From: Mycolicibacterium boenickei
GTDB lineage: Bacteria; Actinomycetota; Actinomycetes; Mycobacteriales; Mycobacteriaceae
Length of the DNA: 64,000 nt
Reading direction: 5' to 3'
Assembly: GCF_010731295.1 (NCBI RefSeq)
Contig: NZ_AP022579.1
Location: 2,666,001-2,730,000, forward strand
Shown here one piece after another: positions 1 through 64,000 of the stretch. Position numbers and translations under genes: made by a program. The notes under the pieces were generated by a model. It saw only the letters and a list, made by a program, of their open reading frames with translations. It was not told the origin of the DNA and did no database searches. Each line of letters starts with the position of its first letter. The stretch's first letter is position 1.

Positions 1-922
1 TGGAGGTCTCCGGCTCGACGGTCGGCTCGGAGGAAGTCTCGGGCGAAGTCGCAGCACTGGCCGCCCCCGGGGTCCGGATCGGCTTCAGGAACAGCGCCAA
101 CACCACGACGATGTAGGCCAGCCACGCCCCGAACTGCAGCACGGTCGGCGTGGGATCGATGTTGAAGACGCCCTGGATGATCTCGCCGTACCAGGCAGAC
201 CAGTCGAACGCACCGCTCATGTCGAAGGCCTTGGCGCTGAGCCCGGGGATCCAGCCCACGGTCTGCAGTGCCTTGATGCCGTAGGCGAGGATTCCGGCCG
301 CCACCACGATCAGGAAGATGCCGGTGTACTTGAAGAACTTCGCGAGGTTGATCCGGACGGCGCCCGCATACATGCCGTAGGCGATCGCCGCGGCGATCAG
401 CACGCCGATGATCAGGCCCGTCAGCGGCCACAGCGTCTCGGCCTCGGCGTAGCCGACCATGAACAGCGCGGTCTCCACGCCTTCACGGCCCACCGCCAGG
501 AAGGCCAGCAGCGCCACCGCCAGGCCGCCCGTCTGCAGCGCCTGCGACATCTCGCTACGCAGCTCGCCCGACATCGAGGCCGAGGCCCGTTTCATCCACA
601 GCACCATGGTGGTGACGATGACGACGGCGATCAGCGAGGCGATGCCGGCGATGGCTTCCGCGCCGAGTCCGCTGATGGTGTTCTCGCCGAACTGGATCAC
701 CAGGAAGACCGTGACGGTCATGGCGATCGCGGCGCCGACACCGAGCCACACCCATTTGAGGGCGTCCCGGCGTTCGGATTTGACCAGAAACGCGACCAGG
801 ATCGACACGACGATGGCGGCTTCGAGACCTTCCCGCAAACCGATCAGGCCACTGCCGAACACCTGTGACGTGACGTTGGACGCGGCCAGCGTGCTGGTCG
901 GAACGTCCGAGATGGCAGTCAT
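1..922 (-). CDS. efeU: EfeU/FTR1-family iron permease, C-terminus cut by window edge
   Basis: Reading leftward from an ATG at 922, the protein begins MTAISDVPTSTLAASNVTSQ and then shows the FTR1 signature REGLE within GLREGLEAAIVV, the acidic motif used by iron permeases of the EfeUOB and Ftr1 type. Several long hydrophobic stretches follow, as expected for a polytopic inner-membrane protein. The reading frame is open to base 1, where a Pro/Ser/Thr/Glu-rich tail begins, so only the very end is missing. By family it imports ferric or ferrous iron, usually with EfeO and EfeB; those would lie to the left of this window. An iron-box-like palindrome lies just upstream of the start. Confidence 0.85.
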   Translation of the reverse strand, partial: MTAISDVPTSTLAASNVTSQVFGSGLIGLREGLEAAIVVSILVAFLVKSERRDALKWVWLGVGAAIAMTVTVFLVIQFGENTISGLGAEAIAGIASLIAVVIVTTMVLWMKRASASMSGELRSEMSQALQTGGLAVALLAFLAVGREGVETALFMVGYAEAETLWPLTGLIIGVLIAAAIAYGMYAGAVRINLAKFFKYTGIFLIVVAAGILAYGIKALQTVGWIPGLSAKAFDMSGAFDWSAWYGEIIQGVFNIDPTPTVLQFGAWLAYIVVVLALFLKPIRTPGAASAATSPETSSEPTVEPETS

Positions 923-975
923 CAAAGCGTCCTCGTTCGACCGGGGTGAAATCACCACAAAAAAGCGTAAGCCTT

Positions 976-993
976 GCCTTGCCATAGCAAGGC
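976..993. promoter_or_regulatory. Palindromic operator-like site upstream of efeU
   Basis: The perfect inverted repeat GCCTTGC-CATA-GCAAGGC lies about 55 bases upstream of the efeU start, in an otherwise gene-free 210-base gap between efeU and lpqU. The flanks include TAAGCC on one side and CACCTTA on the other, giving a wider imperfect dyad. IdeR/DtxR-type iron repressors bind dyads of this general size, so an iron-responsive operator is a reasonable inference. The match to the IdeR consensus is partial only. Confidence 0.4.
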
Positions 994-1132
994 GTGGCTC
1001 ACCTTAGCAGGGGGGTCTGTGGGTCGATCCGACTTCACCTGGCGTTCTTGTGCCACGGACCCGTCGCTCGTCGCGTTCATAGGCGCGCATGCGACGATGG
1101 CGAATCAGATATAGCGGGGTTGAGGGAGTCCG

Positions 1133-1864
1133 GTGTCGCCAGTGCGTTGGCTGCGGGCTGTCGCCGTAATTGCTGCGACAGCGCTGCTGTTGGCATCCAG
1201 CTGTTCGTGGCATCTGGGGACCCCAATTCCGGAGGGTGTGCCGCCGCCGGCCGGGGATCCGGTGCCCGCGATCGACACCTATGCCAAGGGCAGACCCGCA
1301 GATCAGCTGACCGAGTGGGCCGCGAAGCGGGCTCCCGCGCTGGGCATGCCGGTCAACGCCCTCGAGGCCTACGCCTACGCCGCGCGCGTCGCCCAGGTGG
1401 AGAACCCGAACTGCCAGCTGGCGTGGACCACGTTGGCCGGCATCGGCATGGTCGAGAGCCATCACGGCACCTACCGCGGGGCGATGATCGCGCGCAACGG
1501 TGACGTCACCCCGCCGATCCGCGGCGTGCAGCTGGACGGCACCTCCGGCAACCTGCACATACCCGATACCGACAAGGGCAAGCTGGACGGGGATCCGCTG
1601 ATGGACCGGGCCATGGGGCCGATGCAGTTCATCCCGGAGACGTGGGGGCATTTCGGGGTGGACGCCAACAACGACGGTGTGGTGAGTCCGGACAACTTCG
1701 ACGACGCGGCGCTCTCGGCGGCCGGGCTGCTGTGCTGGTACGGCAAGGACCTGTCCACCCCGAGAGGCTGGATGAAGGCGCTCAAGGCCTACAACAACTC
1801 CGAGCAGTACGCCCGGATGGTCCGGGACTGGGCGACGGCATACGCGGCCGGCCACGGCTTGTGA
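1133..1864 (+). CDS. lpqU: Secreted lytic transglycosylase-like protein, LpqU type
   Basis: This 243-residue protein starts with GTG and has an N-terminal export signal (MSPVRWLRAVAVIAATALLL) ending near Cys24, a possible but non-ideal lipobox (LASSC). The body has the SLT/MltB-like features GIGMVESHHG (candidate catalytic Glu in the VES context), AMGPMQFIPETW and a C-terminal AYNNSEQYA. These are typical of actinobacterial lytic transglycosylases that cleave peptidoglycan outside the membrane. Its place directly upstream of eno matches LpqU (Rv1022) in M. tuberculosis. The eno start lies 97 bases downstream. Confidence 0.85.
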   Translation: MSPVRWLRAVAVIAATALLLASSCSWHLGTPIPEGVPPPAGDPVPAIDTYAKGRPADQLTEWAAKRAPALGMPVNALEAYAYAARVAQVENPNCQLAWTTLAGIGMVESHHGTYRGAMIARNGDVTPPIRGVQLDGTSGNLHIPDTDKGKLDGDPLMDRAMGPMQFIPETWGHFGVDANNDGVVSPDNFDDAALSAAGLLCWYGKDLSTPRGWMKALKAYNNSEQYARMVRDWATAYAAGHGL

Positions 1865-1885
1865 CACGTCGAGTGACCCGAGTGA

Positions 1886-3244
<1,359 letters not shown>

Positions 3245-3271
3245 CGCAGGCGTCTGCGTACCAGCAAGTCG

Positions 3272-3976
3272 ATGCCCGAAGCGAAGCGGCCCGATCCGAA
3301 GCGACGGTCCCCGGCCTCCCGACCCGGTAAGCCGGGCAAGGCCGGGGAGTCGAATCGGCCGCGCGCTTCACAGCCCCGTCGCCGGGCGGCTGAATCGCGT
3401 CCGGCGCAGGCCGATCCGGTGGCCGAGGAGAAGGTCACCAAAGCCATTGCGGTGCAAGCTCAGCAGCAGGCCGAGCTGCAGTCCGAACAGCGGTTCGGGT
3501 CGACGGCCCGCCGGGCGGCCATCCTGGCCGCGGTGGTGTGTGTGCTGACCCTGACCATCGCCGGGCCGGTTCGCACCTACTTCGGCCAGCGCACCGAGAT
3601 GAAACAGCTCAAAGCCACCGAGGAACGGTTGCGGGCCCAGATCGCCGACCTGGAGCAGCAGAAGGTCAAGCTGGCCGACCCGGTGTACATCGCCGCCCAG
3701 GCCAGGGAACGGCTGGGCTTCGTCATGCCCGGTGACACCCCGTACCAGGTGCAGTTGCCGCCAGGGGCCATGGTGTCCGACCCGGGGACGCCGGTGCTTC
3801 CAGGGTCGACGGTGCCCGCAGGGCAGCCCTGGTACACCTCGCTGTGGCACACGATTGCCGATGAGCCGCACGGGGTTTCGCCGACCATCGGTGGGCCGCC
3901 GGCACCTGGTGGGCCTGCTCCCGGCGGGCCTGTTCCGCCGCCGCCCGCCCAGCCCTCCAGAGGTTCCAATGGTTGA
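3272..3976 (+). CDS. ftsB: FtsB/DivIC-family septum formation initiator
   Basis: The 234-residue protein has a long basic, Pro/Ser-rich cytoplasmic N-terminus, one membrane helix around residues 77-93 (AAILAAVVCVLTLTIAG), then a coiled coil (KQLKATEERLRAQIADLEQQKVKLADPVYIAAQARERLGFV) typical of FtsB/DivIC. The C-terminal third is Pro/Gly-rich. By family it links FtsQ and FtsL in the divisome. The equivalent in M. tuberculosis is Rv1024. The stop codon lies inside the start of the next gene (8-base overlap), so the two are probably translationally coupled. Confidence 0.85.
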   Translation: MPEAKRPDPKRRSPASRPGKPGKAGESNRPRASQPRRRAAESRPAQADPVAEEKVTKAIAVQAQQQAELQSEQRFGSTARRAAILAAVVCVLTLTIAGPVRTYFGQRTEMKQLKATEERLRAQIADLEQQKVKLADPVYIAAQARERLGFVMPGDTPYQVQLPPGAMVSDPGTPVLPGSTVPAGQPWYTSLWHTIADEPHGVSPTIGGPPAPGGPAPGGPVPPPPAQPSRGSNG

Positions 3977-4460
3977 TCCCGCCGACATCGAGGCCGTGGC
4001 GCGGCAATTGGGACGTGAGCCGCGCGGAGTCCTCGAGATCGCCTATCGCTGTCCCAACGGCGAGCCCGGGGTGGTCAAGACCGCGCCGAGACTTCCTGAC
4101 GGCACGCCGTTTCCGACGTTGTACTACCTGACACATCCGGCGCTCACCGCGGCCGCCAGCCGGCTGGAATCCTCCGGGTTGATGCGGGAGATGTCCGAGC
4201 GGCTGCTGAACGACGAGGAGTTGGCCGCGGCGTATCAGCGGGCGCACGAGTCGTATCTGGCCGAGCGGGACGCGATCGAACCGTTGGGCACCACGTTCAC
4301 CGGCGGCGGCATGCCCGACCGGGTCAAGTGCCTGCACGTGGTGATGGCCCACTCGTTGGCAAAAGGCCGCGGGGTCAATCCCTTTGGCGATGAGGCGCTG
4401 GCGCTGCTGGCCGTCGAGCCGGCGATGGCCGGAATCCTGGATCGTGAGGTGTGGGTTTGA
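3969..4460 (+). CDS. DUF501 family protein
   Basis: A 163-residue cytosolic protein of the DUF501 family (Rv1025 type), recognised by VARQLGREPRGVLEIAYRC, PTLYYLTHP and the Cys/His-containing PDRVKCLHVVMAHSLAKG, followed by NPFGDEALALL. The function is unknown. I chose the ATG at 3969 because it gives the family N-terminus MVDPADIEAVARQLGR and overlaps the end of ftsB by 8 bases. The end overlaps the ppx start by 10 bases, so ftsB, DUF501 and ppx form one tight unit. Confidence 0.85.
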   Translation: MVDPADIEAVARQLGREPRGVLEIAYRCPNGEPGVVKTAPRLPDGTPFPTLYYLTHPALTAAASRLESSGLMREMSERLLNDEELAAAYQRAHESYLAERDAIEPLGTTFTGGGMPDRVKCLHVVMAHSLAKGRGVNPFGDEALALLAVEPAMAGILDREVWV

Positions 4461-5395
4461 GTCGGGTCGGCGCAATTGACTGTGGCACCAACTCGATTCG
4501 TCTGCTGATCACCGACATGGTGGACGGCGAGCTGCGCGACGTGCACCGCGAGATGCGGGTGGTCCGGCTGGGGCAGGGCGTCGACGCCACGGGCCAGTTC
4601 GCTCCGGAGGCGTTGGCGCGCACCGAATCCGCACTGGCTGACTATGTGGCTCTGATGGCTCGGCATTCGGTGACCGCGGTGCGGATGGTGGCGACCTCGG
4701 CGGCGCGCGATGCCGGTAACCGCGACGAGTTCTTCGCGATGACCGCACGGCTGCTCGGCAAGGTGGTACCCGGATCGGTGGCCGAGGTGATCACCGGTAC
4801 CGAGGAGGCCGAGCTGTCGTTCCGCGGTGCGGTCGGTGAACTTGACTCCGCCGCTGGGCCTTTCGTTGTCGTCGACCTGGGCGGCGGCTCGACCGAACTG
4901 GTGCGCGGTGGAGCTGCCGTAGAGGCCAGCTTCTCGGCCGACATCGGCTGTGTCCGGTTGACCGAACGGTGCCTGCGCTCCGACCCGCCCACCGCGGACG
5001 AGGTGGCGCAGGCGCGGGCGGTGGCCCGTGACGGCCTGGCCGAAGCGCTGCGGGTGGTGCCGGTCGAGGGGGCGCACACCTGGGTGGGTGTGGCCGGGAC
5101 GATGACGACGCTGTCGGCGCTCGCGCAGCGCATGACCGAATACGATCCTGAGGCAATCCACCTGTCCCGCATCGGATTCGATGAGCTGCTCGCGGTGTGC
5201 GAGCGATTGATCGGGATGACCAAGGCCGAACGTCTGGCGCTCGGGCCCATGCATGCCGGCCGGGCCGATGTGATCGGCGGCGGCGCGATCATCGTCGAGG
5301 AGTTGGCGGCAGTGCTCGGTGATCGGGCCGGCATCGGCGAACTGGTGGTCAGCGAGCACGACATTCTCGACGGCATCGCGCTGTCGATCGCCTGA
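4451..5395 (+). CDS. ppx: Exopolyphosphatase / pppGpp phosphatase (Ppx/GppA family)
   Basis: This 314-residue protein has the ASKHA-fold phosphate loops of Ppx/GppA: IDCGTNSIRLLITD near the N-terminus, VATSAARDAGN, TGTEEAELSFRG and FVVVDLGGGSTELVRG. It hydrolyses inorganic polyphosphate or (p)ppGpp. At about 314 residues it is the short mycobacterial form (Rv1026, Ppx2) without the C-terminal HD domain of E. coli Ppx. The GTG at 4451 overlaps the upstream gene; a TTG two codons later is an alternative start. Confidence 0.9.
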   Translation: MGLSRVGAIDCGTNSIRLLITDMVDGELRDVHREMRVVRLGQGVDATGQFAPEALARTESALADYVALMARHSVTAVRMVATSAARDAGNRDEFFAMTARLLGKVVPGSVAEVITGTEEAELSFRGAVGELDSAAGPFVVVDLGGGSTELVRGGAAVEASFSADIGCVRLTERCLRSDPPTADEVAQARAVARDGLAEALRVVPVEGAHTWVGVAGTMTTLSALAQRMTEYDPEAIHLSRIGFDELLAVCERLIGMTKAERLALGPMHAGRADVIGGGAIIVEELAAVLGDRAGIGELVVSEHDILDGIALSIA

Positions 5396-5418
5396 CACGC
5401 TCTCGAAAACGCCTCTGC

Positions 5419-5577
5419 GCGCGCCGTTTTCTACCGCAGGGTCGTGAGACCACGCGATCGGCGGCCCAGGTGTAGAAAGCGATGAATGCGCGGGTGGTGG
5501 CGGCGCGCCGTTTTCTACTGGAGGGTTGTGAGACCACGCGTTCGGCAGCCCAGGCGTGGAAAGCGGCGAATGCTCGG
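5419..5577 (+). repeat. Two tandem copies of a ~75-base intergenic repeat
   Basis: Bases 5419-5494 and 5501-5577 are near-identical units. Each begins GCGCCGTTTTCTAC, continues with GGGTCGTGAGACCACGCG or a one-base variant, and ends with CCCAGG followed by G(T/G)(A/G)GAAAGCG. The two ends are roughly inverse complements (TTTTCTAC against GTAGAAAG), so each unit could fold as an imperfect hairpin. A third copy, inverted, is at 32909-32973. The block fills the space between ppx and the convergent MPT63-family gene. Confidence 0.8.
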
Positions 5578-5601
5578 GCACGCGCAGGGCCCACACAAAA
5601 A

Positions 5602-5637
5602 CAACGGCCGAACGCGGTTGCCCGCGTCCGGCCGTTG
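5602..5637 (-). terminator. Rho-independent terminator of the MPT63-family gene
   Basis: A GC-rich hairpin with arms CAACGGCCG-A-ACGCGG and CCGCGT-C-CGGCCGTTG around a TTGC loop lies 16 bases beyond the stop codon of the leftward gene. It is followed in that direction by TTTTTG, a classical U-tract. Confidence 0.85.
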
Positions 5638-5652
5638 CCGTGACTACTTAGA

Positions 5653-6738
5653 TCAGGACACAGTCCCGTGGTTGCTCGCCGGCGCGACCGCGGGGGCCGG
5701 GGCGGGCGTGGTGACGACCGGCTGGGTGCCGGCCGGGACCAGCGCCGGCTCGGTGGCCGGAGCAGCCGGAGCCGGAGCACCCGGTGCCGGAGCAGCCGGA
5801 GCGGCGGGAGCACCCGGAGCCGGGGCAGCCGGAGCGCCCGGAGCAGCGGCGGGGGCACCCTCAGCCGGCGGCATCGCGGTGGCGGCGTTGCCGGCACCTG
5901 CGGCGGCCGGGGCCGGGACACCCTCGGAGACCGGCGTGCCGTGCGCGACCGGAGTCGACTCGGCGGCCGGAGCGCCCGGTGCCGGAGCGGCCGGAACCGC
6001 TTCGGTGCCGGCCGGGGTGGCGGCAGGAGCGCCCGGGGCCGGGGTGGCGGCGGGCAGGTCCGTCGCGCGGCTACCCGCACCGGTGCCGGCCGGGGCAGCC
6101 GGGACGGCAGCGGGCGCGGGAGCCGGGGATGCCGCTGCGGGAGCGGCGGGGGTGGCACCAGCCGGGGCTGCGGCCGGCGCGGCCGGGGTAGCAGCCGGGG
6201 CAGCGGCGGCGGGGGCCTGACGCTTGGGCGCACCGGCGGCGGGGGCCGCGGCCGGGGCAGCGGTCTTGTTCCACACCAGGACGTCGTTGCCACCGGCGTT
6301 GTAGACGACGGAGGTCGGCTGCTCACCGGTCACGTCGAAGTAGATCTTGCCGCTGGTCTTCTGGCCCTGGGCGAGGGTGGCAGGGTTGACGCCCTGGGTG
6401 CTGGGCACCTGGAAGAGCGCGCGGTAGTTCTGGCCGTCGGCGGCGCGGATGTTGAAGTTGGAGACGATCGGCGTCACGGAGCCCTGGAGGGCCTCGTTGG
6501 TCGCGGTGACCTCCCACAGGGTGCCGCGCGGCGCGTAGTTGATGGTGTCGGTGCTGGGCTTGAGGTCGGTCACAGTCCAGACCTGGGTGCCACCGTCCAG
6601 CTTGCCCTGGCCGCCGAGCGCAGCGGTGGTGACGGCACTGTCGTCGGCGTCGGCGAGCGCCATCGGGGCGCCGGCGACGATTGCCGCGGCGGCAATAGCC
6701 GCTCCGGCAAAGGCCGTACTGATATTCGTCATCTTCAA
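5653..6738 (-). CDS. MPT63-family (DUF1942) secreted protein with long Pro/Ala-rich tail
   Basis: The product (about 361 residues) begins with a Sec signal peptide, MKMTNISTAFAGAAIAAAA..ALA. A beta-sandwich region follows with MPT63/DUF1942 features: LGGQGKLDGGTQVWTVTDLKPS, GTLWEVTATNEALQGSVTPIVSNFNIRA, GKIYFDVTGEQPTSVVYN and DVLVWNK. MPT63 itself is a small secreted antigen of about 130 mature residues. Here roughly 190 more residues of Ala/Pro/Gly low-complexity sequence follow, rich in PAAPAP-type repeats. A TTG at 6738 sits 8 bases after AGGAG; the ATG at 6732 is 14 bases away, so TTG is preferred. The tail may span or cling to the cell wall, but that is a guess. Confidence 0.8.
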   Translation of the reverse strand: MKMTNISTAFAGAAIAAAAIVAGAPMALADADDSAVTTAALGGQGKLDGGTQVWTVTDLKPSTDTINYAPRGTLWEVTATNEALQGSVTPIVSNFNIRAADGQNYRALFQVPSTQGVNPATLAQGQKTSGKIYFDVTGEQPTSVVYNAGGNDVLVWNKTAAPAAAPAAGAPKRQAPAAAAPAATPAAPAAAPAGATPAAPAAASPAPAPAAVPAAPAGTGAGSRATDLPAATPAPGAPAATPAGTEAVPAAPAPGAPAAESTPVAHGTPVSEGVPAPAAAGAGNAATAMPPAEGAPAAAPGAPAAPAPGAPAAPAAPAPGAPAPAAPATEPALVPAGTQPVVTTPAPAPAVAPASNHGTVS

Positions 6739-6945
6739 GGCATTCACTCCTGACTGATCCAAAAAAGAGTTGGCAGGCCCCCGGCAGTGGGACACCCACT
6801 TCATGGGAAGTTAGCAGCTTAAGAGGACGGTTAGGAACACTAGTTCACAGTTTCTGCCATCGGCGCCTGGCAGAAAACCGTGTTGACCTGGGTCCCGAGC
6901 TCTCTGGTCTGGTCCGATGTGGAGGTGACCAGCCTGTTCGGCGCC

Positions 6946-8517
6946 TCATTGAATCTCGATGAGCGGTAATGCCCGCCCCGCCGACAGGGACAGCCGCTGA
7001 CGGCCGAGGGCCGGCCAGGCTTGCACGGCGCAGAACGGTGCGCACTGGTCGTGAGTCGAGTCCGGCTGCCCGGATCGGGTGCCGACGTGCACGCAGCACT
7101 GGATCAGGCGCTCCTCGATCATCGTGGACATGTCCATGAACGGCTTGACGGTCAGTCGGACCACGCGCTCGCCCAGCAACCGTCGGATCTTGCGGCGGCG
7201 CCCGGGCAGGGCCGAGGACGCCAGCGTCAGCAGGGTGCCCATCCCCAGGTCGCAGCTCTCGCAGATGGCACGCCACACGTCACCGATCTGTGGATGCGAC
7301 AGCGAGGACTGCTCGGAGAGCAGCCCGAGCAGTGACTCCTGCACCGCCATCCGGAGCTGACGGGGGAGCTCGGTGTCGGCGATGCGATTGGAGACCAGGC
7401 CCAGCTTGTCCTTGAGGCTTTCGGTGCCGATCAGAGATACCAGCGAGCGCCACTGGTCGCTGTCGTCGCGGATCAGGTAGCCGACCGAACAGCAGTGCGG
7501 GTGCGAGCACGGCAGCGCGGTGAGGTCCCGCCAGGTGACGGCGTCGCCCGTTTGCGGACCCAGCCGCCTGAGCACCCCGGTGTGGGTGAGCCGGTTCATC
7601 GGGTCGATCGCACCGGAGCGGCCGGACCCGAACTGCGGCTGGATGGTGAGCCCGCCGACATACGGGGTGTCCAGGGCCAGCCGGACCATGTCGCCGATCT
7701 CGTCGTCGTTGACCCCCAGCGCACAGGTCATCACCAGGGTGGTGAAGATCTCCCGCTCGGAGAGCCGCCGTAGGGCTTGGTCCTTGGTTCTGCGCAGGTC
7801 GCCGCCGCGGTGGTGACGGTGCGCCTGCTCGGACAATCCGTCGTACTGCAGGTAGACCTCGACGCGTTCGCGGTGCGTGGTGAGCAGGTCGAGTAGCCCG
7901 TCATCGTTGGCGATGCGGACTCCGTTGCTGTTGATCAGGATTCGGGTGATCGGCCGGGCCACCAGCTGGTCGAGCAGCTCGGTCAGGTCCGGGTGCAGGG
8001 TCGGTTCGCCCCCGCTGAGCATCAGGACATCGAGCCGGCCGTTCTCGCGGGCCAGCCGCTGGTCGACGTTGGCGAGGATGTGGGCGGTAGGCACCACATG
8101 GCGCAAATCCGGTGAGCTGTCGGTGAAGCAGGTGGGGCAGCGCAGGTTGCAGGTTTCGGCGATGTCCTCCAGCAGGATGCAGGTGTGCTGGGTCTGCATC
8201 TCGGGCAGGCCGCGCAGATAGGCCGACGGTATCGGGTCGAAGTTCCCCGCGACGTCGGGGACGTGGGCCTTGGTCGGGGCGGTCCACTCCTCCAGATACG
8301 ACAGGATCTCCGGATCTTCGTCGTACAGGGTGCGCACCAATCCGTGTGTGCGGCAGCCGCGTTCGAGCCAGACCTGCCCGTCGCGCTCGATCAGCATCCC
8401 CGACAGCCGCGTGACGTCGGCCAGCGGACGCTCGGGCGCCTCGTTGTGGCAGTGCGGGCAGAAGGCGGTGACGTACCGGTGCAGTCGGTCGCCACGCAAC
8501 CCCATTCCGGTGCTCAC
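6946..8517 (-). CDS. Radical SAM enzyme resembling tetraether-lipid synthases (Tes/MJ0619 type)
   Basis: The 523-residue protein has a radical SAM cluster motif, C123-x3-C127-x2-C130 in AETCNLRCPTCF, followed by MLSGGEPTLHPDL and ILINSNGVRI. The N-terminus carries a zinc-ribbon-like set, CPHC (20-23) and CRTHG (55-59), around IERDGQVWLERG. A CPxC...DGxVxLxxxCxxHG head before CNxxCxxC is the layout I know from the Tes/MJ0619 family of archaeal lipid-linking enzymes and relatives. Many extra Cys (CSHPHCCSVGY, CESCD, IQCCVHVG, QCAPFCAVQ) suggest auxiliary clusters. The GTG start overlaps the upstream stop (GTGA), so it is co-translated with the membrane protein and Lgt paralogue. Substrate unknown. 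Confidence 0.75.
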   Translation of the reverse strand: MSTGMGLRGDRLHRYVTAFCPHCHNEAPERPLADVTRLSGMLIERDGQVWLERGCRTHGLVRTLYDEDPEILSYLEEWTAPTKAHVPDVAGNFDPIPSAYLRGLPEMQTQHTCILLEDIAETCNLRCPTCFTDSSPDLRHVVPTAHILANVDQRLARENGRLDVLMLSGGEPTLHPDLTELLDQLVARPITRILINSNGVRIANDDGLLDLLTTHRERVEVYLQYDGLSEQAHRHHRGGDLRRTKDQALRRLSEREIFTTLVMTCALGVNDDEIGDMVRLALDTPYVGGLTIQPQFGSGRSGAIDPMNRLTHTGVLRRLGPQTGDAVTWRDLTALPCSHPHCCSVGYLIRDDSDQWRSLVSLIGTESLKDKLGLVSNRIADTELPRQLRMAVQESLLGLLSEQSSLSHPQIGDVWRAICESCDLGMGTLLTLASSALPGRRRKIRRLLGERVVRLTVKPFMDMSTMIEERLIQCCVHVGTRSGQPDSTHDQCAPFCAVQAWPALGRQRLSLSAGRALPLIEIQ

Positions 8518-9032
8518 AGCGCGTACAGCTCCGGGTTGACGCCGGTGCAGAACCCCGCGGTGAACAGCGAAACCAGCGCCCAACCGACCATCAGCCCGAT
8601 GCCGAGACCTTTCGCGGTCGGGTTCTTCGACAACAACATCAGGGTCCCGCCGCCGAAGGCTATGAGGGCCAACAGCACTGCGGCACCGCCCAGCACCGCA
8701 TTGGGACTGCCGCCGGCGCTGTCGGTGGCCCCGGCACCCATGAAGGCGAGGAAACCGATCACGAGGTTGAGCGCGGCGTAGATGATCGGGCCGAGGATCA
8801 CCATGGCCACAGAGATGCGCCGCTGCGGTTGTTGCGGTGGGCCGTACGGATATCCCGGCGGATACGGGTACACCGGGTAGCCCGGAGGCGGGGGCGGTGG
8901 TGGCGGCGGTGCGGGTGGGTCGCCGTGGTAGGCGGGTGGAATCCATTGTGGTTCAAAGCTTTGAGGACCGAACTCCGGTGGAACGGAGCCATGCGGAGGC
9001 GTGTCGTCAGGTGGGCCGGGCGGTGTCGTCAT
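8514..9032 (-). CDS. Pro-rich small membrane protein in the Lgt-radical SAM operon
   Basis: A 172-residue protein with a cytoplasmic, Pro/Tyr-rich N-terminus (PPAPPPPPPPPPGYPVYPYPPGYPYGPPQQ) and three to four hydrophobic segments: VAMVILGPIIYAALNLVIGFLAF, AVLGGAAVLLALIAFGGGTLML and IGLMVGWALVSLFTAGFC. It has the layout of the DUF-type proline-rich tail-anchored proteins common in actinobacteria; I do not recognise a function. It overlaps by 4 bases both the Lgt-like gene upstream (ATGA) and the radical SAM gene downstream (GTGA), so all three should be made together. Confidence 0.8.
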   Translation of the reverse strand: MTTPPGPPDDTPPHGSVPPEFGPQSFEPQWIPPAYHGDPPAPPPPPPPPPGYPVYPYPPGYPYGPPQQPQRRISVAMVILGPIIYAALNLVIGFLAFMGAGATDSAGGSPNAVLGGAAVLLALIAFGGGTLMLLSKNPTAKGLGIGLMVGWALVSLFTAGFCTGVNPELYAL

Positions 9033-9814
9033 GCGGGCACCTCCTGAGAGTGGGCTGGTTTGCGATAGTACCCGCGGCGGTAGCCGTACCACAGCCGAAA
9101 TCCCAGGATCAGCAACGACGGCAGCAGGAACCATTGCGGGCGGGTCAGATCCAGCCACACCGTCTCGTTGGCCCGGACGAACTCGACGAAGAAGCGGAAC
9201 ACCGCGTAGCCGGCGACGTAGAGCACGAACAGCTCCCCGGGTCTGCCGATGCGGGGGCGCAGCCACCACAGCACGGCGAATGCGAGGAGTTGGAAGGCGA
9301 TCTCGTAGAGGAACGACGGGTGCATGGCGACTCCGGCGACACAGCCAGGGCATTCGGGGGTGTCGGCAGGCGCGTGGATCCCCCAGGGCATGGTGGTGGG
9401 CCGGCCGGGGGCTTCGGTGAGGTGGCAACCGATCCGGCCGATCGCCATCCCGAGGGCGACCGCGGGGGCGAACAGGTCGCCGGTCTTTCCGCGGTAGCCG
9501 CCGAGCCGTTTGGCGATGAGCACCCCGAGATAGGCGCCGAGCAGCCCGCCGAGAATGCTGCGCGAACCGAACTGCCACGCCTGAGCCAGCGTCGGATTGG
9601 CACTGAAGTCCAGGTGACGCACCCACCCGGTCAACCTCATTCCGATCGCGCCACCGATCAGCGCCCCGGCAGCGGCGACCACGGACTGCTCGTTGACCGC
9701 CCCGCGCCTGCGGGCCTCGGACACGAACACCAGCAACGCGGCGGACACCCCGAGGGCGACGAACAGGTTGTGCACGCCGACGCTGAGAGGCCCCAGGTGC
9801 CACTGCGCAGTCAC
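9029..9814 (-). CDS. Prolipoprotein diacylglyceryl transferase (Lgt) family paralogue
   Basis: The 261-residue polytopic membrane protein has Lgt-family landmarks: GRIGCHLTE (canonical GRIGNFLNGE, so Asn is replaced by Cys here), HPSFLYE (canonical HP-x-QLYE) and RFFVEFVR. Lgt moves diacylglycerol from phosphatidylglycerol to the lipobox cysteine of lipoproteins. The departures in the core motif and the operon with a radical SAM enzyme suggest a specialised paralogue rather than the housekeeping Lgt, which in mycobacteria lies near trpC/pyk. Whether it still modifies proteins, or instead a lipid or small molecule, is open. Confidence 0.75.
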   Translation of the reverse strand: MTAQWHLGPLSVGVHNLFVALGVSAALLVFVSEARRRGAVNEQSVVAAAGALIGGAIGMRLTGWVRHLDFSANPTLAQAWQFGSRSILGGLLGAYLGVLIAKRLGGYRGKTGDLFAPAVALGMAIGRIGCHLTEAPGRPTTMPWGIHAPADTPECPGCVAGVAMHPSFLYEIAFQLLAFAVLWWLRPRIGRPGELFVLYVAGYAVFRFFVEFVRANETVWLDLTRPQWFLLPSLLILGFRLWYGYRRGYYRKPAHSQEVPA

Positions 9815-9839
9815 CAGCCGAACCTAACCCGCGGCCGGT

Positions 9840-10544
9840 TCACCCGGCCAGCGATAGTCCGGCGGCCACCGCGAATCCCAGCACGGCCGCCAGTCCGGCG
9901 TTCTCGCCGGCCTTCTCGGTGGCCTCCGGGATCATCGAGCCCACCAGCATGACCAGCAGCGCACCGGCAGCGAATCCGTTGATCCCGCCCTGCAATTGGG
10001 CGCCCGCGACATTCTGCAGTTGGTAGCCGCCGACGGTGGCCACCGCGCACAGTGCGGCGATCGCGGCCCACCCGCCGACGATGCGGCGGGTGGGTTCCCC
10101 GGCGGATCGCATATCGCTGGCGGATCCGATGGATTCGGGAAGGTTCGACACGAAGATGGATACGACCAGCGCCAGGCTGACGCCTGCGCCGGTCGCGATG
10201 CCGATGCCGAGCGCGGCCTGCTCGGGAATGCCGTCGAGCAGGGCGCCGAGTAGCAGCGGCAGTCCGGCGGTCTGGGTTCCGTTGCGGCCCAGTCGATCTA
10301 CTGCCTTGTCCGCGAGATAGAACACCACGGCCCCGATGGCCAGGCCGAGTGCCACGGCCCACCCGCCGCTGGCCCGGAAGCCTTCCTCGGCGAGCTCGAA
10401 GGAGATGCTGGAGATGAGCGCGCCGGCGCCGAAGCCGAGGACAAGGCCGACGAGGCGTTGATTCCAGTCCCGGACCACACCGGCGACCGCGCCGATGAGA
10501 AGTGAGGATGCGGCGACCAGGCCCCAGGTCAGTGCGGTGAGCAC
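9840..10544 (-). CDS. ZIP-family metal transporter
   Basis: A 234-residue integral membrane protein with ZIP-type helices. The fourth and fifth helices carry LLGALLDGIPEQAALGIG and VSIFVSNLPESIGSA, matching the metal-binding motifs of ZIP permeases (in many members HxxPE and SNxPEx). The canonical first His is replaced by Asp-Gly, so the metal preference may differ. It would move a divalent metal such as zinc or iron into the cytosol. It starts with GTG and ends 25 bases before the Lgt-like gene, so may share its transcript. The nearby Cys-rich peptide, NmtR and CtpJ place it in a metal-handling neighbourhood. Confidence 0.75.
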   Translation of the reverse strand: MLTALTWGLVAASSLLIGAVAGVVRDWNQRLVGLVLGFGAGALISSISFELAEEGFRASGGWAVALGLAIGAVVFYLADKAVDRLGRNGTQTAGLPLLLGALLDGIPEQAALGIGIATGAGVSLALVVSIFVSNLPESIGSASDMRSAGEPTRRIVGGWAAIAALCAVATVGGYQLQNVAGAQLQGGINGFAAGALLVMLVGSMIPEATEKAGENAGLAAVLGFAVAAGLSLAG

Positions 10545-10618
10545 AGGCGCAGCATAAGCCAGCGCGGGCTCAGAACCGCGGAAGCGGGGGCGGCGGTGAG
10601 AAATATGACGAAGCGCGA

Positions 10619-10643
10619 GATCGCACGACCGATCGGTGCGATC
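10619..10643. repeat. Nested palindromes between the ZIP gene and the Cys-rich peptide gene
   Basis: GATCGCAC and GTGCGATC form perfect 8-base arms around a core that itself holds the 10-base palindrome ACCGATCGGT. The site lies about 75 bases upstream of the leftward ZIP gene and about 90 bases beyond the stop of the Cys-rich peptide. It could be an operator for the ZIP gene or a weak terminator; it has no U-tract. Confidence 0.4.
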
Positions 10644-10732
10644 GATGAGGTTATGGCCCGAGGATCAGTCGGCGTCGGGGCTAGGGGTGGTGACCTGTCG
10701 CCGGTTGCCCGGACGACAGGCCACCGACGGCG

Positions 10733-10831
10733 TCAGCGCCGCGCGTTGCAGTTCGGGGGGTTTCCGCAGTGGTGGCCACCGTCGCAGGCATTGCAGCGAC
10801 AGGTGCAGGATCCCTTGGTTGCCATGCGCAT
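10733..10831 (-). CDS. 32-residue Cys-rich metal-binding peptide (metallothionein-like)
   Basis: Reading leftward from an ATG at 10831, a 32-residue peptide begins MRMATKGSCTCRCNACDGG and ends HHCGNPPNCNARR. It has six cysteines (9, 11, 13, 16, 22, 28) and two adjacent histidines (20, 21). CxCxC, CxxC and HHC spacing is typical of metal-thiolate clusters. GAGGAG lies 10 bases before the ATG, a strong ribosome-binding site. It is not the M. tuberculosis MymT sequence as I remember it. Its position just downstream of nmtR and near ctpJ and a ZIP transporter supports a role in buffering a soft or transition metal; that role is inferred. Confidence 0.7.
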   Translation of the reverse strand: MRMATKGSCTCRCNACDGGHHCGNPPNCNARR

Positions 10832-11051
10832 CGTTGTTCAACTCCTCACTGTTCGGGTGCCGCCGGAAGGTCGACAGCAAACTCCCGAGTATGGGTGGAC
10901 ATCAACATATAACGACTTAACAATAGTTCGGCCCACCGTGAAAATAAAGGATTCCGGCAATGGCGCGCGTTTTTGCCACGCGACGTGTTTCGGGGCGGCG
11001 TTCTCAGATGAACACTGCGTGAAACTCTTTGGCCGCAGCCGACTTAGGGGC

Positions 11052-11405
11052 TCAGGCCGAGGTGTCGCGCGCGCCGAGTCGGAGGTGCTCGATGTGGTAG
11101 ACGGCTTCGTCGAGCAGTTGCGCCACATGGCTGTCGTAAAGCCGGTACACGATGTTGCGGCCGGTCCGGTCGCCGGTCACGAGGCCCAGCGCCCGCAATA
11201 GCCGGAGCTGGTTGGAGACCGCGGGCTGTTCCATGCCGACCGCAGCGGATAGCTCTGTCACCGAACACGGTGATTCCCGCAGCCGGGTCAGGATCAGCAA
11301 TCGGTTGGGGGAGGCAAGGGCCTGCAGGGTCTCGGCGACCTTGGCGGCAGCGGCCGCATCGAGCGATGCCGCGGGCGTCGCGCGTCCCTCAACTCCGTGA
11401 CCCAT
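11052..11405 (-). CDS. nmtR: NmtR, nickel/cobalt-sensing ArsR/SmtB-family repressor
   Basis: The 117-residue product begins MGHGVEGR. NmtR of M. tuberculosis begins the same way and uses the N-terminal amine and His3 as nickel ligands, so I take the ATG at 11405 rather than the upstream in-frame ATG. A winged helix follows (LASPNRLLILTRLRESPCSVTELSAAVGMEQPAVSNQLRLLRALGLV, then DRTGRNIVYRLYDSHVAQLLDEAVYHIEHLRLG), with the C-terminal His residues of the sensor site. It is divergent from ctpJ, as nmtR is in M. tuberculosis. Metal binding would release it from the shared promoter. Confidence 0.9.
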   Translation of the reverse strand: MGHGVEGRATPAASLDAAAAAKVAETLQALASPNRLLILTRLRESPCSVTELSAAVGMEQPAVSNQLRLLRALGLVTGDRTGRNIVYRLYDSHVAQLLDEAVYHIEHLRLGARDTSA

Positions 11406-11502
11406 GGCATTCATTCAAGCATGGCAAGCAAGTACCGATTGATACATTTCAATCTATACATGTATAAAGGTATGCGTTGTTGCATCTGACGGGAGACGTT
11501 TC
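11406..11502 (+). promoter_or_regulatory. Shared nmtR-ctpJ promoter region with 12-base palindrome
   Basis: The 97-base AT-rich gap between the two divergent genes holds the perfect palindrome TATACATGTATA at 11455-11466, and just before it TTGATACATTTCAA, another dyad. NmtR represses ctpJ from this position in M. tuberculosis. The exact operator cannot be told apart from the promoter hexamers by eye. Confidence 0.6.
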
Positions 11503-13440
11503 ATGACCGCACTGGCGGCCTCGCCGGCCCGCAGCCGTCCCACGTCGGTACCCGGTCGACCGCTGGGCTGGCTGTGGTCAGTGGTCTCGGTGCGATGGGC
11601 CGCCGCAGCACTGGTTCTGTTCCTGGCCGGGCTGGCCGCGCAGCTCTCCGGCGCCCCGGAACCGGTGTGGTGGACGCTGTATCTGGCCTGCTACGCCGCC
11701 GGCGGGTGGGAGCCCGCGTGGGCGGGCGTGCAGGCGCTGCGCGAGCGGACTCTCGATGTCGACCTGCTGATGATCCTGGCGGCGATCGGCGCGGCAGCCA
11801 TCGGACAGGTATTCGACGGCGCACTGTTGATCGTCATCTTCGCGACGTCCGGCGCACTGGAGGATGTCGCCACCGCGCGCACCGAACGCTCGGTCCGCGG
11901 CCTGCTCGATCTGGCCCCGCCGGACGCGACCCTGCTCGACGACGACGGCACCCAGCGCGTCGTCGACGCGGAGTCGCTGCGCCCCGGCGACCAGATCCTC
12001 ATCCGGCCCGGGGAACGGATCTCGGCTGACGGCACTGTGACCGTTGGCTCCTCGGACGTCGACCAATCCTCGATCACCGGGGAACCCCTGCCGGTCACCA
12101 AACACCGGGGCGACGACGTGTTCGCCGGAACGCTCAACACCTGTGGGGCGCTGCAGGTCACGGTCACGCGGGACCCCTCGAGCACTGTGATGGCCCGGAT
12201 CGTCGCGGCCGTCGCCGAGGCCTCGGCGACCAAGGCCACCACGCAGTTGTTCATCGAGAAGGTCGAGCAGCGCTACTCGGTGCTGGTGGTGGCGGCGACG
12301 CTGGCGCTGTTCGCGGTTCCGCTGGCGTTCGGAGCCGATTTGCGCTCAACTCTGTTGCGCGCCATGACCTTCATGATCGTGGCCTCGCCCTGTGCCGTGG
12401 TGCTCGCCACCATGCCGCCCCTGCTGTGCGCGATCGCGAACGCCAGCCGTCGCGGCGTGCTGGTGAAATCCGCGGTGGCCATGGAGCGGCTGGCCGACAC
12501 CGATGTCGTCGTCCTCGACAAGACCGGAACCCTGACCACCGGGGCGCCCGAGGTATCTCAGGTGATTTCCGTCGGCGAGGTGGCGCCGGACCTGGTGCTC
12601 GCAACGGCCGCTGCCGCAGAACAATTCAGCGAGCATCCGATCGGGCGCGCCATCGTCGCCGAGGCGGCGTCCCGCGTCATCGCGGTGCCCGAGGCCACCG
12701 GCTTCACCGCCGGCGCGGGCCGCGGGGTCCGGGCGGTGGTCGACGGACGCTCGGTCGAGGTGCTCAGCCCCGTGGCGTATGCGGGTCAGCCGATTCCGGA
12801 GGTGGCCGAGATCGAGGCGACCGGGGCGACCGTCGTCGTCGTGGCCGTCAATGGTGACGCTATCGGGGTGCTCGGGCTGCGGGATCAGGCCCGTCCGGGA
12901 GCGGCCGCCGCAGTGCGGGCGCTGCATGCCCTGACCGGATGTTCGCCGGTGCTGCTCACCGGTGACAACCACGCGGCGGCAGTGCAACTGGCCGGGCAGT
13001 TGGGCATCGACGACGTGCGGGCCGGGCTGTTGCCCGAGGACAAGGCGGCCGCGGTCCGGGAGCTGGAATCCGGCGGGCGCCGCGTGCTCATGGTGGGCGA
13101 CGGCGTCAACGACGCACCGGCCATGGCGTCGGCGCATTCGTCGATGGCGATGGGGCGCACCGGTGCCGATCTCACGGTCGACACCGCCGACGTCGTCACA
13201 GTGGGCGACGATCTCTCGGCGATCGCCGGGGTGGTCGCGTTGTCCCGGCGCGCCCGGCGCCTGGTCATCGCCAACCTGGTGATCGCCGCCACCGTCATCA
13301 CCGTGCTGGTGACCTGGGACCTGTTCGGGCACTTGCCGTTACCGCTCGGGGTCGCCGGTCACGAGGGGTCGACCATCCTGGTCGCCCTCAACGGGCTGCG
13401 TCTGCTGAGCAGCCGGGCCTGGCCGCGCTCGGAAATCTAG
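11503..13440 (+). CDS. ctpJ: CtpJ, P1B-4 type Co/Ni-exporting P-type ATPase
   Basis: The 645-residue pump has SITGEPLPVTKH in the actuator domain, the membrane metal motif SPC at 295-297, the phosphorylation site DKTGT at 339-343, a GDGVND-type hinge (MVGDGVNDAPAMAS), and HEGST at 620-624 in a late helix. The SPC plus HEGxT combination with no N-terminal metal domain defines the P1B-4 group, which exports cobalt, nickel or iron. The divergent nmtR identifies it as CtpJ. Its stop overlaps the stop region of the convergent synthetase gene by 4 bases. Confidence 0.9.
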   Translation: MTALAASPARSRPTSVPGRPLGWLWSVVSVRWAAAALVLFLAGLAAQLSGAPEPVWWTLYLACYAAGGWEPAWAGVQALRERTLDVDLLMILAAIGAAAIGQVFDGALLIVIFATSGALEDVATARTERSVRGLLDLAPPDATLLDDDGTQRVVDAESLRPGDQILIRPGERISADGTVTVGSSDVDQSSITGEPLPVTKHRGDDVFAGTLNTCGALQVTVTRDPSSTVMARIVAAVAEASATKATTQLFIEKVEQRYSVLVVAATLALFAVPLAFGADLRSTLLRAMTFMIVASPCAVVLATMPPLLCAIANASRRGVLVKSAVAMERLADTDVVVLDKTGTLTTGAPEVSQVISVGEVAPDLVLATAAAAEQFSEHPIGRAIVAEAASRVIAVPEATGFTAGAGRGVRAVVDGRSVEVLSPVAYAGQPIPEVAEIEATGATVVVVAVNGDAIGVLGLRDQARPGAAAAVRALHALTGCSPVLLTGDNHAAAVQLAGQLGIDDVRAGLLPEDKAAAVRELESGGRRVLMVGDGVNDAPAMASAHSSMAMGRTGADLTVDTADVVTVGDDLSAIAGVVALSRRARRLVIANLVIAATVITVLVTWDLFGHLPLPLGVAGHEGSTILVALNGLRLLSSRAWPRSEI

Positions 13441-15317
13441 CGCTGCAGCACGTCCTTGAGCGCGTCGAGCACGGCGGGATCCTCGATGGTGGAGGGCACC
13501 GGCTCGTCCAGACCGTCGGCGATGCCGCGCATGGTCTTGCGCAAGATCTTGCCCGAGCGGGTTTTCGGCAACGCCGCGACCACGTCGACCTTCTTGAACA
13601 CCGCGACCGCGCCGATGTGGTCCCGCACCCGGTCGACGAGCTCCTGGGTGATCCCCTCGGTCGAGGCCCCGCTCTTGAGCACCACGAAGCCGCGCGGCAC
13701 CTGTCCCTTGAGTTCGTCGGCGACGCCGATCACCGCGCATTCGGCGACGGAGGGGTGGTCGGCCAGCACGGCTTCGATCGACCCGGTCGACAAGCGGTGT
13801 CCGGCAACGTTGATCACGTCGTCGGTGCGGCCCATCACGAACAGGTAGCCGTCGGAGTCGACGTAACCGCCGTCGCCGGTGAGGTAGTAGCCGGTGAACG
13901 CCGACAGGTACGACGCGACATAGCGGTGGTCGTCGCCCCACAACGTGGGCAGCGTGCCCGGAGGCAGCGGCAGCTTGATGCAGATCGCGCCTTCCTCGTC
14001 GGCCTCACACCGCGTGCCGTCCGAACGCAGGATCTGGACGTCGTAGCCTGGCATCGGCACGGTCGCCGAACCGGGTTTGATCGGCAGCGGCTCGACGCCC
14101 ATCGGATCGGCTGCGATGGCCCAACCGGTTTCGGTCTGCCACCAGTGGTCGACGACGGGGATGCCGAGTTTGTCGGCGGCCCAGTGATACGTGTCGGGAT
14201 CGAGGCGCTCGCCGGCCTGGAACAGATACTTGAGCCCGGACAGGTCGTAATCGGCCAGCCGCGTGGCGTTCGGATCTTCCTTCTTGATCGCGCGGATCGC
14301 GGTCGGAGCGGTGAACAGTGCCTTGACGCCGTACTCGGCGGCCACGCGCCAGAACGCCCCGGCGTCCGGCGTGCCGATCGGTTTGCCTTCGTAGAGAACG
14401 GTTGTCGCGCCCAGCAGCAGCGGTGCGTACACGATGTAGGAGTGGCCGACCACCCAGCCGACGTCGGAGGCCGCCCAGAACACGTCGCCGGGTGCCACGT
14501 CGTAGATGTGGCGCATGCTCCACAGCAGGGCCACCGCATGCCCGCCGTTGTCGCGGACGATGCCCTTGGGTTTGCCGGTGGTGCCCGACGTGTACAGCAC
14601 GTACAGGGGATCGGTGGCGGCCACCGGTACCGGGTCGGCCGGCGCGGCGTCGGCCACCAGCTGCTGCCAGTCGTGATCGCGCCCGTCGACCAGCTCGCAG
14701 GGACATTGCTCGCGCTGCAGGATGACGCAGGCTCGCGGCTTGTGCTCGGCGATCTCCAGTGCCGCATCCAGCATGGGTTTGTATTCGACGATGCGGGTCG
14801 GTTCGACGCCGCAGGATGCGCTCACCACGGCCACCGGGCGAGCATCGTCGATTCGGGTGGCCAGCTCATTGGCGGCGAACCCGCCGAACACCACCGAGTG
14901 CACCGCGCCGAGCCGGGCGCAGGCCAGCATCGCGATGACGGCCTCGGGGACCATCGGCATGTAGATCACCACGAGATCGCCCTTGGTGACCCCGAGCCCG
15001 CGCAGGGCCCCGGCGAACCGGGCGGTGGCGTCACGCAATTCGCGGTACGTGTAGCTGGCCTTGGTGCCGGTGACCGGGGAGTCGTAGATCAGGGCGGTCT
15101 GATCGCCGCGCTCGGCGACATGCCGGTCCAGGGCGTTGGCGCAGGTGTTGAGCTCGGCGTCGGGGAACCAGCGGTAGAACGGCGGGTTGGTGTCGTCGAG
15201 TATGCGCTGCGGCTCGGATGTCCAGGTCACCGCCTTGGCGGCGTCGGCCCAGAAGGTGGCTGGGTCGTTGAGGCTGGCTTCGAAGAGAGCACGGTACAGG
15301 GCACCATCGTCTGACAT
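13437..15317 (-). CDS. prpE: Propionyl/acetyl-CoA synthetase-like AMP-forming ligase
   Basis: The 626-residue enzyme is full length for the acetyl/propionyl-CoA synthetase family. It has the P-loop YTSGTTGKPKGIVRDNGGH, HSYIVYAPLLLGATTVLYEG, the adenylate motif DHWWQTETGW, YYLTGDGGYVDSDGYLFVMGRTDDVINVAGHRLSTGSIE, and the C-terminal catalytic and acetylatable lysine in LPKTRSGKILRKTMR. It activates a short acyl group to acyl-CoA through an acyl-AMP. I favour propionate (PrpE/ACSS3 type) from IVRDNGGHAVALLWSM, but the chain-length call is tentative. It is separate from the kdp operon. Confidence 0.85.
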   Translation of the reverse strand: MSDDGALYRALFEASLNDPATFWADAAKAVTWTSEPQRILDDTNPPFYRWFPDAELNTCANALDRHVAERGDQTALIYDSPVTGTKASYTYRELRDATARFAGALRGLGVTKGDLVVIYMPMVPEAVIAMLACARLGAVHSVVFGGFAANELATRIDDARPVAVVSASCGVEPTRIVEYKPMLDAALEIAEHKPRACVILQREQCPCELVDGRDHDWQQLVADAAPADPVPVAATDPLYVLYTSGTTGKPKGIVRDNGGHAVALLWSMRHIYDVAPGDVFWAASDVGWVVGHSYIVYAPLLLGATTVLYEGKPIGTPDAGAFWRVAAEYGVKALFTAPTAIRAIKKEDPNATRLADYDLSGLKYLFQAGERLDPDTYHWAADKLGIPVVDHWWQTETGWAIAADPMGVEPLPIKPGSATVPMPGYDVQILRSDGTRCEADEEGAICIKLPLPPGTLPTLWGDDHRYVASYLSAFTGYYLTGDGGYVDSDGYLFVMGRTDDVINVAGHRLSTGSIEAVLADHPSVAECAVIGVADELKGQVPRGFVVLKSGASTEGITQELVDRVRDHIGAVAVFKKVDVVAALPKTRSGKILRKTMRGIADGLDEPVPSTIEDPAVLDALKDVLQR

Positions 15318-15416
15318 ACCGGCACCGTAGCGTGTCCGGCCAGCCGAAATCGGTGATTGTCGCTGGTCGGTGCGCTGCCCGCGACGGGAGGTCGCTCGTG
15401 CGCGGTCATCGGTCGG

Positions 15417-16121
15417 TTACTCCTGGAAGCGGTACCCCATACCGGCCTCGGTCAGCAGGTGCACGGGACGCGACGGGTCGTCCTCGAGCTTGCGGCGCAG
15501 CTGCGCCAGATAGACCCGCAGGTAGTGGGTTTCCTTCGCGTAGGCCGGCCCCCACACCTCGCGCAGCAGCTCTTCGCGGCCCACCAGCTTGCCGCGGTTG
15601 CGGACCAGCATCTCCAGCATGCCCCACTCGGTCGGGGTCAGGTGCACCTCGTGGTTGTTCTTGGTCACCTTCTTGGACGCGAGATCGACGGTGAACGACG
15701 AGGTTTCGATGACGGGTTCATCGGTTTCGGACGCCGCCGCGCCACGGCGCACCGCAGCGCGCAGCCGGGCCAGGAACTCATCCATCCCAAAGGGTTTGGT
15801 GACGTAATCGTCGGCGCCTGCGTCGAGGGCTTCGACCTTGTCGGACGAGTCGGTGCGGGCCGAGAGCACGATCACCGGCGCCGACAGCCACCCGCGGAGG
15901 CCGGCCAGCACCTCGATGCCGGACATGTCGGGCAGGCCGAGATCGAGCACGATCACGTCGGGCCGGTGATCGGCGGCGGCGCGCAGGCCCTGCCCGCCGT
16001 TGGTGGCGGTGTCGACCTCGTAGCCGCGCACCGACAGGTTGATCCGCAGCGCGCGCAGGATCTGCGGTTCGTCGTCGATCACCAGGACGCGGGTCTTGGC
16101 GACGTTGGTGGTGGGTGTCAT
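15417..16121 (-). CDS. kdpE: KdpE, response regulator of the kdp operon
   Basis: The 234-residue OmpR-family regulator has the acidic pair DDE near the N-terminus, the phospho-acceptor Asp in VIVLDLGLPDMSG, the conserved Lys in DYVTKPFGMDEFLARL, and a C-terminal winged helix (HLTPTEWGMLEMLVRNRGKLVGREELLREVWG, YLRVYLAQLRRKLE). It overlaps kdpD by 4 bases and matches Rv1027c in place and type. When phosphorylated by KdpD it activates kdp expression, most likely through the T-rich boxes near 23605-23650. Confidence 0.95.
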   Translation of the reverse strand: MTPTTNVAKTRVLVIDDEPQILRALRINLSVRGYEVDTATNGGQGLRAAADHRPDVIVLDLGLPDMSGIEVLAGLRGWLSAPVIVLSARTDSSDKVEALDAGADDYVTKPFGMDEFLARLRAAVRRGAAASETDEPVIETSSFTVDLASKKVTKNNHEVHLTPTEWGMLEMLVRNRGKLVGREELLREVWGPAYAKETHYLRVYLAQLRRKLEDDPSRPVHLLTEAGMGYRFQE

Positions 16122-18655
16122 GCTGGTTCGTCCTTTGGCGGTGCAGCAAGGTCGATTTCGACGGTGAGGCCACCGCCGGGAGTGTCGGTCGCGGAGATGG
16201 TGCCGCCCATGGCTTCGACGAAGCCGCGGGCAACGGACAATCCCAGGCCGACGCCGATGCTGGTGTCGTGATCGCCGAGTCGCTGGAACGGTGCGAAGAG
16301 TTGTTCCTCGACCCCGCGCGGCACGCCGGGCCCTTCGTCGATCACCGCGATCAGCACCCGGTCGGCCACCTGCCCGGCGCTGACCCGGATGGGACCGTCG
16401 GGCGCGTACCGCAGGGCGTTGTCGATCAGGTTGGCCAGCACCCGCTCGAGCAGGCCGGCGTCGGCCATCGCCACCGCATCGCCCACGTCGACCTTGACCC
16501 GGTCCAGGCCCTCACGGGTGAACCCGGTGGCGCCCTTGCTGATTCCCAGGAGCGCGCGTTGCGTTGTCTCCTCGAGATAGACCCGGCGCAGCTCGGGGCG
16601 GACCACCCCGGCCGAGAGCCGCGACGAGTCCAGCAGATTGCCGACGAGCGCGGTGAGTGCGTCGATGGATTCCTCGATGGTGGCCAGCAGTTCGGCGGTG
16701 TCCTCGTCGGAGAAGTCGATGTCCTCGCTGCGCAGGCTCGACGCGGCCGCCTTCGCCGCGGCCAATGGGGTGCGCAGGTCATGGCTGACCGCCGAGAGCA
16801 ACGAGCGGCGCAGTTCATCGGCTTGCGCGATGGCCTCGGCCTTGCTTGCCTCCTCGGTGAGCTCGCGCTGTTTGACCAGGCCGGCAGCTTGTTTGGCGAC
16901 GGCGCTCAGCACGCGGCGATCCCGCGCGGCCAGCTTGCGCCCGGACATCAGCAGCCAGAATTCGTCGTCCCCGACTTCGATCGCGGTGTCGGCGGTGTCC
17001 ACGTCGGCGCACGGCCTGGTGCCCACGCAGGCCACGATGTCGGCGGTGCCGTTGCCTTCCCTCAGCAGGCTCACCGCGCGTTGGGAGTATGTCTCCCGCA
17101 ACCGTTCCAGCAAGGTGGTCAGATCCGCACCGCGCAGCACCGACCCGGCGAACAGGGTCAGCAGTTCGGCCTCCTGCGAGGCCTTCCTGGCTTCGCGAGC
17201 CCGGCTCGCGGCGCCGTCGACCAGTGCCGCGACCGCCACCGCGACCAACAGCAGCACGACGACGGTGACCGCACTGTCGGGTTCGGCGATGGTGAACGTG
17301 TGCCGCGGGTCGACCAGGAAGTAGTTCAGCAGCAGCCCGGACAACAGCGCCGAGAGTCCCGCGGGGGCTACGCCACCGAGCAGTGCGACGATCAGCACGC
17401 CGATGAAGAACAGGGCGCTCTCGCCGCTGACCCCCAGATACGGGTCCAGCAGGGTCACGATGGCCAGGCAGATCGCCGACGGAACCACAAGGCTGGCAAG
17501 CCAGGACGCGATATGACGCTGCCGAGGGGTGGCGGCCGACCAGCCGAAGCCGCGACGAGCCTGCTCGTGCGTCACCATGTGCACGTCGATCTTGCCCGAC
17601 TGCTGCACCACAGCGGGGCCGATGCCCTCTTCGAAGATCCGGGCCCACCGGGACCGCCGCGACGTGCCGAGCACCAACTGGGTGGCATTGCGTTCACGTG
17701 CGAAATCCAGTAGCGCGGTGGGTACGTCGTCGCCGACGACGGTGTGCACGGTGGCACCGAGGCTTGCGGCCAGCTCGCGCACCTTGCCCATCTGGGGTGC
17801 CGAGACACCCGAGAGGCCGTCCCCGCGGACGACGTGCACCACCATGAGCTCGGCACTGGATTTCGACGCGATACGAGATGCCCTGCGCACCAGGGTTTCC
17901 GACTCGGCGCCGCCGGTGACGGCGACCACCACGCGCTCGCGGGCCTCCCAGGTATCGGTGATCTTGTTGTCGGCCCGGTACTTGGCCAGTGCGGCGTCGA
18001 CCTGGTCGGCCAGCCACAGCAGCGCCAGTTCGCGCAGCGCGGTGAGGTTTCCGCGCCGGAAGTAGTTCGACAGCGCGGCATCGATGCGTTCGGGTGCGTA
18101 CACGTTGCCGTGGGACAGCCTGCGGCGCAGCGCCTCCGGGGTGATGTCGACCAGCTCGATCTGATCGGCCGCCCGGACCACCTCGTCGGGGACCTTCTCC
18201 TGCTGCTCGATTCCGGTGATCTGGGTGACCACGTCGTTGAGGCTTTCCAGGTGCTGGACGTTGACCGTCGAGATCACGGTGATCCCGGCGTCGAGCAGTT
18301 CTTCGACGTCCTGCCAGCGCTTGGGGTTCTTGCTGCCCGGGGTGTTGGTGTGGGCGAGCTCGTCGACCAGCACCACCTGCGGGTGACGGGCCAGCACCGC
18401 GGCCACGTCGAGTTCGGGGAACCGGCCGCCCCGGTACTCGACGTAGCGCGGTGGGATGGTCTCGATGCCGTCGAGCAGATCGGCGGTTTTCTTGCGCCCG
18501 TGCGTTTCGACCACCGCGGCAACCAGGTCGGTGCCGCGCTCGAGCCGGCGGTGCGCCTCGCCGAGCATCGCGTAGGTCTTCCCCACGCCGGGAGCCGCGC
18601 CCAGATATATGCGCAGCTCACCGCGTTTGGCGGGGCCCGACGACGGCGTGTTCAC
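16118..18655 (-). CDS. kdpD: KdpD, potassium/turgor sensor histidine kinase
   Basis: At 845 residues it has the full KdpD layout: N-terminal ATP-binding KdpD domain with GAAPGVGKTYAMLGEAHRR and VDELAHTNTPGSKNPKRWQDVEELL, a universal-stress-like domain, four membrane helices of the DUF4118 type (ASWLASLVVPSAICLAIVTLL and following), a GAF-like region, the phosphorylated His in SAVSHDLRTPLAAAKA, and an HATPase domain with NLIDNALRYAPDG, DEGPGVP and GVGLGLSVARGFVEAMGG. The start is GTG. It senses potassium limitation and phosphorylates KdpE. It lies 19 bases after kdpC, so is probably part of the same transcript. Confidence 0.95.
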   Translation of the reverse strand: MNTPSSGPAKRGELRIYLGAAPGVGKTYAMLGEAHRRLERGTDLVAAVVETHGRKKTADLLDGIETIPPRYVEYRGGRFPELDVAAVLARHPQVVLVDELAHTNTPGSKNPKRWQDVEELLDAGITVISTVNVQHLESLNDVVTQITGIEQQEKVPDEVVRAADQIELVDITPEALRRRLSHGNVYAPERIDAALSNYFRRGNLTALRELALLWLADQVDAALAKYRADNKITDTWEARERVVVAVTGGAESETLVRRASRIASKSSAELMVVHVVRGDGLSGVSAPQMGKVRELAASLGATVHTVVGDDVPTALLDFARERNATQLVLGTSRRSRWARIFEEGIGPAVVQQSGKIDVHMVTHEQARRGFGWSAATPRQRHIASWLASLVVPSAICLAIVTLLDPYLGVSGESALFFIGVLIVALLGGVAPAGLSALLSGLLLNYFLVDPRHTFTIAEPDSAVTVVVLLLVAVAVAALVDGAASRAREARKASQEAELLTLFAGSVLRGADLTTLLERLRETYSQRAVSLLREGNGTADIVACVGTRPCADVDTADTAIEVGDDEFWLLMSGRKLAARDRRVLSAVAKQAAGLVKQRELTEEASKAEAIAQADELRRSLLSAVSHDLRTPLAAAKAAASSLRSEDIDFSDEDTAELLATIEESIDALTALVGNLLDSSRLSAGVVRPELRRVYLEETTQRALLGISKGATGFTREGLDRVKVDVGDAVAMADAGLLERVLANLIDNALRYAPDGPIRVSAGQVADRVLIAVIDEGPGVPRGVEEQLFAPFQRLGDHDTSIGVGLGLSVARGFVEAMGGTISATDTPGGGLTVEIDLAAPPKDEPA

Positions 18656-18674
18656 AAGACCATCATCCTCGTGC

Positions 18675-19535
18675 CTACAGCGAGTCGAGGGCGATGTTGA
18701 GTTCGAGCACGTTGACCCGCGGTTCGCCGAAGAAGCCCAGGGTGCGTCCGTCTGTGTGCTGGGCCACCATGGAACGCACCAGATCGGGGTTCAGGCCGCG
18801 AGCCTTGGCCACCCGGTTGACCTGCAGATCGGCGTAGGCCGGCGAGATGTGCGGGTCGAGCCCGCTGCCGCTGGCGGTGACGGCGTCGGCCGGCACCTGC
18901 GGATCGGCCGGTGCGCTGCCGCGGATCGGCACGATCAGACCGGCGCTGTAGTCCTCGCCCGGCTTCGCGCATTCCACCCGGACACCCTCATACGTGTTGA
19001 GGAAGGGGGTCTTGGTCGCGTCGCACGGTTCGTTGACGCTGACCACCCGAGTGGGGTGAACCACGTTGCCGCGCGTATCCCGTGGGCCGATCACCGACAG
19101 CACCGCTCCGACACCGCCGCCGGTGCAGAATGGGCGGGCACCGTCGACCCCGTCGAGTTCGCCGACGGCCGCGCTGCGCGAGCACACCTGGGTGAGCAGG
19201 CTCGGCTTGTCGGGTTGGTCGACGACGCTTTCCGGGCCGAGGTTGCTCGCGCTGGTGGCCATCGGGTCGTACCCGTCACCGGCCATGGACGGCCGGCTCT
19301 GGAAATAGCGGGGTAGGGGATTGCCGTCGGCATCGGTGAAGGACTGACCGATCAGGCTGCTGCCCACCGGCTTTCCGTTCAGCTCGATCAGCGATCCGTC
19401 GGCCTTGTCGCGCAGGCCGGGGATCTGGGCCACCAGCCAGATGAAGATCGGATAGCCGATGCCCAGGATCACGGTGAGTACCAGCAGGGCCCGTAGGGCC
19501 GCTGCGTGTTGACGGAGCACGTTGGAGAATTTCAT
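18675..19535 (-). CDS. kdpC: KdpC, K+-transporting ATPase subunit C (long form)
   Basis: The 286-residue subunit has one N-terminal membrane helix (ALLVLTVILGIGYPIFIWLVA), then GSSLIGQSFTD, PRYFQSRPS, TASGSGLDPHISPAYADLQVNRVAKARGL and the C-terminal VNVLELNIALD, all KdpC landmarks. Usual KdpC proteins have about 190-200 residues. This one has about 90 more between residues ~110 and ~210, including several Cys. It stabilises the KdpFABC complex and raises ATP affinity. The kdpC start lies 1-2 bases after the kdpB stop. Confidence 0.92.
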   Translation of the reverse strand: MKFSNVLRQHAAALRALLVLTVILGIGYPIFIWLVAQIPGLRDKADGSLIELNGKPVGSSLIGQSFTDADGNPLPRYFQSRPSMAGDGYDPMATSASNLGPESVVDQPDKPSLLTQVCSRSAAVGELDGVDGARPFCTGGGVGAVLSVIGPRDTRGNVVHPTRVVSVNEPCDATKTPFLNTYEGVRVECAKPGEDYSAGLIVPIRGSAPADPQVPADAVTASGSGLDPHISPAYADLQVNRVAKARGLNPDLVRSMVAQHTDGRTLGFFGEPRVNVLELNIALDSL

Positions 19536-19536
19536 G

Positions 19537-21684
19537 TCACATTCCCGGGAAGAGTTGGACGACGAGGTCGATCAGCTTGATGCCGATGAACGGCGCGATG
19601 ATGCCGCCGAGGCCGTAGACGTACAGGTTGCGGCTCAACAGCTTGGACGCGCTGCTCGGGGTGTACCGGACGCCCTTGAGCGCCAACGGGATCAGCGCCA
19701 CGATGATGATCGCGTTGAAGATCACCGCCGACAGGATCGCCGACTGCGGGCTGTGCAGCCGCATGATGTTGAGCAGGTCCAGGCCGGGGAACAGCGCCAC
19801 GAAAAGCGCCGGGATGATCGCGAAGTACTTCGCGATGTCGTTGGCGATCGAGAACGTGGTCAGTGCCCCGCGGGTGATCAGCAACTGCTTGCCGATCTCG
19901 ACGATCTCGATCAGCTTGGTCGGGTCGGAGTCGAGATCGACCATGTTGCCGGCCTCTTTGGCCGCCGAGGTCCCGCTGTTCATCGCGACGCCGACGTCGG
20001 CCTGGGCCAGGGCGGGCGCGTCGTTGGTACCGTCGCCGGTCATCGCGACCAGCTTGCCGCCGGCCTGCTCCTTCTTGATCAGCGCCATCTTGTCTTCGGG
20101 CGTGGCCTCGGCGAGGAAGTCGTCCACACCGGCCTCGTCGGCGATCGCCTTGGCGGTCAACGGATTGTCTCCGGTGATCATCACGGTGCGGATGCCCATC
20201 CGGCGCATCTCGTCGAAGCGCTCCCGCATGCCCTGCTTGACGACGTCCTTGAGGTGGATGACGCCGAGCACCTCGGCCTTGCCGTCGACCACGTGCCCGA
20301 CCGCCAGCGGAGTGCCACCGGCGGCGGAGATCCCGTCGACGATGTCGCCGAGTTCGGTCGGCACCTTGCCGCCCTCGGACCGGATCCATTCGGCGACCGC
20401 ACCCGTGGCGCCCTTGCGCAGGCGATGGTCCCCGGACAGGTCGACACCGGACATCCGGGTGTTGGCGCTGAACTCCACCCAGTGCGCATGGTCGAGTTCA
20501 CCGGGGGTGCGGCCGCGTAATCCGTACTCCTGCTTGGCGAACACGACGATGGAGCGACCTTCGGGGGTCTCGTCGGCCAGGCTGGACAGCTGCGCCGCAT
20601 CGGCGAGCCGCTCGGGCGTCACGCCGGACAGCGGGACGAACGCGGCGGCCTGGCGGTTGCCGAGCGTGATGGTGCCGGTCTTGTCGAGCAGCAGGGTGTT
20701 GACGTCGCCGGCGGCCTCGACGGCGCGGCCGGACATGGCCAGCACGTTGCGCTGCACCAGCCGGTCCATGCCTGCGATGCCGATCGCCGACAGCAGGGCG
20801 CCGATGGTGGTGGGGATCAGGCACACCAGCAGCGACACCATGACGATGCCCGAGATGCCGTTTCCGTTGAGCGCCAGGGTGTCTGCGACGCCCGGGTTGT
20901 TGGCCTTGGAGAAGATGGCCAGCGGCTGCAGGGTGGCGACGGCGAAGACGAAGATGATCGTCAACGACGCCAGCAGGATGTTGAGCGCGATCTCGTTGGG
21001 GGTCTTCTGCCGGTTGGCGCCCTCGACGAGGTTGATCATCCGGTCGATGAAGCTCTCGCCGGGCTTCTGGGTGATCTGCACGACGATGCGGTCGGACAGC
21101 ACCGTGGTGCCGCCGGTGACGGCGCTGCGATCACCACCGGATTCGCGGATGACGGGCGCCGACTCACCGGTGATCGCCGATTCATCCACCGAGGCAATGC
21201 CTTCCACGACATCGCCGTCGCCGGGGATGACCTGGCCGGCTTCGACCACCACGACGTCGCCCTGCTGCAGCAGCGGTGCGGCGACCTCTTCTTCCTGACC
21301 CGCGGTGCCCGGAGCCCAGCCGGTCAGCCGGCGGGCCATGGTGGAGGTCTTGGTCTTCCGCAGCGACTCGGCCTGGGCCTTGCCGCGGCCCTCGGCGACG
21401 GCTTCGGCCAGGTTGGCGAAGATCACCGTGAGCCACAGCCAGATGACGATCAACCCGGAGAACCACGACGGGTTGAGCACGGCCAGGATGGTGCTCCAGA
21501 CCGCGCCGATTTCGACGATGAACATCACCGGGTTGCGCCACAGCGTGCGCGGGTCGAGCTTGCGCAGCGCGTCGGGCATCGATTTCCACAGCATCTTCGG
21601 GTCCAGCAGGCCGCCCTTGATCCGGTTGGAACTGTTGGGTTTCGGCTGTGTGGACGACGGTGAGGCGAGGGTAGGTACTGACAT
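19537..21684 (-). CDS. kdpB: KdpB, P-type ATPase subunit of the potassium pump
   Basis: The 715-residue catalytic subunit has the phosphorylation site [80 protein letters not shown] and a C-terminal membrane domain ending in [16 protein letters not shown]. It couples ATP hydrolysis to the K+ channel subunit KdpA. The ATG shares its first base with the stop codon of kdpA (TGATG), a sign of translational coupling. No key residue appears to be missing. Confidence 0.96.
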
Positions 21685-23354
21685 CAGTGAATTCCTTCAG
21701 CAAGGGGCCCGAGCGCGAGCATGGGCAAGAAGGTGAGGGCGACCAGGATCAGCGTGACGCCGGCGACCATGCCGACGAACTGGGGTCGATGGGTGGGCAG
21801 GGTGCCGATGGACTCGGGAGTCTTGCCCTGTTTGGCCAGGGATCCGGCGAGCGCCAACACGAAGATGATCGGCAGGAACCGGCCGAACACCATCGCCAGG
21901 CCGAGCGCGGTGTTGTACCACTCGGTGTTGACGCTGATGCCGGCGAACGCCGAACCGTTGTTGTTGGAAGCCGACGTGAAGGCGTACAGCACTTCCGAGA
22001 GGCCGTGCGGCCCGGTGTTGAGCATGCCGGCCCGTTGGCCCGGCATCGCCATGGCCACCGCGGTGCCGGTCAGCACGAGCAACGGAGTGATCAGGAAATA
22101 CGTTGCGGCGAGCTTGATCTCCCGCGGGGTGATCTTCTTGCCCAGGTACTCCGGGGTGCGCCCGACCGTCAGGCCCGCAACGAACACGGTGATGATCGCG
22201 AGCACCAGCATGCCGTACAGGCCGGAGCCGACGCCGCCGGGAGCGACCTCGCCGAGTTGCATGTTGAACATCGTGATCAAGCCGCCGAGGCTGGTGTACG
22301 AGTCGTGGAAGGAGTCCACCGCACCGGTCGACGTCAGCGTCGTCGCATCCGCGAACACTGCCGAATTGGCGATGCCGAACCGTTGCTCGACACCTTCCAT
22401 CGCGGCGCCGGTAGCGGTGGGCACGGTGCCGTGGGCCTGCAACTGGAACAGCATCATCAGGCTGACGCTGATGGTCGCGATCACGCCCATCGCGGCGGCG
22501 ATCGCATAGCCCTGCTTCACGCTGCCCACCATGCGGCCGAACGTCCGCGGCAGCGAGAACGGGATCATCAGGATCAGGAAGATCTCGACCCAGTTGGTCC
22601 AGGTGGTGGGGTTCTCGAACGGGTGCGCGGAGTTGGCATTGAAGAAGCCGCCGCCGTTGGTGCCCAACAGCTTGATGACTTCCTGGCTGGCCACCGGGCC
22701 ACCCGGGATGGTCTGCGAGCCGCCGACGAGCGTGTTGACCACCTCGCTGTGCAGCGCGAAGTTCTGGATGGCGCCGCCGCCGACCAGGATCAGCGCGCCG
22801 ACGACCGAAATCGGCAGCAGGATACGGAGATTGCCGCGTACCAGGTCGACCCAGAAGTTGCCGAGGTCGCCGGTGTTGCGCCGGACCAAGCCGCGGACGA
22901 AGGCCATGGCCACGGCCATGCCGACCGCGGCCGAGACGAAGTTCTGCACGGCCAGGCCGGCCATCTGCACCAGGTGGCCCTGGGTGGATTCACCCGAGTA
23001 GGCCTGCCAGTTCGTGTTGGTCACGAAGCTGATGGCGGTGTTCCAGGCCAGCGCCGGGGTCATGGGGGTGCCCGGATCGTTCAGGTGCAGCGGCAGCTTG
23101 CCCTGCACCAGCTGCAAGGTGAACAGGAACAGCACGCTGATCGCGGAGAAGGCCAGCACGCTGCGGGCGTAGGCACCCCAGGTCTGCTCGGCCTTCGGAT
23201 CGGCGCCGATCAGGCGGTAGATGACGCGTTCGACACGGGAGTGCTTGTCGGTCGTGTAGACGCGGTACATGTAATCGCCGAGCGGCACGTGCACAGCCGC
23301 CACCGCGGCGATGAGGACGACGAGGAAAACGATCCCCGCGGTTGTTGTAGTCAC
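21684..23354 (-). CDS. kdpA: KdpA, potassium-channel-like subunit
   Basis: The 556-residue membrane protein has the four selectivity-filter loops of Kdp[52 protein letters not shown] and [13 protein letters not shown]. The GTG at 23354 is favoured by GGAGAGG about 6 bases before it and gives the N-terminus [30 protein letters not shown]. It shares one base with the kdpF stop codon. This is the canonical K+-binding subunit of the high-affinity pump and differs from the orphan paralogue at 23766. Confidence 0.95.
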
Positions 23355-23443
23355 TAGAACCTCTCCGGAAACAGCAGCGCCGCGAAGAGAAACAGCGCGA
23401 TGAGGATCGCCAGGCCCAGGCCGACGACGTTTTCGTAGCTCAC
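23354..23443 (-). CDS. kdpF: KdpF, small stabilising subunit
   Basis: A 29-residue single-helix peptide (start GTG) with the sequence [15 protein letters not shown] followed by [14 protein letters not shown]. The VGL...LFAALLFPE(R/K)F ending is the KdpF signature. It stabilises the KdpABC complex in the membrane lipid. Its stop TAG is fused to the kdpA GTG (TAGTG), and its start overlaps the stop of the upstream 27-residue peptide. Confidence 0.92.
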
Positions 23444-23523
23444 AGTCCTTCGACCAACTTCTGCACCAGGCCCAGCAGCGCAAAGATCGCCACTGTCAGC
23501 ACGATGAACACCACTACGGACAT
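23440..23523 (-). CDS. 27-residue membrane peptide at the head of the kdp operon
   Basis: From an ATG at 23523 with GGAG 7 bases upstream, a 27-residue peptide reads [20 protein letters not shown] then QKLVEGL. It is one predicted membrane helix with a short polar tail. The stop TGA lies inside the kdpF GTG (GTGA), so it is translationally coupled to kdpF. I recall similar small peptides of the form ..[17 protein letters not shown] in other actinobacterial kdp operons, but have not checked. It may be a second KdpF-like subunit or a leader that tunes translation. Confidence 0.75.
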
Positions 23524-23604
23524 GGGTTCTCCAACACGTATTCGGGTCGCCGGATCTCGGCGACTGATCCAGCGTCCGTCCGCGGCGTCCGTCCGGCGAC
23601 GATC

Positions 23605-23650
23605 TTTATGTCTTCTTTACGCTCGGCTGCCGGACCTTTACGGGTTCTTT
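23605..23650. promoter_or_regulatory. KdpE-box-like T-rich sites in the kdp / kdpA2 divergent region
   Basis: TTTATGTCTTCTTTAC (23605-23620) strongly resembles the T-rich KdpE site of E. coli (TTTATA...TTTTTTTAC). A second similar run, TTTACGGGTTCTTT, follows at 23637-23650. They lie between the leftward kdp operon and the rightward kdpA paralogue, so KdpE may govern both. This gap (23524-23765) has no gene that I can support. Confidence 0.55.
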
Positions 23651-23765
23651 CCCGGGGACCGCTCGGACCCTCGTCGGCGGCGTAAAGGTGCCGTCAACAG
23701 CGCCCGGTTGCGGTGTAGGAAATGCGTAATCGCTGTCGAATTCGTGCGGCGCGGGTTCTTAGCGT

Positions 23766-25475
23766 GTGCCGGGAGTCTCGCCGTGTGAAGGAGCTGGAGT
23801 CATCGACAATCCATCGTTGTGGGGACCGGCGGCCTGGGGCCAGCTGGTCGCGATTGCCGTCCTCGTCGTATTTCTGCATGTCCCGCTGGGTAATTACCTT
23901 GCCGCTGTCTATACGTCGCGGTCTGATTTGCGGGTGGAGCGGGTGATCTACCGGCTGGTCGGGGTGCGACCCGACGGGCAGCAGCGCTGGACCGGCTATC
24001 TGAGTGCGGTGCTGGCCTTTTCGGCCGTCAGTGTTCTGCTGTTGTACGGGCTTCTGCTTTTGCAGGTGAATTTGCCCGAACCGTGGGGCCATAAAGGTAT
24101 GACACCGGCATTAGCGTTCAATACCGCAATTTCATTTACGACCAATACCAGTTGGCAGAACTACCCAGGTGAGGCGACGCTCGGTCACGTCGGGTTGGTG
24201 GCCGGCCTTGGGGTGCAGGCGTTTGCGAGCCTCGCGGTCGGCATGTGCGTTGCGGTGGTATTGATCCGCGGGCTGGCACAGTATCAGAACCAGGAGATCG
24301 GCAATTTCTGGGTGGATCTGGTGCGCACCGTGGTCCGGATCCTGCTGCCGCTGTCGGTGATCGTCACCCTGCTCCTGCTGGTCCTCGGTGTCGTCAACAA
24401 CGTCCATGGCGGCCAGGAGGTTTCGACGATCGCCGGCGGCAGCCAGACGTTGCTCGGCGGTCCGGTGGCCACCTGGGAGTCGGTCAAGCTGATGTCGGGC
24501 GACGGCGGCGGAGCCTTCAACGTCAACAGTGCGCACCCGTTCGAGAACCCGACACCTTTGAGCAACGTCGTGGAAATCGTTGCGATGCTGGTGATCCCGG
24601 TGGCGTTCCTGCGGACCTTTGGTGTGATGGTCGGTGACCGTAAGCAGGGCTGGGCCCTGTGCGCCGTCGTGGCAGTGCTGTACGTCCTGGCCACGGTCGC
24701 CCTCGTCGCGGCCACATCGGTGCCGCACGGCACCGTCGTCCACGCGGTGGGGGCGCCGGTGGAGGGCACCGAGTTGCGGTTCGGCGTGCCGGGCAGCGCG
24801 GCATTCGGTCAGGCGGCCACAGCCACCGGCGATGGTGCGGCGAACTCGTCGTACGACAGTTTCGCCAGCCTCGGGGGCGCGGTGCTGATGCTGAACATGA
24901 TGCTCGGCGAGGTGGCCCCCGGCGGTGCCGGCAGCGGCCTGTACGGGCTGGTCATGATGGTCCTGCTGGCGGTGTTCCTCGGCGGGCTGATGGTCGGGAC
25001 GACACCCGAATACCTCCGGCAGCGGTTGCAGGCCAGGCACATGAAGCTCGTCAGCCTGTACCTCCTGGCACTGCCGATCGCCGTCCTGGTCGGTACTGCG
25101 ATCGCCATGGCGCTGCCCGGTCAGCGCGCGGCGATGCTGAGCTCCGGGCCGCACGGGCTCTCCGAGATGCTCTATGCCTTCACCAGTTCGGCCGCCAACA
25201 ACGGCAGCGGGTTCGCCGGGTTCAGCGGGAACACCACCTGGTTCAACGTCGCGCTGGCCATCGCCATGGTGATCGGCCGCTTCCTACCGATCATCGCCGT
25301 CCTGGCCATCGCGGGGACGTTCGCCGCGCAGCGTCCCGGCGTCGTCACCGCCGGGACGTTACGGACCCATACGCCCACCTTCGTGGTGCTGACCCTGGCC
25401 ACGACCCTGCTCCTGATCGGGTTGGAGTACCTGCCGGCTCTTGTGGTCGGCCCCGTCGCCGACGCCGTCCAATGA
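23766..25475 (+). CDS. Orphan KdpA paralogue with altered selectivity-filter loops
   Basis: This 569-residue protein aligns along its whole length with the KdpA at 21684-23354 ([78 protein letters not shown]). The filter loops differ: TNTSWQNYPG for [22 protein letters not shown] for [12 protein letters not shown], and TSSAANNGSGFAG for [13 protein letters not shown]. No second KdpB or KdpC is nearby. The start is uncertain. GTG 23766 is the first start codon; AAGGAG at 23788-23793 has no standard in-frame start after it, only ATC at 23802 or TTG soon after. It could partner KdpBC or act alone. Confidence 0.85.
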   Translation: MPGVSPCEGAGVIDNPSLWGPAAWGQLVAIAVLVVFLHVPLGNYLAAVYTSRSDLRVERVIYRLVGVRPDGQQRWTGYLSAVLAFSAVSVLLLYGLLLLQVNLPEPWGHKGMTPALAFNTAISFTTNTSWQNYPGEATLGHVGLVAGLGVQAFASLAVGMCVAVVLIRGLAQYQNQEIGNFWVDLVRTVVRILLPLSVIVTLLLLVLGVVNNVHGGQEVSTIAGGSQTLLGGPVATWESVKLMSGDGGGAFNVNSAHPFENPTPLSNVVEIVAMLVIPVAFLRTFGVMVGDRKQGWALCAVVAVLYVLATVALVAATSVPHGTVVHAVGAPVEGTELRFGVPGSAAFGQAATATGDGAANSSYDSFASLGGAVLMLNMMLGEVAPGGAGSGLYGLVMMVLLAVFLGGLMVGTTPEYLRQRLQARHMKLVSLYLLALPIAVLVGTAIAMALPGQRAAMLSSGPHGLSEMLYAFTSSAANNGSGFAGFSGNTTWFNVALAIAMVIGRFLPIIAVLAIAGTFAAQRPGVVTAGTLRTHTPTFVVLTLATTLLLIGLEYLPALVVGPVADAVQ

Positions 25476-25705
25476 TCAAGGGGTCGTCAAGGTTGGGGTC
25501 CAAGGTGGTGCTGCTGAGCCGAATCATCCTGGCGGGCTTGGATGGTGGCCTGTTCGGCCTGCATCCGTGGGCGCTGCGACGAGTGGCCGACGCGCTCAGC
25601 GAGGTCCTCGAGGAGCAGTGTGCGCGTTATCGCTTCCCGCGGCCTGCGCTCACCGTGTCCCCGTCCGTCCGCGCATTGTTGCCACGAGATGTCAACGCGG
25701 CGTGA
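25472..25705 (+). CDS. Small protein resembling the C-terminus of the downstream decarboxylase-fold gene
   Basis: The ATG overlaps the stop of the kdpA paralogue (ATGA), giving a 77-residue basic product. Its middle, EEQCARYRFPRPALTVSP, is close to the end of the gene at 25825, DDACATLRFPRPLVVVSAG. It may be a partner or a detached C-terminal fragment of the same family. I do not recognise a function. Translation is plausible because of the overlap, but nothing else proves it. Confidence 0.55.
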   Translation: MIKGSSRLGSKVVLLSRIILAGLDGGLFGLHPWALRRVADALSEVLEEQCARYRFPRPALTVSPSVRALLPRDVNAA

Positions 25706-25824
25706 AGGTTCCGCTCCATCCCGTCAAGACGCCGCAAAGATCCTGGCCAAGCCGTCGCGGCAGCGGAAGGCTCGATGAAGGCGCATGCGGCATCGGGCCG
25801 CGGCGCGGTCAAGAAGAGGTTTCG

Positions 25825-26559
25825 GTGACACTCACGACAGGATTGTGGTCCACATCTTCGGCGATGCTGCCGGCGTCGGCCGAGCAGGAGGCGATGCGCC
25901 GGTGCGCCGCGTGGCACCGCTCGCTCGACCCGGTCGAGCTGGCGTTGCCTGCCCGGGCGTTGCGGGACAGCCACGTGGCCAAATGGGCCCGCGATCACGC
26001 GCTGGTCGTCGAGGTGCACAACGGCGGCGATCTCGCGACGGCGATCGGCACCGGCATTCACCCGATGCGCCTGGTGGTGCACGCCGGCGGGTTCAGCGGT
26101 GACGAGCTGGTGTTCTGCAGCGCCAACCTCGGGGTCGGGCGGGTGGTGGCGAACACCCCCGAGCAGGTTCGGCTGCTGGTGTCCTGTGCCGTGCGGCACC
26201 GTCGGCAGCGGGTGGTTCTCGGCACGACCACCGCCGACGTCGTGACTGCCGTCCTGACCGGTCCGCGTCTCGATTTGGTCGGTGTGTATCGCGAAATCGG
26301 TTCGAGTAAGGACTGTTTCACTGAGGCGCCCGAGGTGGTCGGTGAGGTGATCGCCGAGATGGCCCGCATTCGGAAGGCGCACGCGGTAGTGCTCACCCGC
26401 GTGTGGGTCGGAGGTGGCGGGTTCGGCCTCGACGCCGGTCCCGATGACCTTGCCGAGCCTTCGCGGGCCATCGAGATGACGGTCGACGACGCCTGCGCGA
26501 CGCTGCGTTTCCCGCGGCCGCTGGTGGTGGTCTCCGCCGGGCCGGGCGGGCCTCACTAG
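25825..26559 (+). CDS. Truncated PLP-dependent decarboxylase-like (LysA/alanine racemase fold) protein
   Basis: The 244-residue product (GTG start, AAGAAGAGG about 8 bases upstream) has the barrel pattern of group III PLP decarboxylases: ALPARALRDSHVAKWARDHALVVEVHNGGDLATAIGTGIHPMRLVVHAGG, ANLGVGRVVANTPEQVRLL, LVGVYREIGSSKDCF and a C-terminal RFPRPLVVVSAGPG. Real diaminopimelate decarboxylases have about 420-450 residues with a C-terminal sheet domain; that part is nearly absent. The usual K-A-N PLP lysine motif is not obvious in the first barrel strand. So the catalytic role is doubtful, and it may be a regulatory relative. Confidence 0.55.
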   Translation: MTLTTGLWSTSSAMLPASAEQEAMRRCAAWHRSLDPVELALPARALRDSHVAKWARDHALVVEVHNGGDLATAIGTGIHPMRLVVHAGGFSGDELVFCSANLGVGRVVANTPEQVRLLVSCAVRHRRQRVVLGTTTADVVTAVLTGPRLDLVGVYREIGSSKDCFTEAPEVVGEVIAEMARIRKAHAVVLTRVWVGGGGFGLDAGPDDLAEPSRAIEMTVDDACATLRFPRPLVVVSAGPGGPH

Positions 26560-26612
26560 GCGGGTACCGGACAAACCTGTACAGCGGCCCCGCAACGGAC
26601 ATAAATTGAGCC

Positions 26613-27860
26613 GTGGGCTCAAAACGGCCCCAGAGCCGGCACCACGTTCAACCAGCGGCGCAACGGCCGCTGCGGGTTCTCGTTGTCGGCGCTGGGGTCG
26701 GCGGCATCTCCATCGCCCGCGGACTGTTGCGGGACGGCCATGACGTCACGGTGTTCGAGCAGCGCCCCGAGGTGCGGGCCGGTGGCGGCGCCGTCACCAT
26801 CTGGTCCAACGGAGAAACGGTGCTGCGCCAACTCGATGTCGACATGGGCGGCGCCGGTCAGGAGTTGTCGACCGTTCGGGTGATGACGTCGACGGGACGT
26901 CCGATGACCACCCTTGACGTGACCGCGATCGTGAACCGGATGGGTGCGCCGGTGCGGATGGTTCCGCGCCGGATTCTGCTCGGCCGGCTGCTGGAAGGCT
27001 TTCCGGCCGAACGTATTCGGTGCAACACCCAGGTGGTCGGCGTCGCTGACGGCAGCCGCGGGATCCGTATCGATTTCGCCGACGGCGGCTGTGCCGACGG
27101 CGATCTGGTGATCGGTGCGGACGGCTTGCACTCCAAGGTCCGCGAGATCGTGGGCGCGCCGCACGCGGAACCGACGGGCTGGTGCAGCTGGCAAGGGCTG
27201 GCCACGCTCCCGGACGGGGCCGATCGCCGGGTCGCCTTCGTCATCGTCGGGGAGCACGGGAACCTCGGCCTGTGGCCGGCCGGCGGCACCGAGGTGCAGT
27301 GGTGGTTCGACCTGCCGTGGTCACCCGACTTCGTCCGGCCCGACCGCCCGATCGAGGTGATCCGCGCCAATTTCACCGGATGGTCCGAGCTGGTCGATCG
27401 CGTGCTCGCGTCACTGACCGATGTTGACCTGGTCCGTTCGCCGTACCCGCATTTCCGCCATCCCATCCCCGGCCCGGGCCGGGGTGCGGTGACGTTGTTG
27501 GGCGATGCCGCTCACACGATGCCGCCGACGCTGGCGCAGGGAACCAATCAGGCGCTGTTGGACACGATGGTGTTGTGCAAGGCGCTTTCGGATAGCCGTG
27601 GCGGCGCCGACGTGGCTGGGGCGCTGCGCTGGTACGAGAAGACCCGTCGGCGCCGCGTCGCGGCGGTGTCCCGGGTGGCCTCGCTGCAGGTGTCGCACGG
27701 CGAGGCGGTGCTGCGGCCGGCGGCGATGGTCCCCGACCGGGTGATGACCTGGGTGCTGGCCACCTTCCTGCGGGTGGTGAGCCACCGCAGGATGGCCGCC
27801 GGTATCAACCGGGACCTGGCGCCCGCTCCGGCCACAGGAAGCGACGAACATGCCCGCTGA
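26613..27860 (+). CDS. FAD-dependent monooxygenase
   Basis: The 415-residue protein has the three class A flavoprotein monooxygenase signatures: VLVVGAGVGGISIARGL (dinucleotide-binding GxGxxG), GDLVIGADGLHSKVR (DG motif), and GAVTLLGDAAHTMPPTLAQGTNQALLD (GD motif). Such enzymes hydroxylate aromatic or related substrates with NAD(P)H and oxygen. It overlaps the DUF4389 gene by 11 bases. The N-terminal 20 residues (start GTG) are poor in conserved sequence, so the true start could be slightly later. Substrate unknown. Confidence 0.85.
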   Translation: MGSKRPQSRHHVQPAAQRPLRVLVVGAGVGGISIARGLLRDGHDVTVFEQRPEVRAGGGAVTIWSNGETVLRQLDVDMGGAGQELSTVRVMTSTGRPMTTLDVTAIVNRMGAPVRMVPRRILLGRLLEGFPAERIRCNTQVVGVADGSRGIRIDFADGGCADGDLVIGADGLHSKVREIVGAPHAEPTGWCSWQGLATLPDGADRRVAFVIVGEHGNLGLWPAGGTEVQWWFDLPWSPDFVRPDRPIEVIRANFTGWSELVDRVLASLTDVDLVRSPYPHFRHPIPGPGRGAVTLLGDAAHTMPPTLAQGTNQALLDTMVLCKALSDSRGGADVAGALRWYEKTRRRRVAAVSRVASLQVSHGEAVLRPAAMVPDRVMTWVLATFLRVVSHRRMAAGINRDLAPAPATGSDEHAR

Positions 27861-28443
27861 AGCCGTACGTGTGCGGGGAGCGATCGACGCGCCGTCGAAC
27901 AAGCTGTGGCTCGTCAAATGGTGTGTGCTGGCCGTGCCGCACTATCCGATACTGATCGGCCTGTACCTGGTGTATCCGCTGGTGGTGCTCGCCGCGGGTG
28001 TCGCGATCCTGTTCACCGGCCGGTATCCGCGGCCCCTGTTCGATTTCAACGTCGGGGTGTTGCGCTGGTCGTGGCGGGTGATGAATTACCGGTTCCCGAT
28101 GAACACCACCGACAAGTACCCGCCGTTCTCCCTCAAGCCGCAGGCCGACTATCCGGGTGATCTCGAGGTCGACTATCCCGAACAGCTCTCCAGGGGAGCG
28201 GTATTGGTGAAGTGGTGGATGTTGGCGCTGCCGCAGATCATCATGTGCTGGGCGATGGAGGCGCCGCTGCAAGTGCTCTGCGTCATCTCCGCGGTGCGGT
28301 TGCTGGCCCGGGGGACAGTCTCGCAAGGCATGTTCGACCTCTTGATGGGAATCGTGCGGTGGCGTTACCGCGTCGCCGTGTACGTCTCGCTGATGAGTGA
28401 CGAATATCCACCGTTTCGAATGGATCTGGGGGCCGCGGATTGA
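27850..28443 (+). CDS. DUF4389 membrane protein
   Basis: A 197-residue membrane protein with two repeats of the DUF4389 pattern: KLWLVKWCVLAVPHYPILIGLYLVYPLVVLAAGVAILFTGRYPRPLFDFNVGVLRWSWRVMNYRF, and then VLVKWWMLALPQIIMCW..LLARGTVSQGMFDLLMGIVRWRYRVAVY. Each ends in a (Y/S)DxYPPF-type motif (DKYPPFSL, DEYPPFRM). Function unknown. It overlaps the monooxygenase upstream and the following gene starts 71 bases after its stop. Confidence 0.85.
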   Translation: MPAEAVRVRGAIDAPSNKLWLVKWCVLAVPHYPILIGLYLVYPLVVLAAGVAILFTGRYPRPLFDFNVGVLRWSWRVMNYRFPMNTTDKYPPFSLKPQADYPGDLEVDYPEQLSRGAVLVKWWMLALPQIIMCWAMEAPLQVLCVISAVRLLARGTVSQGMFDLLMGIVRWRYRVAVYVSLMSDEYPPFRMDLGAAD

Positions 28444-28514
28444 ACCAATCGGTGCTCGCCAACGTGCAGAGGGTGTGGGGTGCCACACCGTGCACCCAGA
28501 AGAGGTGGGTTCCA

Positions 28515-29018
28515 ATGAGGAAATCAACCAGATTCGTCAGTGCATGTGTCGGTGCCCCGGTCGCGGCGCTGTGTTTCGGAGCCGGAACCGCGTGGGCCAC
28601 GCCGTCTGCCAATTCCTCTACGCCACACGTGGATACGGGTGGCGTGGCGGTGTCGGCAGGCGGTCACGATGTGGTGCAGGTGGGCAGTAGCTCGGCGAAC
28701 ACCAGCGGCCGCAGCGTCGCCGTCGCCTTCGACCTGCCGGGACAGAATCCCAGCACCGCAACCGCCAACGGAGATCGCAACTTTGCCTTGGCGATCAACG
28801 GCAGCACCGCCACCGCGAACGGCAACGACAACGATGTCCGCGCCGCCTTCGGCAGCACGAATCACGTCACCGGCAACAACAACACCTCCTATGCCATCCC
28901 CGGCAGTCATTCGACGGTCACCGGGGACAACAACTTCGCGGCGGCGCTGTGCGGAGGGAATGTCAACATCTCTGGCCAGGGACAACGCGTGACCAGCGCG
29001 CCGTGCGTAGGACATTGA
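28515..29018 (+). CDS. Secreted Asn/Gly/Thr-rich repeat protein
   Basis: The ATG at 28515 gives a 167-residue protein with a clear Sec signal peptide (MRKSTRFVSACVGAPVAALC, cleavage near ATA/AWA). The mature part is built of short repeats rich in N, G, T and S (NGDRNFALAINGSTATANGNDN, HVTGNNNTSY, TVTGDNNFAAAL), a spacing that resembles a small beta-solenoid. It ends with one Cys pair (AALCGGN .. SAPCVGH) that may form a disulfide. No enzymatic motif is seen. Confidence 0.75.
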   Translation: MRKSTRFVSACVGAPVAALCFGAGTAWATPSANSSTPHVDTGGVAVSAGGHDVVQVGSSSANTSGRSVAVAFDLPGQNPSTATANGDRNFALAINGSTATANGNDNDVRAAFGSTNHVTGNNNTSYAIPGSHSTVTGDNNFAAALCGGNVNISGQGQRVTSAPCVGH

Positions 29019-29033
29019 CATGGATTGAGGTGC

Positions 29034-29657
29034 ATGAGGCGTCGTAACCCGTTGTTCCCGTACGTATATCGGCTGGGTATGCCGGTATTCGACAGGCTGT
29101 TCTACCGCCGGTACCGCCGGTCGGCGATGAGCCATGCGACAGGCAGGTTGTTGTTAGTCGGACTCGGCCCGGGCACGGATCTGCTGTTCCTGCCGGCGGC
29201 GGTGACGTCCGTCGTGGCGGTGGAACCGGAACCGACGATGCGGCGCATGGCGCGCGCCCTGGCCCGTCGCCACGGTATCGCCGTCGAGGTCGTCGACGGG
29301 GCCGGCGAGTCGATTCCCTTCCCGGACAGCAGTTTCGATTCGGTCCACGTCGGCCTGGTGTTGTGCTCGGTCGACGATGTGGCGGCCACGCTCGCCGAGA
29401 TCCGCCGCGTCCTGACGCCCGACGGCCGGTTGGTAGTGCTCGAGCACGTCCGCGGTGAAGGCTTGATGGGGCGGTACCAGGATCTGATCGCGAGGCCGTG
29501 GGCCTGGCTGTCCTCGGGCTGCGAGCCGAATCGCCGGACCGTCGACGCCATCGCCGCGGCCGGATTCGACACCAGCAAGCTGCGCAGCACCCCGCGGACG
29601 CTGGTACCGCCACCGTGCACCCCACATCTGCAGGGAGTCGCGACTATTCGACGCTGA
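29034..29657 (+). CDS. Class I SAM-dependent methyltransferase
   Basis: The 207-residue protein has methyltransferase motif I (RLLLVGLGPGTDLLFLP), the acidic end of strand 2 (VAVEPEPTMRR), IPFPDSSFDSVHVGLVLCSVDD (motif II/III region) and LTPDGRLVVLEHVRGEG. It is of the UbiE/COQ5-like type 11 group. The ATG at 29034 follows GAGG; a TTG three codons earlier is an alternative. The stop overlaps the end of the convergent ABC permease gene by 14 bases. Substrate unknown. Confidence 0.8.
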   Translation: MRRRNPLFPYVYRLGMPVFDRLFYRRYRRSAMSHATGRLLLVGLGPGTDLLFLPAAVTSVVAVEPEPTMRRMARALARRHGIAVEVVDGAGESIPFPDSSFDSVHVGLVLCSVDDVAATLAEIRRVLTPDGRLVVLEHVRGEGLMGRYQDLIARPWAWLSSGCEPNRRTVDAIAAAGFDTSKLRSTPRTLVPPPCTPHLQGVATIRR

Positions 29658-32133
29658 CGGCCTCGATGATGTTGAGCCGCGCGGCACGTCGCGCGGGTGG
29701 CAGCGATCCCAGCAGGCTGATTGCCAGGGCGCCCAGCGTGAAGACCAGTGCCATCGGACTCGGCCGGAACGTGACGTTGAAGTTCATGACGTCCCCGCTG
29801 ACGAGGCTGAACAGCCACTGGTCGACCAAGCCGATCGTCAGGCCCAGGACTCCGCCCACGATGCCGATGGCTGCCGCCTCGGCCAACACCATCGCCAACG
29901 TGTAGCGACGGCTGGATCCCATCGCGCGCAGCACCCCGATCTCGCGGCGCCGCTCCAGCACCGACAGCGTCAGCGTGTTGAGCAGGGCGACGGCGGCGAC
30001 GAACACCACGATGATCCACACGGCGTTGGCGATCAGCATGCTCTGGTGCAGCGGCGCCTCCAGGCCGGCCAGCGCGGTACGGCCGTCGTAGGCGTGGTTC
30101 GGTGCGGGAACGACGCCACGGATGTTGGCCAGCAGGCGAGTGGGGTCGGTGTCCTTGGCGGCGGTGACCTGCAGCGTCGTCGACCCCGGCCGGTCGAACC
30201 AGGCACGCAGCTGATCGAGGCCCATCCCGACGGTGCCGATCACCGTCGAGAAATAGGGGACCAGTGCCAGCACCTTCGTCCGCTGCGGGCCGTGCGGCGT
30301 CTGCAGTTGCAGCTCGTCGCCCGCCCGGACGTTGAGGGTCTTCCCCAGGTTCTGGGAGAGCACCACGCCGCGGCTGGCGAGCACGTCGCTGCGGGTCTGA
30401 TCGTCGAGGGCCCGGAACAGTGCGTCGTGGCTGCCGGGGGCGAAGCCGTCCAGCATGACCCGGGTGCCCCCGACGACGGCGAAGCCCAGCGCGCCTTCGG
30501 TGACCTTCGCGACCCCGGGCACCTCGGTGACGTTCTGGGTAAGGCCTTGGGGCAGAAGGCCGGTGGGGTACTGGTCGGGTGAATTGGCGCTTACCCAGAC
30601 GTCGACCTCGGCGACCGGGGCGAAGATATCGCGCGCCGATCGGATCATGTCGTTGTTCGTGCCGGTGATCACCACGGTGGTGACGACGGCGATCAGCACA
30701 GTCATCACGGTGGCCCAGACCCGCCGTGGGGCACGCTCTATGGTGGCCGCCGCCAGCGCGCCGGCCGAACCGAACATCCGCGCCACGGCGGCGGTGGCCG
30801 TGACGATGGGCCCGGCGAGCGCGAACCCCAGCGCGATCTGTGCGGTGAACAGGGCGGCGATCGCCACGAACGCGATCGAGCCCGGCACGTAGAACACCAC
30901 CAGGATGGACGCCGCCAGCACCGCCACGGCCGCGATACCCGTGGTGATGCGCAGCCAGCGCGGCACGTTGTCCGCCGCCGACACCCCGACCGGGGCCAGC
31001 GCCTCGATCGGTGAGACCTTGTACACCTGCCGGGCCGCCATCGCCGACGCCGCCACACTGGTCAATGCCGTCGCCGCAATGGCCGCCGGGATCGCGTAAT
31101 CGGGCAGCCAATACTCGATGCGGGCTTCCAGTCCCTGCGTCATCGTCGGTGGCAGCCGGCCGATCGCCAAGCGGCCCAACACGATTCCGAGCAACGAACC
31201 GATGGTGCCGCCGATCAGCCCGAGGATCGCGGCTTCGGCGAGCATGTCGCGGACGATGGTGGCGCGCCGGCCGCCGATGGCCCGCAGCATGGAGATGACC
31301 GGGCGGCGTTGGGCGATCGCCATGGTCATCGTGGTGTAGATCAGGAACGCGCCGACCACAAGTGCCACCGCCGCGCCCATCAGCGCCATGTAGTTCATCA
31401 GCTTGACGCCATCACCGGCCCGGGCGGCCCGCAGGCTGGGTGCGGCGACGATGGCCCGGCCGTCCACGGCCGCGGTGACCTGCTCGCGCACTTTGTTGAG
31501 GTCGGCATCCGGGGTGGTGGTGATCAGGATCGAGTCGAGCTGGCCCAGCCTCCCGGTCACGCTCTGCGCCAACGGAAGTGGGGCCAGCACATAGTGACCG
31601 CCGTTGAGGTCGGCGAGTTGCTTGCCCTCCAGCACTTCGGCGACGGTCACCTTCCCCGAGCCGAGCTGGAAGGTCTCGCCTTTCGCGTGCCCGACGGCGG
31701 GCCCGACGCGGACACCCTCTTGTGCCGTCGGGGTTTGCACCTGCACCCCTACCGCGTCTTTCAGCGCGCCTTCCAGGGCGCGGCTGCGGTCGTCGGCGCC
31801 GAACAGCAGGACCGGTTCGGTCGCGGTGGGCGCGGACATCCGGATCATCGGAGCGGCGGTCGCGACCCCGGGCACCTTGGCGACGTCGCCCAGCACAGCG
31901 TCGGGGAACCCCGCGTCGGTGACGCCCGAGATTTCGAGGGCGGCGATGCCGGCGACGCCGTCGGCCAGCCGGTTGACCGATCCGGTGATCGACCCGAAGA
32001 TGCCGAGGATCGCGACGAGATACATTGCCGACACGGCCATTACGGCGATCGAGGCGATGGTGCGCCGCCGGTGCACGGTGAGTTCGCGCAGGCTGAACAC
32101 TCGAAGCCGACTTGCCGCGGCCGCGAGTTTCAC
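29644..32133 (-). CDS. MacB/FtsX-type ABC transporter permease
   Basis: An 829-residue permease made of two FtsX/MacB-type halves. An N-terminal helix ([24 protein letters not shown]) is followed by a large extracytoplasmic domain ([15 protein letters not shown]...), then three helices near 270-400. A second set follows, with another outer domain and C-terminal helices containing [22 protein letters not shown], the FtsX signature. The GTG at 32133 overlaps the ATPase stop (GTGA). It probably exports or extracts a lipid- or lipoprotein-like substrate. The topology (10 or so helices) is that of large actinobacterial LolCE-like permeases. Confidence 0.85.
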
Positions 32134-32837
32134 CCGGGCACCACCGACATCTCGTCGGAGCCGAGCCGGCCGTCCTGCAGGGTGATGACCCGGTCGGTGG
32201 CCGCCGCGGCGTCGGCGTTGTGGGTCACCATCACCACCAGCCGGCCGAGGCCCTCCTCGTGGGCGACGTCGCCCAGCAAGGTCAAAATCGCCGCACCCGT
32301 CGTCGAATCCAGGTTGCCGGTCGGTTCGTCGGCCAGGATCAGCGGCGGGTCCATCATCATCGCGCGGGCCACCGCGACGCGTTGCATCTGGCCACCGGAC
32401 AGTTCGGACGGCCGGTGCTCGGTCCGGTTGCCCAGGCCGACGCGGTCCAAAAGTTCCACGGCCTGCGGTTTGACCTTGCCCAGCCGGACCCCGTCGAGCA
32501 GCTTCGGGACGGCCACGTTCTCCCAAGCCGACAGGGTCGGCAGCAGGTTGAAGAACTGGAAGATGAAGCCCACCCGGTGGTGGCGGAACGCGGACTGCTG
32601 CTCGTCACCCAGGCGGCCGATCTCCTCGCCGTCGAAGGTGATCGAGCCGGAATCGGGGGAGTCCAGTGCGCCCAGCAGGTGCAGCAGCGTGCTCTTCCCC
32701 GCACCGGACGGGCCGATGATCGAGACGAACTGCCCGCCGGTCAGCCGCAGGCTGATCTCGTCGAGGGCGCGCACGGTCTGGCCGCCGACCTGGTACTCGC
32801 GCACCACGTCGCGCAGTTCGATGGCCAGTTCGGGCAT
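32130..32837 (-). CDS. ABC transporter ATP-binding protein (LolD/MacB type)
   Basis: The 235-residue ATPase has Walker A ([15 protein letters not shown]), Q-loop ([19 protein letters not shown]), the signature [15 protein letters not shown], Walker B ([18 protein letters not shown]) and H-loop (VMVTHNAD). The spacing [12 protein letters not shown] is typical of the LolD/MacB/FtsE group. GGGAGG lies 6 bases before the ATG at 32837. It overlaps the permease gene by 4 bases; together they form a complete exporter without a separate periplasmic partner in the window. Confidence 0.92.
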
Positions 32838-32908
32838 CGCAGCCTCCCGGGAGTCGGGATATGCGCAGCCTACGCCCGGCGGGTGTCGCCTATCGCCTGC
32901 TTCTGCGA

Positions 32909-32973
32909 CGCCGCTTTCCACACCTGGGTCGCGCCGCCGCGATTTTCACGACCCAGCGGTAGAAACCGGCGCC
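32909..32973 (-). repeat. Third, inverted copy of the intergenic repeat
   Basis: Read on the minus strand this is GCGCCGGTTTCTACCGCTGGGTCGTGA, then a variable core, then CCCAGGTGTGGAAAGCGGCG. It is the same order of conserved blocks as the two copies at 5419-5577. The first block overlaps the last codons and the stop of the nitroreductase gene at 32946. Confidence 0.75.
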
Positions 32974-33359
32974 AACGAGGCGACGAACCGGGCCTTCTGA
33001 TCGGTGGCCGGGATGATGCGGGGCTCGGATAAGCGGTAGCGCCGGCCCCGATGTACCACGTCAGCCGCACCGGCGGCCCGGACATTGCGCACCCAGTCCG
33101 ACTGGGTGCCGTAGTTCAGCACCACCCTGACCGACCTGCTGTCGATGAATGCCATGACCGGGGTCCGGTACGGCTTGCCCGACTTGCGGCCGGTGTGCTC
33201 GATGACGGCCATGTAGGGCAGCCACGGTGCCCACAGTCGTTGCAGTGGGTTGGTGACGTACTTGTTGAACTGGGCGATGATCCGCATCGCCCGTGGTCCA
33301 AGTGTTGCCGCGATGCTTTCGGCAACTACGGCAATCGAATTCGCGATACTGCTTGGCAT
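32946..33359 (-). CDS. F420-dependent nitroreductase-like protein (Ddn family)
   Basis: A 137-residue protein from the ATG at 33359. [56 protein letters not shown] and [15 protein letters not shown] are the hallmarks of the deazaflavin (F420)-dependent Ddn/FDR family. Such proteins reduce quinones or activate nitro-drugs with F420H2. It is a paralogue of the gene at 53832. The last eight codons and the TGA stop come from a copy of the dispersed repeat (32909-32973). The final residues APVSTAGS are therefore probably not ancestral. Confidence 0.85.
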
Positions 33360-33503
33360 GTGCGGCCCCCGTCGCTGTTCAGCCCTGCGGGCCATTCAAC
33401 CAAGCGGACCCAGGTCGGTGCCATCCCCCATTTGTGCGAGGGTGTGCTCCGGTCCGTCATTCCTCGGGGAATATGCCCGTGTCCGGCCTGGTTGCAGCGG
33501 CTC

Positions 33504-34526
33504 ATGGCTGAAATCATGCGCCGGTGGGAGATGGACGGGATCGGCCGAGACGCGCTCCGGCTGCGTGAGGTGGCCGTTCCGACGCCGGGTCCCGGCGAAG
33601 TTCTGATCAAGGTGGCGGCGGTTTCGTTGAACCATCGCGACAAGATGGTGATCGAAACAGGCCGCGGGTTGCCACTGAAATTCCCCTTCACACCGGGGTC
33701 CGATCTCGCCGGGACCGTCGTCGCGGTCGGAGATTCGGTGACCCGATTCGCCGTGGACGATCAGGTGATCTCGGTGTTCACCCCGGACTGGATCGATGGC
33801 TCCCGGGCAGGTGATGCGCGGACGCCCTCCTACTGGACACTGGGCGGTTTCTACCCCGGCGTGCTCGCCGAATATGTAGTGCTGCCGCAGGATTGGGTTG
33901 TTCAGGCTCCACGGACCCTGTCGCCGGCAGAGGCTAGCACGCTGCCGGTTGCCGGGCTCACGGCGTGGTTCGCGCTCGTCGAACGTGGACATGTTCGGGC
34001 CGGTGAGGTCGTGCTGGTCGAAGGCACCGGCGGCGTCGCGTTGTTCGGACTTCAGATCGCGAAGATGCACGGTGCCCAGGTCATCGTGTCGGGCAGCGCG
34101 GACAAGCTGGACAGAGTCGCCCAACTGGGTGCAGACCATGTCGTGGATCGGCGGAGCGCGGATTGGGCCGAGACCATCCTCGCCCTCACGGGCGACCGCG
34201 GTGTGGACCATGTTTTGGAACTCGTCGGGGGCGCGCACCTCGGCAAGGCCGCGCAGGTCGTCGCGGTCGGCGGCCACATCCATCTCATCGGCGCGCTTGA
34301 CGGGTTCGAGGTCACGACACCCGTCATGCCAATCCTGATGAAGGACATCACAATTCACGGTATCGGCACTGGACATCGGCGCGCACTCACCGAGCTCGTC
34401 AGTGCAATCGACAGCACGGGGACGAAGCCCGTCGTCGGCGCGCGCTATCCGTTGCATGATTTGTCGACGGCGCTGGACCATCTCGATCGAGGCCCGTTCG
34501 GCAAGATCGTCGTCGAGGTGGGGTGA
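33504..34526 (+). CDS. Zinc-type alcohol dehydrogenase / quinone oxidoreductase-like protein
   Basis: A 340-residue medium-chain dehydrogenase: PGPGEVLIKVAAVSLNHRDKMV, PFTPGSDLAGTVVAVGDSV, a nucleotide-binding domain with VLVEGTGGVALFGLQIAKMHGAQVI, and GVDHVLELVGG. The structural-zinc cysteine loop is absent and LNHRDK replaces the catalytic Cys region, so it is closer to quinone oxidoreductases. The ATG at 33504 gives a reasonable N-terminus (MAEIMRRWEMDGIGRDALRL); GTG or ATG starts just after it cannot be excluded. The gene ends 67 bases before the split tRNA. Confidence 0.85.
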   Translation: MAEIMRRWEMDGIGRDALRLREVAVPTPGPGEVLIKVAAVSLNHRDKMVIETGRGLPLKFPFTPGSDLAGTVVAVGDSVTRFAVDDQVISVFTPDWIDGSRAGDARTPSYWTLGGFYPGVLAEYVVLPQDWVVQAPRTLSPAEASTLPVAGLTAWFALVERGHVRAGEVVLVEGTGGVALFGLQIAKMHGAQVIVSGSADKLDRVAQLGADHVVDRRSADWAETILALTGDRGVDHVLELVGGAHLGKAAQVVAVGGHIHLIGALDGFEVTTPVMPILMKDITIHGIGTGHRRALTELVSAIDSTGTKPVVGARYPLHDLSTALDHLDRGPFGKIVVEVG

Positions 34527-34593
34527 TCGACCCTTCGGGTACTCGGGGCGGTCTGATGAGGGTGAACCCTGCTGAAATATGCTCTCCTGCGAC

Positions 34594-34634
34594 GCCCCCA
34601 TAGCCCAATTGGCAGAGGCAGCGGACTTAAAATC
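34594..34634 (+). pseudogene. 5' half of host tRNA-Leu(UAA), cut at the anticodon loop (attL)
   Basis: Bases 34594-34634 read as the acceptor strand GCCCCCA, a D-arm with GCCCAATTGGCAGAGGC, and the anticodon stem and loop GCGGA-CTTAAAA-TC. After base 34634 the sequence no longer continues a tRNA. The missing second half is at 46848-46882, and joined they make a perfect 74-base tRNA with acceptor GCCCCCA paired to TGGGGGC. So an integration event has split the gene. The core GACTTAAAATC is shared with attR. Confidence 0.9.
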
Positions 34635-34676
34635 TGTCCGGCCTACGGATTCATGCGGTTTGCCCAAACGGAAGGT

Positions 34677-34809
34677 AATGCAGGTCAGAGGGTTGAAAAT
34701 GGTTGTCTGTCAGGATGGTTCGATAGGTGCTCATCGCACTTTCAACAGCACATCAACAGCGCAACAAAGCTAGGTACAAAATCCAGCAAACTACCCTCTG
34801 ACCTGCATT
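34677..34809. repeat. 17-base perfect inverted repeat with nested smaller repeats, left end of element
   Basis: AATGCAGGTCAGAGGGT (34677-34693) and its exact reverse complement (34793-34809) flank 99 bases. Inside are GTTGAAA and TTTCAAC, and GTGC and GCAC, in nested order. The inner 10-mer TGACCTGCAT occurs a third time at 46687-46696 near the right end, as expected for arm-type integrase or excisionase sites. It lies between the split host tRNA and the element's own tRNA. Confidence 0.75.
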
Positions 34810-34839
34810 CAAACGGACCTAGATAGACTCCCGGCTCAA

Positions 34840-34913
34840 GCGGGTGTAGCCCAATTGGTAGAGGCAGGGGACTTAAAATCCCTGTGTTGTGGGTTCGAGT
34901 CCCACCATCCGCA
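34840..34913 (+). tRNA. Complete tRNA-Leu(UAA) carried by the element
   Basis: The 74-base sequence folds as a full cloverleaf. The acceptor GCGGGTG pairs with CATCCGC. The D-arm contains GCCCAATTGGTAGAGGC. The anticodon arm is GGGGA-CTTAAAA-TCCCT with anticodon TAA. A five-base variable loop and a T-arm GTGGG-TTCGAGT-CCCAC follow. It shares most of its D-arm and its anticodon loop with the split host tRNA but differs in acceptor, anticodon-stem and T-arm bases. It is the only intact tRNA-Leu(UAA) seen here. The short variable loop is unusual for tRNA-Leu, and the reconstructed host gene shares it. Confidence 0.9.
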
Positions 34914-35213
34914 CCGCTTGCATTCAATGGCACGGATTGAATCGGCCAATCACCAACCGCCCTGGTGGATGAGTGCCAAGACCGCTCCGAGCTGACCGCG
35001 CACGATGGCCGTATTGCCGTCTGATTTCGTCGCTCGCTGACGTAGGCAGCTCGCTACGGCAATGCCACCGGCGAAGCGCTCCAATCGGCCACCGGTGGAC
35101 GGTTTCAACGTGGAAACCTGGCCGCGACTGAACAAGGGTGCTCATTTGAACCCCGGCTGATTCATCGCGTGGCGCAGCGCATGAGCTTCAACCGCCCCGT
35201 TTAGGCTGCTGGC

Positions 35214-36857
35214 GTGGATAAGAACCAGCTCTACTACGGCGACAACCTTGACGTGCTGCGCAAGTACCGCAAGGAAATCCCTGACGAGTCCGTAGACCTG
35301 GTGTATCTAGACCCGCCCTTTAACTCAAACCGGAACTATTCGGTCATTTTCAACAAGTCAGGGCACGTTGATGATGCTGCGCAGATCGAAGCCTTTGAGG
35401 ACACGTGGCATTGGACGCCAGTAACAGACGTTCAGTTCAGCCAATTTATTGACGAAGCGCCGAATGAAGCCGCAGACGCGCTAACCGCATTCCATACCCT
35501 ACTGGGTGAAAATGACGCGATGGCCTACCTAACGAATATGGCGCCGCGATTACTTGAGTTACATCGGGTTCTGAAACCAACCGGCTCGCTCTATCTCCAC
35601 TGCGATGCAACGATGAGCCACTATCTCAAAATCTTGTTAGACGCGGTTTTTGATCCGCGCAACTTCCGTAATGAAATCATTTGGAACCGCACAGCCGCCA
35701 AGGGATTGCAGACAACGAGGTTGGCGCGAAATCATGACGTATTGCTCGGGTACGCGAAATCCACGACACCAAAATGGATAGCGGATAAAGCATTCACACC
35801 ATACGATCCTGACGACCTTGACGAGAAGACTGCCGGGAAATACAAGTACAAAGACCCGGATGGCCGAATCTATCGTCTTAGCGACATTACTAACCCGAAT
35901 CCAAATCGGCCGAACCTCACATACGAATTTATGGGTATGACGAAAGTATGGAGGTGGACGAAAGACCGAATGGAACAAGCGCTCAATGACGGGATAATTG
36001 TTCAAACAGCACCGGGCAAGATTCCCCAAATGAAGCGCTACCTTGACGAACAGCGTGGCCGACCACTCAGTGACGTTTGGACTGACATTTCACCACTGAA
36101 TTCCCAAGCCGCCGAACGACTCGGATATCCGACACAAAAGCCGCTCGCACTTCTTGAGCGGATCATTGAACTAACCACTGAACCCGGTGACGTGGTTCTA
36201 GACCCGTTCTGTGGTTGCGGCACAACGGTGGACGCTGCGCAACGGTTAGGCCGCAAGTGGATCGGCATAGATATTACTTACTTTGCCGTGGACCTAATCA
36301 TCAAGCGATTGAAAGACGTCTACAAAGATGCACAGCCGCCAATATCCAGTACGTTCGACGTTACTGGAATACCCAAAGACCTGGACGGCGCGCAAAAGTT
36401 GTTTGAGCGCAATCACTTTGAGTTTGAACGTTGGGCGGTTTCGCTTGTCGGAGCACGTCCAAAGGCGAAACCCGGTGGTGACAAAGGGGTTGACGGTATT
36501 GCGCGTTTCTTGCTGCCTGGTAAGAACGAACGCGGAAAGATCATCGTTAGTGTCAAAGGTGGCGCTTATGGACCTACTGACGTTCGAGATTTGAACGGCA
36601 CGCTGACCACGCAAAAGGCCGAAATGGGGATACTTGTGACATTGAAGCCGTCAACAAAAGGTGTGCGCGACGCCATCAATCACGGGGGCACATACAAGCA
36701 TCCGTCTGTGGCTGAACCGTTCCCGCGATTGCAGCACATCACGATTGCCGAGCTGTTAGAGGGCAAGAAACCACGTCAGCCGCTCACTGACACACAAACC
36801 CACATTCAAGCCGAAGCACTCAAAACGCCGGATGAAGCGCCAGACATGTTGTTCTGA
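35214..36857 (+). CDS. DNA methyltransferase with C-terminal restriction-nuclease-like domain
   Basis: This 547-residue protein (GTG start) has a beta-class amino-methyltransferase layout. The DPPY-type catalytic motif DLVYLDPPF is at 28-36, and the AdoMet motif LDPFCGCGTTVDAAQRLGRKWIGID near 328-350. A C-terminal region has Mrr-like PD-(D/E)xK spacing: FERNHFEFERWAVSLVGARPK, then DKGVDGIARF (~423-432) and IIVSVKGG (~444-451). That combination, methylation and cleavage in one chain, is known from several type II and IIG-like systems. It would methylate element or host DNA and possibly cut unmodified DNA. No separate specificity subunit is present. Confidence 0.8.
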   Translation: MDKNQLYYGDNLDVLRKYRKEIPDESVDLVYLDPPFNSNRNYSVIFNKSGHVDDAAQIEAFEDTWHWTPVTDVQFSQFIDEAPNEAADALTAFHTLLGENDAMAYLTNMAPRLLELHRVLKPTGSLYLHCDATMSHYLKILLDAVFDPRNFRNEIIWNRTAAKGLQTTRLARNHDVLLGYAKSTTPKWIADKAFTPYDPDDLDEKTAGKYKYKDPDGRIYRLSDITNPNPNRPNLTYEFMGMTKVWRWTKDRMEQALNDGIIVQTAPGKIPQMKRYLDEQRGRPLSDVWTDISPLNSQAAERLGYPTQKPLALLERIIELTTEPGDVVLDPFCGCGTTVDAAQRLGRKWIGIDITYFAVDLIIKRLKDVYKDAQPPISSTFDVTGIPKDLDGAQKLFERNHFEFERWAVSLVGARPKAKPGGDKGVDGIARFLLPGKNERGKIIVSVKGGAYGPTDVRDLNGTLTTQKAEMGILVTLKPSTKGVRDAINHGGTYKHPSVAEPFPRLQHITIAELLEGKKPRQPLTDTQTHIQAEALKTPDEAPDMLF

Positions 36858-36899
36858 CGGGTACGGAACCGTTCGGCCAGCTGGCGCGTCTAACGGGGT

Positions 36900-37106
36900 A
36901 TGGACGAAATCGAACGTGCTGCCATCCGTGCCGAAGGTTCAGACCCCGATGACCCTCAAGTGGTCGCAGCGCTAGACCGCGTGCGCCAGGTGCTCATAGA
37001 GCTTGGACGCAACAACAGCGGCCTAGCCGACCCAACTAGACCGCTGTCGTGTCCCGAACCGGCGCATGGTTCGGGAAGTTCTTCTATGCGCTACCGGTGC
37101 CGATGA
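36900..37106 (+). CDS. Small hypothetical protein, 68 residues
   Basis: The ATG at 36900 follows the methyltransferase stop by 42 bases. The product begins MDEIERAAIRAEGSDPDDPQ and continues with a helical stretch VVAALDRVRQVLIELGRN; its C-terminus is Pro/Ser-rich. It overlaps the convergent 66-residue gene. The helical N-terminus resembles a coding sequence, but the C-terminus may not. Function unknown. Confidence 0.4.
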   Translation: MDEIERAAIRAEGSDPDDPQVVAALDRVRQVLIELGRNNSGLADPTRPLSCPEPAHGSGSSSMRYRCR

Positions 37107-37284
37107 TCGGTTGATTCATCGGCGGTGTTTTGCCGTGGTAGCGGCCACCTTCAAGCGGTGACTTGTCTTCTTTGCCCTTTGGCGTGATGCCCTTGCCCCA
37201 GCTGTATTCGGTAGCAGTGTCATCTAGCCGTGTTGGGTCTAGAGGCCGTTCGCAATCACCTAGAAACCCGATTCCGATAGTCAT
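37084..37284 (-). CDS. 66-residue element protein, paired with the capsid-like gene
   Basis: The ATG overlaps the stop of the 46-residue protein upstream (ATGA). The sequence contains EYSWGKGITPKGKEDKSPLEGGRYHGKTPPMNQ. The older element has a clear homologue at 49039-49254 (ELSHGRGLRPKHLRGTLPVDGGMYHGKAPSMNP). So this is a conserved gene kept next to the capsid-like gene in both elements. It may be a small virion or assembly protein; no known domain is recognised. Confidence 0.7.
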   Translation of the reverse strand: MTIGIGFLGDCERPLDPTRLDDTATEYSWGKGITPKGKEDKSPLEGGRYHGKTPPMNQPIIGTGSA

Positions 37285-37421
37285 TGCTGGCCACCTTCAC
37301 TAGCCGAATCATGTTGCACTGTAGGCACAGTGACCGGCTTAGGCTCGAGCGTTGAACCCGCGACAGCCAGAGCGACAACCACATCTGATAGATGCTGTGC
37401 AAGCCAAGTAGACGGTTCCAT
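37281..37421 (-). CDS. 46-residue protein downstream of the capsid-like gene
   Basis: From an ATG at 37421 with GAAGGA 8 bases upstream, the peptide reads MEPSTWLAQHLSDVVVALAV, then AGSTLEPKPVTVPTVQHDSA and ends SEGGQQ. It starts 65 bases after the capsid-like gene and its stop is fused to the next start (ATGA). The N-terminal helix is amphipathic. It is probably part of the same operon. Function unknown. Confidence 0.6.
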   Translation of the reverse strand: MEPSTWLAQHLSDVVVALAVAGSTLEPKPVTVPTVQHDSASEGGQQ

Positions 37422-37485
37422 GTGTTCAATCCTTCACAGATGAACGCGCTTCATGCGCTTAATGGGCAGGGGGAAACCGATTGGC

Positions 37486-38634
37486 TTACTTGGCAATTAC
37501 CGGGGCGGTGTAGTTCGCGTTAGCCGAAATCTGCATCACTGACGCTGCGCCACGATGACGGACACCAACACCAAAACCACGGCTAAAGAACGAATCTTGA
37601 AGCGGGTAGCCAGGAACCTTGCCCTGAATCTGACGCAATCCCTGATAGGCCGCGTTCACGTGCTGGCGAACACCAATCACGTTGTTCGGGTGATTTGGGC
37701 CGTAGGTGGCAGCAACAGAGAAGTAACCCTCTGGCACGAAATCACTTTCGATGATCCACAGCGGGCCGTAGGAACCAGAAACCTTGAGGCCGTTGAACTT
37801 TTCCGGCGCAACCTGACCCACAAGATTCTCCGGCTGCAAGTAGGCCGGAGCGCCAGCCGACGGAATGTAGTCGTGTTTGGCCACAATGTCGGTTGCTGTC
37901 TCCTTGCCAGCTCGGAACGTAGAAATGACTTCACCTTGTGCGGGATTGACGAAAGCCAACAGTTGCGCGCCAGAATCCGCGTTGTAACCGTGTTCAGTCA
38001 CGTTCTTTGCGCAGGTCTCAAGATCACCGCTATCGATTGTGGCCGCCCCGCTAGTCGCGTAGTGCGTATGCGGTGCCGTGAACGTCTTGCCGAGATAGGC
38101 CGGTGGCACGATCGAATCACCGTTGTAGAGGCCGTAGCACGTGTGATTCCACTCGTTCAGTTCTGCGGTCGGAGAAAACAGACGTTCCAAAATGGTGCCC
38201 TGGACTAGCTTTTGATCGGCAGCAAGCGCGTAGTTGGCTACAGCACGAATCTGTTCGGCTGTGCTGTCTCGCAGGAACTTCCACGTAAAGCGGGTTGCCT
38301 TGTCGTAGTCGCGGAACGTGTAGCCAAGTAGCAGATGCTTGGACGGAGCGCGAACAGATTCCGGCTCACCGTATTCGCTTGCCAGCTCGAAACTTTCGTC
38401 ATTGGTTGCTTGCGGGATTGCGTCAGCAGTGTTGACAGTCCAGTACGAAAGCAGGTTCGTAATCGCAGACCGTTCCGCGTTCCACGCATCAAGCGCGGCC
38501 TTGACTTCACCCCAAATCAGATTTAGGTCTACGCCATCGGCAGAACGATTGACCAGAGTGTCACCCTCTGTGTTATAGCCGCCCTCTGCGCCAAACGGCG
38601 GATTTTCCAACAGGTTTCGGAACAGGTCAGACAT
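37486..38634 (-). CDS. Phage major-capsid-like protein
   Basis: The start I chose (38634, MSDLFRNLL) has GAAGGG about 9 bases upstream, giving 382 residues. The features suggest an HK97-like capsid subunit: an N-terminal helical region (SADGVDLNLIWGEVKAALDAWNAERSAITNLLSY), a central E-loop-like segment (YTFRDYDKATRFTWKFLRDSTAEQIRAVANYALAADQKLVQGTILERLF) and a C-terminal beta-rich part (DSFFSRGFGVGVRHRGAASVMQISANANYTAP). A truncated homologue is at 49293-49541. The assignment is by overall look, without search; an encapsulin-like shell protein is an alternative. Confidence 0.6.
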   Translation of the reverse strand: MSDLFRNLLENPPFGAEGGYNTEGDTLVNRSADGVDLNLIWGEVKAALDAWNAERSAITNLLSYWTVNTADAIPQATNDESFELASEYGEPESVRAPSKHLLLGYTFRDYDKATRFTWKFLRDSTAEQIRAVANYALAADQKLVQGTILERLFSPTAELNEWNHTCYGLYNGDSIVPPAYLGKTFTAPHTHYATSGAATIDSGDLETCAKNVTEHGYNADSGAQLLAFVNPAQGEVISTFRAGKETATDIVAKHDYIPSAGAPAYLQPENLVGQVAPEKFNGLKVSGSYGPLWIIESDFVPEGYFSVAATYGPNHPNNVIGVRQHVNAAYQGLRQIQGKVPGYPLQDSFFSRGFGVGVRHRGAASVMQISANANYTAPVIAK

Positions 38635-38948
38635 TGGTGGAATCCCTTCAAAGCTTGCTTGATTGGCAGAACCGTCCGCGCTAGTGAATCGGCCTGAAAG
38701 GTAAGTAAAGAACCGATTCACTAGGCGACGGCGCGAAAATGACTCGCTAGGGGAGACTTACAGGACTCACACCATGCCCGTAATCGCATTGTGCGCCAAT
38801 GCGTCCCGCTGGTCAACGCCATGCGTCAACGGCGCGCCGTCCCGAAGTGGTTGCCTCCCAACGCGTCCCGTGGCACTCTGGGTGTCGGGTCGATAGAGGC
38901 CGTTACCCCGTTATCTACGTGGGTTTTTCAATCCGAAAGGCAATCAAT
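38635..38948. promoter_or_regulatory. Divergent promoter region between capsid-like gene and excisionase-like gene
   Basis: This 314-base gap separates the leftward capsid cassette from the rightward replication/integration set. Bases 38795-38880 hold repeated short blocks of the form GCGTCCCG (twice) and GCCGTCCCG, plus ACGCCATGCGTCAACG. The layout is that of a lysogeny/lysis or copy-control switch. No repressor gene of the phage CI type is visible in this gap. No ORF here is convincing. Confidence 0.45.
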
Positions 38949-39173
38949 ATGTCTCGCATTGCTGGCGCGACGGTCGATCAAGAGTTCTTTGATTGTGCCG
39001 ACGTCGTGACCTACTTGCACGGCAAGGGTCTAAAACACATCACAGAGCGCAGCGTTGTACGCGCAACTTACGAGGGTCGAAAGCTGTTGAAATCAACCCG
39101 AATCGGTGCCCGTACCTATTGGGCGCGTGAAGACATTGACGCATGGATCAAACGACTTAGGAACCAAGCATGA
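38949..39173 (+). CDS. Excisionase-like helix-turn-helix protein
   Basis: The ATG at 38949 follows AAAGG and gives 74 residues. TERSVVRATYEGRKLLKSTRIGARTYWAREDIDAWIKRL has the AlpA/Xis-like winged HTH pattern of the helix_turn_helix_17 family, including the R-x-G-x-R-(T/W)-Y-W and DIDAWI tail. Such proteins direct integrase to excision. It is followed by, and overlaps by four bases, the 221-residue gene. The integrase itself is 6 kb away at the right end. Confidence 0.75.
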   Translation: MSRIAGATVDQEFFDCADVVTYLHGKGLKHITERSVVRATYEGRKLLKSTRIGARTYWAREDIDAWIKRLRNQA

Positions 39174-39835
39174 GCTTTGAACAGGACACACAACACCGCA
39201 TCAACCAAACGCTTGCCAAAGCTGGCGTAGCCGTCGTGATGCCGGATGATTGGGATTACGTAACAAAGCTGGCCGATGGTTTAGGGCAGAACGATTTCGT
39301 CCAATTGACCTGGCTTGACCAGGATTCAGATGCGACTGCTCTCGCTGCTGAAAAGATCATGAACCATCTTGCAACTGTGGGTATCGGGTTCCCGGAGTAT
39401 GGGATTCAGCCAAACCCGCACGGCCACACAGAGATTGCAGAGCATCGCGGGCCGCAGTATGACCCGGCAGACCCGATGACACAGAACCGGTTGTATGGCT
39501 TGCTTGCCGGTCTACCGGGCCAACTTATCCCGTTGTCCAGTGAGTACACATGGAAAGACGTTGTGAACGAACGGCTTCCGCACTATCACAAGTGCGACAT
39601 TGGAATCTCGCGGGATTGCATGGCAGACAACGCGGTAATCCGGTTTCCCGTGAAGCTAGGCGAAATTGTGGTGATCTTTGCGAGCTGTCAGCAATGCCGT
39701 AAGTGGTTCGATCTTGACGGCTTTGATCGGAGATTGAACCAACGGCGGCCAATCAACACGCAGAGGCATCACGACCGGCTACTAGACATGATGCATGACG
39801 CGCTACCCAGCGCAGATAATGAACTGGATTGCTAA
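39170..39835 (+). CDS. 221-residue element protein of unknown function
   Basis: The ATG overlaps the excisionase stop by four bases (ATGA), so the two are co-translated. The protein is soluble, has several Cys/His (YHKCDIGISRDCM, ASCQQCRKWFDLD) that may bind zinc, and no motif I recognise. The hairpin at 39856-39895 follows its stop, so the operon seems to end here before the primase-helicase gene. Confidence 0.6.
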   Translation: MSFEQDTQHRINQTLAKAGVAVVMPDDWDYVTKLADGLGQNDFVQLTWLDQDSDATALAAEKIMNHLATVGIGFPEYGIQPNPHGHTEIAEHRGPQYDPADPMTQNRLYGLLAGLPGQLIPLSSEYTWKDVVNERLPHYHKCDIGISRDCMADNAVIRFPVKLGEIVVIFASCQQCRKWFDLDGFDRRLNQRRPINTQRHHDRLLDMMHDALPSADNELDC

Positions 39836-39855
39836 TCATGTTGGACCACAACGCA

Positions 39856-39895
39856 AAGAACCGCCCCAAAGCTTCCTTTCAATGGGGCGGTTCTT
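39856..39895 (+). terminator. Strong hairpin terminator between the unknown gene and the primase-helicase
   Basis: AAGAACCGCCCC (39856-39867) pairs exactly with GGGGCGGTTCTT (39884-39895), a 12-base stem with a 16-base loop. The downstream sequence TTCTACT has only a weak U-tract. Confidence 0.65.
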
Positions 39896-39969
39896 CTACT
39901 GCGCGAATCGAATCGATTCGTGGTCACGCCAACACTAATCACCCTTATGACCGAACTGAAGGTTGACCA

Positions 39970-42231
39970 ATGACCAGCGTACCCGCCAATCCCGTTGGTG
40001 TGCAATCACTTAGCGCAGACACGTTCGTGTCGTCCGCGATGCGCAATCATTCGCGCGGTTGGCATCCGCTGCCGGTTGGTCGGGTCGAAAAGGGGAACGA
40101 CCAACCGAAGTACAAAGCGCCGTGGTTCAAGGGTTTGACGGGATATGACGCAAAGCTGACCGATCCATCCGAAATCGAGGATTGGCCTCAACGTATTCGG
40201 AGACTGATAGACGAACACGGCGCGTCTGGCATCTTGTCGCTAGGCGTGCGGTGCCCAACGGATCGAATCGGTATCGACGTTGACCAATACGGGTCAAAGC
40301 GCGGCCTGGACCAACTACGCGAGCTTGAAGCCAAGTACGGGAAACTCCCCCCGGCCCCGGTAGTCACGGCTAGGGAGCTGTCTACCGGTAGCGGTATCCG
40401 TCTATTCCGTGTTCCCGATGGCTGGCACGGTAAGACACAGCCAGCCGAACACATCGAACTAATCCAGTGGTTCCACCGGTACCTAGTCGTTCCACCCAGC
40501 TTTCATTACTCCGGTAGTCGCTACCAGCGATATAGGTGTGATGGTCAGTTGGTGCGCTCTGGTGTCCTACCCGAATCAAAAGCCCTGCCGATGCTGCCGG
40601 ATGACTGGCTTGCCGGTCTTGCCGATCTGAAAGCCAGGGCGGGGGCAAGTGATGCCACAGCACAAGAGATTGCCGCGTTTGAAGCGAAGTATTCAAGCGG
40701 GCCGCAACCGATGGTTATCGACGCGATCATTGAAAAGACGTTCGGGTCTAACCCAAATCAGACCCGCAACGCGCTACGGGATGCACTGTGCTGGGCAGCT
40801 CGGGAATCAAAGGGTGGCCGGTACGGCTGGCGTAAGGCTCTGGGCAAGATTCGTGACGCTGCGGTTCTGTCCTACGCGAACCGTGGCCGCACGCTTGATG
40901 AAACCGAACTAGCTGACTTGATCGCTCTTGCCATCGGTGAAGTTCGGGACCAAACAGAGCGTGAACTTTGGCTACGTTGGCAACCCGATGAAGTGAAGCA
41001 AGGTATTGCAGATTTTGAGTCGTCATCGTGGGCGGGCAAGAAGAGGAAACAATCGAATATGGTTGATACAAACGATGATTGGGTCGAAGACGATTCGGCC
41101 GGCCTTGACCTTGACCCGTGGGATAAGTTCCCGTTGGTCTCATCGAAAACCCTTGCAGGAGAGATTGAACCCGCTAGATGGTTGGTTAAGGGTGTATGGA
41201 TTGAAAAATCTGCCGGTGTGGCCGCTGGAAAGAAGAAAGCTTTCAAGACGTGGCAGATGCATTCTATGGGTTTGGCCATTGCCAGCGGTCTACCGTTTCT
41301 TGACGAATTTGAAGTAGTCACAGGCGGTTCCGTGATCTATCTATCGGGTGAAGGTGGTCAAGATGAGTTCATGAGCCGCCATCAAGCCATCGGGGCTCGG
41401 TACGGCTTGAAGCCAAACGAACTAGAAGACTTGTCGTTTCACTCGTTGTTCAAGGTTTCGACACTCTCCGATCCAGAGTTCATGGCCGCGTTGAAACATC
41501 ACTTAGACGTCGTGCAACCCGTAGCTGTCTACATAGACCCTTTGTATGCCTATCACCCGAAAGACGTTGAAACCGGCAATGTTTACTCACGCGGGCCGAT
41601 GCTGGCGAAGATCAGGGAAGAGATCGAACCGTATGCCGCGCTCATCATCGGCGATCACATCAACAAGTCTGCCGATGACAACCGCCTAGACCTAGACGAC
41701 ATTGGTTTTAGCGGCATGAGCCAATGGGCCGATTCCTGGTGTTTGCAGAGCCACCGGACGGATTTCCAAAGCATCGGCATCGACAGCTACGCAAAGCTCA
41801 AGGTTGAATATGGCTCTCGTAGAACAGGTTCCATGCGCTATGACATTGACTGGCATCTGACTAGAGACATGTCTGACCACAACGTCATCAAGTGGGCCGC
41901 GTGCGACTGGTCGGTGGTTCACAACGCAGCTGACGCAATCACGGGCCGTTTCACTGTGCTTGCCGACGATGACGATTGCTTACGCGCGATTCAAGCCGAC
42001 GTTGACGCTAACCCCGAGACCAGCAAGACGAACACAATCACTCGCTTGCTAGCGGCCTACAAAGGGCGTTCACGTGACGGTTGGCGTGCGTTGTGGGACA
42101 GGTCGATTCGTGACGGTTACGTCGTCAGCACGAAAACCAAAGAGATTCGGCCCTATGGCAAGTCAACACGTGAGTATGAAGTGGAGCGATTCAAAACCGG
42201 CAGAGAAGTCGGAAAGGGCAACCAACGGTGA
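39970..42231 (+). CDS. Primase-polymerase / RepA-like helicase replication protein
   Basis: A 753-residue replication protein. The N-terminal 200 residues have the bifunctional prim-pol fold: ILSLGVRCPTDRIGIDVDQYG (catalytic acids), VVTARELSTGSGIRLFRVP and VVPPSFHYSGSRY. A central region is of the AAA_25/RepA helicase type: AAGKKKAFKTWQMHSMGLAIASGLPFLDEF (degenerate Walker A ending KT), GSVIYLSGEGGQ and PVAVYIDPLYAYHP (Walker B-like). It resembles the D5-like primase-helicases of phage satellites and plasmids. Its place next to iteron-like repeats suggests that the element replicates after excision. Confidence 0.75.
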   Translation: MTSVPANPVGVQSLSADTFVSSAMRNHSRGWHPLPVGRVEKGNDQPKYKAPWFKGLTGYDAKLTDPSEIEDWPQRIRRLIDEHGASGILSLGVRCPTDRIGIDVDQYGSKRGLDQLRELEAKYGKLPPAPVVTARELSTGSGIRLFRVPDGWHGKTQPAEHIELIQWFHRYLVVPPSFHYSGSRYQRYRCDGQLVRSGVLPESKALPMLPDDWLAGLADLKARAGASDATAQEIAAFEAKYSSGPQPMVIDAIIEKTFGSNPNQTRNALRDALCWAARESKGGRYGWRKALGKIRDAAVLSYANRGRTLDETELADLIALAIGEVRDQTERELWLRWQPDEVKQGIADFESSSWAGKKRKQSNMVDTNDDWVEDDSAGLDLDPWDKFPLVSSKTLAGEIEPARWLVKGVWIEKSAGVAAGKKKAFKTWQMHSMGLAIASGLPFLDEFEVVTGGSVIYLSGEGGQDEFMSRHQAIGARYGLKPNELEDLSFHSLFKVSTLSDPEFMAALKHHLDVVQPVAVYIDPLYAYHPKDVETGNVYSRGPMLAKIREEIEPYAALIIGDHINKSADDNRLDLDDIGFSGMSQWADSWCLQSHRTDFQSIGIDSYAKLKVEYGSRRTGSMRYDIDWHLTRDMSDHNVIKWAACDWSVVHNAADAITGRFTVLADDDDCLRAIQADVDANPETSKTNTITRLLAAYKGRSRDGWRALWDRSIRDGYVVSTKTKEIRPYGKSTREYEVERFKTGREVGKGNQR

Positions 42232-42294
42232 CGGCAGCAAACACTTTTCGGCCGATTTCGGGTCGTTGGCGCAGGTGGCCCGCACGGTCTGACC

Positions 42295-42503
42295 GCATCG
42301 CATCTTTGGGTTTGCCGGGCACAGTCTGCGGATGCCGTGCGGGCCGCATCGCATCTACGGCATCTAGTGCTCTACCTGCTGAAACATGCTGTGCGGCATC
42401 CGCAACACATCTTTTCGCCGAGCATAGCCACGCACAGGCGCAATGGCAGGCTTGCCATGCAGTGCGAGTGCTTAGGGCATCGCATCTCCGCACTGCATCT
42501 AGC
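42295..42503. repeat. Iteron-like GCATC repeats downstream of the primase-helicase
   Basis: The 11-mer GCATCGCATCT occurs three times, at 42295-42305, 42346-42356 and 42477-42487. The related GGCATCTAG and GCATCTAGC lie at 42359-42367 and 42495-42503. These lie in a 338-base gap (42232-42569) with no supportable gene. Repeated short sequence next to a replication gene is the usual sign of an origin. There is no AT-rich block, so unwinding would have to occur elsewhere. Confidence 0.6.
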
Positions 42504-42569
42504 TAGCAACGGGGTCGGGGCACCGAGAGTCATTGGGAAACAACACGATTGAATGAAGGGAAAGAGAAG

Positions 42570-42941
42570 ATGAGGGTAGAAGATCGGTACCGGGCCACAA
42601 CGGGAACTGTTCTAGCACTGAGTGATAACGGGGTAATGCTGTGTCCGTTCTGTTCTGACGATCTGACGCACGTTGACGAAATCTCTGCCGGTTACTTTCC
42701 TGGTGATGATTACGATCAAGGCGCAACATCGGCTAGCACTGCGACATTCGACGCGATGAACGGTGAGGTGCGTCAAGGGCCGACGACTGATTTGAGGTAC
42801 TCAGATAGGCGGCATTGGGTAGAGATTCACATTGATTGCGAAGTGTGCCACGGTGGAACGTTGGTCTTGGGTCAGTGCAAGGGGTTTACAGAGGTCTATT
42901 TGGTTCCGAACGTCAAAACGTCTGCGCGAGTGAGTAAGTGA
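42570..42941 (+). CDS. Small zinc-binding-like element protein
   Basis: The ATG at 42570 has GAAGGG 9 bases upstream and gives about 123 residues. Two Cys pairs, MLCPFC and DCEVCHGG, could form a zinc ribbon. No function is recognised; it lies at the start of a set of genes reading toward the integrase, and the next start is 11 bases downstream. Confidence 0.6.
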   Translation: MRVEDRYRATTGTVLALSDNGVMLCPFCSDDLTHVDEISAGYFPGDDYDQGATSASTATFDAMNGEVRQGPTTDLRYSDRRHWVEIHIDCEVCHGGTLVLGQCKGFTEVYLVPNVKTSARVSK

Positions 42942-42951
42942 CGGTCGTGCA

Positions 42952-43191
42952 ATGGTGAAGGATTCAGATCGGCGCAAAGCAAGACGACGGTTCAACACGT
43001 GGCAAACCAGAGTGAAGCAATTGGATGCCGAGCTGGCAGAAGTCGAATCGTTCGATAAGCCAACCGATGACGACATACGTAGACGCGAGCATCGGAGCAA
43101 CGTTGGCAAAAAGGGAGCTGCCGCACGTTGGGCCAAAACTGATGGGAAGTACCGAGCTAGAGAATCTAGTGAGAGTGAGGGTTTGACGTGA
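42952..43191 (+). CDS. Small basic hypothetical protein, 79 residues
   Basis: A highly basic protein (MVKDSDRRKARRRFNTWQTR followed by VKQLDAELAEVESFDKPTDDD) with an amphipathic coiled-coil-like segment and an Arg/Lys-rich C-terminus (NVGKKGAAARWAKTDGKYR). Its stop overlaps the GTG of the next gene by four bases. It may bind DNA, but no family is recognised. Confidence 0.55.
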   Translation: MVKDSDRRKARRRFNTWQTRVKQLDAELAEVESFDKPTDDDIRRREHRSNVGKKGAAARWAKTDGKYRARESSESEGLT

Positions 43192-44435
43192 GTACGGATT
43201 TCGATGGTGCGGATGACCAGGCCGTTGATACTGGCAAGCGAACCTATGAACAGAAAAGCAAGAACCCAAAGCGTCGGAATGCTAAGCGTCGTGCAAACTA
43301 TGCGCTGGACAAAATGCAAGAGATTGAGAACGAACTAGCCGCACTTGAAGGTAGGAAGCCAAAGGATGTAGTTGGTGAGTATATGCAGCGGAAAGCCAAA
43401 GAAGACAACACGATTGATGTTGAGGTAATCAGCGAAGATTGCCAGGATTTTTCGGACCAATCACAGGGCGAATCGGTGGATGACTGTGCGATCTCTCTAC
43501 CGGCCTTGCTTCCAAAAACGATTGGACCACAACAGGATTCAAATCAGATCGACGATCCAAGCGCGTCGAGTAACAACGGTGCGGCACAACAAGAGTCAGA
43601 CGGCCAGGAACCAACAGAGTACGTAAACCCCTATCCGTACTTGTCTGCCGATTGGTGGGAACACTGTGCGCCAGAGGAGAAATTGAGCCGATGCCGTGCA
43701 ATTTCGACCGATGGAACACGTTGCCGTCAGAAGTCGATTACCGGTGGTCGGGTTTGTCGGCATCATGGCGGCCTAGCTCCACACGTGAAGTTGGCCGCTA
43801 GAAACAGGATTGAGAACGCAGCCGATCAAATGGCAGAACAGTTGCTACGCATGGCAATTGATCCAAAGACTAAAGACAGCGTGAAGCTTGCCGCTATCCG
43901 CGATGCACTGGATAGAGCTGGACTTAAAGCGCCAGAGCAAGTGGTTGTGTCTGCCGGTCAATCGTCAGCGTTTGAAGACATTGCGCAAGACGTCGGGTAT
44001 TCGGGTATCCAACACACACAACCGGAATACATTGATAGTCAACGCGAGTCAATGAAAGTGCAACATGATTCAGACCCTTTCGGGCCAACGGAATCTAACC
44101 CGTTCGGTTCGTCGCGTTCGTCTGGGCAATCGAATCAAGCGGAGTACCAACAGGATTCAAACATCTGGAATGAAGGTACGGCATTCAATGATCCCGGTAG
44201 CTCACGAAAATCTCACACCGCCCCGGTGGATGGATTCGGAGCTGGTCAGCACGTCGGCACAGACCGCGATTGCGACGGCCTAGCTGCCCGTAGGAGAGCG
44301 TCACGCGAGCACTGGGATATGCAGTACCGGAGAACCGAGCACGTCACGGGAGAAGACGCCATAGAGGCCGCGAACGCTGCGAACCGTGAGGCCGGAGCGC
44401 TCAAGGCATTACCACCGGGCCGCAAACGTCGCTGA
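43188..44435 (+). CDS. Element protein with Cys/His cluster typical of actinophage genes near terminases
   Basis: The 415-residue protein (GTG start) has a coiled-coil N-terminus (ALDKMQEIENELAALEGRKP), a long acidic Ser/Gln-rich linker, then CRAISTDGTRCRQKSITGGRVCRHHGGLAPHVKLAARNRIENAADQMAEQLL. The C-x7-C...C-x2-HHGG-x-A cluster followed by a helix is a pattern I recall in many actinobacterial phage proteins, often beside terminase genes, but I cannot name it securely. The C-terminal 200 residues are low-complexity. It may be DNA-binding or virion-linked. Confidence 0.55.
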   Translation: MSTDFDGADDQAVDTGKRTYEQKSKNPKRRNAKRRANYALDKMQEIENELAALEGRKPKDVVGEYMQRKAKEDNTIDVEVISEDCQDFSDQSQGESVDDCAISLPALLPKTIGPQQDSNQIDDPSASSNNGAAQQESDGQEPTEYVNPYPYLSADWWEHCAPEEKLSRCRAISTDGTRCRQKSITGGRVCRHHGGLAPHVKLAARNRIENAADQMAEQLLRMAIDPKTKDSVKLAAIRDALDRAGLKAPEQVVVSAGQSSAFEDIAQDVGYSGIQHTQPEYIDSQRESMKVQHDSDPFGPTESNPFGSSRSSGQSNQAEYQQDSNIWNEGTAFNDPGSSRKSHTAPVDGFGAGQHVGTDRDCDGLAARRRASREHWDMQYRRTEHVTGEDAIEAANAANREAGALKALPPGRKRR

Positions 44436-44528
44436 CCTGTACGTTTGGTGCCAGTTGGTAGGGTGCAAGTGACGTTCTAAACGAGCGTCACCGAGCTACA
44501 CCAACGCCGCGAAATTGGAGGTCAGGCC

Positions 44529-45191
44529 GTGACGAAGGCCGGTAAACCATCGCTTAGACCGAAAGCGATTGGATACGTACGTGTGAGCACGAATCGCCAA
44601 GCGGATAACGGATATTCGTTGGACGCGCAACGGGATCGGCTCGAATCATTCTGCAAGGAAAGCGGTTACGAGCTAGTCAGCGTGATTCCTGACGTGATGA
44701 GTGGTCGGAAGACTGACAAGCTCTATGGCCGTGCTGCCGCTGTCGCTGCGATTCAAGCTGGAATTGCCGACGTGTTGTTACTGAACGCATTGGATAGGGC
44801 TACGCGAGACACGCTAGATGGTTTGGAGCTGATGAAGACAGCACAGGATGAAGGTTGGCGAATCGTCACGATCAAAGGCGAAGACAGCGAAGCGATTGGA
44901 AAGCTAGAGCTGACAATCAAGCTGGCGTTCGCAGAGCAAGAGCGCGAAAAGATCAGCGAGCGAACCAAGCAAGGTCTAGCGCGTGCCAAGCGTGAAGGTA
45001 AGGCACTTGGTAGGCCGTCCACTATCCCGCGTGCAACAGTTCGGCGAATCGTTGCGATGCGAGAGAACGACGGTCTTGGACCGAAGGCAATTGCAACGAA
45101 GCTGAACCAATCGAGAGTGAAAGCGCCACAAGGGGATACGTGGCATTACTCGACTGTTCGTAACGTTCTAGCCCGTGAAGGTGTCCTGTGA
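44529..45191 (+). CDS. Small serine recombinase (resolvase/invertase family)
   Basis: A 220-residue protein (GTG start) with the serine-recombinase N-terminus KAIGYVRVSTNRQADNGYSLDAQRDRL (catalytic Ser within RVS), LLLNALDRATRDTLDGLELM, AFAEQEREKISERTKQGLARAKREGKALGRPS, and a C-terminal helix-turn-helix (RATVRRIVAMRENDGLGPKAIATKLNQ). It resembles resolvases that separate multimers or invert segments rather than large phage integrases, which have 450 or more residues. It starts 38 bases before the integrase gene. Its target site is not identified. Confidence 0.8.
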   Translation: MTKAGKPSLRPKAIGYVRVSTNRQADNGYSLDAQRDRLESFCKESGYELVSVIPDVMSGRKTDKLYGRAAAVAAIQAGIADVLLLNALDRATRDTLDGLELMKTAQDEGWRIVTIKGEDSEAIGKLELTIKLAFAEQEREKISERTKQGLARAKREGKALGRPSTIPRATVRRIVAMRENDGLGPKAIATKLNQSRVKAPQGDTWHYSTVRNVLAREGVL

Positions 45192-45232
45192 TGACAGCTC
45201 TACGGCACGACACCAAAAGGACGGCCTGAATC

Positions 45233-46534
45233 ATGGCTTATGTACGCACGTTGAAGAACGGTAAGTATCAGGTGTGCTGGCGTGAGAATGCACGCGATGA
45301 CTACGGCGCACCGATCAAGGGCAAGTTCGTTCAACGAACCGAAACGGTTGATACCGAAAAGGCCGCTGAACGTCGCAAGGTGGCTATAGAAGTTGAGATT
45401 GAATCAGGCGGTCACCCGTCGGCATCGGCAGACCGTGCCAGCCAGCCACTAGCCCACTACGCACGCATGTATTTCGATGCTCTGGTGGGCCGTATCGATC
45501 AATCCACCCTTGACGGTTATCGAGAGCTGTACCGAGTTCACATCAAGCCGACGTTCGGTAATCGTCCGGTGTGTTCGATCCTGCCTAGCGACGTGGACAC
45601 CTGGACGTCGGGATTGATGGCAGGCCGTTCCGATTCGACCGTTAAACAAGCACTTGGCGTATTGCGCCGAATCATGCGTAAAGCTGTGTTGGATAAGGCC
45701 ATTGACGCTAACCCGACTACAGAGGTCAAAATCAGCACGTCCACCAAGCAACGCGCTGATCGGCAACCGTTCAAACATTGCCCGTTGAATGCTGGTCAGA
45801 TTGCAGCCGTTGCCGATTACATCAGCGCCGAACAGCGGAACCCGGTTTTTGGTCTTGCTGTGACGTTCGCAGGTTTCAGCGGCCTACGCGCTGCCGAGCT
45901 GCAAGGTCTCGAAATAGCCGATTTGGACCTGAACCCGGTCAATCCGTCCGTGAGCGTGAGCCGAACGAAGACACGGCGCAAGACGAAAGATTGCCAATGG
46001 ATCACGTCCACACCAAAGTCTGAGAAGTCGATTCGTACTGTGCCTTTGGATGGCTGGCTAGCTGCCGATTTGCGGGAGTACCTAACCAACGTTCACCCGA
46101 ACGCCGGTGATCCAACAGCCGTGCTGTTTCCGGGCCGTCTGAATCGTCACACCGCAAGCACTCTCAAGCGCAAGTTCTCTGACCCGTTGGACATGCTGGA
46201 TTGGGATAACCCGATTGTCTGCGATTTCGTCTATGAGACGAACTTCAATAAGGCTCTATCCAAGCTCGCTGAAACCGGTGTGCTGCCATCCGATCTGACC
46301 CGCGCACGCTGGCACGATCTAAGGCACAGCTTTGCGGTGATGAGTCTGTCCGGTGGAGAGCACTACATGCAGGTATCCAAATGGTTGGGTCACGCGACAT
46401 TCACGCTCACCTTGGACACGTACGGCGATTACATCTCTTCGGTTGAGGGCGGCAAAGCAGCACCGTTGGCGCGTCCGGTGGCTGTTACCGCTGCCAAGAC
46501 GAACGTTGTTCCGATTGGCCGTAAAGCGAACTAG
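45233..46534 (+). CDS. int: Tyrosine integrase of the tRNA-Leu element
   Basis: The 433-residue integrase has an N-terminal arm-binding-like domain (AYVRTLKNGKYQVCWRENARDDYG), a core-binding domain (SQPLAHYARMYFDALVGRIDQSTLDGYRELYRVHIKPTFG), and the catalytic domain with Arg in FAGFSGLRAAELQGLEIADLDL, the H-x-x-R box (WHDLRHSFAVMSLSGGEHYMQVSKWLGHATFTLTLDTYGDY), and a final Tyr. This is the enzyme that would recombine attP with the anticodon loop of tRNA-Leu. Its gene stands next to attR as expected for such elements. Confidence 0.92.
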   Translation: MAYVRTLKNGKYQVCWRENARDDYGAPIKGKFVQRTETVDTEKAAERRKVAIEVEIESGGHPSASADRASQPLAHYARMYFDALVGRIDQSTLDGYRELYRVHIKPTFGNRPVCSILPSDVDTWTSGLMAGRSDSTVKQALGVLRRIMRKAVLDKAIDANPTTEVKISTSTKQRADRQPFKHCPLNAGQIAAVADYISAEQRNPVFGLAVTFAGFSGLRAAELQGLEIADLDLNPVNPSVSVSRTKTRRKTKDCQWITSTPKSEKSIRTVPLDGWLAADLREYLTNVHPNAGDPTAVLFPGRLNRHTASTLKRKFSDPLDMLDWDNPIVCDFVYETNFNKALSKLAETGVLPSDLTRARWHDLRHSFAVMSLSGGEHYMQVSKWLGHATFTLTLDTYGDYISSVEGGKAAPLARPVAVTAAKTNVVPIGRKAN

Positions 46535-46686
46535 GGCAATCGAGAGCCAGCGAATGAACCGACGAACATTCATCGCGCATGGAGCGACTGACCGATTCAA
46601 TCTGAGCGCGCTGCTAGCAAACCGGCCTCAACAGCGGGCCAACAGCACCGAGCAGCACGACCCGGGCGTTTGCCAAGGTCAGCGCG

Positions 46687-46696
46687 TGACCTGCAT
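46687..46696. repeat. Right-end arm-type site
   Basis: TGACCTGCAT in the 302-base gap between int and attR (46535-46836), where no gene is supported. The same 10-mer occurs in the left-end inverted repeat at 34678-34687 (inverted) and 34799-34808. Copies on both sides of attP are typical for integrase arm sites. Confidence 0.55.
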
Positions 46697-46836
46697 GTTT
46701 GCCATTGTTCACGTCGGTTTTGACTTCGCTGAATCAATGAAATCGATTGAGACGCAACCTATCTAGGTCGTGATTTGAATGCGTTCCCTAGTTCAATTTT
46801 GACCAACGGATAGGTTGCTGACCCTCAAGACGGACA

Positions 46837-46882
46837 GACTTAAAATCCGCCAAGTGTCGGTTCGAGTCCGACTGGGGGCACC
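46837..46882 (+). pseudogene. 3' half of host tRNA-Leu(UAA) at attR, identical pairing to the 5' half
   Basis: From the core GACTTAAAATC (46837-46847) the sequence continues CCGCC, a variable loop, the T-arm GTCGG-TTCGAGT-CCGAC, the acceptor strand TGGGGGC and ACC. It completes the 5' half at 34594-34634 exactly. The element-side flank is GGACA, which mirrors the TGTCC at attL. Confidence 0.9.
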
Positions 46883-46939
46883 GAATAAGTGCAGGTAGAA
46901 GCGTCATACGCCGCTGAGTACGGCACGCCGTGGTAGTTC

Positions 46940-46960
46940 CGTTGTGCAATCGTTGTGCAA
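46940..46960. repeat. Tandem CGTTGTGCAA arm-type sites, left end of older element
   Basis: CGTTGTGCAA occurs at 46940-46949 and 46951-46960, an 11-base period, followed by CCCTG and a G-run. The same pair with the same spacing is found at 50297-50317, near the other end. No other copy was noticed in the window. Confidence 0.65.
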
Positions 46961-47058
46961 CCCTGCGAGGGGGATCGTCCACCAGTAGCGCTCCGGCAAA
47001 CACGGCGCGCACGGAAATCACGGCGAGTTTCGTCACCGCGGTTTGGGAGAATGGCCGG

Positions 47059-47931
47059 GTGACTGTGGACGAAGACGATTGGCTCCCATTCGGCGTCGAA
47101 GACGATGACGAGCAGACAGCGCAATTCCTTGCCCTGCGCGATGACGTACCGCCCTGGCTCAACGAGTCTCTTTGGGTCTGGATCGGTCGTGTCTTTACGG
47201 GCCACACCACAGGCGGTAGCCCTGTGTTCCGGGATGCGCTTCTGCGGCAAGCCGAGCGTGTACTTCAGGAACCAATGCCACGGATCGGGCCTTATCAGCG
47301 GGATGCGACGGACCGGTTGCGTAAGGCGTACATGGGTAAATCTGCGTCAGCGCCATTAGCTCTGGCTGATTTCCTGCTCACGACACGCGAGGGCGATGGA
47401 AACAGGACCTCTTTGGACCAGACCCTCGCCGAGGCCAGATCTGCGTGGCGCGTCGGCGAGCGGCGCGGGAAGCTCGGGTTGGTGCGTCGCCTCCCAAAGG
47501 GCGTGGAAGAGGCGGTAAAGCACGCAAGCCAACTGCCCAACGGCGGCAAGCGTTTAGCCGAGGCGTGGAACGCAGCCTTCGGCTTGGCCCCTGACCCGTC
47601 ACGGGCCTACTCGCTGGCAATCGTTGCCGTAGAGGATGCCGCGATACCGGTCGTCTGCCCAAAGAAGGTCGATGCCGTCCTCGGCGATGCCATCGGGGAT
47701 TTGGCCGCGAACGAGAAGTGGAAGCTGCCGCACCAGCGTGAACACAACCAGGCTCCGCCACGCGAAGTGCTTGTGTCGATGATGCGCATGCTCAACCGTG
47801 GTCAGCACGACCGGCACGGCGGCGCGCCAGTGCCGTTGCCCGACATGACGCAGGCTGAGGCGGAGTCTGCCGTCATGCTGGCCGCCACCCTCGTTGGATG
47901 GTTCTCCACGGACAAGGTCACGAAGTCCTAG
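47059..47931 (+). CDS. Possible abortive-infection (Abi_C/HEPN-like) protein
   Basis: The 290-residue protein (GTG start) begins VTVDEDDWLPFGVEDDDEQ. Its C-terminal half, AYSLAIVAVEDAAIPVVCPKKVDAVLGDAIGDLA .. VLVSMMRMLNRGQHDRHGGAPVPLPDMTQAEAESAVMLAATLVGWFSTD, has the alpha-helical layout of the Abi_C/HEPN group. RGQHDRH is close to the HEPN R-x4-6-H motif; such proteins are often RNases of phage-exclusion systems. The assignment is by motif only. The gene opens the older element, immediately after its left att site. Confidence 0.5.
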   Translation: MTVDEDDWLPFGVEDDDEQTAQFLALRDDVPPWLNESLWVWIGRVFTGHTTGGSPVFRDALLRQAERVLQEPMPRIGPYQRDATDRLRKAYMGKSASAPLALADFLLTTREGDGNRTSLDQTLAEARSAWRVGERRGKLGLVRRLPKGVEEAVKHASQLPNGGKRLAEAWNAAFGLAPDPSRAYSLAIVAVEDAAIPVVCPKKVDAVLGDAIGDLAANEKWKLPHQREHNQAPPREVLVSMMRMLNRGQHDRHGGAPVPLPDMTQAEAESAVMLAATLVGWFSTDKVTKS

Positions 47932-48079
47932 CCCAGATCTCCCATACGTCACTCGCGGCGGTACGGTGCCGTCACAGTGTCGGCCAGTCGCCCATCTGAG
48001 CCCACGGCACCGGTAGACCGATCCGACGGAACCGGCGTGGCTGCCGCGACGTGTCGGTGCCCGCTGCAACGATGGATGC

Positions 48080-48706
48080 ATGTCACCGGTAGACAACGTG
48101 TGGGTTGACGGCAGCGAGCGCGGCCTCGCGTACGCATTCGCAGGGGTGGAGAAACACCTACGCGACAACGCCAACGGTTGGGCTAAGCGAGCGCTGCTGT
48201 TGCCTCACCTGTCGGCGCGTGGGGAGCAATACCTTCAGAACTACAGCGCCAATAAAAACGTGGGTAGTGCGCGCGGCAAGCGCCCTGAGCGTGGCGGGCC
48301 AGTATTAGCGGTCGACCCACCGCTGAAACTGTTGGAACTCGGTCTGAGCCTGGCTGACGGACAACTGCTCGGGGTGGCGACGGTGCACCCGCACGAGGTG
48401 ATCGGGTGGGCAGCGGCGACGAAGGCTCTTGACCTCGCGACTGGCGAGCGCCACCCTGGCGTTCCCCCCGAAATCGAAGAGGCACTGCAAGACCTGTATG
48501 ACGCCGGGTACAACGGCTACGCGCGACAACGCGAAACATTCTTTGCCGCCAAGTACTTTCCGCCCATCGATCTTCTGATGGACGCCGGATACGACGTTGA
48601 CTTCGTGAAGAGTTACCTTGTCGCGCTCGGGAAAGCAGCGGACAGTGTCGAGAACATCGACAAACTGTACGTTCCGAAATCTAGTCGGCCACGCACTTCC
48701 CGCTGA
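48080..48706 (+). CDS. Hypothetical protein in older element, 208 residues
   Basis: The ATG at 48080 gives a soluble protein beginning MSPVDNVWVDGSERGLAYAF and containing PLKLLELGLSLADGQLLGVATVHPHEVIGW, AATKALDLATGERHPGVPPEIEEALQDLYDAGYNGYARQ and PIDLLMDAGYDVDFVKSYL. I recognise no domain. It follows the Abi-like gene in the same direction and is closed by the hairpin at 48710-48770. Confidence 0.6.
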   Translation: MSPVDNVWVDGSERGLAYAFAGVEKHLRDNANGWAKRALLLPHLSARGEQYLQNYSANKNVGSARGKRPERGGPVLAVDPPLKLLELGLSLADGQLLGVATVHPHEVIGWAAATKALDLATGERHPGVPPEIEEALQDLYDAGYNGYARQRETFFAAKYFPPIDLLMDAGYDVDFVKSYLVALGKAADSVENIDKLYVPKSSRPRTSR

Positions 48707-48709
48707 AGA

Positions 48710-48822
48710 CACCCGGCAGCCAGACCCCATAGAGACCAAGTGCTTTAAAGGTTTGTCTGACTGCCGGGTGCCGGTTATGTGAGCCAGGGCGGTCTCAACC
48801 AAGGCAAGCACGCCGCCCTGGC
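48710..48822. terminator. Two hairpins between convergent genes in the older element
   Basis: CACCCGGCAG (48710-48719) pairs with CTGCCGGGTG (48761-48770), and CAGAC with GTCTG just inside. A second perfect pair, GCCAGGGCGG and CCGCCCTGGC, lies at 48783-48822. Both fall between the rightward 208-residue gene and the leftward set ending at 48828. Confidence 0.65.
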
Positions 48823-48827
48823 CCAGG

Positions 48828-49034
48828 CTATGTGACCTCGAAACCGCTTGTGCCGCTTAGCACTTTGAGATGCTCAGCGGTGAAGTCTGACGCGGGTAGG
48901 GCATAGCCGTTGGCCGCTGACCATACATGCGGACCGCTCTTGATACCGAGTAGCGCCCAATCCTGACGGGACATTTCACGTTGTAGCTTCACACCCGGCA
49001 ATGCGCCGGTGTAGCGAACCTGTTTGGTAGTCAT
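48828..49034 (-). CDS. Small protein in degraded capsid cassette, 68 residues
   Basis: A leftward 68-residue product beginning MTTKQVRYTGALPGVKLQRE and including WALLGIKSGPHVWSAANGYALPASDFTAEHLKVL. It follows the homologue of the conserved 66-residue protein, four bases after its stop, so it was probably part of the capsid operon. No function is recognised, and no counterpart was found in the 12 kb element. Confidence 0.55.
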   Translation of the reverse strand: MTTKQVRYTGALPGVKLQREMSRQDWALLGIKSGPHVWSAANGYALPASDFTAEHLKVLSGTSGFEVT

Positions 49035-49038
49035 GGGT

Positions 49039-49254
49039 TTACCTCTTCGCGTGTTCGCCGGGGCGGCTGGTGTGCCATTGCCGCTCTGTGGGATTCATGC
49101 TCGGTGCCTTGCCGTGATACATACCGCCGTCAACTGGCAGGGTGCCGCGCAGGTGCTTCGGGCGCAGGCCGCGACCGTGTGACAGCTCGGACGGGCTGTT
49201 GTCGATAGGTTCGTCTAGGTACTCTGCGCTAAGCCAAGCTGGATCGAACGCCAT
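49039..49254 (-). CDS. Homologue of the conserved 66-residue capsid-linked protein
   Basis: The 71-residue product has SELSHGRGLRPKHLRGTLPVDGGMYHGKAPSMNPT, aligning with EYSWGKGITPKGKEDKSPLEGGRYHGKTPPMNQP at 37084-37284. It is intact, whereas the capsid-like gene before it is truncated. Its preservation in both elements suggests a shared structural or assembly role. Confidence 0.7.
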   Translation of the reverse strand: MAFDPAWLSAEYLDEPIDNSPSELSHGRGLRPKHLRGTLPVDGGMYHGKAPSMNPTERQWHTSRPGEHAKR

Positions 49255-49292
49255 TGCACACCAACCTGTTTAGAGAAAGATCGCGGGGACGG

Positions 49293-49541
49293 TTAGCTCG
49301 CGTTCGCGGTCACCTGAACGACCACAGGCGCCCCGCGATACCGAACGCCAGTTCCGACGCCACGCGAAAATATGCTCTCAACAATGGGATACCGGTATGG
49401 ACCGGGATAGATCTTCAAACCCCGCCATTCGGGCCGCTCGTGCTCACGAAGCGCCAGCGGGTTCTCATCGCTGTTCAGCCCACCGGTAGCAAAAATCACG
49501 AAATAGCCCTGCGGGATGAGGTAGCTCTCGATCAACCACAT
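49293..49541 (-). pseudogene. Truncated C-terminal part of the capsid-like gene
   Basis: About 82 codons align with the last part of the capsid-like protein: MWLIESYLIPQGYFVIFATG against LWIIESDFVPEGYFSVAATY, and VESIFSRGVGTGVRYRGAPVVVQVTANA against QDSFFSRGFGVGVRHRGAASVMQISANA. The N-terminal 300 residues are missing: the homology stops at about 49541 and runs into unrelated sequence. So the older element can no longer make this protein. Confidence 0.8.
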
Positions 49542-49612
49542 GTGCCCATATCAGTAGTGGGGCTGCACCTTTGGTGGATTCTCGCCGGAGGTCGACGGGT
49601 TAACTGTATTGC

Positions 49613-50185
49613 CTATGTCGCGTCGGTATTGCGCCAGTTGAGCGCGACCGGTTTGTCTTGTGGTTTGGGTCGGCTGAACCAAAGCTCTGCTTGAAAAGTC
49701 GATTTGAACTTCTTCGGTCCGAGTGCGTAGGTGAACGTGCCTTCGATGGCGATATCTCGTCTATCAGCCACCCACGTTTGGATCTGAGGGTAGGGCGCCA
49801 ACAACACGCCGTAGTTGCCGTCCTCAGTGGGCATCAAGGCCTTCTGCTCTAACCTTTCGCTACGCGCTGGGTTCGGTTGTTCGCCTTCGTGCAGCTTGCA
49901 AGGCCGAATAATCACGACCAGGTGCGCCTTCTGGGCGGGCAAGGAACCAACGTTTTTGAGCAGAACGAACAGGCCTGCTAGTTTCTCGTTCTCATCAAAC
50001 CTCGGCTCAAAGTTGTAAAGCCCTACCCATGGTCGCATTCGGGAGTCGATCTCAGTTCTTGTCGAGCGCCATGAAATGAATGCCACCACTGCTGCCACGA
50101 TGGCGAACGTCGCAGCCACAGCGGTAGACAAGGCCTCAAGAGTCGCAGGGTCCCAGCCCCAAACGTGTTCTTCCAACGCTTCCAC
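49613..50185 (-). CDS. Membrane-anchored hypothetical protein
   Basis: The 190-residue protein has an N-terminal amphipathic segment, one membrane helix (LSTAVAATFAIVAAVVAFISW) and a soluble domain beginning RSTRTEIDSRMRPWVGLYNF. The one-helix-plus-beta-domain layout occurs in many phage superinfection-type proteins. No catalytic motif is recognised. It reads away from the right att site of the older element. Confidence 0.6.
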   Translation of the reverse strand: MEALEEHVWGWDPATLEALSTAVAATFAIVAAVVAFISWRSTRTEIDSRMRPWVGLYNFEPRFDENEKLAGLFVLLKNVGSLPAQKAHLVVIIRPCKLHEGEQPNPARSERLEQKALMPTEDGNYGVLLAPYPQIQTWVADRRDIAIEGTFTYALGPKKFKSTFQAELWFSRPKPQDKPVALNWRNTDAT

Positions 50186-50296
50186 CCCCGGCTGCTTGAT
50201 TAGCGACGATCAGCCTAGCCGAGGTCGCGCTTGTTCCCTCGCAGTTGCCGCCACGGTGTTGCCGCTGCGCCAGCAAACACGCTGAGAGGATGGTTG

Positions 50297-50317
50297 CGTT
50301 GTGCAAACGTTGTGCAA
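50297..50317. repeat. Tandem CGTTGTGCAA arm-type sites, right end of older element
   Basis: CGTTGTGCAA at 50297-50306 and 50308-50317 repeats the pair at 46940-46960 in sequence, spacing and following CCCTG. It lies about 130 bases inside the tRNA remnant at 50450. The surrounding region 50186-50936 has no supportable gene apart from small remnants. Confidence 0.65.
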
Positions 50318-50449
50318 CCCTGAGGGGGTTAGCCTTGAGGGGGTAAGTGCTGGCAGCATTGCTAGGCAGCCCGAAAAACTGTCCTTACCAGTGACTTTGG
50401 CGAGAAGTCGCGTTGCGAACGCGTAGGTCAGAACGCCCGCCAGTCCGTT

Positions 50450-50494
50450 CTTAAAATCCGCCAAGTGTCGGTTCGAGTCCGACTGTGGGGGCAC
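50450..50494 (+). pseudogene. Second, decayed 3' half of tRNA-Leu(UAA)
   Basis: CTTAAAATCCGCC, the variable loop and the T-arm GTCGG-TTCGAGT-CCGAC match the attR copy, but two extra bases (TG) precede the acceptor run GGGGGC. So it cannot form a normal tRNA. It is the relic of the first integration site. Confidence 0.85.
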
Positions 50495-50516
50495 TGTAAA
50501 GGCCTAATCGCAGTGG

Positions 50517-50699
50517 GTTTAGCCTTATTAGGTGGGCTAAACAGCCCGTCCCGACCCTGGGTATCGCCAGAGCAATACTCCTTCTTCAGTTGCGGCAGTC
50601 CGAGGCACAAAGCAGGTTGACGACGGCACAGAAGTCAGTTCGGAGGAAGGCGACGACTCACCTGAGGCTGACGTCGATCAAGAGAAGCTCTTCTAGGGC
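50517..50699 (+). other. Hairpin and 3' remnant of a coding sequence beyond the tRNA relic
   Basis: GTTTAGCC and GGCTAAAC (50517-50542) form a hairpin, possibly the original tRNA terminator. Then a frame open from about 50542 to the stop TAG near 50697 encodes a credible acidic C-terminus, ending in VSSEEGDDSPEADVDQEKLF. It has no start and may be the tail of a gene cut away during integration or deletion. No family is recognised. Confidence 0.4.
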
Positions 50700-50936
50700 T
50701 ATAGGCCATCGATGGGTAGCTCGGAAACGTTAGTCGCGCTCTGGACTACACCCGCGCTCGACCTTTGGTTCGGTCACGGTGTCCTGTCCACCTGCGTGCC
50801 GCATCTGTGCGATGCTGATGGACGCGGTCGAGGTTCAGATGAATATTCAGGCGATGACCGAGATCCTCACCGACTCTCGTACCACGCTGCTGAAGTCGCG
50901 TGCGACGCTTGGTCGGACGCTGGCGGAATGCGCTTT

Positions 50937-51218
50937 TCAGGTCGTCTTACCATCTGCTTTTCGGGTCTGATGTAGCGCGGCGAACGACTCTCTAGGCGTT
51001 CTTCGGCCGGTATCCCAAACTTGGAGGGCTTGCTCCGGAGATACGTACGATGCGAAGAAAAGAACTGACAGGTCTGGACCGACCAGTACCGATCCCAAAC
51101 CTCGAATGTCGCTGTAGGTGCACATGATGTCGTCGCGAATATCGTATGCATTGGCGGCGGCGACCTGCGGGTCCATATTGAGAAGCTCTGCGGCCAAGGC
51201 GATTTGATCCTGATTCAC
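50937..51218 (-). CDS. Putative immunity protein of the T7SS toxin
   Basis: The GTG at 51218 overlaps the toxin stop (GTGA) and gives 93 residues beginning VNQDQIALAAELLNMDPQVA and containing IMCTYSDIRGLGSVLVGPDLSVLFFASYVSPEQALQVW. It is small, acidic and uncharacterised, as expected for an immunity protein. The tight coupling downstream of a toxin with a C-terminal effector domain is the main evidence; the fold is not recognised. Confidence 0.65.
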   Translation of the reverse strand: MNQDQIALAAELLNMDPQVAAANAYDIRDDIMCTYSDIRGLGSVLVGPDLSVLFFASYVSPEQALQVWDTGRRTPRESFAALHQTRKADGKTT

Positions 51219-53188
51219 TTCTGAACCCCCATGTCCCACTGCATTACCGGATGGCCAGGGAAGTCCATGTTAGGTGGCCATCCAACGACGTCACCAGTTT
51301 GTCCATCGACGGCATATACTTTCGTCCCATCGTAGTACGCGTTGAACCAGTGCCCAGCTGCCCCTGCTCTGTCCACTCCGATGACCGTGTGGGCGCCGGC
51401 CCCCTGGTTGATCAGGTACTGCTCGATCTCCAGCGGTGTCGCCGGTACCTGCCGCAATCCTGTCGCGGCCTCCATCTCGGGTATGGACAACGTTCCGAGC
51501 CCAGCCGATGCGTCAGGCAGTGCGCCCGTTAGTCTTTGGTCCACTGCAAGCGCGCATTGCCCGCAGTTAACGGCGCGCGCCGGGTCGAAGGGATCCATTC
51601 CAGGGCCATGATTGATATCGGGAAGCCATTGGCGGATGTCGTCGACCGACGGTGGTAGCCAGGGTCCGATCGGCGCGTGGTGGTCAAGTCCATCAGGTGC
51701 TGGCACGACAGGACGGTCACCGATATCCACTGGTGTTGAATGGTCAGCGGGATTGTGCGGAGCGTAACCCCCGCCTGCGTCTGGACTCGTTCGAACGGTC
51801 TCATCGGCGCTCATCGGCGCGGGATGTTCGACGGGTGGGGTCGGCACATCGACGTGGGGAGGTGCGTGGACGGCTTCGTGCGGTAGGCCTGAGCGGACAA
51901 CGTCGTCGAGCGCGCCGCGGGCCGCGAGCGCTTCGGGGCCGAGCGGGGCGGTGGCTCCGGCGATTCCCGCCTCGGCCAACTTCCCCCCGGCCCAGTAGGC
52001 GGGATTGTCGACAGCATCGTGAAACTCATCGCCGACCCCACGCACAAGGGTGCCGTACGGATCTTTCGCCGTCTCTAGGAGGTTCGAGCCGACGCCCTTC
52101 CACGCATCTTTGAAGGACTCCATTCCGTCCTGGCCGAGGAGGTCATGAACGAAATCCTCCGTGCCACGAAGGGTGTCGCCGGCACCTTCATCTAACGCGG
52201 GTCGAGGAGGTTTCGGTCCGTCAGGCGGCGTGTACTTCTCATTGGCGCCACCGAATATGTTGTTGATCGTCCTCTCGACCTCTTCCGGTGACCTACCCGA
52301 CGCGATCAATGACTCGCGTGCTGCGGAAATCTCCTTGCCCTCCCGGCTGTTCGGGTCGACGTCCGATGCGAGTGCTTTCGGGTCAGCTTTGCCTGCCGGC
52401 AGCAACATATCCTCCAGAGAACCGGGGGCACGCTGTGTCTCAGGTCCTGGCGCGTTGCTATCGGGTTTGGCCCCCGACCTCTTCGCCGCGTCCTCCACGG
52501 TCCGGGGCACTGCGAACGGACCGAGTTGACCCGGTGCCTGGGCGGGGGTCTCAGGCTTCTTCTCACCCGGCCGGTCATTTCCCTCGGCATCGTGCTTGAC
52601 CTTGTTGTCGACGAGCGACACGTGACTGTTGCGGCCGTTATCCTCGCCGTCAAACCGGATCGCTTCCAGATCAGCGGCTTTCTCCTCCAATCGGTCGCCC
52701 ACGAGCTTGTCTGCATGCATGAGTTGCTCAGCAGCCCAACGGATGTCCTCGGCGTGCTCTGTGGCCGCCTTGTTGCGGTCGGCGATCGTGGCCATGTCGT
52801 ACTTGCGGGAGTCGGTTACCGACAAGTCTTCGGCGACATTGAAGCCGTCGTCCACGGCTGCGGTGATCGCCTCCACGGCTTTGTCCTTGGCGGCTTTGAT
52901 GTCGTGACTGCCGTTCTCGGCTAGACCCGCGGCCTCACGCAGCACATCGCTCTGGCGGCCGACCACCGCGAGATCCTTGGTTACCCGATCCAATGCGGCG
53001 TCCCTGGCATCGCCCTCCCAGGTGGTACCGCCCGGCGAGGAGATATTCTGCCGGTGCTGACCGAAAGCGTCCTCGCTCGCTGTAGCGGTCTGTCTCCAGG
53101 CCGATGCTGCGATGTTGAGGTAAGAGGTGTCCCACTCCTCAATCTCTGACCGCGTAGGTAGCGGAGCAGGCGCGGCAGCAGGGCTCAC
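51215..53188 (-). CDS. Type VII-secreted polymorphic toxin with papain-fold C-terminus
   Basis: The 657-residue protein has a WXG100-like helical N-terminus (WRQTATASEDAFGQHRQNISSPGGTTWEGDARDAALDRV, with a W-x-G turn), a long Pro-rich linker, and a C-terminal domain of the papain-fold toxin (Tox-PL) type. Likely catalytic residues are Cys542 in VNCGQCALAVDQRL, His613 in AAGHWFNAYYDG and Asp628 in VYAVDGQTG. Such enzymes are proteases or deamidases that act inside rival cells. It starts with a GTG overlapping the upstream gene stop and ends overlapping the immunity gene. It is probably exported by an ESX system. Confidence 0.8.
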   Translation of the reverse strand: MSPAAAPAPLPTRSEIEEWDTSYLNIAASAWRQTATASEDAFGQHRQNISSPGGTTWEGDARDAALDRVTKDLAVVGRQSDVLREAAGLAENGSHDIKAAKDKAVEAITAAVDDGFNVAEDLSVTDSRKYDMATIADRNKAATEHAEDIRWAAEQLMHADKLVGDRLEEKAADLEAIRFDGEDNGRNSHVSLVDNKVKHDAEGNDRPGEKKPETPAQAPGQLGPFAVPRTVEDAAKRSGAKPDSNAPGPETQRAPGSLEDMLLPAGKADPKALASDVDPNSREGKEISAARESLIASGRSPEEVERTINNIFGGANEKYTPPDGPKPPRPALDEGAGDTLRGTEDFVHDLLGQDGMESFKDAWKGVGSNLLETAKDPYGTLVRGVGDEFHDAVDNPAYWAGGKLAEAGIAGATAPLGPEALAARGALDDVVRSGLPHEAVHAPPHVDVPTPPVEHPAPMSADETVRTSPDAGGGYAPHNPADHSTPVDIGDRPVVPAPDGLDHHAPIGPWLPPSVDDIRQWLPDINHGPGMDPFDPARAVNCGQCALAVDQRLTGALPDASAGLGTLSIPEMEAATGLRQVPATPLEIEQYLINQGAGAHTVIGVDRAGAAGHWFNAYYDGTKVYAVDGQTGDVVGWPPNMDFPGHPVMQWDMGVQK

Positions 53189-53466
53189 ACGCCTACCGTG
53201 GTAATCGCAGCGTGCCCATCGGAGTCTGTGGTGTCGTAGCGCGCGCTGCTCACCAAGAGATCGTCGGCCTGGCCGGTGACGCGTGCCGACTGGCGACCTT
53301 GTACTTCGGTGAGCGCTGCGTTGACCGCTGCCACTCCGACAGCGCTGCGCCGAGATGTGGGCGGGCGGCTGCCGACGTATATGCCAGTCAAGTCGGCGGC
53401 TATGCCGTCGCTGCTGGCAGCCGCCCCTCGCAGACCGTCAACGTTCGCCCGTAGTTCGTTTGCCAT
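53185..53466 (-). CDS. WXG100/EspC-like helical partner of the toxin
   Basis: The ATG at 53466 follows GGGGGA and gives 93 residues beginning MANELRANVDGLRGAAASSD, ending with SARYDTTDSDGHAAITTVGV. Its size and helical layout fit the ESX-1 secretion-associated protein family (DUF2580/EspC type) that pairs with T7SS toxins and acts as a secretion chaperone. No WxG triplet is seen, which is common in that group. It is the first gene of the three-gene operon. Confidence 0.65.
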   Translation of the reverse strand: MANELRANVDGLRGAAASSDGIAADLTGIYVGSRPPTSRRSAVGVAAVNAALTEVQGRQSARVTGQADDLLVSSARYDTTDSDGHAAITTVGV

Positions 53467-53831
53467 GCCAATCCCCCAACCGGCCAACATCCTCGGTCGC
53501 TGAGGTTACCGCAATGCTGCTGTGCGGGGCACGAGCCCGATCTCTTGTCGCACTGGTGCCTGAGCTTCTGGGACGGTTTGAGATAAACGACCCGTCGCTA
53601 CGAGAAGTGTTCGTGCACTATCCGGGATAGGAGCTGATCGAAGCATGACCGACGGCAGCGGCGAGCGCTAGCGCGCTAGCACAGGACGGTCCTCTGGAGC
53701 GGACCACTGAAGACAATTCGTTGAACTGTGCTCCGCCTGACGTGCGTTGTGGCTCGAACGACCTGCGTGAACGGCCAGGCCGACTGAGTCGTGGCCAGTC
53801 ACCGACCTCTATCAACCCCTACACTCCGAAA
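53467..53831. other. Gene-free stretch between toxin operon and nitroreductase
   Basis: No ORF with a credible ribosome-binding site or family match was seen in these 365 bases. It would hold the promoters for the leftward toxin operon and the rightward nitroreductase gene. Confidence 0.5.
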
Positions 53832-54218
53832 ATGCGCGTCCCTCGACGAGTCGCACATTTCAACAAGCACGTCACCAATCCGCTGGCTCGCGCGATCACG
53901 CCGTGGCTCCCGAGCTTGGGGACACTGGAGCATGTCGGGCGGAAGTCGGGCAGGCGGTATCGAACGCCACTTCTGGTGTTCGAGACCCGCGACGGCTACG
54001 CCATCCTGGTCGGCTACGGCCAGCAGACGGATTGGTTGAAGAACGTGCTGGCCGGCGGACCTGCGGTGCTGCACAAGCGGGGACGGGCTATACCGCTCAC
54101 GAACCCGCGGCTGGTGAGCAAGGCCGAGGGCGCGCCCTTGGTGACCCCCAGTTTCCGGCTGCTCTACAAGGCGTTTCCCTACAACGAGGCAGCTCTGTTG
54201 CTCACGATTGCGCGCTGA
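53832..54218 (+). CDS. F420-dependent nitroreductase-like protein (Ddn family)
   Basis: The ATG at 53832 gives 128 residues with FNKHVTNPLARAITPWLPSLGTLEHVGRKSGRRYRTPLLVFETRDGYAILVGYGQQTDWLKNVLAGG, VLHKRGRAIPLTNPRLV and a short C-terminus. It has the same motifs as the gene at 32946 (N-x-YVTNPL and GRKSG-x-x-YRTP). It is expected to reduce quinones or nitro compounds with F420H2. It ends just before a strong bidirectional terminator. Confidence 0.85.
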   Translation: MRVPRRVAHFNKHVTNPLARAITPWLPSLGTLEHVGRKSGRRYRTPLLVFETRDGYAILVGYGQQTDWLKNVLAGGPAVLHKRGRAIPLTNPRLVSKAEGAPLVTPSFRLLYKAFPYNEAALLLTIAR

Positions 54219-54230
54219 ACACCCAACACC

Positions 54231-54258
54231 AACGGCCACCCGCACACGGGTGGCCGTT
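54231..54258. terminator. Bidirectional terminator hairpin between convergent genes
   Basis: AACGGCCACCCG and CGGGTGGCCGTT form a perfect 12-base stem with a CACA loop between the stops of the rightward nitroreductase (54218) and the leftward Cdh gene (54272). Confidence 0.85.
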
Positions 54259-54271
54259 GGGTTCGCAAGCG

Positions 54272-55129
54272 TCAGCCCTTGTCGAGCAACCGCTCGATGT
54301 TGTTGACGCCGAAGGGTGCAATGCCTGACTTCTCGTCACTGGCGAGCACGATGAACCCCGGGCCCTGGTGGTTCTTGGTGATCAGCAGCGTCTCGTTGCC
54401 CATCCCGAAGCTAGGGTCCTGCTTCTTGATCGGCGCGACGATCTGGGTGTTCAGCGCGGAGAAGAAGTTCTGGTCGATGTTGTCGGTGTTCCACGCCCGG
54501 TAGCCGCGGGCGCTCGTCTCGATCGGGCCCTTCTCGGTGTGGCCGCGCACCCCGATCACCGAGGTCTTCCAGCCCTTCTCATCCTTGGTCACTTTGTGGT
54601 TCTTGACAGCCTGATCGATGTCGCCGCGGGCCGTGGGGTCGAGCAGGGTCACGTGGATGTGCAGCTGGTCCTGGCCGCGGTTGTCGGCGGAGTTGATGCC
54701 CAGCGCCCAGTCCGGGGCCTGCCCCTGGTTGCCCGGCGGCAGAATGCTGACCTGCTCGAAGGCGTCTTTGAAGTAATGGGGAGCGTCGGCGTTCAGCAGG
54801 TTGTCGCATTCGATGCCGGTCTCGCGAGCCGTCGGGATCACCAGCAGGTCGGTCAGCTGTGCGGGGTGGTGCCCTTGCCGGACCGCGTAGCCGCGGGACT
54901 TGTCCCCGCCGGGGAACACGACGTCGATGGCGCCGTCCTTGTGTGCTGGCGTGGCATACCTGACGTCCTTCCAGAGGTCGACGTTGTCGTGCACGTTTCC
55001 GCACGGACCGAACTCGGTGGCCTGCGCGCCGGCGGTCGGTGCGACGGCGACGCCGATGGCCGGCACGGCCACCGCTGCGGCGATGAGAGCGAAGCGGCGG
55101 GCGAACCCGATGCGATTGGTGGTGGTCAT
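54272..55129 (-). CDS. cdh: Secreted CDP-diacylglycerol pyrophosphatase
   Basis: The 285-residue protein has a twin-Arg-like or Sec signal region (ARRFALIAAAVAVPAIGVAVAPTAGAQA). The Cdh body follows, with LLVIPTARETGIECDNLLNADAPHYFKDAFEQ, WALGINSADNRGQDQLHIHVTLLDP (catalytic H-x-H), SARGYRAW, FSALN and LLITKNHQGPGFIVLAS. CDP-diacylglycerol hydrolases cleave CDP-DAG to phosphatidate and CMP. The mycobacterial homologue is Cdh (Rv2289). It reads toward the terminator at 54231. Confidence 0.85.
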   Translation of the reverse strand: MTTTNRIGFARRFALIAAAVAVPAIGVAVAPTAGAQATEFGPCGNVHDNVDLWKDVRYATPAHKDGAIDVVFPGGDKSRGYAVRQGHHPAQLTDLLVIPTARETGIECDNLLNADAPHYFKDAFEQVSILPPGNQGQAPDWALGINSADNRGQDQLHIHVTLLDPTARGDIDQAVKNHKVTKDEKGWKTSVIGVRGHTEKGPIETSARGYRAWNTDNIDQNFFSALNTQIVAPIKKQDPSFGMGNETLLITKNHQGPGFIVLASDEKSGIAPFGVNNIERLLDKG

Positions 55130-55272
55130 GTGGTTCCCCTCGTGGGTGGTTGGTGTGTTGAAATCACCATCCCGGTTCGGAGCTCCTGCGTATGTCCGCT
55201 GGTCAGACGATGAATCGGCTGAATCGGGGGTCCTCCGATCGGGGGAACGGCCGGCCGCGTTCTCTACGATCG

Positions 55273-55911
55273 ATGGGTATGACGAGCAAGCCCGCTTTCA
55301 TCCTGGCTTTCGCGGCGTTGGCCGCAGCGTTCCCGACGGTCACTGCTCCGCAGGCTGCGGCCGCACCGTGTTCCGATGTCACGGTGGTGTTCGCGCGCGG
55401 CACCAATGAGCCGCCCGGCCTGGGCAGTGTCGGCGGCCCGTTCGTCGACGATCTGCGGGCCCGGGTGGCGCCGCGCACCGTCGACGGCGTCGCGGTCGAC
55501 TACCCGGCCAACAACGACTTCCACAACAGCACCCCGGCCGGCACCGACGCGGCCCGGTCCCTGATCGAGTCCACCGCGGCCAGCTGTCCGAACACCAAGA
55601 TGGTCCTGGGCGGCTACTCGCAGGGCGCGGCGGTCATCGAACAGGCCACCAGCGCAGCCTCTCCCCAGACCGCCGACCACGTGGCGGCCACCGCCCTGTT
55701 CGGTACGCCGCGCACCAGCTTCTCGGGTCTCCTGGCGTCCGGGATGCCACTGCCGACGCTCGCGCCTCAGTACGCCGCGAACTCGATCGACCAGTGCAAC
55801 GAGGCCGACCCGATCTGCTGGGAAGGCGGCTGGGACATGGGCGCCCACGTCTCGTATGTGCAGTCCGGAAAGGTCGCGCAGGCAGCCGATTTCGCCGCAG
55901 GCAAGCTCTAG
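55273..55911 (+). CDS. Secreted cutinase-family serine esterase (Culp type)
   Basis: A 212-residue protein with signal peptide (MGMTSKPAFILAFAALAAAF, cleaved after AAA), then FARGTNEPPGLGSVGGPFVDDL, the nucleophile elbow KMVLGGYSQGAAVI, two disulfide-type Cys in QCNEADPICWEGG, and the catalytic Asp/His region DPICWEGGWDMGAHVSYVQSGK. Mycobacterial Culp proteins hydrolyse short esters and some phospholipids. The ATG at 55279 two codons later is an equal candidate start. Confidence 0.88.
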   Translation: MGMTSKPAFILAFAALAAAFPTVTAPQAAAAPCSDVTVVFARGTNEPPGLGSVGGPFVDDLRARVAPRTVDGVAVDYPANNDFHNSTPAGTDAARSLIESTAASCPNTKMVLGGYSQGAAVIEQATSAASPQTADHVAATALFGTPRTSFSGLLASGMPLPTLAPQYAANSIDQCNEADPICWEGGWDMGAHVSYVQSGKVAQAADFAAGKL

Positions 55912-55918
55912 GAAGCGC

Positions 55919-56545
55919 TCAGAGCGTCTTCCAGGTCAGTGGACGCCTCACTTTGGCACCGGGGCGGGTGCCGGCTCCTTGTCGACGTAGTTCGGCCGGG
56001 TCGGCACCGCTGCGAAGCCGCTCAAGCAGATAGTCGGGGTCGAAATTCACCCCGATCGGGTTCTCGGCGAACGTGCCGCTGAGAAAGTACTCGGCCGTCT
56101 CTTGCGGAGTCGGGAAGTTCTCGGTCTGGAATTCCAACCGGATGCCGTCGGGGTCCTCGTAGTACAACGACGTCGTCGGACCGTGGTTGATCGACCAGAC
56201 CGGGGTGATGCCGGCGTGCTTGAGCCGCTCATAGGTCGACAACAGCTGTTCCAGCGAGCCGATGGTGAATCCGAGATGGTCGACCCCGTAGAACTTGCGG
56301 CGCCACCGTCCCAGGGGGAAGAGGTACCGCACGAACCGCGGTAGCTTGACCAGCGCGAGGCGATGGCTTTCCTCATCCCAGGTCAAGAAGGCGATCTTGG
56401 AGTCTTCGTGGACGACGCGGGCCCCGAATACCGTTTCGTACCAGGCGATTACCTCGTCGGCACGCGCGGTTTTGACCACCCAGTGGGCCAGGTAGTCCGG
56501 CGCGAGCCGGTTCCCGTTGTCGTCCTGTGTGCCGTGCACGCTCAT
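55919..56545 (-). CDS. VOC-family ring-cleaving dioxygenase-like protein
   Basis: The 208-residue protein has the vicinal-oxygen-chelate pattern of extradiol dioxygenases: YLAHWVVKTARADEVIAWYETVFGARVVHEDSKIAFLTWDEE, VDHLGFTIGSLEQL, SLYYEDPDGIRLEFQTENF. The likely Fe(II) ligands are His20-21 region, His in VDHLGF and Glu in LEFQTE. It would open an aromatic ring or act on a glyoxalase-type substrate; catechol-type substrate is inferred. It ends a few bases after the convergent cutinase gene. Confidence 0.75.
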   Translation of the reverse strand: MSVHGTQDDNGNRLAPDYLAHWVVKTARADEVIAWYETVFGARVVHEDSKIAFLTWDEESHRLALVKLPRFVRYLFPLGRWRRKFYGVDHLGFTIGSLEQLLSTYERLKHAGITPVWSINHGPTTSLYYEDPDGIRLEFQTENFPTPQETAEYFLSGTFAENPIGVNFDPDYLLERLRSGADPAELRRQGAGTRPGAKVRRPLTWKTL

Positions 56546-56616
56546 CCGTCAAGGGTCCCGCCGCGGCTGCGGGCTGCGTAGCGTAGTCGGCTACCTAACT
56601 TTGCCCCGCGTTCCGA

Positions 56617-57429
56617 TTACGTCGGCATCGCGGTGCCGACGGCGGCTGTCAACCAATTGTCGATCTTCTCGGCGACAGCCTGCCAACCTGGTCCGAGCAT
56701 CATGATGTGGCCCATACCGGGAAACGATTCCATGTCTGCTTGGTAGATCCCGGCGACGGCAGATGCATCCCCGGCGACTCGCATGCCATCGGCTCCTGCG
56801 CCAAGAACGAGCATTGGCATTGTGATCACCCGAGCACTTGGAAGTTGTTTCACCGTCTCTCGTGAGGCGCGTTTACTCTCTAAGCCCATTCGGGCCAGAC
56901 ACGATGCGACGACGGACTCGGGCGTGCCCGTTGAGAATACGAATTCACGAGCCAAAGCAGGTGTTCCAAACAGATCGGCTGGATTGCCGAAGGTGTTGGT
57001 ACGCAGGACAAGCCACGGGTGACGGCGGAGTACACGGAGTGCCCACCGGCGCAGTCCCTGCGGGGTACCGGGTGCCATGAGCACGGCAGCTGGGGCGCCG
57101 TGCGTTGCAAGGTAATTCAGCACGACCCAGGACCCCATGGAATGACCGATGAGCACTGGCTCGACACCGAGCTCGCCGACAACGGTATGGACGTCGTCGG
57201 CATAGTCGGCAATCGAACAGGAATCGAGCGGCTTGGGCAGGCTGCTGGCCCCGTGGCCGCGAAGGCTCAGTGCGACGGCGCGGTAGCCCCTGTCGGCGAA
57301 GTAGCCGAGGAAATGCTCGTCCCAGCACCATGCTGCGCTACTCGCACCGTGAACGAAGAGCAGCGGCACGGGATGCGATTCGCTGGTTGACCCTCTGTCG
57401 ATCACTTCGATCATGTGGCATCCCATCAC
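56617..57429 (-). CDS. Alpha/beta hydrolase
   Basis: The 270-residue enzyme has HGASSAAWCWDEHFLGYFADRGYRAVALSLRGHG (oxyanion and early strand region), the nucleophile elbow LIGHSMGSWVVLNYLA, and MLVLGAGADGMR...FPGMGHIMMLGPGW (catalytic Asp and His). It is likely a carboxylesterase or lipase-like hydrolase. A second ATG (MIEVIDRG) five codons into the frame is as good a start. No neighbour suggests the substrate. Confidence 0.82.
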   Translation of the reverse strand: MMGCHMIEVIDRGSTSESHPVPLLFVHGASSAAWCWDEHFLGYFADRGYRAVALSLRGHGASSLPKPLDSCSIADYADDVHTVVGELGVEPVLIGHSMGSWVVLNYLATHGAPAAVLMAPGTPQGLRRWALRVLRRHPWLVLRTNTFGNPADLFGTPALAREFVFSTGTPESVVASCLARMGLESKRASRETVKQLPSARVITMPMLVLGAGADGMRVAGDASAVAGIYQADMESFPGMGHIMMLGPGWQAVAEKIDNWLTAAVGTAMPT

Positions 57430-57538
57430 CCAGGTAGCGCCATCGGCGGGACCATTTTCTCAAGCGAGGTGTGCCATACCGGCTGAAAGCGGCAGATTCA
57501 TCCAGCGCGCTCGCCCGTGACCGGTCCATACTGCACAC

Positions 57539-58000
57539 ATGCGTGCCGTCGTCGGCATCGCGGCGCCGGTAGCTGCGATAACGCTCGTGGCCGGATGTGC
57601 GTCCGGTGGCGCGACGTCCGACGTCTCGATCGTGTTGGACGGTGAGCCGCACACCCTGACCGCGCACGTCACCTGCACCAGGTTTCCCGACGGCAATCTG
57701 CTGATCTACGCCTCACCGTCGGCGACGAACCACCGGCGAAGCGTCCGGGTGATGCTGGCGACGAGAAACCGGCTCGTGGTCACGGCGGCGGGGTTCCGCA
57801 TCCCGGAAGCCAACGGCTTCACGAAGGACTCGCAGGAGATGACGGCCACCAAGGTCGACGACGACTACACGATCACCGGCCGGATGCCCGCCGACGAGCG
57901 GGGGACCGGATGGCGCCAGGTGAAGATCGAGGTGACCTGCCCGGACTATCAGCGACCAAAAGGGCCGCCCGACACGTTGCCCGCGATCGGGAGCCCCTGA
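57539..58000 (+). CDS. LpqH/19-kDa antigen-family lipoprotein
   Basis: The 153-residue protein has a lipoprotein signal with lipobox LVAGC (Cys20) and the LpqH-family beta core: VSIVLDGEPHTLTAHVTCTRFPDGNLLIYA, RLVVTAAGF..NGFTKDSQEMTATKVDDDYTITGRMPAD, and VKIEVTCPDY. The Myco_19_kDa family contains surface glycolipoproteins seen by TLR2. The start at 57539 is ATG. It is in the same direction as the kinase, 85 bases upstream of it. Confidence 0.85.
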   Translation: MRAVVGIAAPVAAITLVAGCASGGATSDVSIVLDGEPHTLTAHVTCTRFPDGNLLIYASPSATNHRRSVRVMLATRNRLVVTAAGFRIPEANGFTKDSQEMTATKVDDDYTITGRMPADERGTGWRQVKIEVTCPDYQRPKGPPDTLPAIGSP

Positions 58001-58084
58001 CCGGCCGGAAGGTCGGCAATCATCTGCACCGCGTGGGCCCAGAGGCGATACTGCGTTTACAACGAACGACCAGGGGGATCGGCA

Positions 58085-59518
58085 GTGGACTCGCGCGTCG
58101 GCACGACGTTCGGTAAGTACTCCATCACGCGTCTGCTCGGCAGGGGCGGAATGGGCGAGGTGTACGAGGCCTTCGACAACGACAAGAACCGCACCGTCGC
58201 TCTGAAGATCCTCGCCGACCAGTACTCACACGACACCACGTTCCGCACCCGATTCCAACGTGAATCCCACGCCGCCGCGGTCCTGCAAGAGCCGCATGTC
58301 ATCCCCATCCACGACTGGGGTGAGATCGACGGCAACCTGTACATCGACATGCGTTTGGTGCAGGGTGTGACGCTGTCGGATCTGACCGCGCGCGGCCCGC
58401 TCCCGCCGGCCCGGGCGGTCGCCATCGTCACCCAGATCGCGGCCGCGCTCGACGCGGCGCACGCCGCCGGACTGATCCACCGCGACATCAAGCCGCAGAA
58501 CATCATCGTCACCCCTGCCGATTTCGCCTACCTCGTCGACTTCGGCATCGCCGAGAGCCAGGGGGAGAGCCGGCTGACCACGGAGGGAAGCCGCATCGGC
58601 ACGCTGAATTACATGGCGCCCGAACGGTTCACCGGGCAGACGGTGACGCCTGCGGTCGACTCGTACTCACTGGCCTGCGTGTTGTACGAATCGCTCACCG
58701 GACACGCACCGTTCCCCGGTGATGAGCTGGAAAGTGTGCTCGCCGCGCACATCTCCACACCGCCCCCGCGGCCCAGCGCGACGAATCCCGCAGTTCCCGC
58801 GACGTTCGACGATGTGATCGCGCGCGGCATGGCCAAGGACCCCGACGATCGGTACGGCAGCGCAGGCGGATTGGGTCGTGCCGCGCAGCGGGCCCTTCAC
58901 GCCGGCTCGGCACCGCAGACCGCCACGCACCTGGCGCCGAACTTCGCGCCGACCCTCGCCGCTCCCGTCTACCCTCCGGTGCCTGATGCCCCACCTCCCG
59001 CGCAGCCCGAACCGCGCAAGCGTGGTTGGGTGCTGCCGACCGTCATCGCAGTGGCCGCCGCGCTGATCCTCGGCGGCATCGGCGTGGTCATCGGCATGCT
59101 CGCCAGGAACGCCGACCAGCCCCCGGATACCCCGGCCACCGCGTCGCCGGGCGATCCCGCGCACGGTGGCGGACCGCTGCCGCCCCTGGTCACCGGACCG
59201 GATCAGAGCAGCCTGCACCAGTCGTGCGACGACGGTTTCGCGGTGACCACCGCCACCGGGTTCGGCAGCCGCGCCGGACGCGGAACCCCGGAAACCTCAT
59301 GCCTTTTCACCAACAGCGTGCTGACGTCGTACTGGGCCGAGTACGGCAACGCGAGCCCGTTGCCGCGCGCGGTGTCGGCGCCGGGTGCCGTGAATTGCGG
59401 AACGGTGCCCGGTGCGCTGTGTGACGGCTCCAACTTCCTGATGCACTGCCAGCAGTCCCCGGGCGACAGCTGGATCACCTGCACCGGCGGCAAGAATGCC
59501 CGCGTCTACCTCTGGTGA
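58085..59518 (+). CDS. Membrane Ser/Thr protein kinase (Pkn family)
   Basis: A 477-residue receptor-type kinase, GTG start. The glycine loop LLGRGGMGEVYEAF is at 17-30, the ATP-binding Lys41 in VALKILAD, HRDIKPQNI at 132-140, DFG at 152-154, then an activation loop and YMAPERFTG. A Pro-rich juxtamembrane stretch leads to one membrane helix at about 315-340 and an extracellular domain of about 135 residues with six Cys (SCDDGF..SCLF..NCGTV..LCDG..HCQQ..TCTGG). This outer domain resembles that of small PknF/PknJ-type kinases. The EmbR-like FHA regulator is two genes away. Confidence 0.88.
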   Translation: MDSRVGTTFGKYSITRLLGRGGMGEVYEAFDNDKNRTVALKILADQYSHDTTFRTRFQRESHAAAVLQEPHVIPIHDWGEIDGNLYIDMRLVQGVTLSDLTARGPLPPARAVAIVTQIAAALDAAHAAGLIHRDIKPQNIIVTPADFAYLVDFGIAESQGESRLTTEGSRIGTLNYMAPERFTGQTVTPAVDSYSLACVLYESLTGHAPFPGDELESVLAAHISTPPPRPSATNPAVPATFDDVIARGMAKDPDDRYGSAGGLGRAAQRALHAGSAPQTATHLAPNFAPTLAAPVYPPVPDAPPPAQPEPRKRGWVLPTVIAVAAALILGGIGVVIGMLARNADQPPDTPATASPGDPAHGGGPLPPLVTGPDQSSLHQSCDDGFAVTTATGFGSRAGRGTPETSCLFTNSVLTSYWAEYGNASPLPRAVSAPGAVNCGTVPGALCDGSNFLMHCQQSPGDSWITCTGGKNARVYLW

Positions 59519-60363
59519 GCCGGGCAGTGTCCCGCCGGTAGGGCGCCCAGACGTTCGCCCAGCCAGGTGGCCATCGCAGTGAGCGCCGCGGTGCCGTCCT
59601 CGAACTTCCCCGAGTCCGGCAGCGCCGCCAACGCCACGGACACCATTCCCGCCGGGGTGGTCAGCACCCCGATCTGGCGAACCAGATAACCACCGGTCGG
59701 TGACGGTCCCCAGCCGCCTTTGAGCCGACTGTCCGCAAGCGTGCCGATGCCCCAGCGCTGGTCGGATTCGACGTGGCCCATGAGGTCGAACACCGGGTCG
59801 TTCTCCGCGTCGCACACGGCCACCGAGGTGAACTTCACCTGATCCGTCAGCGGCCAATCGGTCTGCCCCGATGCACTGAACTCGGGGCGCACCCGTTGGG
59901 ATTGGACGATCGTCGGATCACCGGTCTGCCGCAGCACCGCCTCGACCTTGCCTGCGGCATCGGCCGGTGAGCCCAGGCTGTCCCAGATCGATTCCGCTGC
60001 GGCATTGTCGGATTCGGTGATGGCCTTGGTCATGGCCTCGGTGACGCGCCGGGGCTGCTCCTCGCGCAGCGCGGCGATGATCAACGGCACCTTGATCGTC
60101 GACCAGGCGGGGCCGCTTTGCCACTCGCCCAACGTCATCGGCTCCTGGCCGGGTCCGACCCGGCTGAGCGCGATGCCCACCACGGCATGCAGCTCGGGTT
60201 CCAGCCGGGCGAAGTCTGCGGCCAGCGACGTGGCAGCCGACGAGCGCTCCGGCGCGGTCCCGCGAGGACCGAGGTGAGTTCCGATGAAGACTCCCGCGGC
60301 GAGCGCGATCGCGGCCAGCACCGCGATCGCGGCCCACAGCCGTGGATTGCGACCGGAACTCAC
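59506..60363 (-). CDS. Membrane-anchored beta-lactamase-fold serine hydrolase
   Basis: The 285-residue protein has an N-terminal membrane anchor (AAIAVLAAIALAAGVFIG) and class-A-like active-site boxes: S-x-x-K in PAWSTIKVPLIIAAL, SDN in AITESDNAAAESIW, and a KGG/KTG-like box KGGWGPSPTGGY. Penicillin-binding or beta-lactamase-like activity is expected. The start is fused to the stop of the EmbR-like gene (GTGA), and the gene overlaps the end of the convergent kinase gene by 13 bases. Confidence 0.75.
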   Translation of the reverse strand: MSSGRNPRLWAAIAVLAAIALAAGVFIGTHLGPRGTAPERSSAATSLAADFARLEPELHAVVGIALSRVGPGQEPMTLGEWQSGPAWSTIKVPLIIAALREEQPRRVTEAMTKAITESDNAAAESIWDSLGSPADAAGKVEAVLRQTGDPTIVQSQRVRPEFSASGQTDWPLTDQVKFTSVAVCDAENDPVFDLMGHVESDQRWGIGTLADSRLKGGWGPSPTGGYLVRQIGVLTTPAGMVSVALAALPDSGKFEDGTAALTAMATWLGERLGALPAGHCPAHQR

Positions 60364-61493
60364 GGTGCGCCGCGGAGAAGTTCGAAGGTGAATTGGCGGC
60401 CGCAGATGCGGATGTCGTCACCGTCGCCGACGGTGGCGCTCGGGTGGATGCGTTCCTGCCGCACCTGCACACCGTTGGCCGACTGCAGATCGGTGATCAC
60501 GAAACTGCTTCCGGTGTCGATGATCACCGCGTGGTGCCGGCTGACGTCGGCATCGTCGAGCACGATGTCGTTGTCCGGAAGCCGGCCGATCCGGGTGACG
60601 TTGGGTCGCAACGCATATCGTCGTCCCGCGGTGTCGCGCAACGCGGCAGCCGTCGTCGCCCTGCCCACGACGGTGCCTCCGGCACTCACGGTGCGCGCCG
60701 CGGTGGCCATGGCCGCCTGCTTGGTGTCCAGCCGCTCCTGCCGCAGGATGCGCTGATACAGCGCACTGAGGGTGGGGCCGGGGTCGATGCCGAGCTCCTC
60801 GGCCAGAACGGTTTTGACGCGCCGGTACGCAGCCAGCGCATCGGACTGCCGCTCAGCGACGTAGTAAGCGGTGATCAGCTGGGCCCACAGCGGTTCCCGG
60901 TACGGATGCCGGGCGGCGAGTTCTTCGAGGCCGGCGATGACGGTCGCGGCGCGCCCGCAGGCGATCTCAGCCTCGGCACGGCTGGTGTGCACCAGCACGT
61001 AGTCCTCGGTCAGGGCCGCGGCGAAGGCGTCGGCGAACGTGAACCCGCGCAGATCCTCGAGGACGTCGCCGCGCCAGTGGGTGAGCGCAGCCGAAAGATG
61101 CGTGCCGGCCGCCTCGAAACGTCCGGCCGCGGCGGCGTTGATGCCGGCGGCCTTCTCCGTGGCGAACCGGTCCAGATCACAACTTCCCTCGGTCACGTTC
61201 AGCCGGTAGCCGGGAGCGGCGTTGACCAGCACCGGTTGTGAGTCTCGTTCGGAAGCGCCGAGCAGCCGCCGCAGGTTGGACACGTGGGTGTGGATGGTGG
61301 CGCGGGCGGCGGGCACGGGTTCGCGGTCCCAGACGGCGTCGATGAGCGATTCGGTGCTGACCGCCCGGTTGCGGTTGATGAGTAGGAACGCCAGCACCGC
61401 GCGTTGTTTCGGCGTGCCCAGCCCCACGGGCGTGCCGTCCACCGTCACCTGCAGCGGCCCCAACAGACCGAACCCGAGACGAGTACCACTCAT
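60360..61493 (-). CDS. embR: EmbR-like SARP-FHA transcription regulator
   Basis: A 377-residue protein with an OmpR-type winged helix (LGTPKQRAVLAFLLINRNRAVSTESLIDAVWD), a bacterial transcriptional activator (BTAD) domain (WRGDVLEDLRGF..SRAEAEIACGR..AYYVAERQSDALAAYRRVKTVLAEELGIDPGPTL), and a C-terminal FHA domain (RIGRLPDNDIVLDDADVSRHHAVI..ITDLQSANGVQV). This is the EmbR architecture; in M. tuberculosis EmbR is phosphorylated by PknH through the FHA domain. The ATG at 61493 has GGAAGG 6 bases upstream. The nearby kinase is a natural partner candidate. Confidence 0.85.
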   Translation of the reverse strand: MSGTRLGFGLLGPLQVTVDGTPVGLGTPKQRAVLAFLLINRNRAVSTESLIDAVWDREPVPAARATIHTHVSNLRRLLGASERDSQPVLVNAAPGYRLNVTEGSCDLDRFATEKAAGINAAAAGRFEAAGTHLSAALTHWRGDVLEDLRGFTFADAFAAALTEDYVLVHTSRAEAEIACGRAATVIAGLEELAARHPYREPLWAQLITAYYVAERQSDALAAYRRVKTVLAEELGIDPGPTLSALYQRILRQERLDTKQAAMATAARTVSAGGTVVGRATTAAALRDTAGRRYALRPNVTRIGRLPDNDIVLDDADVSRHHAVIIDTGSSFVITDLQSANGVQVRQERIHPSATVGDGDDIRICGRQFTFELLRGAP

Positions 61494-61631
61494 CACAAGC
61501 CTTCCGGTGTTCGGCGCGGTCCGCATCCCATTGTGACGCCGAGCGGCGGCACCGCAAGGATCTGTTGAGAATCCCGCAAGGTGTCGGCCTCACGGTGGTG
61601 GTGCACCCGGAACACGCCCGAAGGATCCGAC

Positions 61632-63560
61632 ATGACCACCATTTCGCACCTGCCCGCCCGGCACGACGACCCCGCCGGACTGGATTCGCTGCTCGACACG
61701 TTGGCGGGGGTCGCCGTCAGGGGAGAGGTCCCCGGACCCGAACTGCTGGCGCGGGTGGCCCGCGCCAAACCGGCACTGGCGGCGATGGCGACCGAGCCGA
61801 ATGCCGGCGAGCCGTACTCCCGGACGATCTTGCGCGTCGACGACGAGGTCGAGATCATGCTGGCCCGATGGCGACCCGGCGAGCGCTGCGCACCGCACGA
61901 CCACGGCGGCGCCGGCGGTTTCGTCATCGTGCTCCAGGGCCGATTCGAGGAGCGCCGGTTCGGTTGGCACGGGCCCCGGTTGCTCGTCACCAGCGCCGCC
62001 GAACACCCTGCCGGTACCGTCACCCGCATCACCAGCGACGTGATCCACGACATGGCCGGCCACGACGGGGGACTGACGCTGCACCTCTACAGTCCGCCGG
62101 CCACCAGCATGAGGGTGTTCGACCTCGATACCTCCGAGATGCTGGAGCTGGTCGGCAACTACGGCGCCTGGATCCCGGCCGGGGAACACCCGCGCATCCC
62201 GTTCGCCCGGATAGCACCCGAAAAGCATGCGGCGCCGGTTATCTGGGTGGCCCACACCACGCATTACCGGGGTGGATCGGCCGAGTTCGCGGTGGCGGCC
62301 GCGACGATGGCACGCGAGCTGGCGGCCGCCCATCCCGATGCCGAGATCAAGGTGTCGGGCCTGCACCACAAGGCGGACTTCGTCGCGGAACTCACCCGGA
62401 TGACGGAAGCCGGCCGCGAGCTCGCCCAACTGCACCTCATCAGCCATTCCGGCATGTACGGACCGATGTTCGGGTCGACGGCCTGGCCCGAGCAACTCTC
62501 GCCGCACGAATGGCGCTCGCTGACAATCCCTTTCACCGCCACCGGGCAGGCCTACTTCCACGCCTGCCGGACCGCGCGCTGGTTCGCCCCGTTCTTCGCC
62601 AACGTGTTCGGCGTACCCACCTTCGGCAACCGCGACTACACCACGGTGTCGGCGCGCAAGGACCGGTTCTCCTGGGCGGGTCACCGGCCGGCGACCCGCA
62701 CCGATCTGTACCTGATCGACGCGCCGGGCCGAAAGTCGCACGGGCCGTTGGGCAGCGTCCGCAAGTACCTGGGTGCCGCGGCGCAGCCACCGGTGCGCAG
62801 CGTGCCCGACCCTGACGGACCCGAGGGCTCCTACGACCCGGTGGCCGACCTGTACGACCGCGCCTATGCCGACATCAGGGTGCGGGGCGCGGAGTGGCGG
62901 TGGGTCGCCGAACGTGCAGCGCACCTTCGAGCCGACCTCGGGCGCGGGTTGCGGGTACTCGAAATCGGTTGTGGGACGGGCGCCTTGTTACGCGGCCTGG
63001 ACGACGACGGGGTCCTCGACTCCGGCGTCGGCGTGGATTGCTCCTCGGGCATGCTGGCCCGGGCGCGCAGTGGTGCCCGGCACCGGCCGCGGCTACGGTT
63101 CTCCCGCGTCGACGGCCCCAACCTGGATCTCCCCGACGCCAGTGTCGATGTGGTGATCTGCTTCCTGTCTTTCCGGTACCTGGACTGGGATCCGGTGATG
63201 GCCGAGATCCGCCGGGTGCTGGCCCCCGGTGGCCGGTTGTGGGTGGTCGACATGGTCGAGCATCCGATCCGGCTCCGTGAGCTCGCGGTGCTCACCCGAT
63301 CGGCCGTGGCGCATCTGTGGACCCGTCGGACCCGGCCACGGTTCGCCGCCGACCTGGCGGCGCTGACCAGCGACCCTGTCTGGCGGGAGATGCTGCGGCA
63401 CAACCCGATCCGGGCCGAGCACGAGTACCGTTGGTACTTCGCCAGCCGGTTCCCCGGCGCCCGGCTGAAGCTGCTCACCGCGACGCTGTCGCAGCGGGTG
63501 CTGGCTTTCGACTCCGGACCGCTGGCCAAGGGGCACACGGCCCCGCTCACCTACCCATGA
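61632..63560 (+). CDS. Three-domain fusion: cysteine-dioxygenase-like cupin, caspase/CHAT-like middle, SAM methyltransferase
   Basis: A 642-residue protein (ATG 61632, GAAGGA 7 bases before). Residues 60-180 form a cupin of the cysteine dioxygenase type with likely iron ligands His89, His91 and His139. Residues 205-380 contain LHLISHSGMYGPMFG (His272) and AYFHACRTARWF (Cys312), resembling the His-Gly and Ala-Cys-(R/Q)-T motifs of CHAT/caspase-like peptidases. Residues 435-642 form a class I methyltransferase (RVLEIGCGTGALL, SFRYLDWDPVMAEIRRVLAPGGRLWVVDMVE). It overlaps the racemase gene by four bases. A multi-step sulfur-compound or natural-product pathway is inferred. Confidence 0.75.
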   Translation: MTTISHLPARHDDPAGLDSLLDTLAGVAVRGEVPGPELLARVARAKPALAAMATEPNAGEPYSRTILRVDDEVEIMLARWRPGERCAPHDHGGAGGFVIVLQGRFEERRFGWHGPRLLVTSAAEHPAGTVTRITSDVIHDMAGHDGGLTLHLYSPPATSMRVFDLDTSEMLELVGNYGAWIPAGEHPRIPFARIAPEKHAAPVIWVAHTTHYRGGSAEFAVAAATMARELAAAHPDAEIKVSGLHHKADFVAELTRMTEAGRELAQLHLISHSGMYGPMFGSTAWPEQLSPHEWRSLTIPFTATGQAYFHACRTARWFAPFFANVFGVPTFGNRDYTTVSARKDRFSWAGHRPATRTDLYLIDAPGRKSHGPLGSVRKYLGAAAQPPVRSVPDPDGPEGSYDPVADLYDRAYADIRVRGAEWRWVAERAAHLRADLGRGLRVLEIGCGTGALLRGLDDDGVLDSGVGVDCSSGMLARARSGARHRPRLRFSRVDGPNLDLPDASVDVVICFLSFRYLDWDPVMAEIRRVLAPGGRLWVVDMVEHPIRLRELAVLTRSAVAHLWTRRTRPRFAADLAALTSDPVWREMLRHNPIRAEHEYRWYFASRFPGARLKLLTATLSQRVLAFDSGPLAKGHTAPLTYP

Positions 63561-64000
63561 CGCCGCAGCCGTGCCTGGGCATCGTCGACTGGGGCATCGG
63601 CGGCATCGGGCTGGTGCGGGAACTGGACCGATGCGCGCCCGGACTGCCGGTGCTGTACTGGTCGGACGCCGGGGCGATGCCCTACGGCCGGATGCGCACC
63701 GCAGACCTCAGGGCCCGGCTCGCGGCGGTGATCGCGGAGCTCGCCGAGAGAGGCGCCACCGAGGTGGTGTTGGCCTGTAACGCGGCGAGCACCGTCGTCT
63801 CGACCCTGTCGCAAGCCCCGGTGCCGGTGGAAGGCATCATCGGACACGGCTTGGCGTCCGTTCCCGACGGCATCCGTGGCCCGGTCGGCGTCATCGGCGG
63901 CCGCCGCACCATCGCCAGCGGCTGCTACCGACGCGGGCTGTCCCGGCCCGGCCGGCAGGTGCTGTCGCGGGTGGCCCAACCGTTGTCGGCGCATATCGAG
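63557..64000 (+). CDS. Aspartate/glutamate racemase-like protein, cut by window edge
   Basis: The ATG overlaps the stop of the fusion protein (ATGA). The N-terminus MTPQPCLGIVDWGIGGIGLV followed by RELDRCAPGLPVLYWSDAGAMPYGR resembles the MurI/Asp racemase family (GIFDSGVGGL..YxxDxxxxPYG), with a catalytic Cys in VLACNAASTVV. The usual DSG is WGI here, so the substrate may differ. Only about 148 residues are in the window. Confidence 0.75.
   Translation, partial: MTPQPCLGIVDWGIGGIGLVRELDRCAPGLPVLYWSDAGAMPYGRMRTADLRARLAAVIAELAERGATEVVLACNAASTVVSTLSQAPVPVEGIIGHGLASVPDGIRGPVGVIGGRRTIASGCYRRGLSRPGRQVLSRVAQPLSAHIE

Follow-up and report, generated by a model that had tools for sequence, protein, structure and literature searches.

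The window analyzed here, a 64,000-nucleotide stretch of DNA (C1:2666001-2730000) from a 6.59-Mb genome in two contigs, of which the one comprising the window measures 6.56 Mb, harbors a 12.2-kb element between the two halves of a host tRNA-Leu(UAA) gene. Besides a complete tRNA gene near its left end, this element encodes on the plus strand a DNA methyltransferase with an Mrr-like C-terminal domain (35214..36857; N6_N4_Mtase 8e-47, Mrr_cat 2.7e-7), two small ORFs (38799-39173 and 39170-39835) with relatives in some loci of the same integrase family, a primase-polymerase/AAA replication protein (39970..42231; Prim-Pol 7.3e-16, AAA_25 3.3e-21), an ORF with no assigned function (43188..44435) with relatives in many family loci, a serine recombinase (44529..45191; Resolvase 1e-31) and a tyrosine integrase (45233..46534; Phage_integrase 1.7e-8, phrog_1 1.8e-41) presumed to have made the insertion; on the minus strand lies a gene for a phage major head (capsid) protein (37486..38721; phrog_3990, E 2.9e-110, no Pfam match). 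The GC content is 0.52-0.57 within the element vs. 0.63-0.73 in the left flank and 0.58-0.65 over the next 8 kb on the right. Because the capsid gene is the only virion gene recognized among the 10 element ORFs scanned (a 68-aa ORF at 36900 being left out), with no terminase, portal or tail gene among them, we did not class the element as a temperate phage and filed it as a satellite. It carries an integrase and a major capsid gene within one region, the two features by which candidate mycobacterial PICIs have been defined (PMC10654092), and judged by its gene content it appears to be of satellite type and resembles these candidates, with integrase, capsid gene, replication gene and tRNA target in common, whereas the available portion of that report makes no mention of an element breaking its tRNA and bringing a substitute.

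Of the host tRNA-Leu(UAA), the 5' half is positioned on the attL side (34594..34634, plus strand) and the 3' half on the attR side (46848..46882, plus strand). Residues 34594-34630 agree with the native gene without mismatch over 37 nt, as do residues 46839-46880 over 42 nt, an intact example of that gene being found in M. houstonense (L057:12847-12921). The preliminary description had the two halves joining to a perfect 74-base tRNA; the match to the native gene bears this out, but the joined gene is 76 nt with its encoded CC and 74 nt only when counted to the discriminator base. The attL core GACTTAAAATC (34624..34634), a short stretch whose same 11 bases recur at 46837-46847, encloses the 7-nt anticodon loop CTTAAAA (34626-34632). 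As read by eye from the junctions, attP has the form CGGACAGA-CTTAAAA-TCTGTCCG, an 8-bp inverted repeat flanking the anticodon loop, with the right arm of this putative core at 34633..34640 and its inverted counterpart at 46831-46838, and the target site reads GCGGA-CTTAAAA-TCCGC. Given this layout of attP and target around CTTAAAA, the integrase overlap is probably the anticodon loop itself, and the flanking 8-bp repeats are candidate core sites for the integrase. Further inside, a 17-bp perfect inverted repeat (34677-34693 and 34793-34809), the TGACCTGCA of which is found again at 46687, may provide arm sites. The host tRNA is rebuilt at neither attL nor attR: ARAGORN found no tRNA at either junction in the window, and the attL stretch 34594-34670 folded no better than its shuffles (z 0.24), in agreement with the earlier claim that attL does not restore the gene.

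The single tRNA that ARAGORN reported in the window is a tRNA-Leu(taa) at 34840-34915. This is a complete tRNA-Leu(UAA) with a short variable loop (34840..34913, plus strand), designated type B here; that a full tRNA-Leu(UAA) lies inside the element had been recognized at the outset, with a spacing from attL that was given as 206 bases and is 205. It folds better than its shuffles (z -2.54), displaying cloverleaf-like acceptor and T stems, with D and anticodon arms that are shifted in the predicted fold. In an alignment of 11 tRNAs, 13 pairs were altered on both sides, which 0/500 shuffles reached; for further pair types, 54/500 shuffles attained the observed number. A promoter and terminator scan found no sigma-70-type promoter near this tRNA and no terminator; the missing promoter counts against the reading set out below. 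The type-B pattern gave 0 hits in IMG/VR, the best phage matches being to the Pseudomonas phages ZC03/ZC08 (81% over 80 nt) and Myxococcus phage Mx1 (86% over 71 nt). The M. abscessus prophage prophi86-1 came up through a tRNA-Leu match; its tRNAs form a large array that includes Leu-TAG and Leu-CAA, and we set it aside, as we did phage Kykar. The cell presumably makes the 34840 tRNA and charges it with leucine.

Scanning the whole genome with the Rfam tRNA model (RF00005, E <= 0.001) and typing all 50 hits with ARAGORN yielded one UAA tRNA, the 34840 copy of the element; a second one elsewhere, which would have spoken against the preliminary description, is not among these hits. The other leucine tRNAs of this genome have the anticodons CAA (two genes), TAG, GAG and CAG, none of which reads UUA by the usual decoding rules. 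The codon is rare, as had been supposed: in host ORFs sampled from six 20-kb stretches, chosen by GC3 and length and not from curated annotation, UUA accounts for 21 of 35,154 codons (0.60/1000) and occurs in 17 of the 104 ORFs. The frequency in the host flanks of the window is 9/12,048 (0.75/1000), and the 80 kb around rpoB hold 7 in 23,311 codons, distributed over five ORFs among which we saw by eye no evident ribosomal or polymerase gene. These observations weigh against the supposition of the preliminary description that the reader of UUA is likely essential. In Streptomyces, growth does not depend on the UAA tRNA (bldA), which points the same way.

The preliminary observation is thereby confirmed, and most of its interpretation is supported. 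What we observe directly is that the host tRNA is split and not reconstructed, that the substitute is the sole copy found, and that this arrangement recurs in Mycobacterium sp. GA-1841 (below). We surmise that a tyrosine integrase of the satellite, most likely the one encoded next to attR, carries out recombination within the anticodon loop of the tRNA-Leu(UAA) gene. Since attP and the gene have only 11 bp in common, integration destroys the host tRNA, and the cell would keep a reader of UUA thanks to the complete tRNA-Leu(UAA) situated 205 bp inside attL. Losing the element by any route but exact excision would then be lethal or costly, and on decay of the element the substitute could stay as the host's own gene, as our genus survey suggests. 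Taken together, we consider it very probable that the satellite destroys the host tRNA-Leu(UAA), supplies a substitute and works like tRNA-dependent lysogeny, with which it has in common a tyrosine integrase, an attB in a host tRNA, a short common core with no working tRNA rebuilt at either junction, and a disrupted tRNA without second copy in the genome. This form of lysogeny, which the preliminary description had mentioned for mycobacteriophages, is real and published (PMC10865867): phage Fionnbharth needs its own tRNA-Lys, as demonstrated with phage mutants and integration plasmids, and the same requirement was demonstrated with plasmids for cluster L. The non-rebuilt targets in Table 2 of that paper are Lys-TTT, Ile2-CAT and Leu-CAA, with Leu-UAA not in the table. 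The cases in the part of that report available to us (Fionnbharth, Gaia, cluster L and some Gordonia phages) are temperate phages in which the need for the tRNA was tested for some, whereas the window holds a satellite at Leu-UAA in which that need is a presumed one. In Sinorhizobium, a phage-related sequence puts tRNA-Leu(UAG) out of action and supplies one of its own, in the context of tRNA gene diversification (PMC11476347); as in the window, the target tRNA is inactivated and a tRNA different from that of the host takes its place, but the phylum and the isoacceptor are different, and the available text of that report does not describe genes that persisted once the carrier was gone. What is known is thus the principle in full phages (PMC10865867) and tRNA substitution in Sinorhizobium (PMC11476347), as far as the available portions of these reports go, and what is new is the satellite carrier, the Leu-UAA target and the signs of lasting capture; our search of the open-licence literature found neither a satellite with tRNA-dependent lysogeny nor a genus-wide survey of relics. 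Under our reading, the carriers of tRNA-dependent lysogeny would include a satellite besides phages, and its targets would include the reader of UUA.

Many relatives of this integrase behave in another way. We compared 41 GTDB loci related by integrase, and within the genus 28 of 396 genomes have such a relative at E <= 1e-60, the window's own included. Many relatives display a common order of capsid gene (on the opposite strand), small ORFs, a 43188-like ORF, serine recombinase and integrase, and many shorter or weaker family loci comprise the integrase only. With tRNA halves located by an ungapped scan allowing up to 11 mismatches (the weakest accepted having 7, in L081 and L084), the target is visibly rebuilt in 19 of the 41 loci (L049, L050, L051, L053, L054, L056, L061, L062, L069, L074-L077, L080-L084 and L086), which display an intact tRNA (Lys-TTT, Met-CAT, Leu-TAA or Arg-CCT) together with a displaced 3' half. 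Replacement was found in one element, that of GA-1841, which is spread over two contigs (L048 and L067); the remaining 20 loci display an intact tRNA only, half-like pieces only, or none in the stretch examined, and one of these loci, from a Pseudonocardia MAG (L063), with a Met 5' half without continuation, may be a further non-rebuilt target. The rebuilt pairing was also seen in seven of the 13 genomes behind a set of 15 stretches (G224, G352, G027, G256, G364, G241 and, for Arg-TCT, G136), some of which may be duplicates of genomes already named. Across the family, the rebuilt targets thus comprise Met-CAT, Lys-TTT, Leu-TAA, Arg-CCT and Arg-TCT, the closest integrases with a rebuilt target (53% and 52% by tblastn, in G224 and G352) both being at tRNA-Met; tRNA-Leu(UAA) is among the rebuilt integration targets reported in the accessible part of PMC12429752 as well. 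That most tRNA-targeting elements restore their gene, as the preliminary description had it, is in line with this integrase family, from which the window element departs: the integrase is related and the position in the tRNA is the same, but the rebuilding relatives carry a 3' half of ~42 nt that restores the gene, whereas the window element does no rebuilding and carries a whole substitute instead. Searches with the window integrase returned 535 records in a phage collection and 36 among plasmids, every one of them below 60% identity.

The arrangement of the window recurs, in an eroded element, on contigs of GA-1841 that carry the 5' half and the substitute (L067/L130) and the native 3' half (L048/L131). 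Compared with the window, the host 5' half is identical in 40/41 positions (one mutation) and the substitute tRNA in 71/74, two of the three differences representing one paired change in the anticodon stem (G-C to A-T); the DNA between attL and the tRNA is identical in 116/204 positions (57%), with 34 gap columns. The native 3' half, at L048:2132, is followed by DNA matching the window from 53807 onward. ARAGORN calls a doubtful tRNA at this attR (L048). About 1.25 kb separates the tRNA from the integrase, and within this stretch a serine-recombinase match (36% over 138 aa) begins at the end of the tRNA, whereas nothing there matches the methyltransferase, the capsid protein or the primase. 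The integrase breaks off at residue 103, at the ends of two contigs; a 21-nt inverted match and a CAC repeat at these ends resemble an insertion sequence, which is itself absent from the assembly. We infer that these two contigs adjoin. Among 47 RF00005 hits in GA-1841, the one UAA tRNA is the substitute, which is intact. A gene-poor relic with its tRNA retained is what a maintenance effect would predict, and GA-1841, as a natural case of an eroding element, agrees with this idea. One insertion common to the window and GA-1841 seems less likely; we favor separate and recent insertions, given the intact 3' halves in both, the cores of 11 vs. 13 bp (the latter read by eye) and the different right flanks.

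These findings bear on other explanations of the substitute tRNA. One could regard it as cargo for the element's own genes, with the broken host gene being incidental, and the element is indeed richer in UUA, with 10 in 3333 codons (3.0/1000, five of the ten in the methyltransferase) vs. 0.60 in the sampled host ORFs and 0.75 in the flanks of the window. GA-1841, however, keeps the tRNA although most of the element genes are gone, and since neither the window genome nor GA-1841 has a second UAA tRNA, the substitute must also serve the host; we therefore deem the cargo explanation quite unlikely. Cargo and host roles can coexist. A guard against tRNA-cutting defenses, a role proposed for phage tRNAs in the portions seen of PMC10865867 and PMC11476347, is not needed to explain either the position of the tRNA beside attL or its being the only copy, and we judge it highly improbable. 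That the split is an artifact of assembly, for which we saw no support, is barely credible for an arrangement that sits within a 6.56-Mb contig and recurs in GA-1841.

We also surveyed 396 genomes of the genus. The 5'-half pattern, at up to 3 mismatches, was found in 365 of them, a number to which type B and some type C tRNAs also contribute, and the pattern of the intact native gene in 353, leaving 43. An intact native gene was recovered by ARAGORN in three of these (G289, G043 and G024), and one (G133) has a native-like variant, type F. In 21 of the 396 genomes, the native gene was not found and one of four non-orthologous UAA tRNAs is present, with the anticodon confirmed by ARAGORN in all 21: type B in the window genome and GA-1841, type C in six (G004, G313, G323, G096, G366 and G270), type D in 12 (G107, G033, G144, G040, G125, G170, G146, G341, G214, G180, G114 and G301) and type E in one (G351). 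In G024, type C occurs in addition to the native gene. The remaining 18 of the 43, without an assigned UAA tRNA, fall into groups of 6, 8, 3 and 1. Six genomes that are 93-100% complete (G001, G015, G139, G148, G325 and G343) have no UAA tRNA among the matches listed, in a model search that scored 150 of ~1,300-2,700 first-look candidates per genome and can thus miss substitutes; eight that are less than 90% complete (G008, G025, G041, G070, G126, G303, G359 and G368) lay outside that search. In G209, G365 and G275 the 5' half is broken and no substitute is among the matches listed, and 20 stretches examined from the 44 and 34 Rfam hits of G209 and G365 held no UAA tRNA; in G329, the native half runs into a contig edge. 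Within the reach of that search, the six well-completed genomes and the three with a broken 5' half count against our main reading. As for possible sources, the type-D pattern gave 0 hits in IMG/VR, and types C and D match phages at up to ~81%. The type-C pattern hit two viral contigs, whose UAA tRNAs are alike in the anticodon arm and differ elsewhere; no donor was identified.

A scan for native halves at 16 loci with type C, D or E revealed clear native remnants in five. Three of these belong to type D, which lies on the strand opposite the native half in each: L248 (G107) has a 5' half with 4 mismatches, type D from 142 nt after its start, and 3' halves at 7961, 8559 and 10859; L249 (G033) has a 3' half with 6 mismatches at 6.3 kb from type D; and L253 (G170) has a 3' half with 4 mismatches. 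In L256 (G351), type E follows 141 nt on from a 5' half with 4 mismatches, again on the opposite strand, and in L209 (G270) type C lies ~470 bp downstream of a 5' half with 1 mismatch, on the same strand. Weak resemblance to a 3' half is seen in L254 (10 mismatches) and L212 (9 mismatches), and no native half was found at the other nine. Types C, D and E might instead be diverged orthologues of the native gene, with no repeated displacement: all types have a short Leu-like body in common, type F looks like a diverged native gene, and 11 of the 16 loci display no clear native remnant. Speaking against this are type D in L248, L249 and L253 and type E in L256, each on the other strand from a native half in the same stretch, and type C in L209, downstream of a native 5' half; we regard simple divergence as unlikely.

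We favor displacement, in which substitutes appear to have taken over tRNA-Leu(UAA) more than once among related genomes. The gene kdpA, situated 11 kb to the left of the tRNA in the window and present in GA-1841, is also found in nine of the 16 loci (L209, L248, L252-L256, L258 and L259), which places these nine and GA-1841 in the native neighborhood; for L210-L213 and L249-L251, kdpA is not within the stretch examined. Types C, D and E may have been brought by mobile elements. In L252 (G125), decayed integrase pieces of the window element's family persist at a distance of ~4 kb from the type-D tRNA. In 10 of 12 genomes, type D is preceded by an HNH-like gene (Pfam HNH_3 2e-4, below the cut-off), which is partial in G180 and not found in G301. 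In L252 this gene is broken up and in L251 it appears to have a frameshift, with the tRNA intact in both. In a kdpA tree of ten rows, five type-D hosts group together (95/93), as do the two type-B hosts (100/99), so that type D may stem from one event and "at least four" is to be understood as a count of types. We think it reasonably likely that a single-copy tRNA gene undergoes lasting, non-orthologous turnover driven by integrative elements that bear a complete tRNA, with at least four displacements of Mycobacterium tRNA-Leu(UAA) (types B, C, D and E; 21 of 396 genomes), the window representing the intact stage, GA-1841 the eroding stage, and types C, D and E captured genes that outlasted their carrier. 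Mobile DNA would then be a route for swapping a single-copy tRNA gene for a foreign one, and these species comprise a ready set for comparing native with captured tRNAs.

To the right of the intact element lies a feature absent from the preliminary description, what is left of a second element belonging to the same family (46883..50491), which ends in a displaced Leu(UAA) 3' half (50450-50491, 3 mismatches). As this displaced half marks the second element, the latter may be the source of the 3' half at attR. The damaged end of the remnant suggests that it is older than the intact element, integration into an existing attR being a possible alternative. Its ORFs at 46930-47931 and 48080-48706 match L135, and that at 49613-50185 matches L133.

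Immediately to the right of the intact element, 46883-50491 is taken up by the decayed remains of another element from this family, which contain a displaced tRNA-Leu 3' half at 50450 as well as similar stretches near 46943 and near 50297 (TTGTGCAA..CGTTGTGCAACCCTG). Further along, a 657-aa ORF on the minus strand (51215-53188) matches a papain-fold toxin domain (Gln_amidase, 2.6e-6), and its predicted product recalls the ESX-secreted toxins described for mycobacterial prophages and PICIs in PMC10654092.

Several surveyed genomes (e.g. G305, G317, G280 and G262) carry two exact 5' halves on the same contig, 20-43 kb apart, only one of which lies within an intact native gene; these genomes perhaps harbor elements that duplicate the 5' side. 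In G209, G365 and G275 (loci L214-L216), the 5' half of the native tRNA-Leu(UAA) is broken, and no substitute UAA tRNA was found in these draft assemblies. A tRNA-Met(CAT) 5' half that is not continued by a 3' half was also seen in a Pseudonocardia MAG (L063:11139-11176), with a family integrase nearby; ARAGORN found no tRNA on this locus.

At locus L045 and at native tRNA-Leu(UAA) loci in the genomes examined, the variable loop is short both in tRNA-Leu(UAA) and in one tRNA-Leu(CAA), in contrast to the long-armed leucine tRNAs; a literature search of open-licence papers yielded no account of this short loop.

As for the type-D tRNA, one of the four non-orthologous UAA tRNAs, it is preceded by an HNH-like gene in 10 of 12 genomes (e.g. 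L248:6767-7234). The two may formerly have been a homing pair; in two genomes the HNH-like gene is decaying, with the adjoining type-D tRNA still intact.
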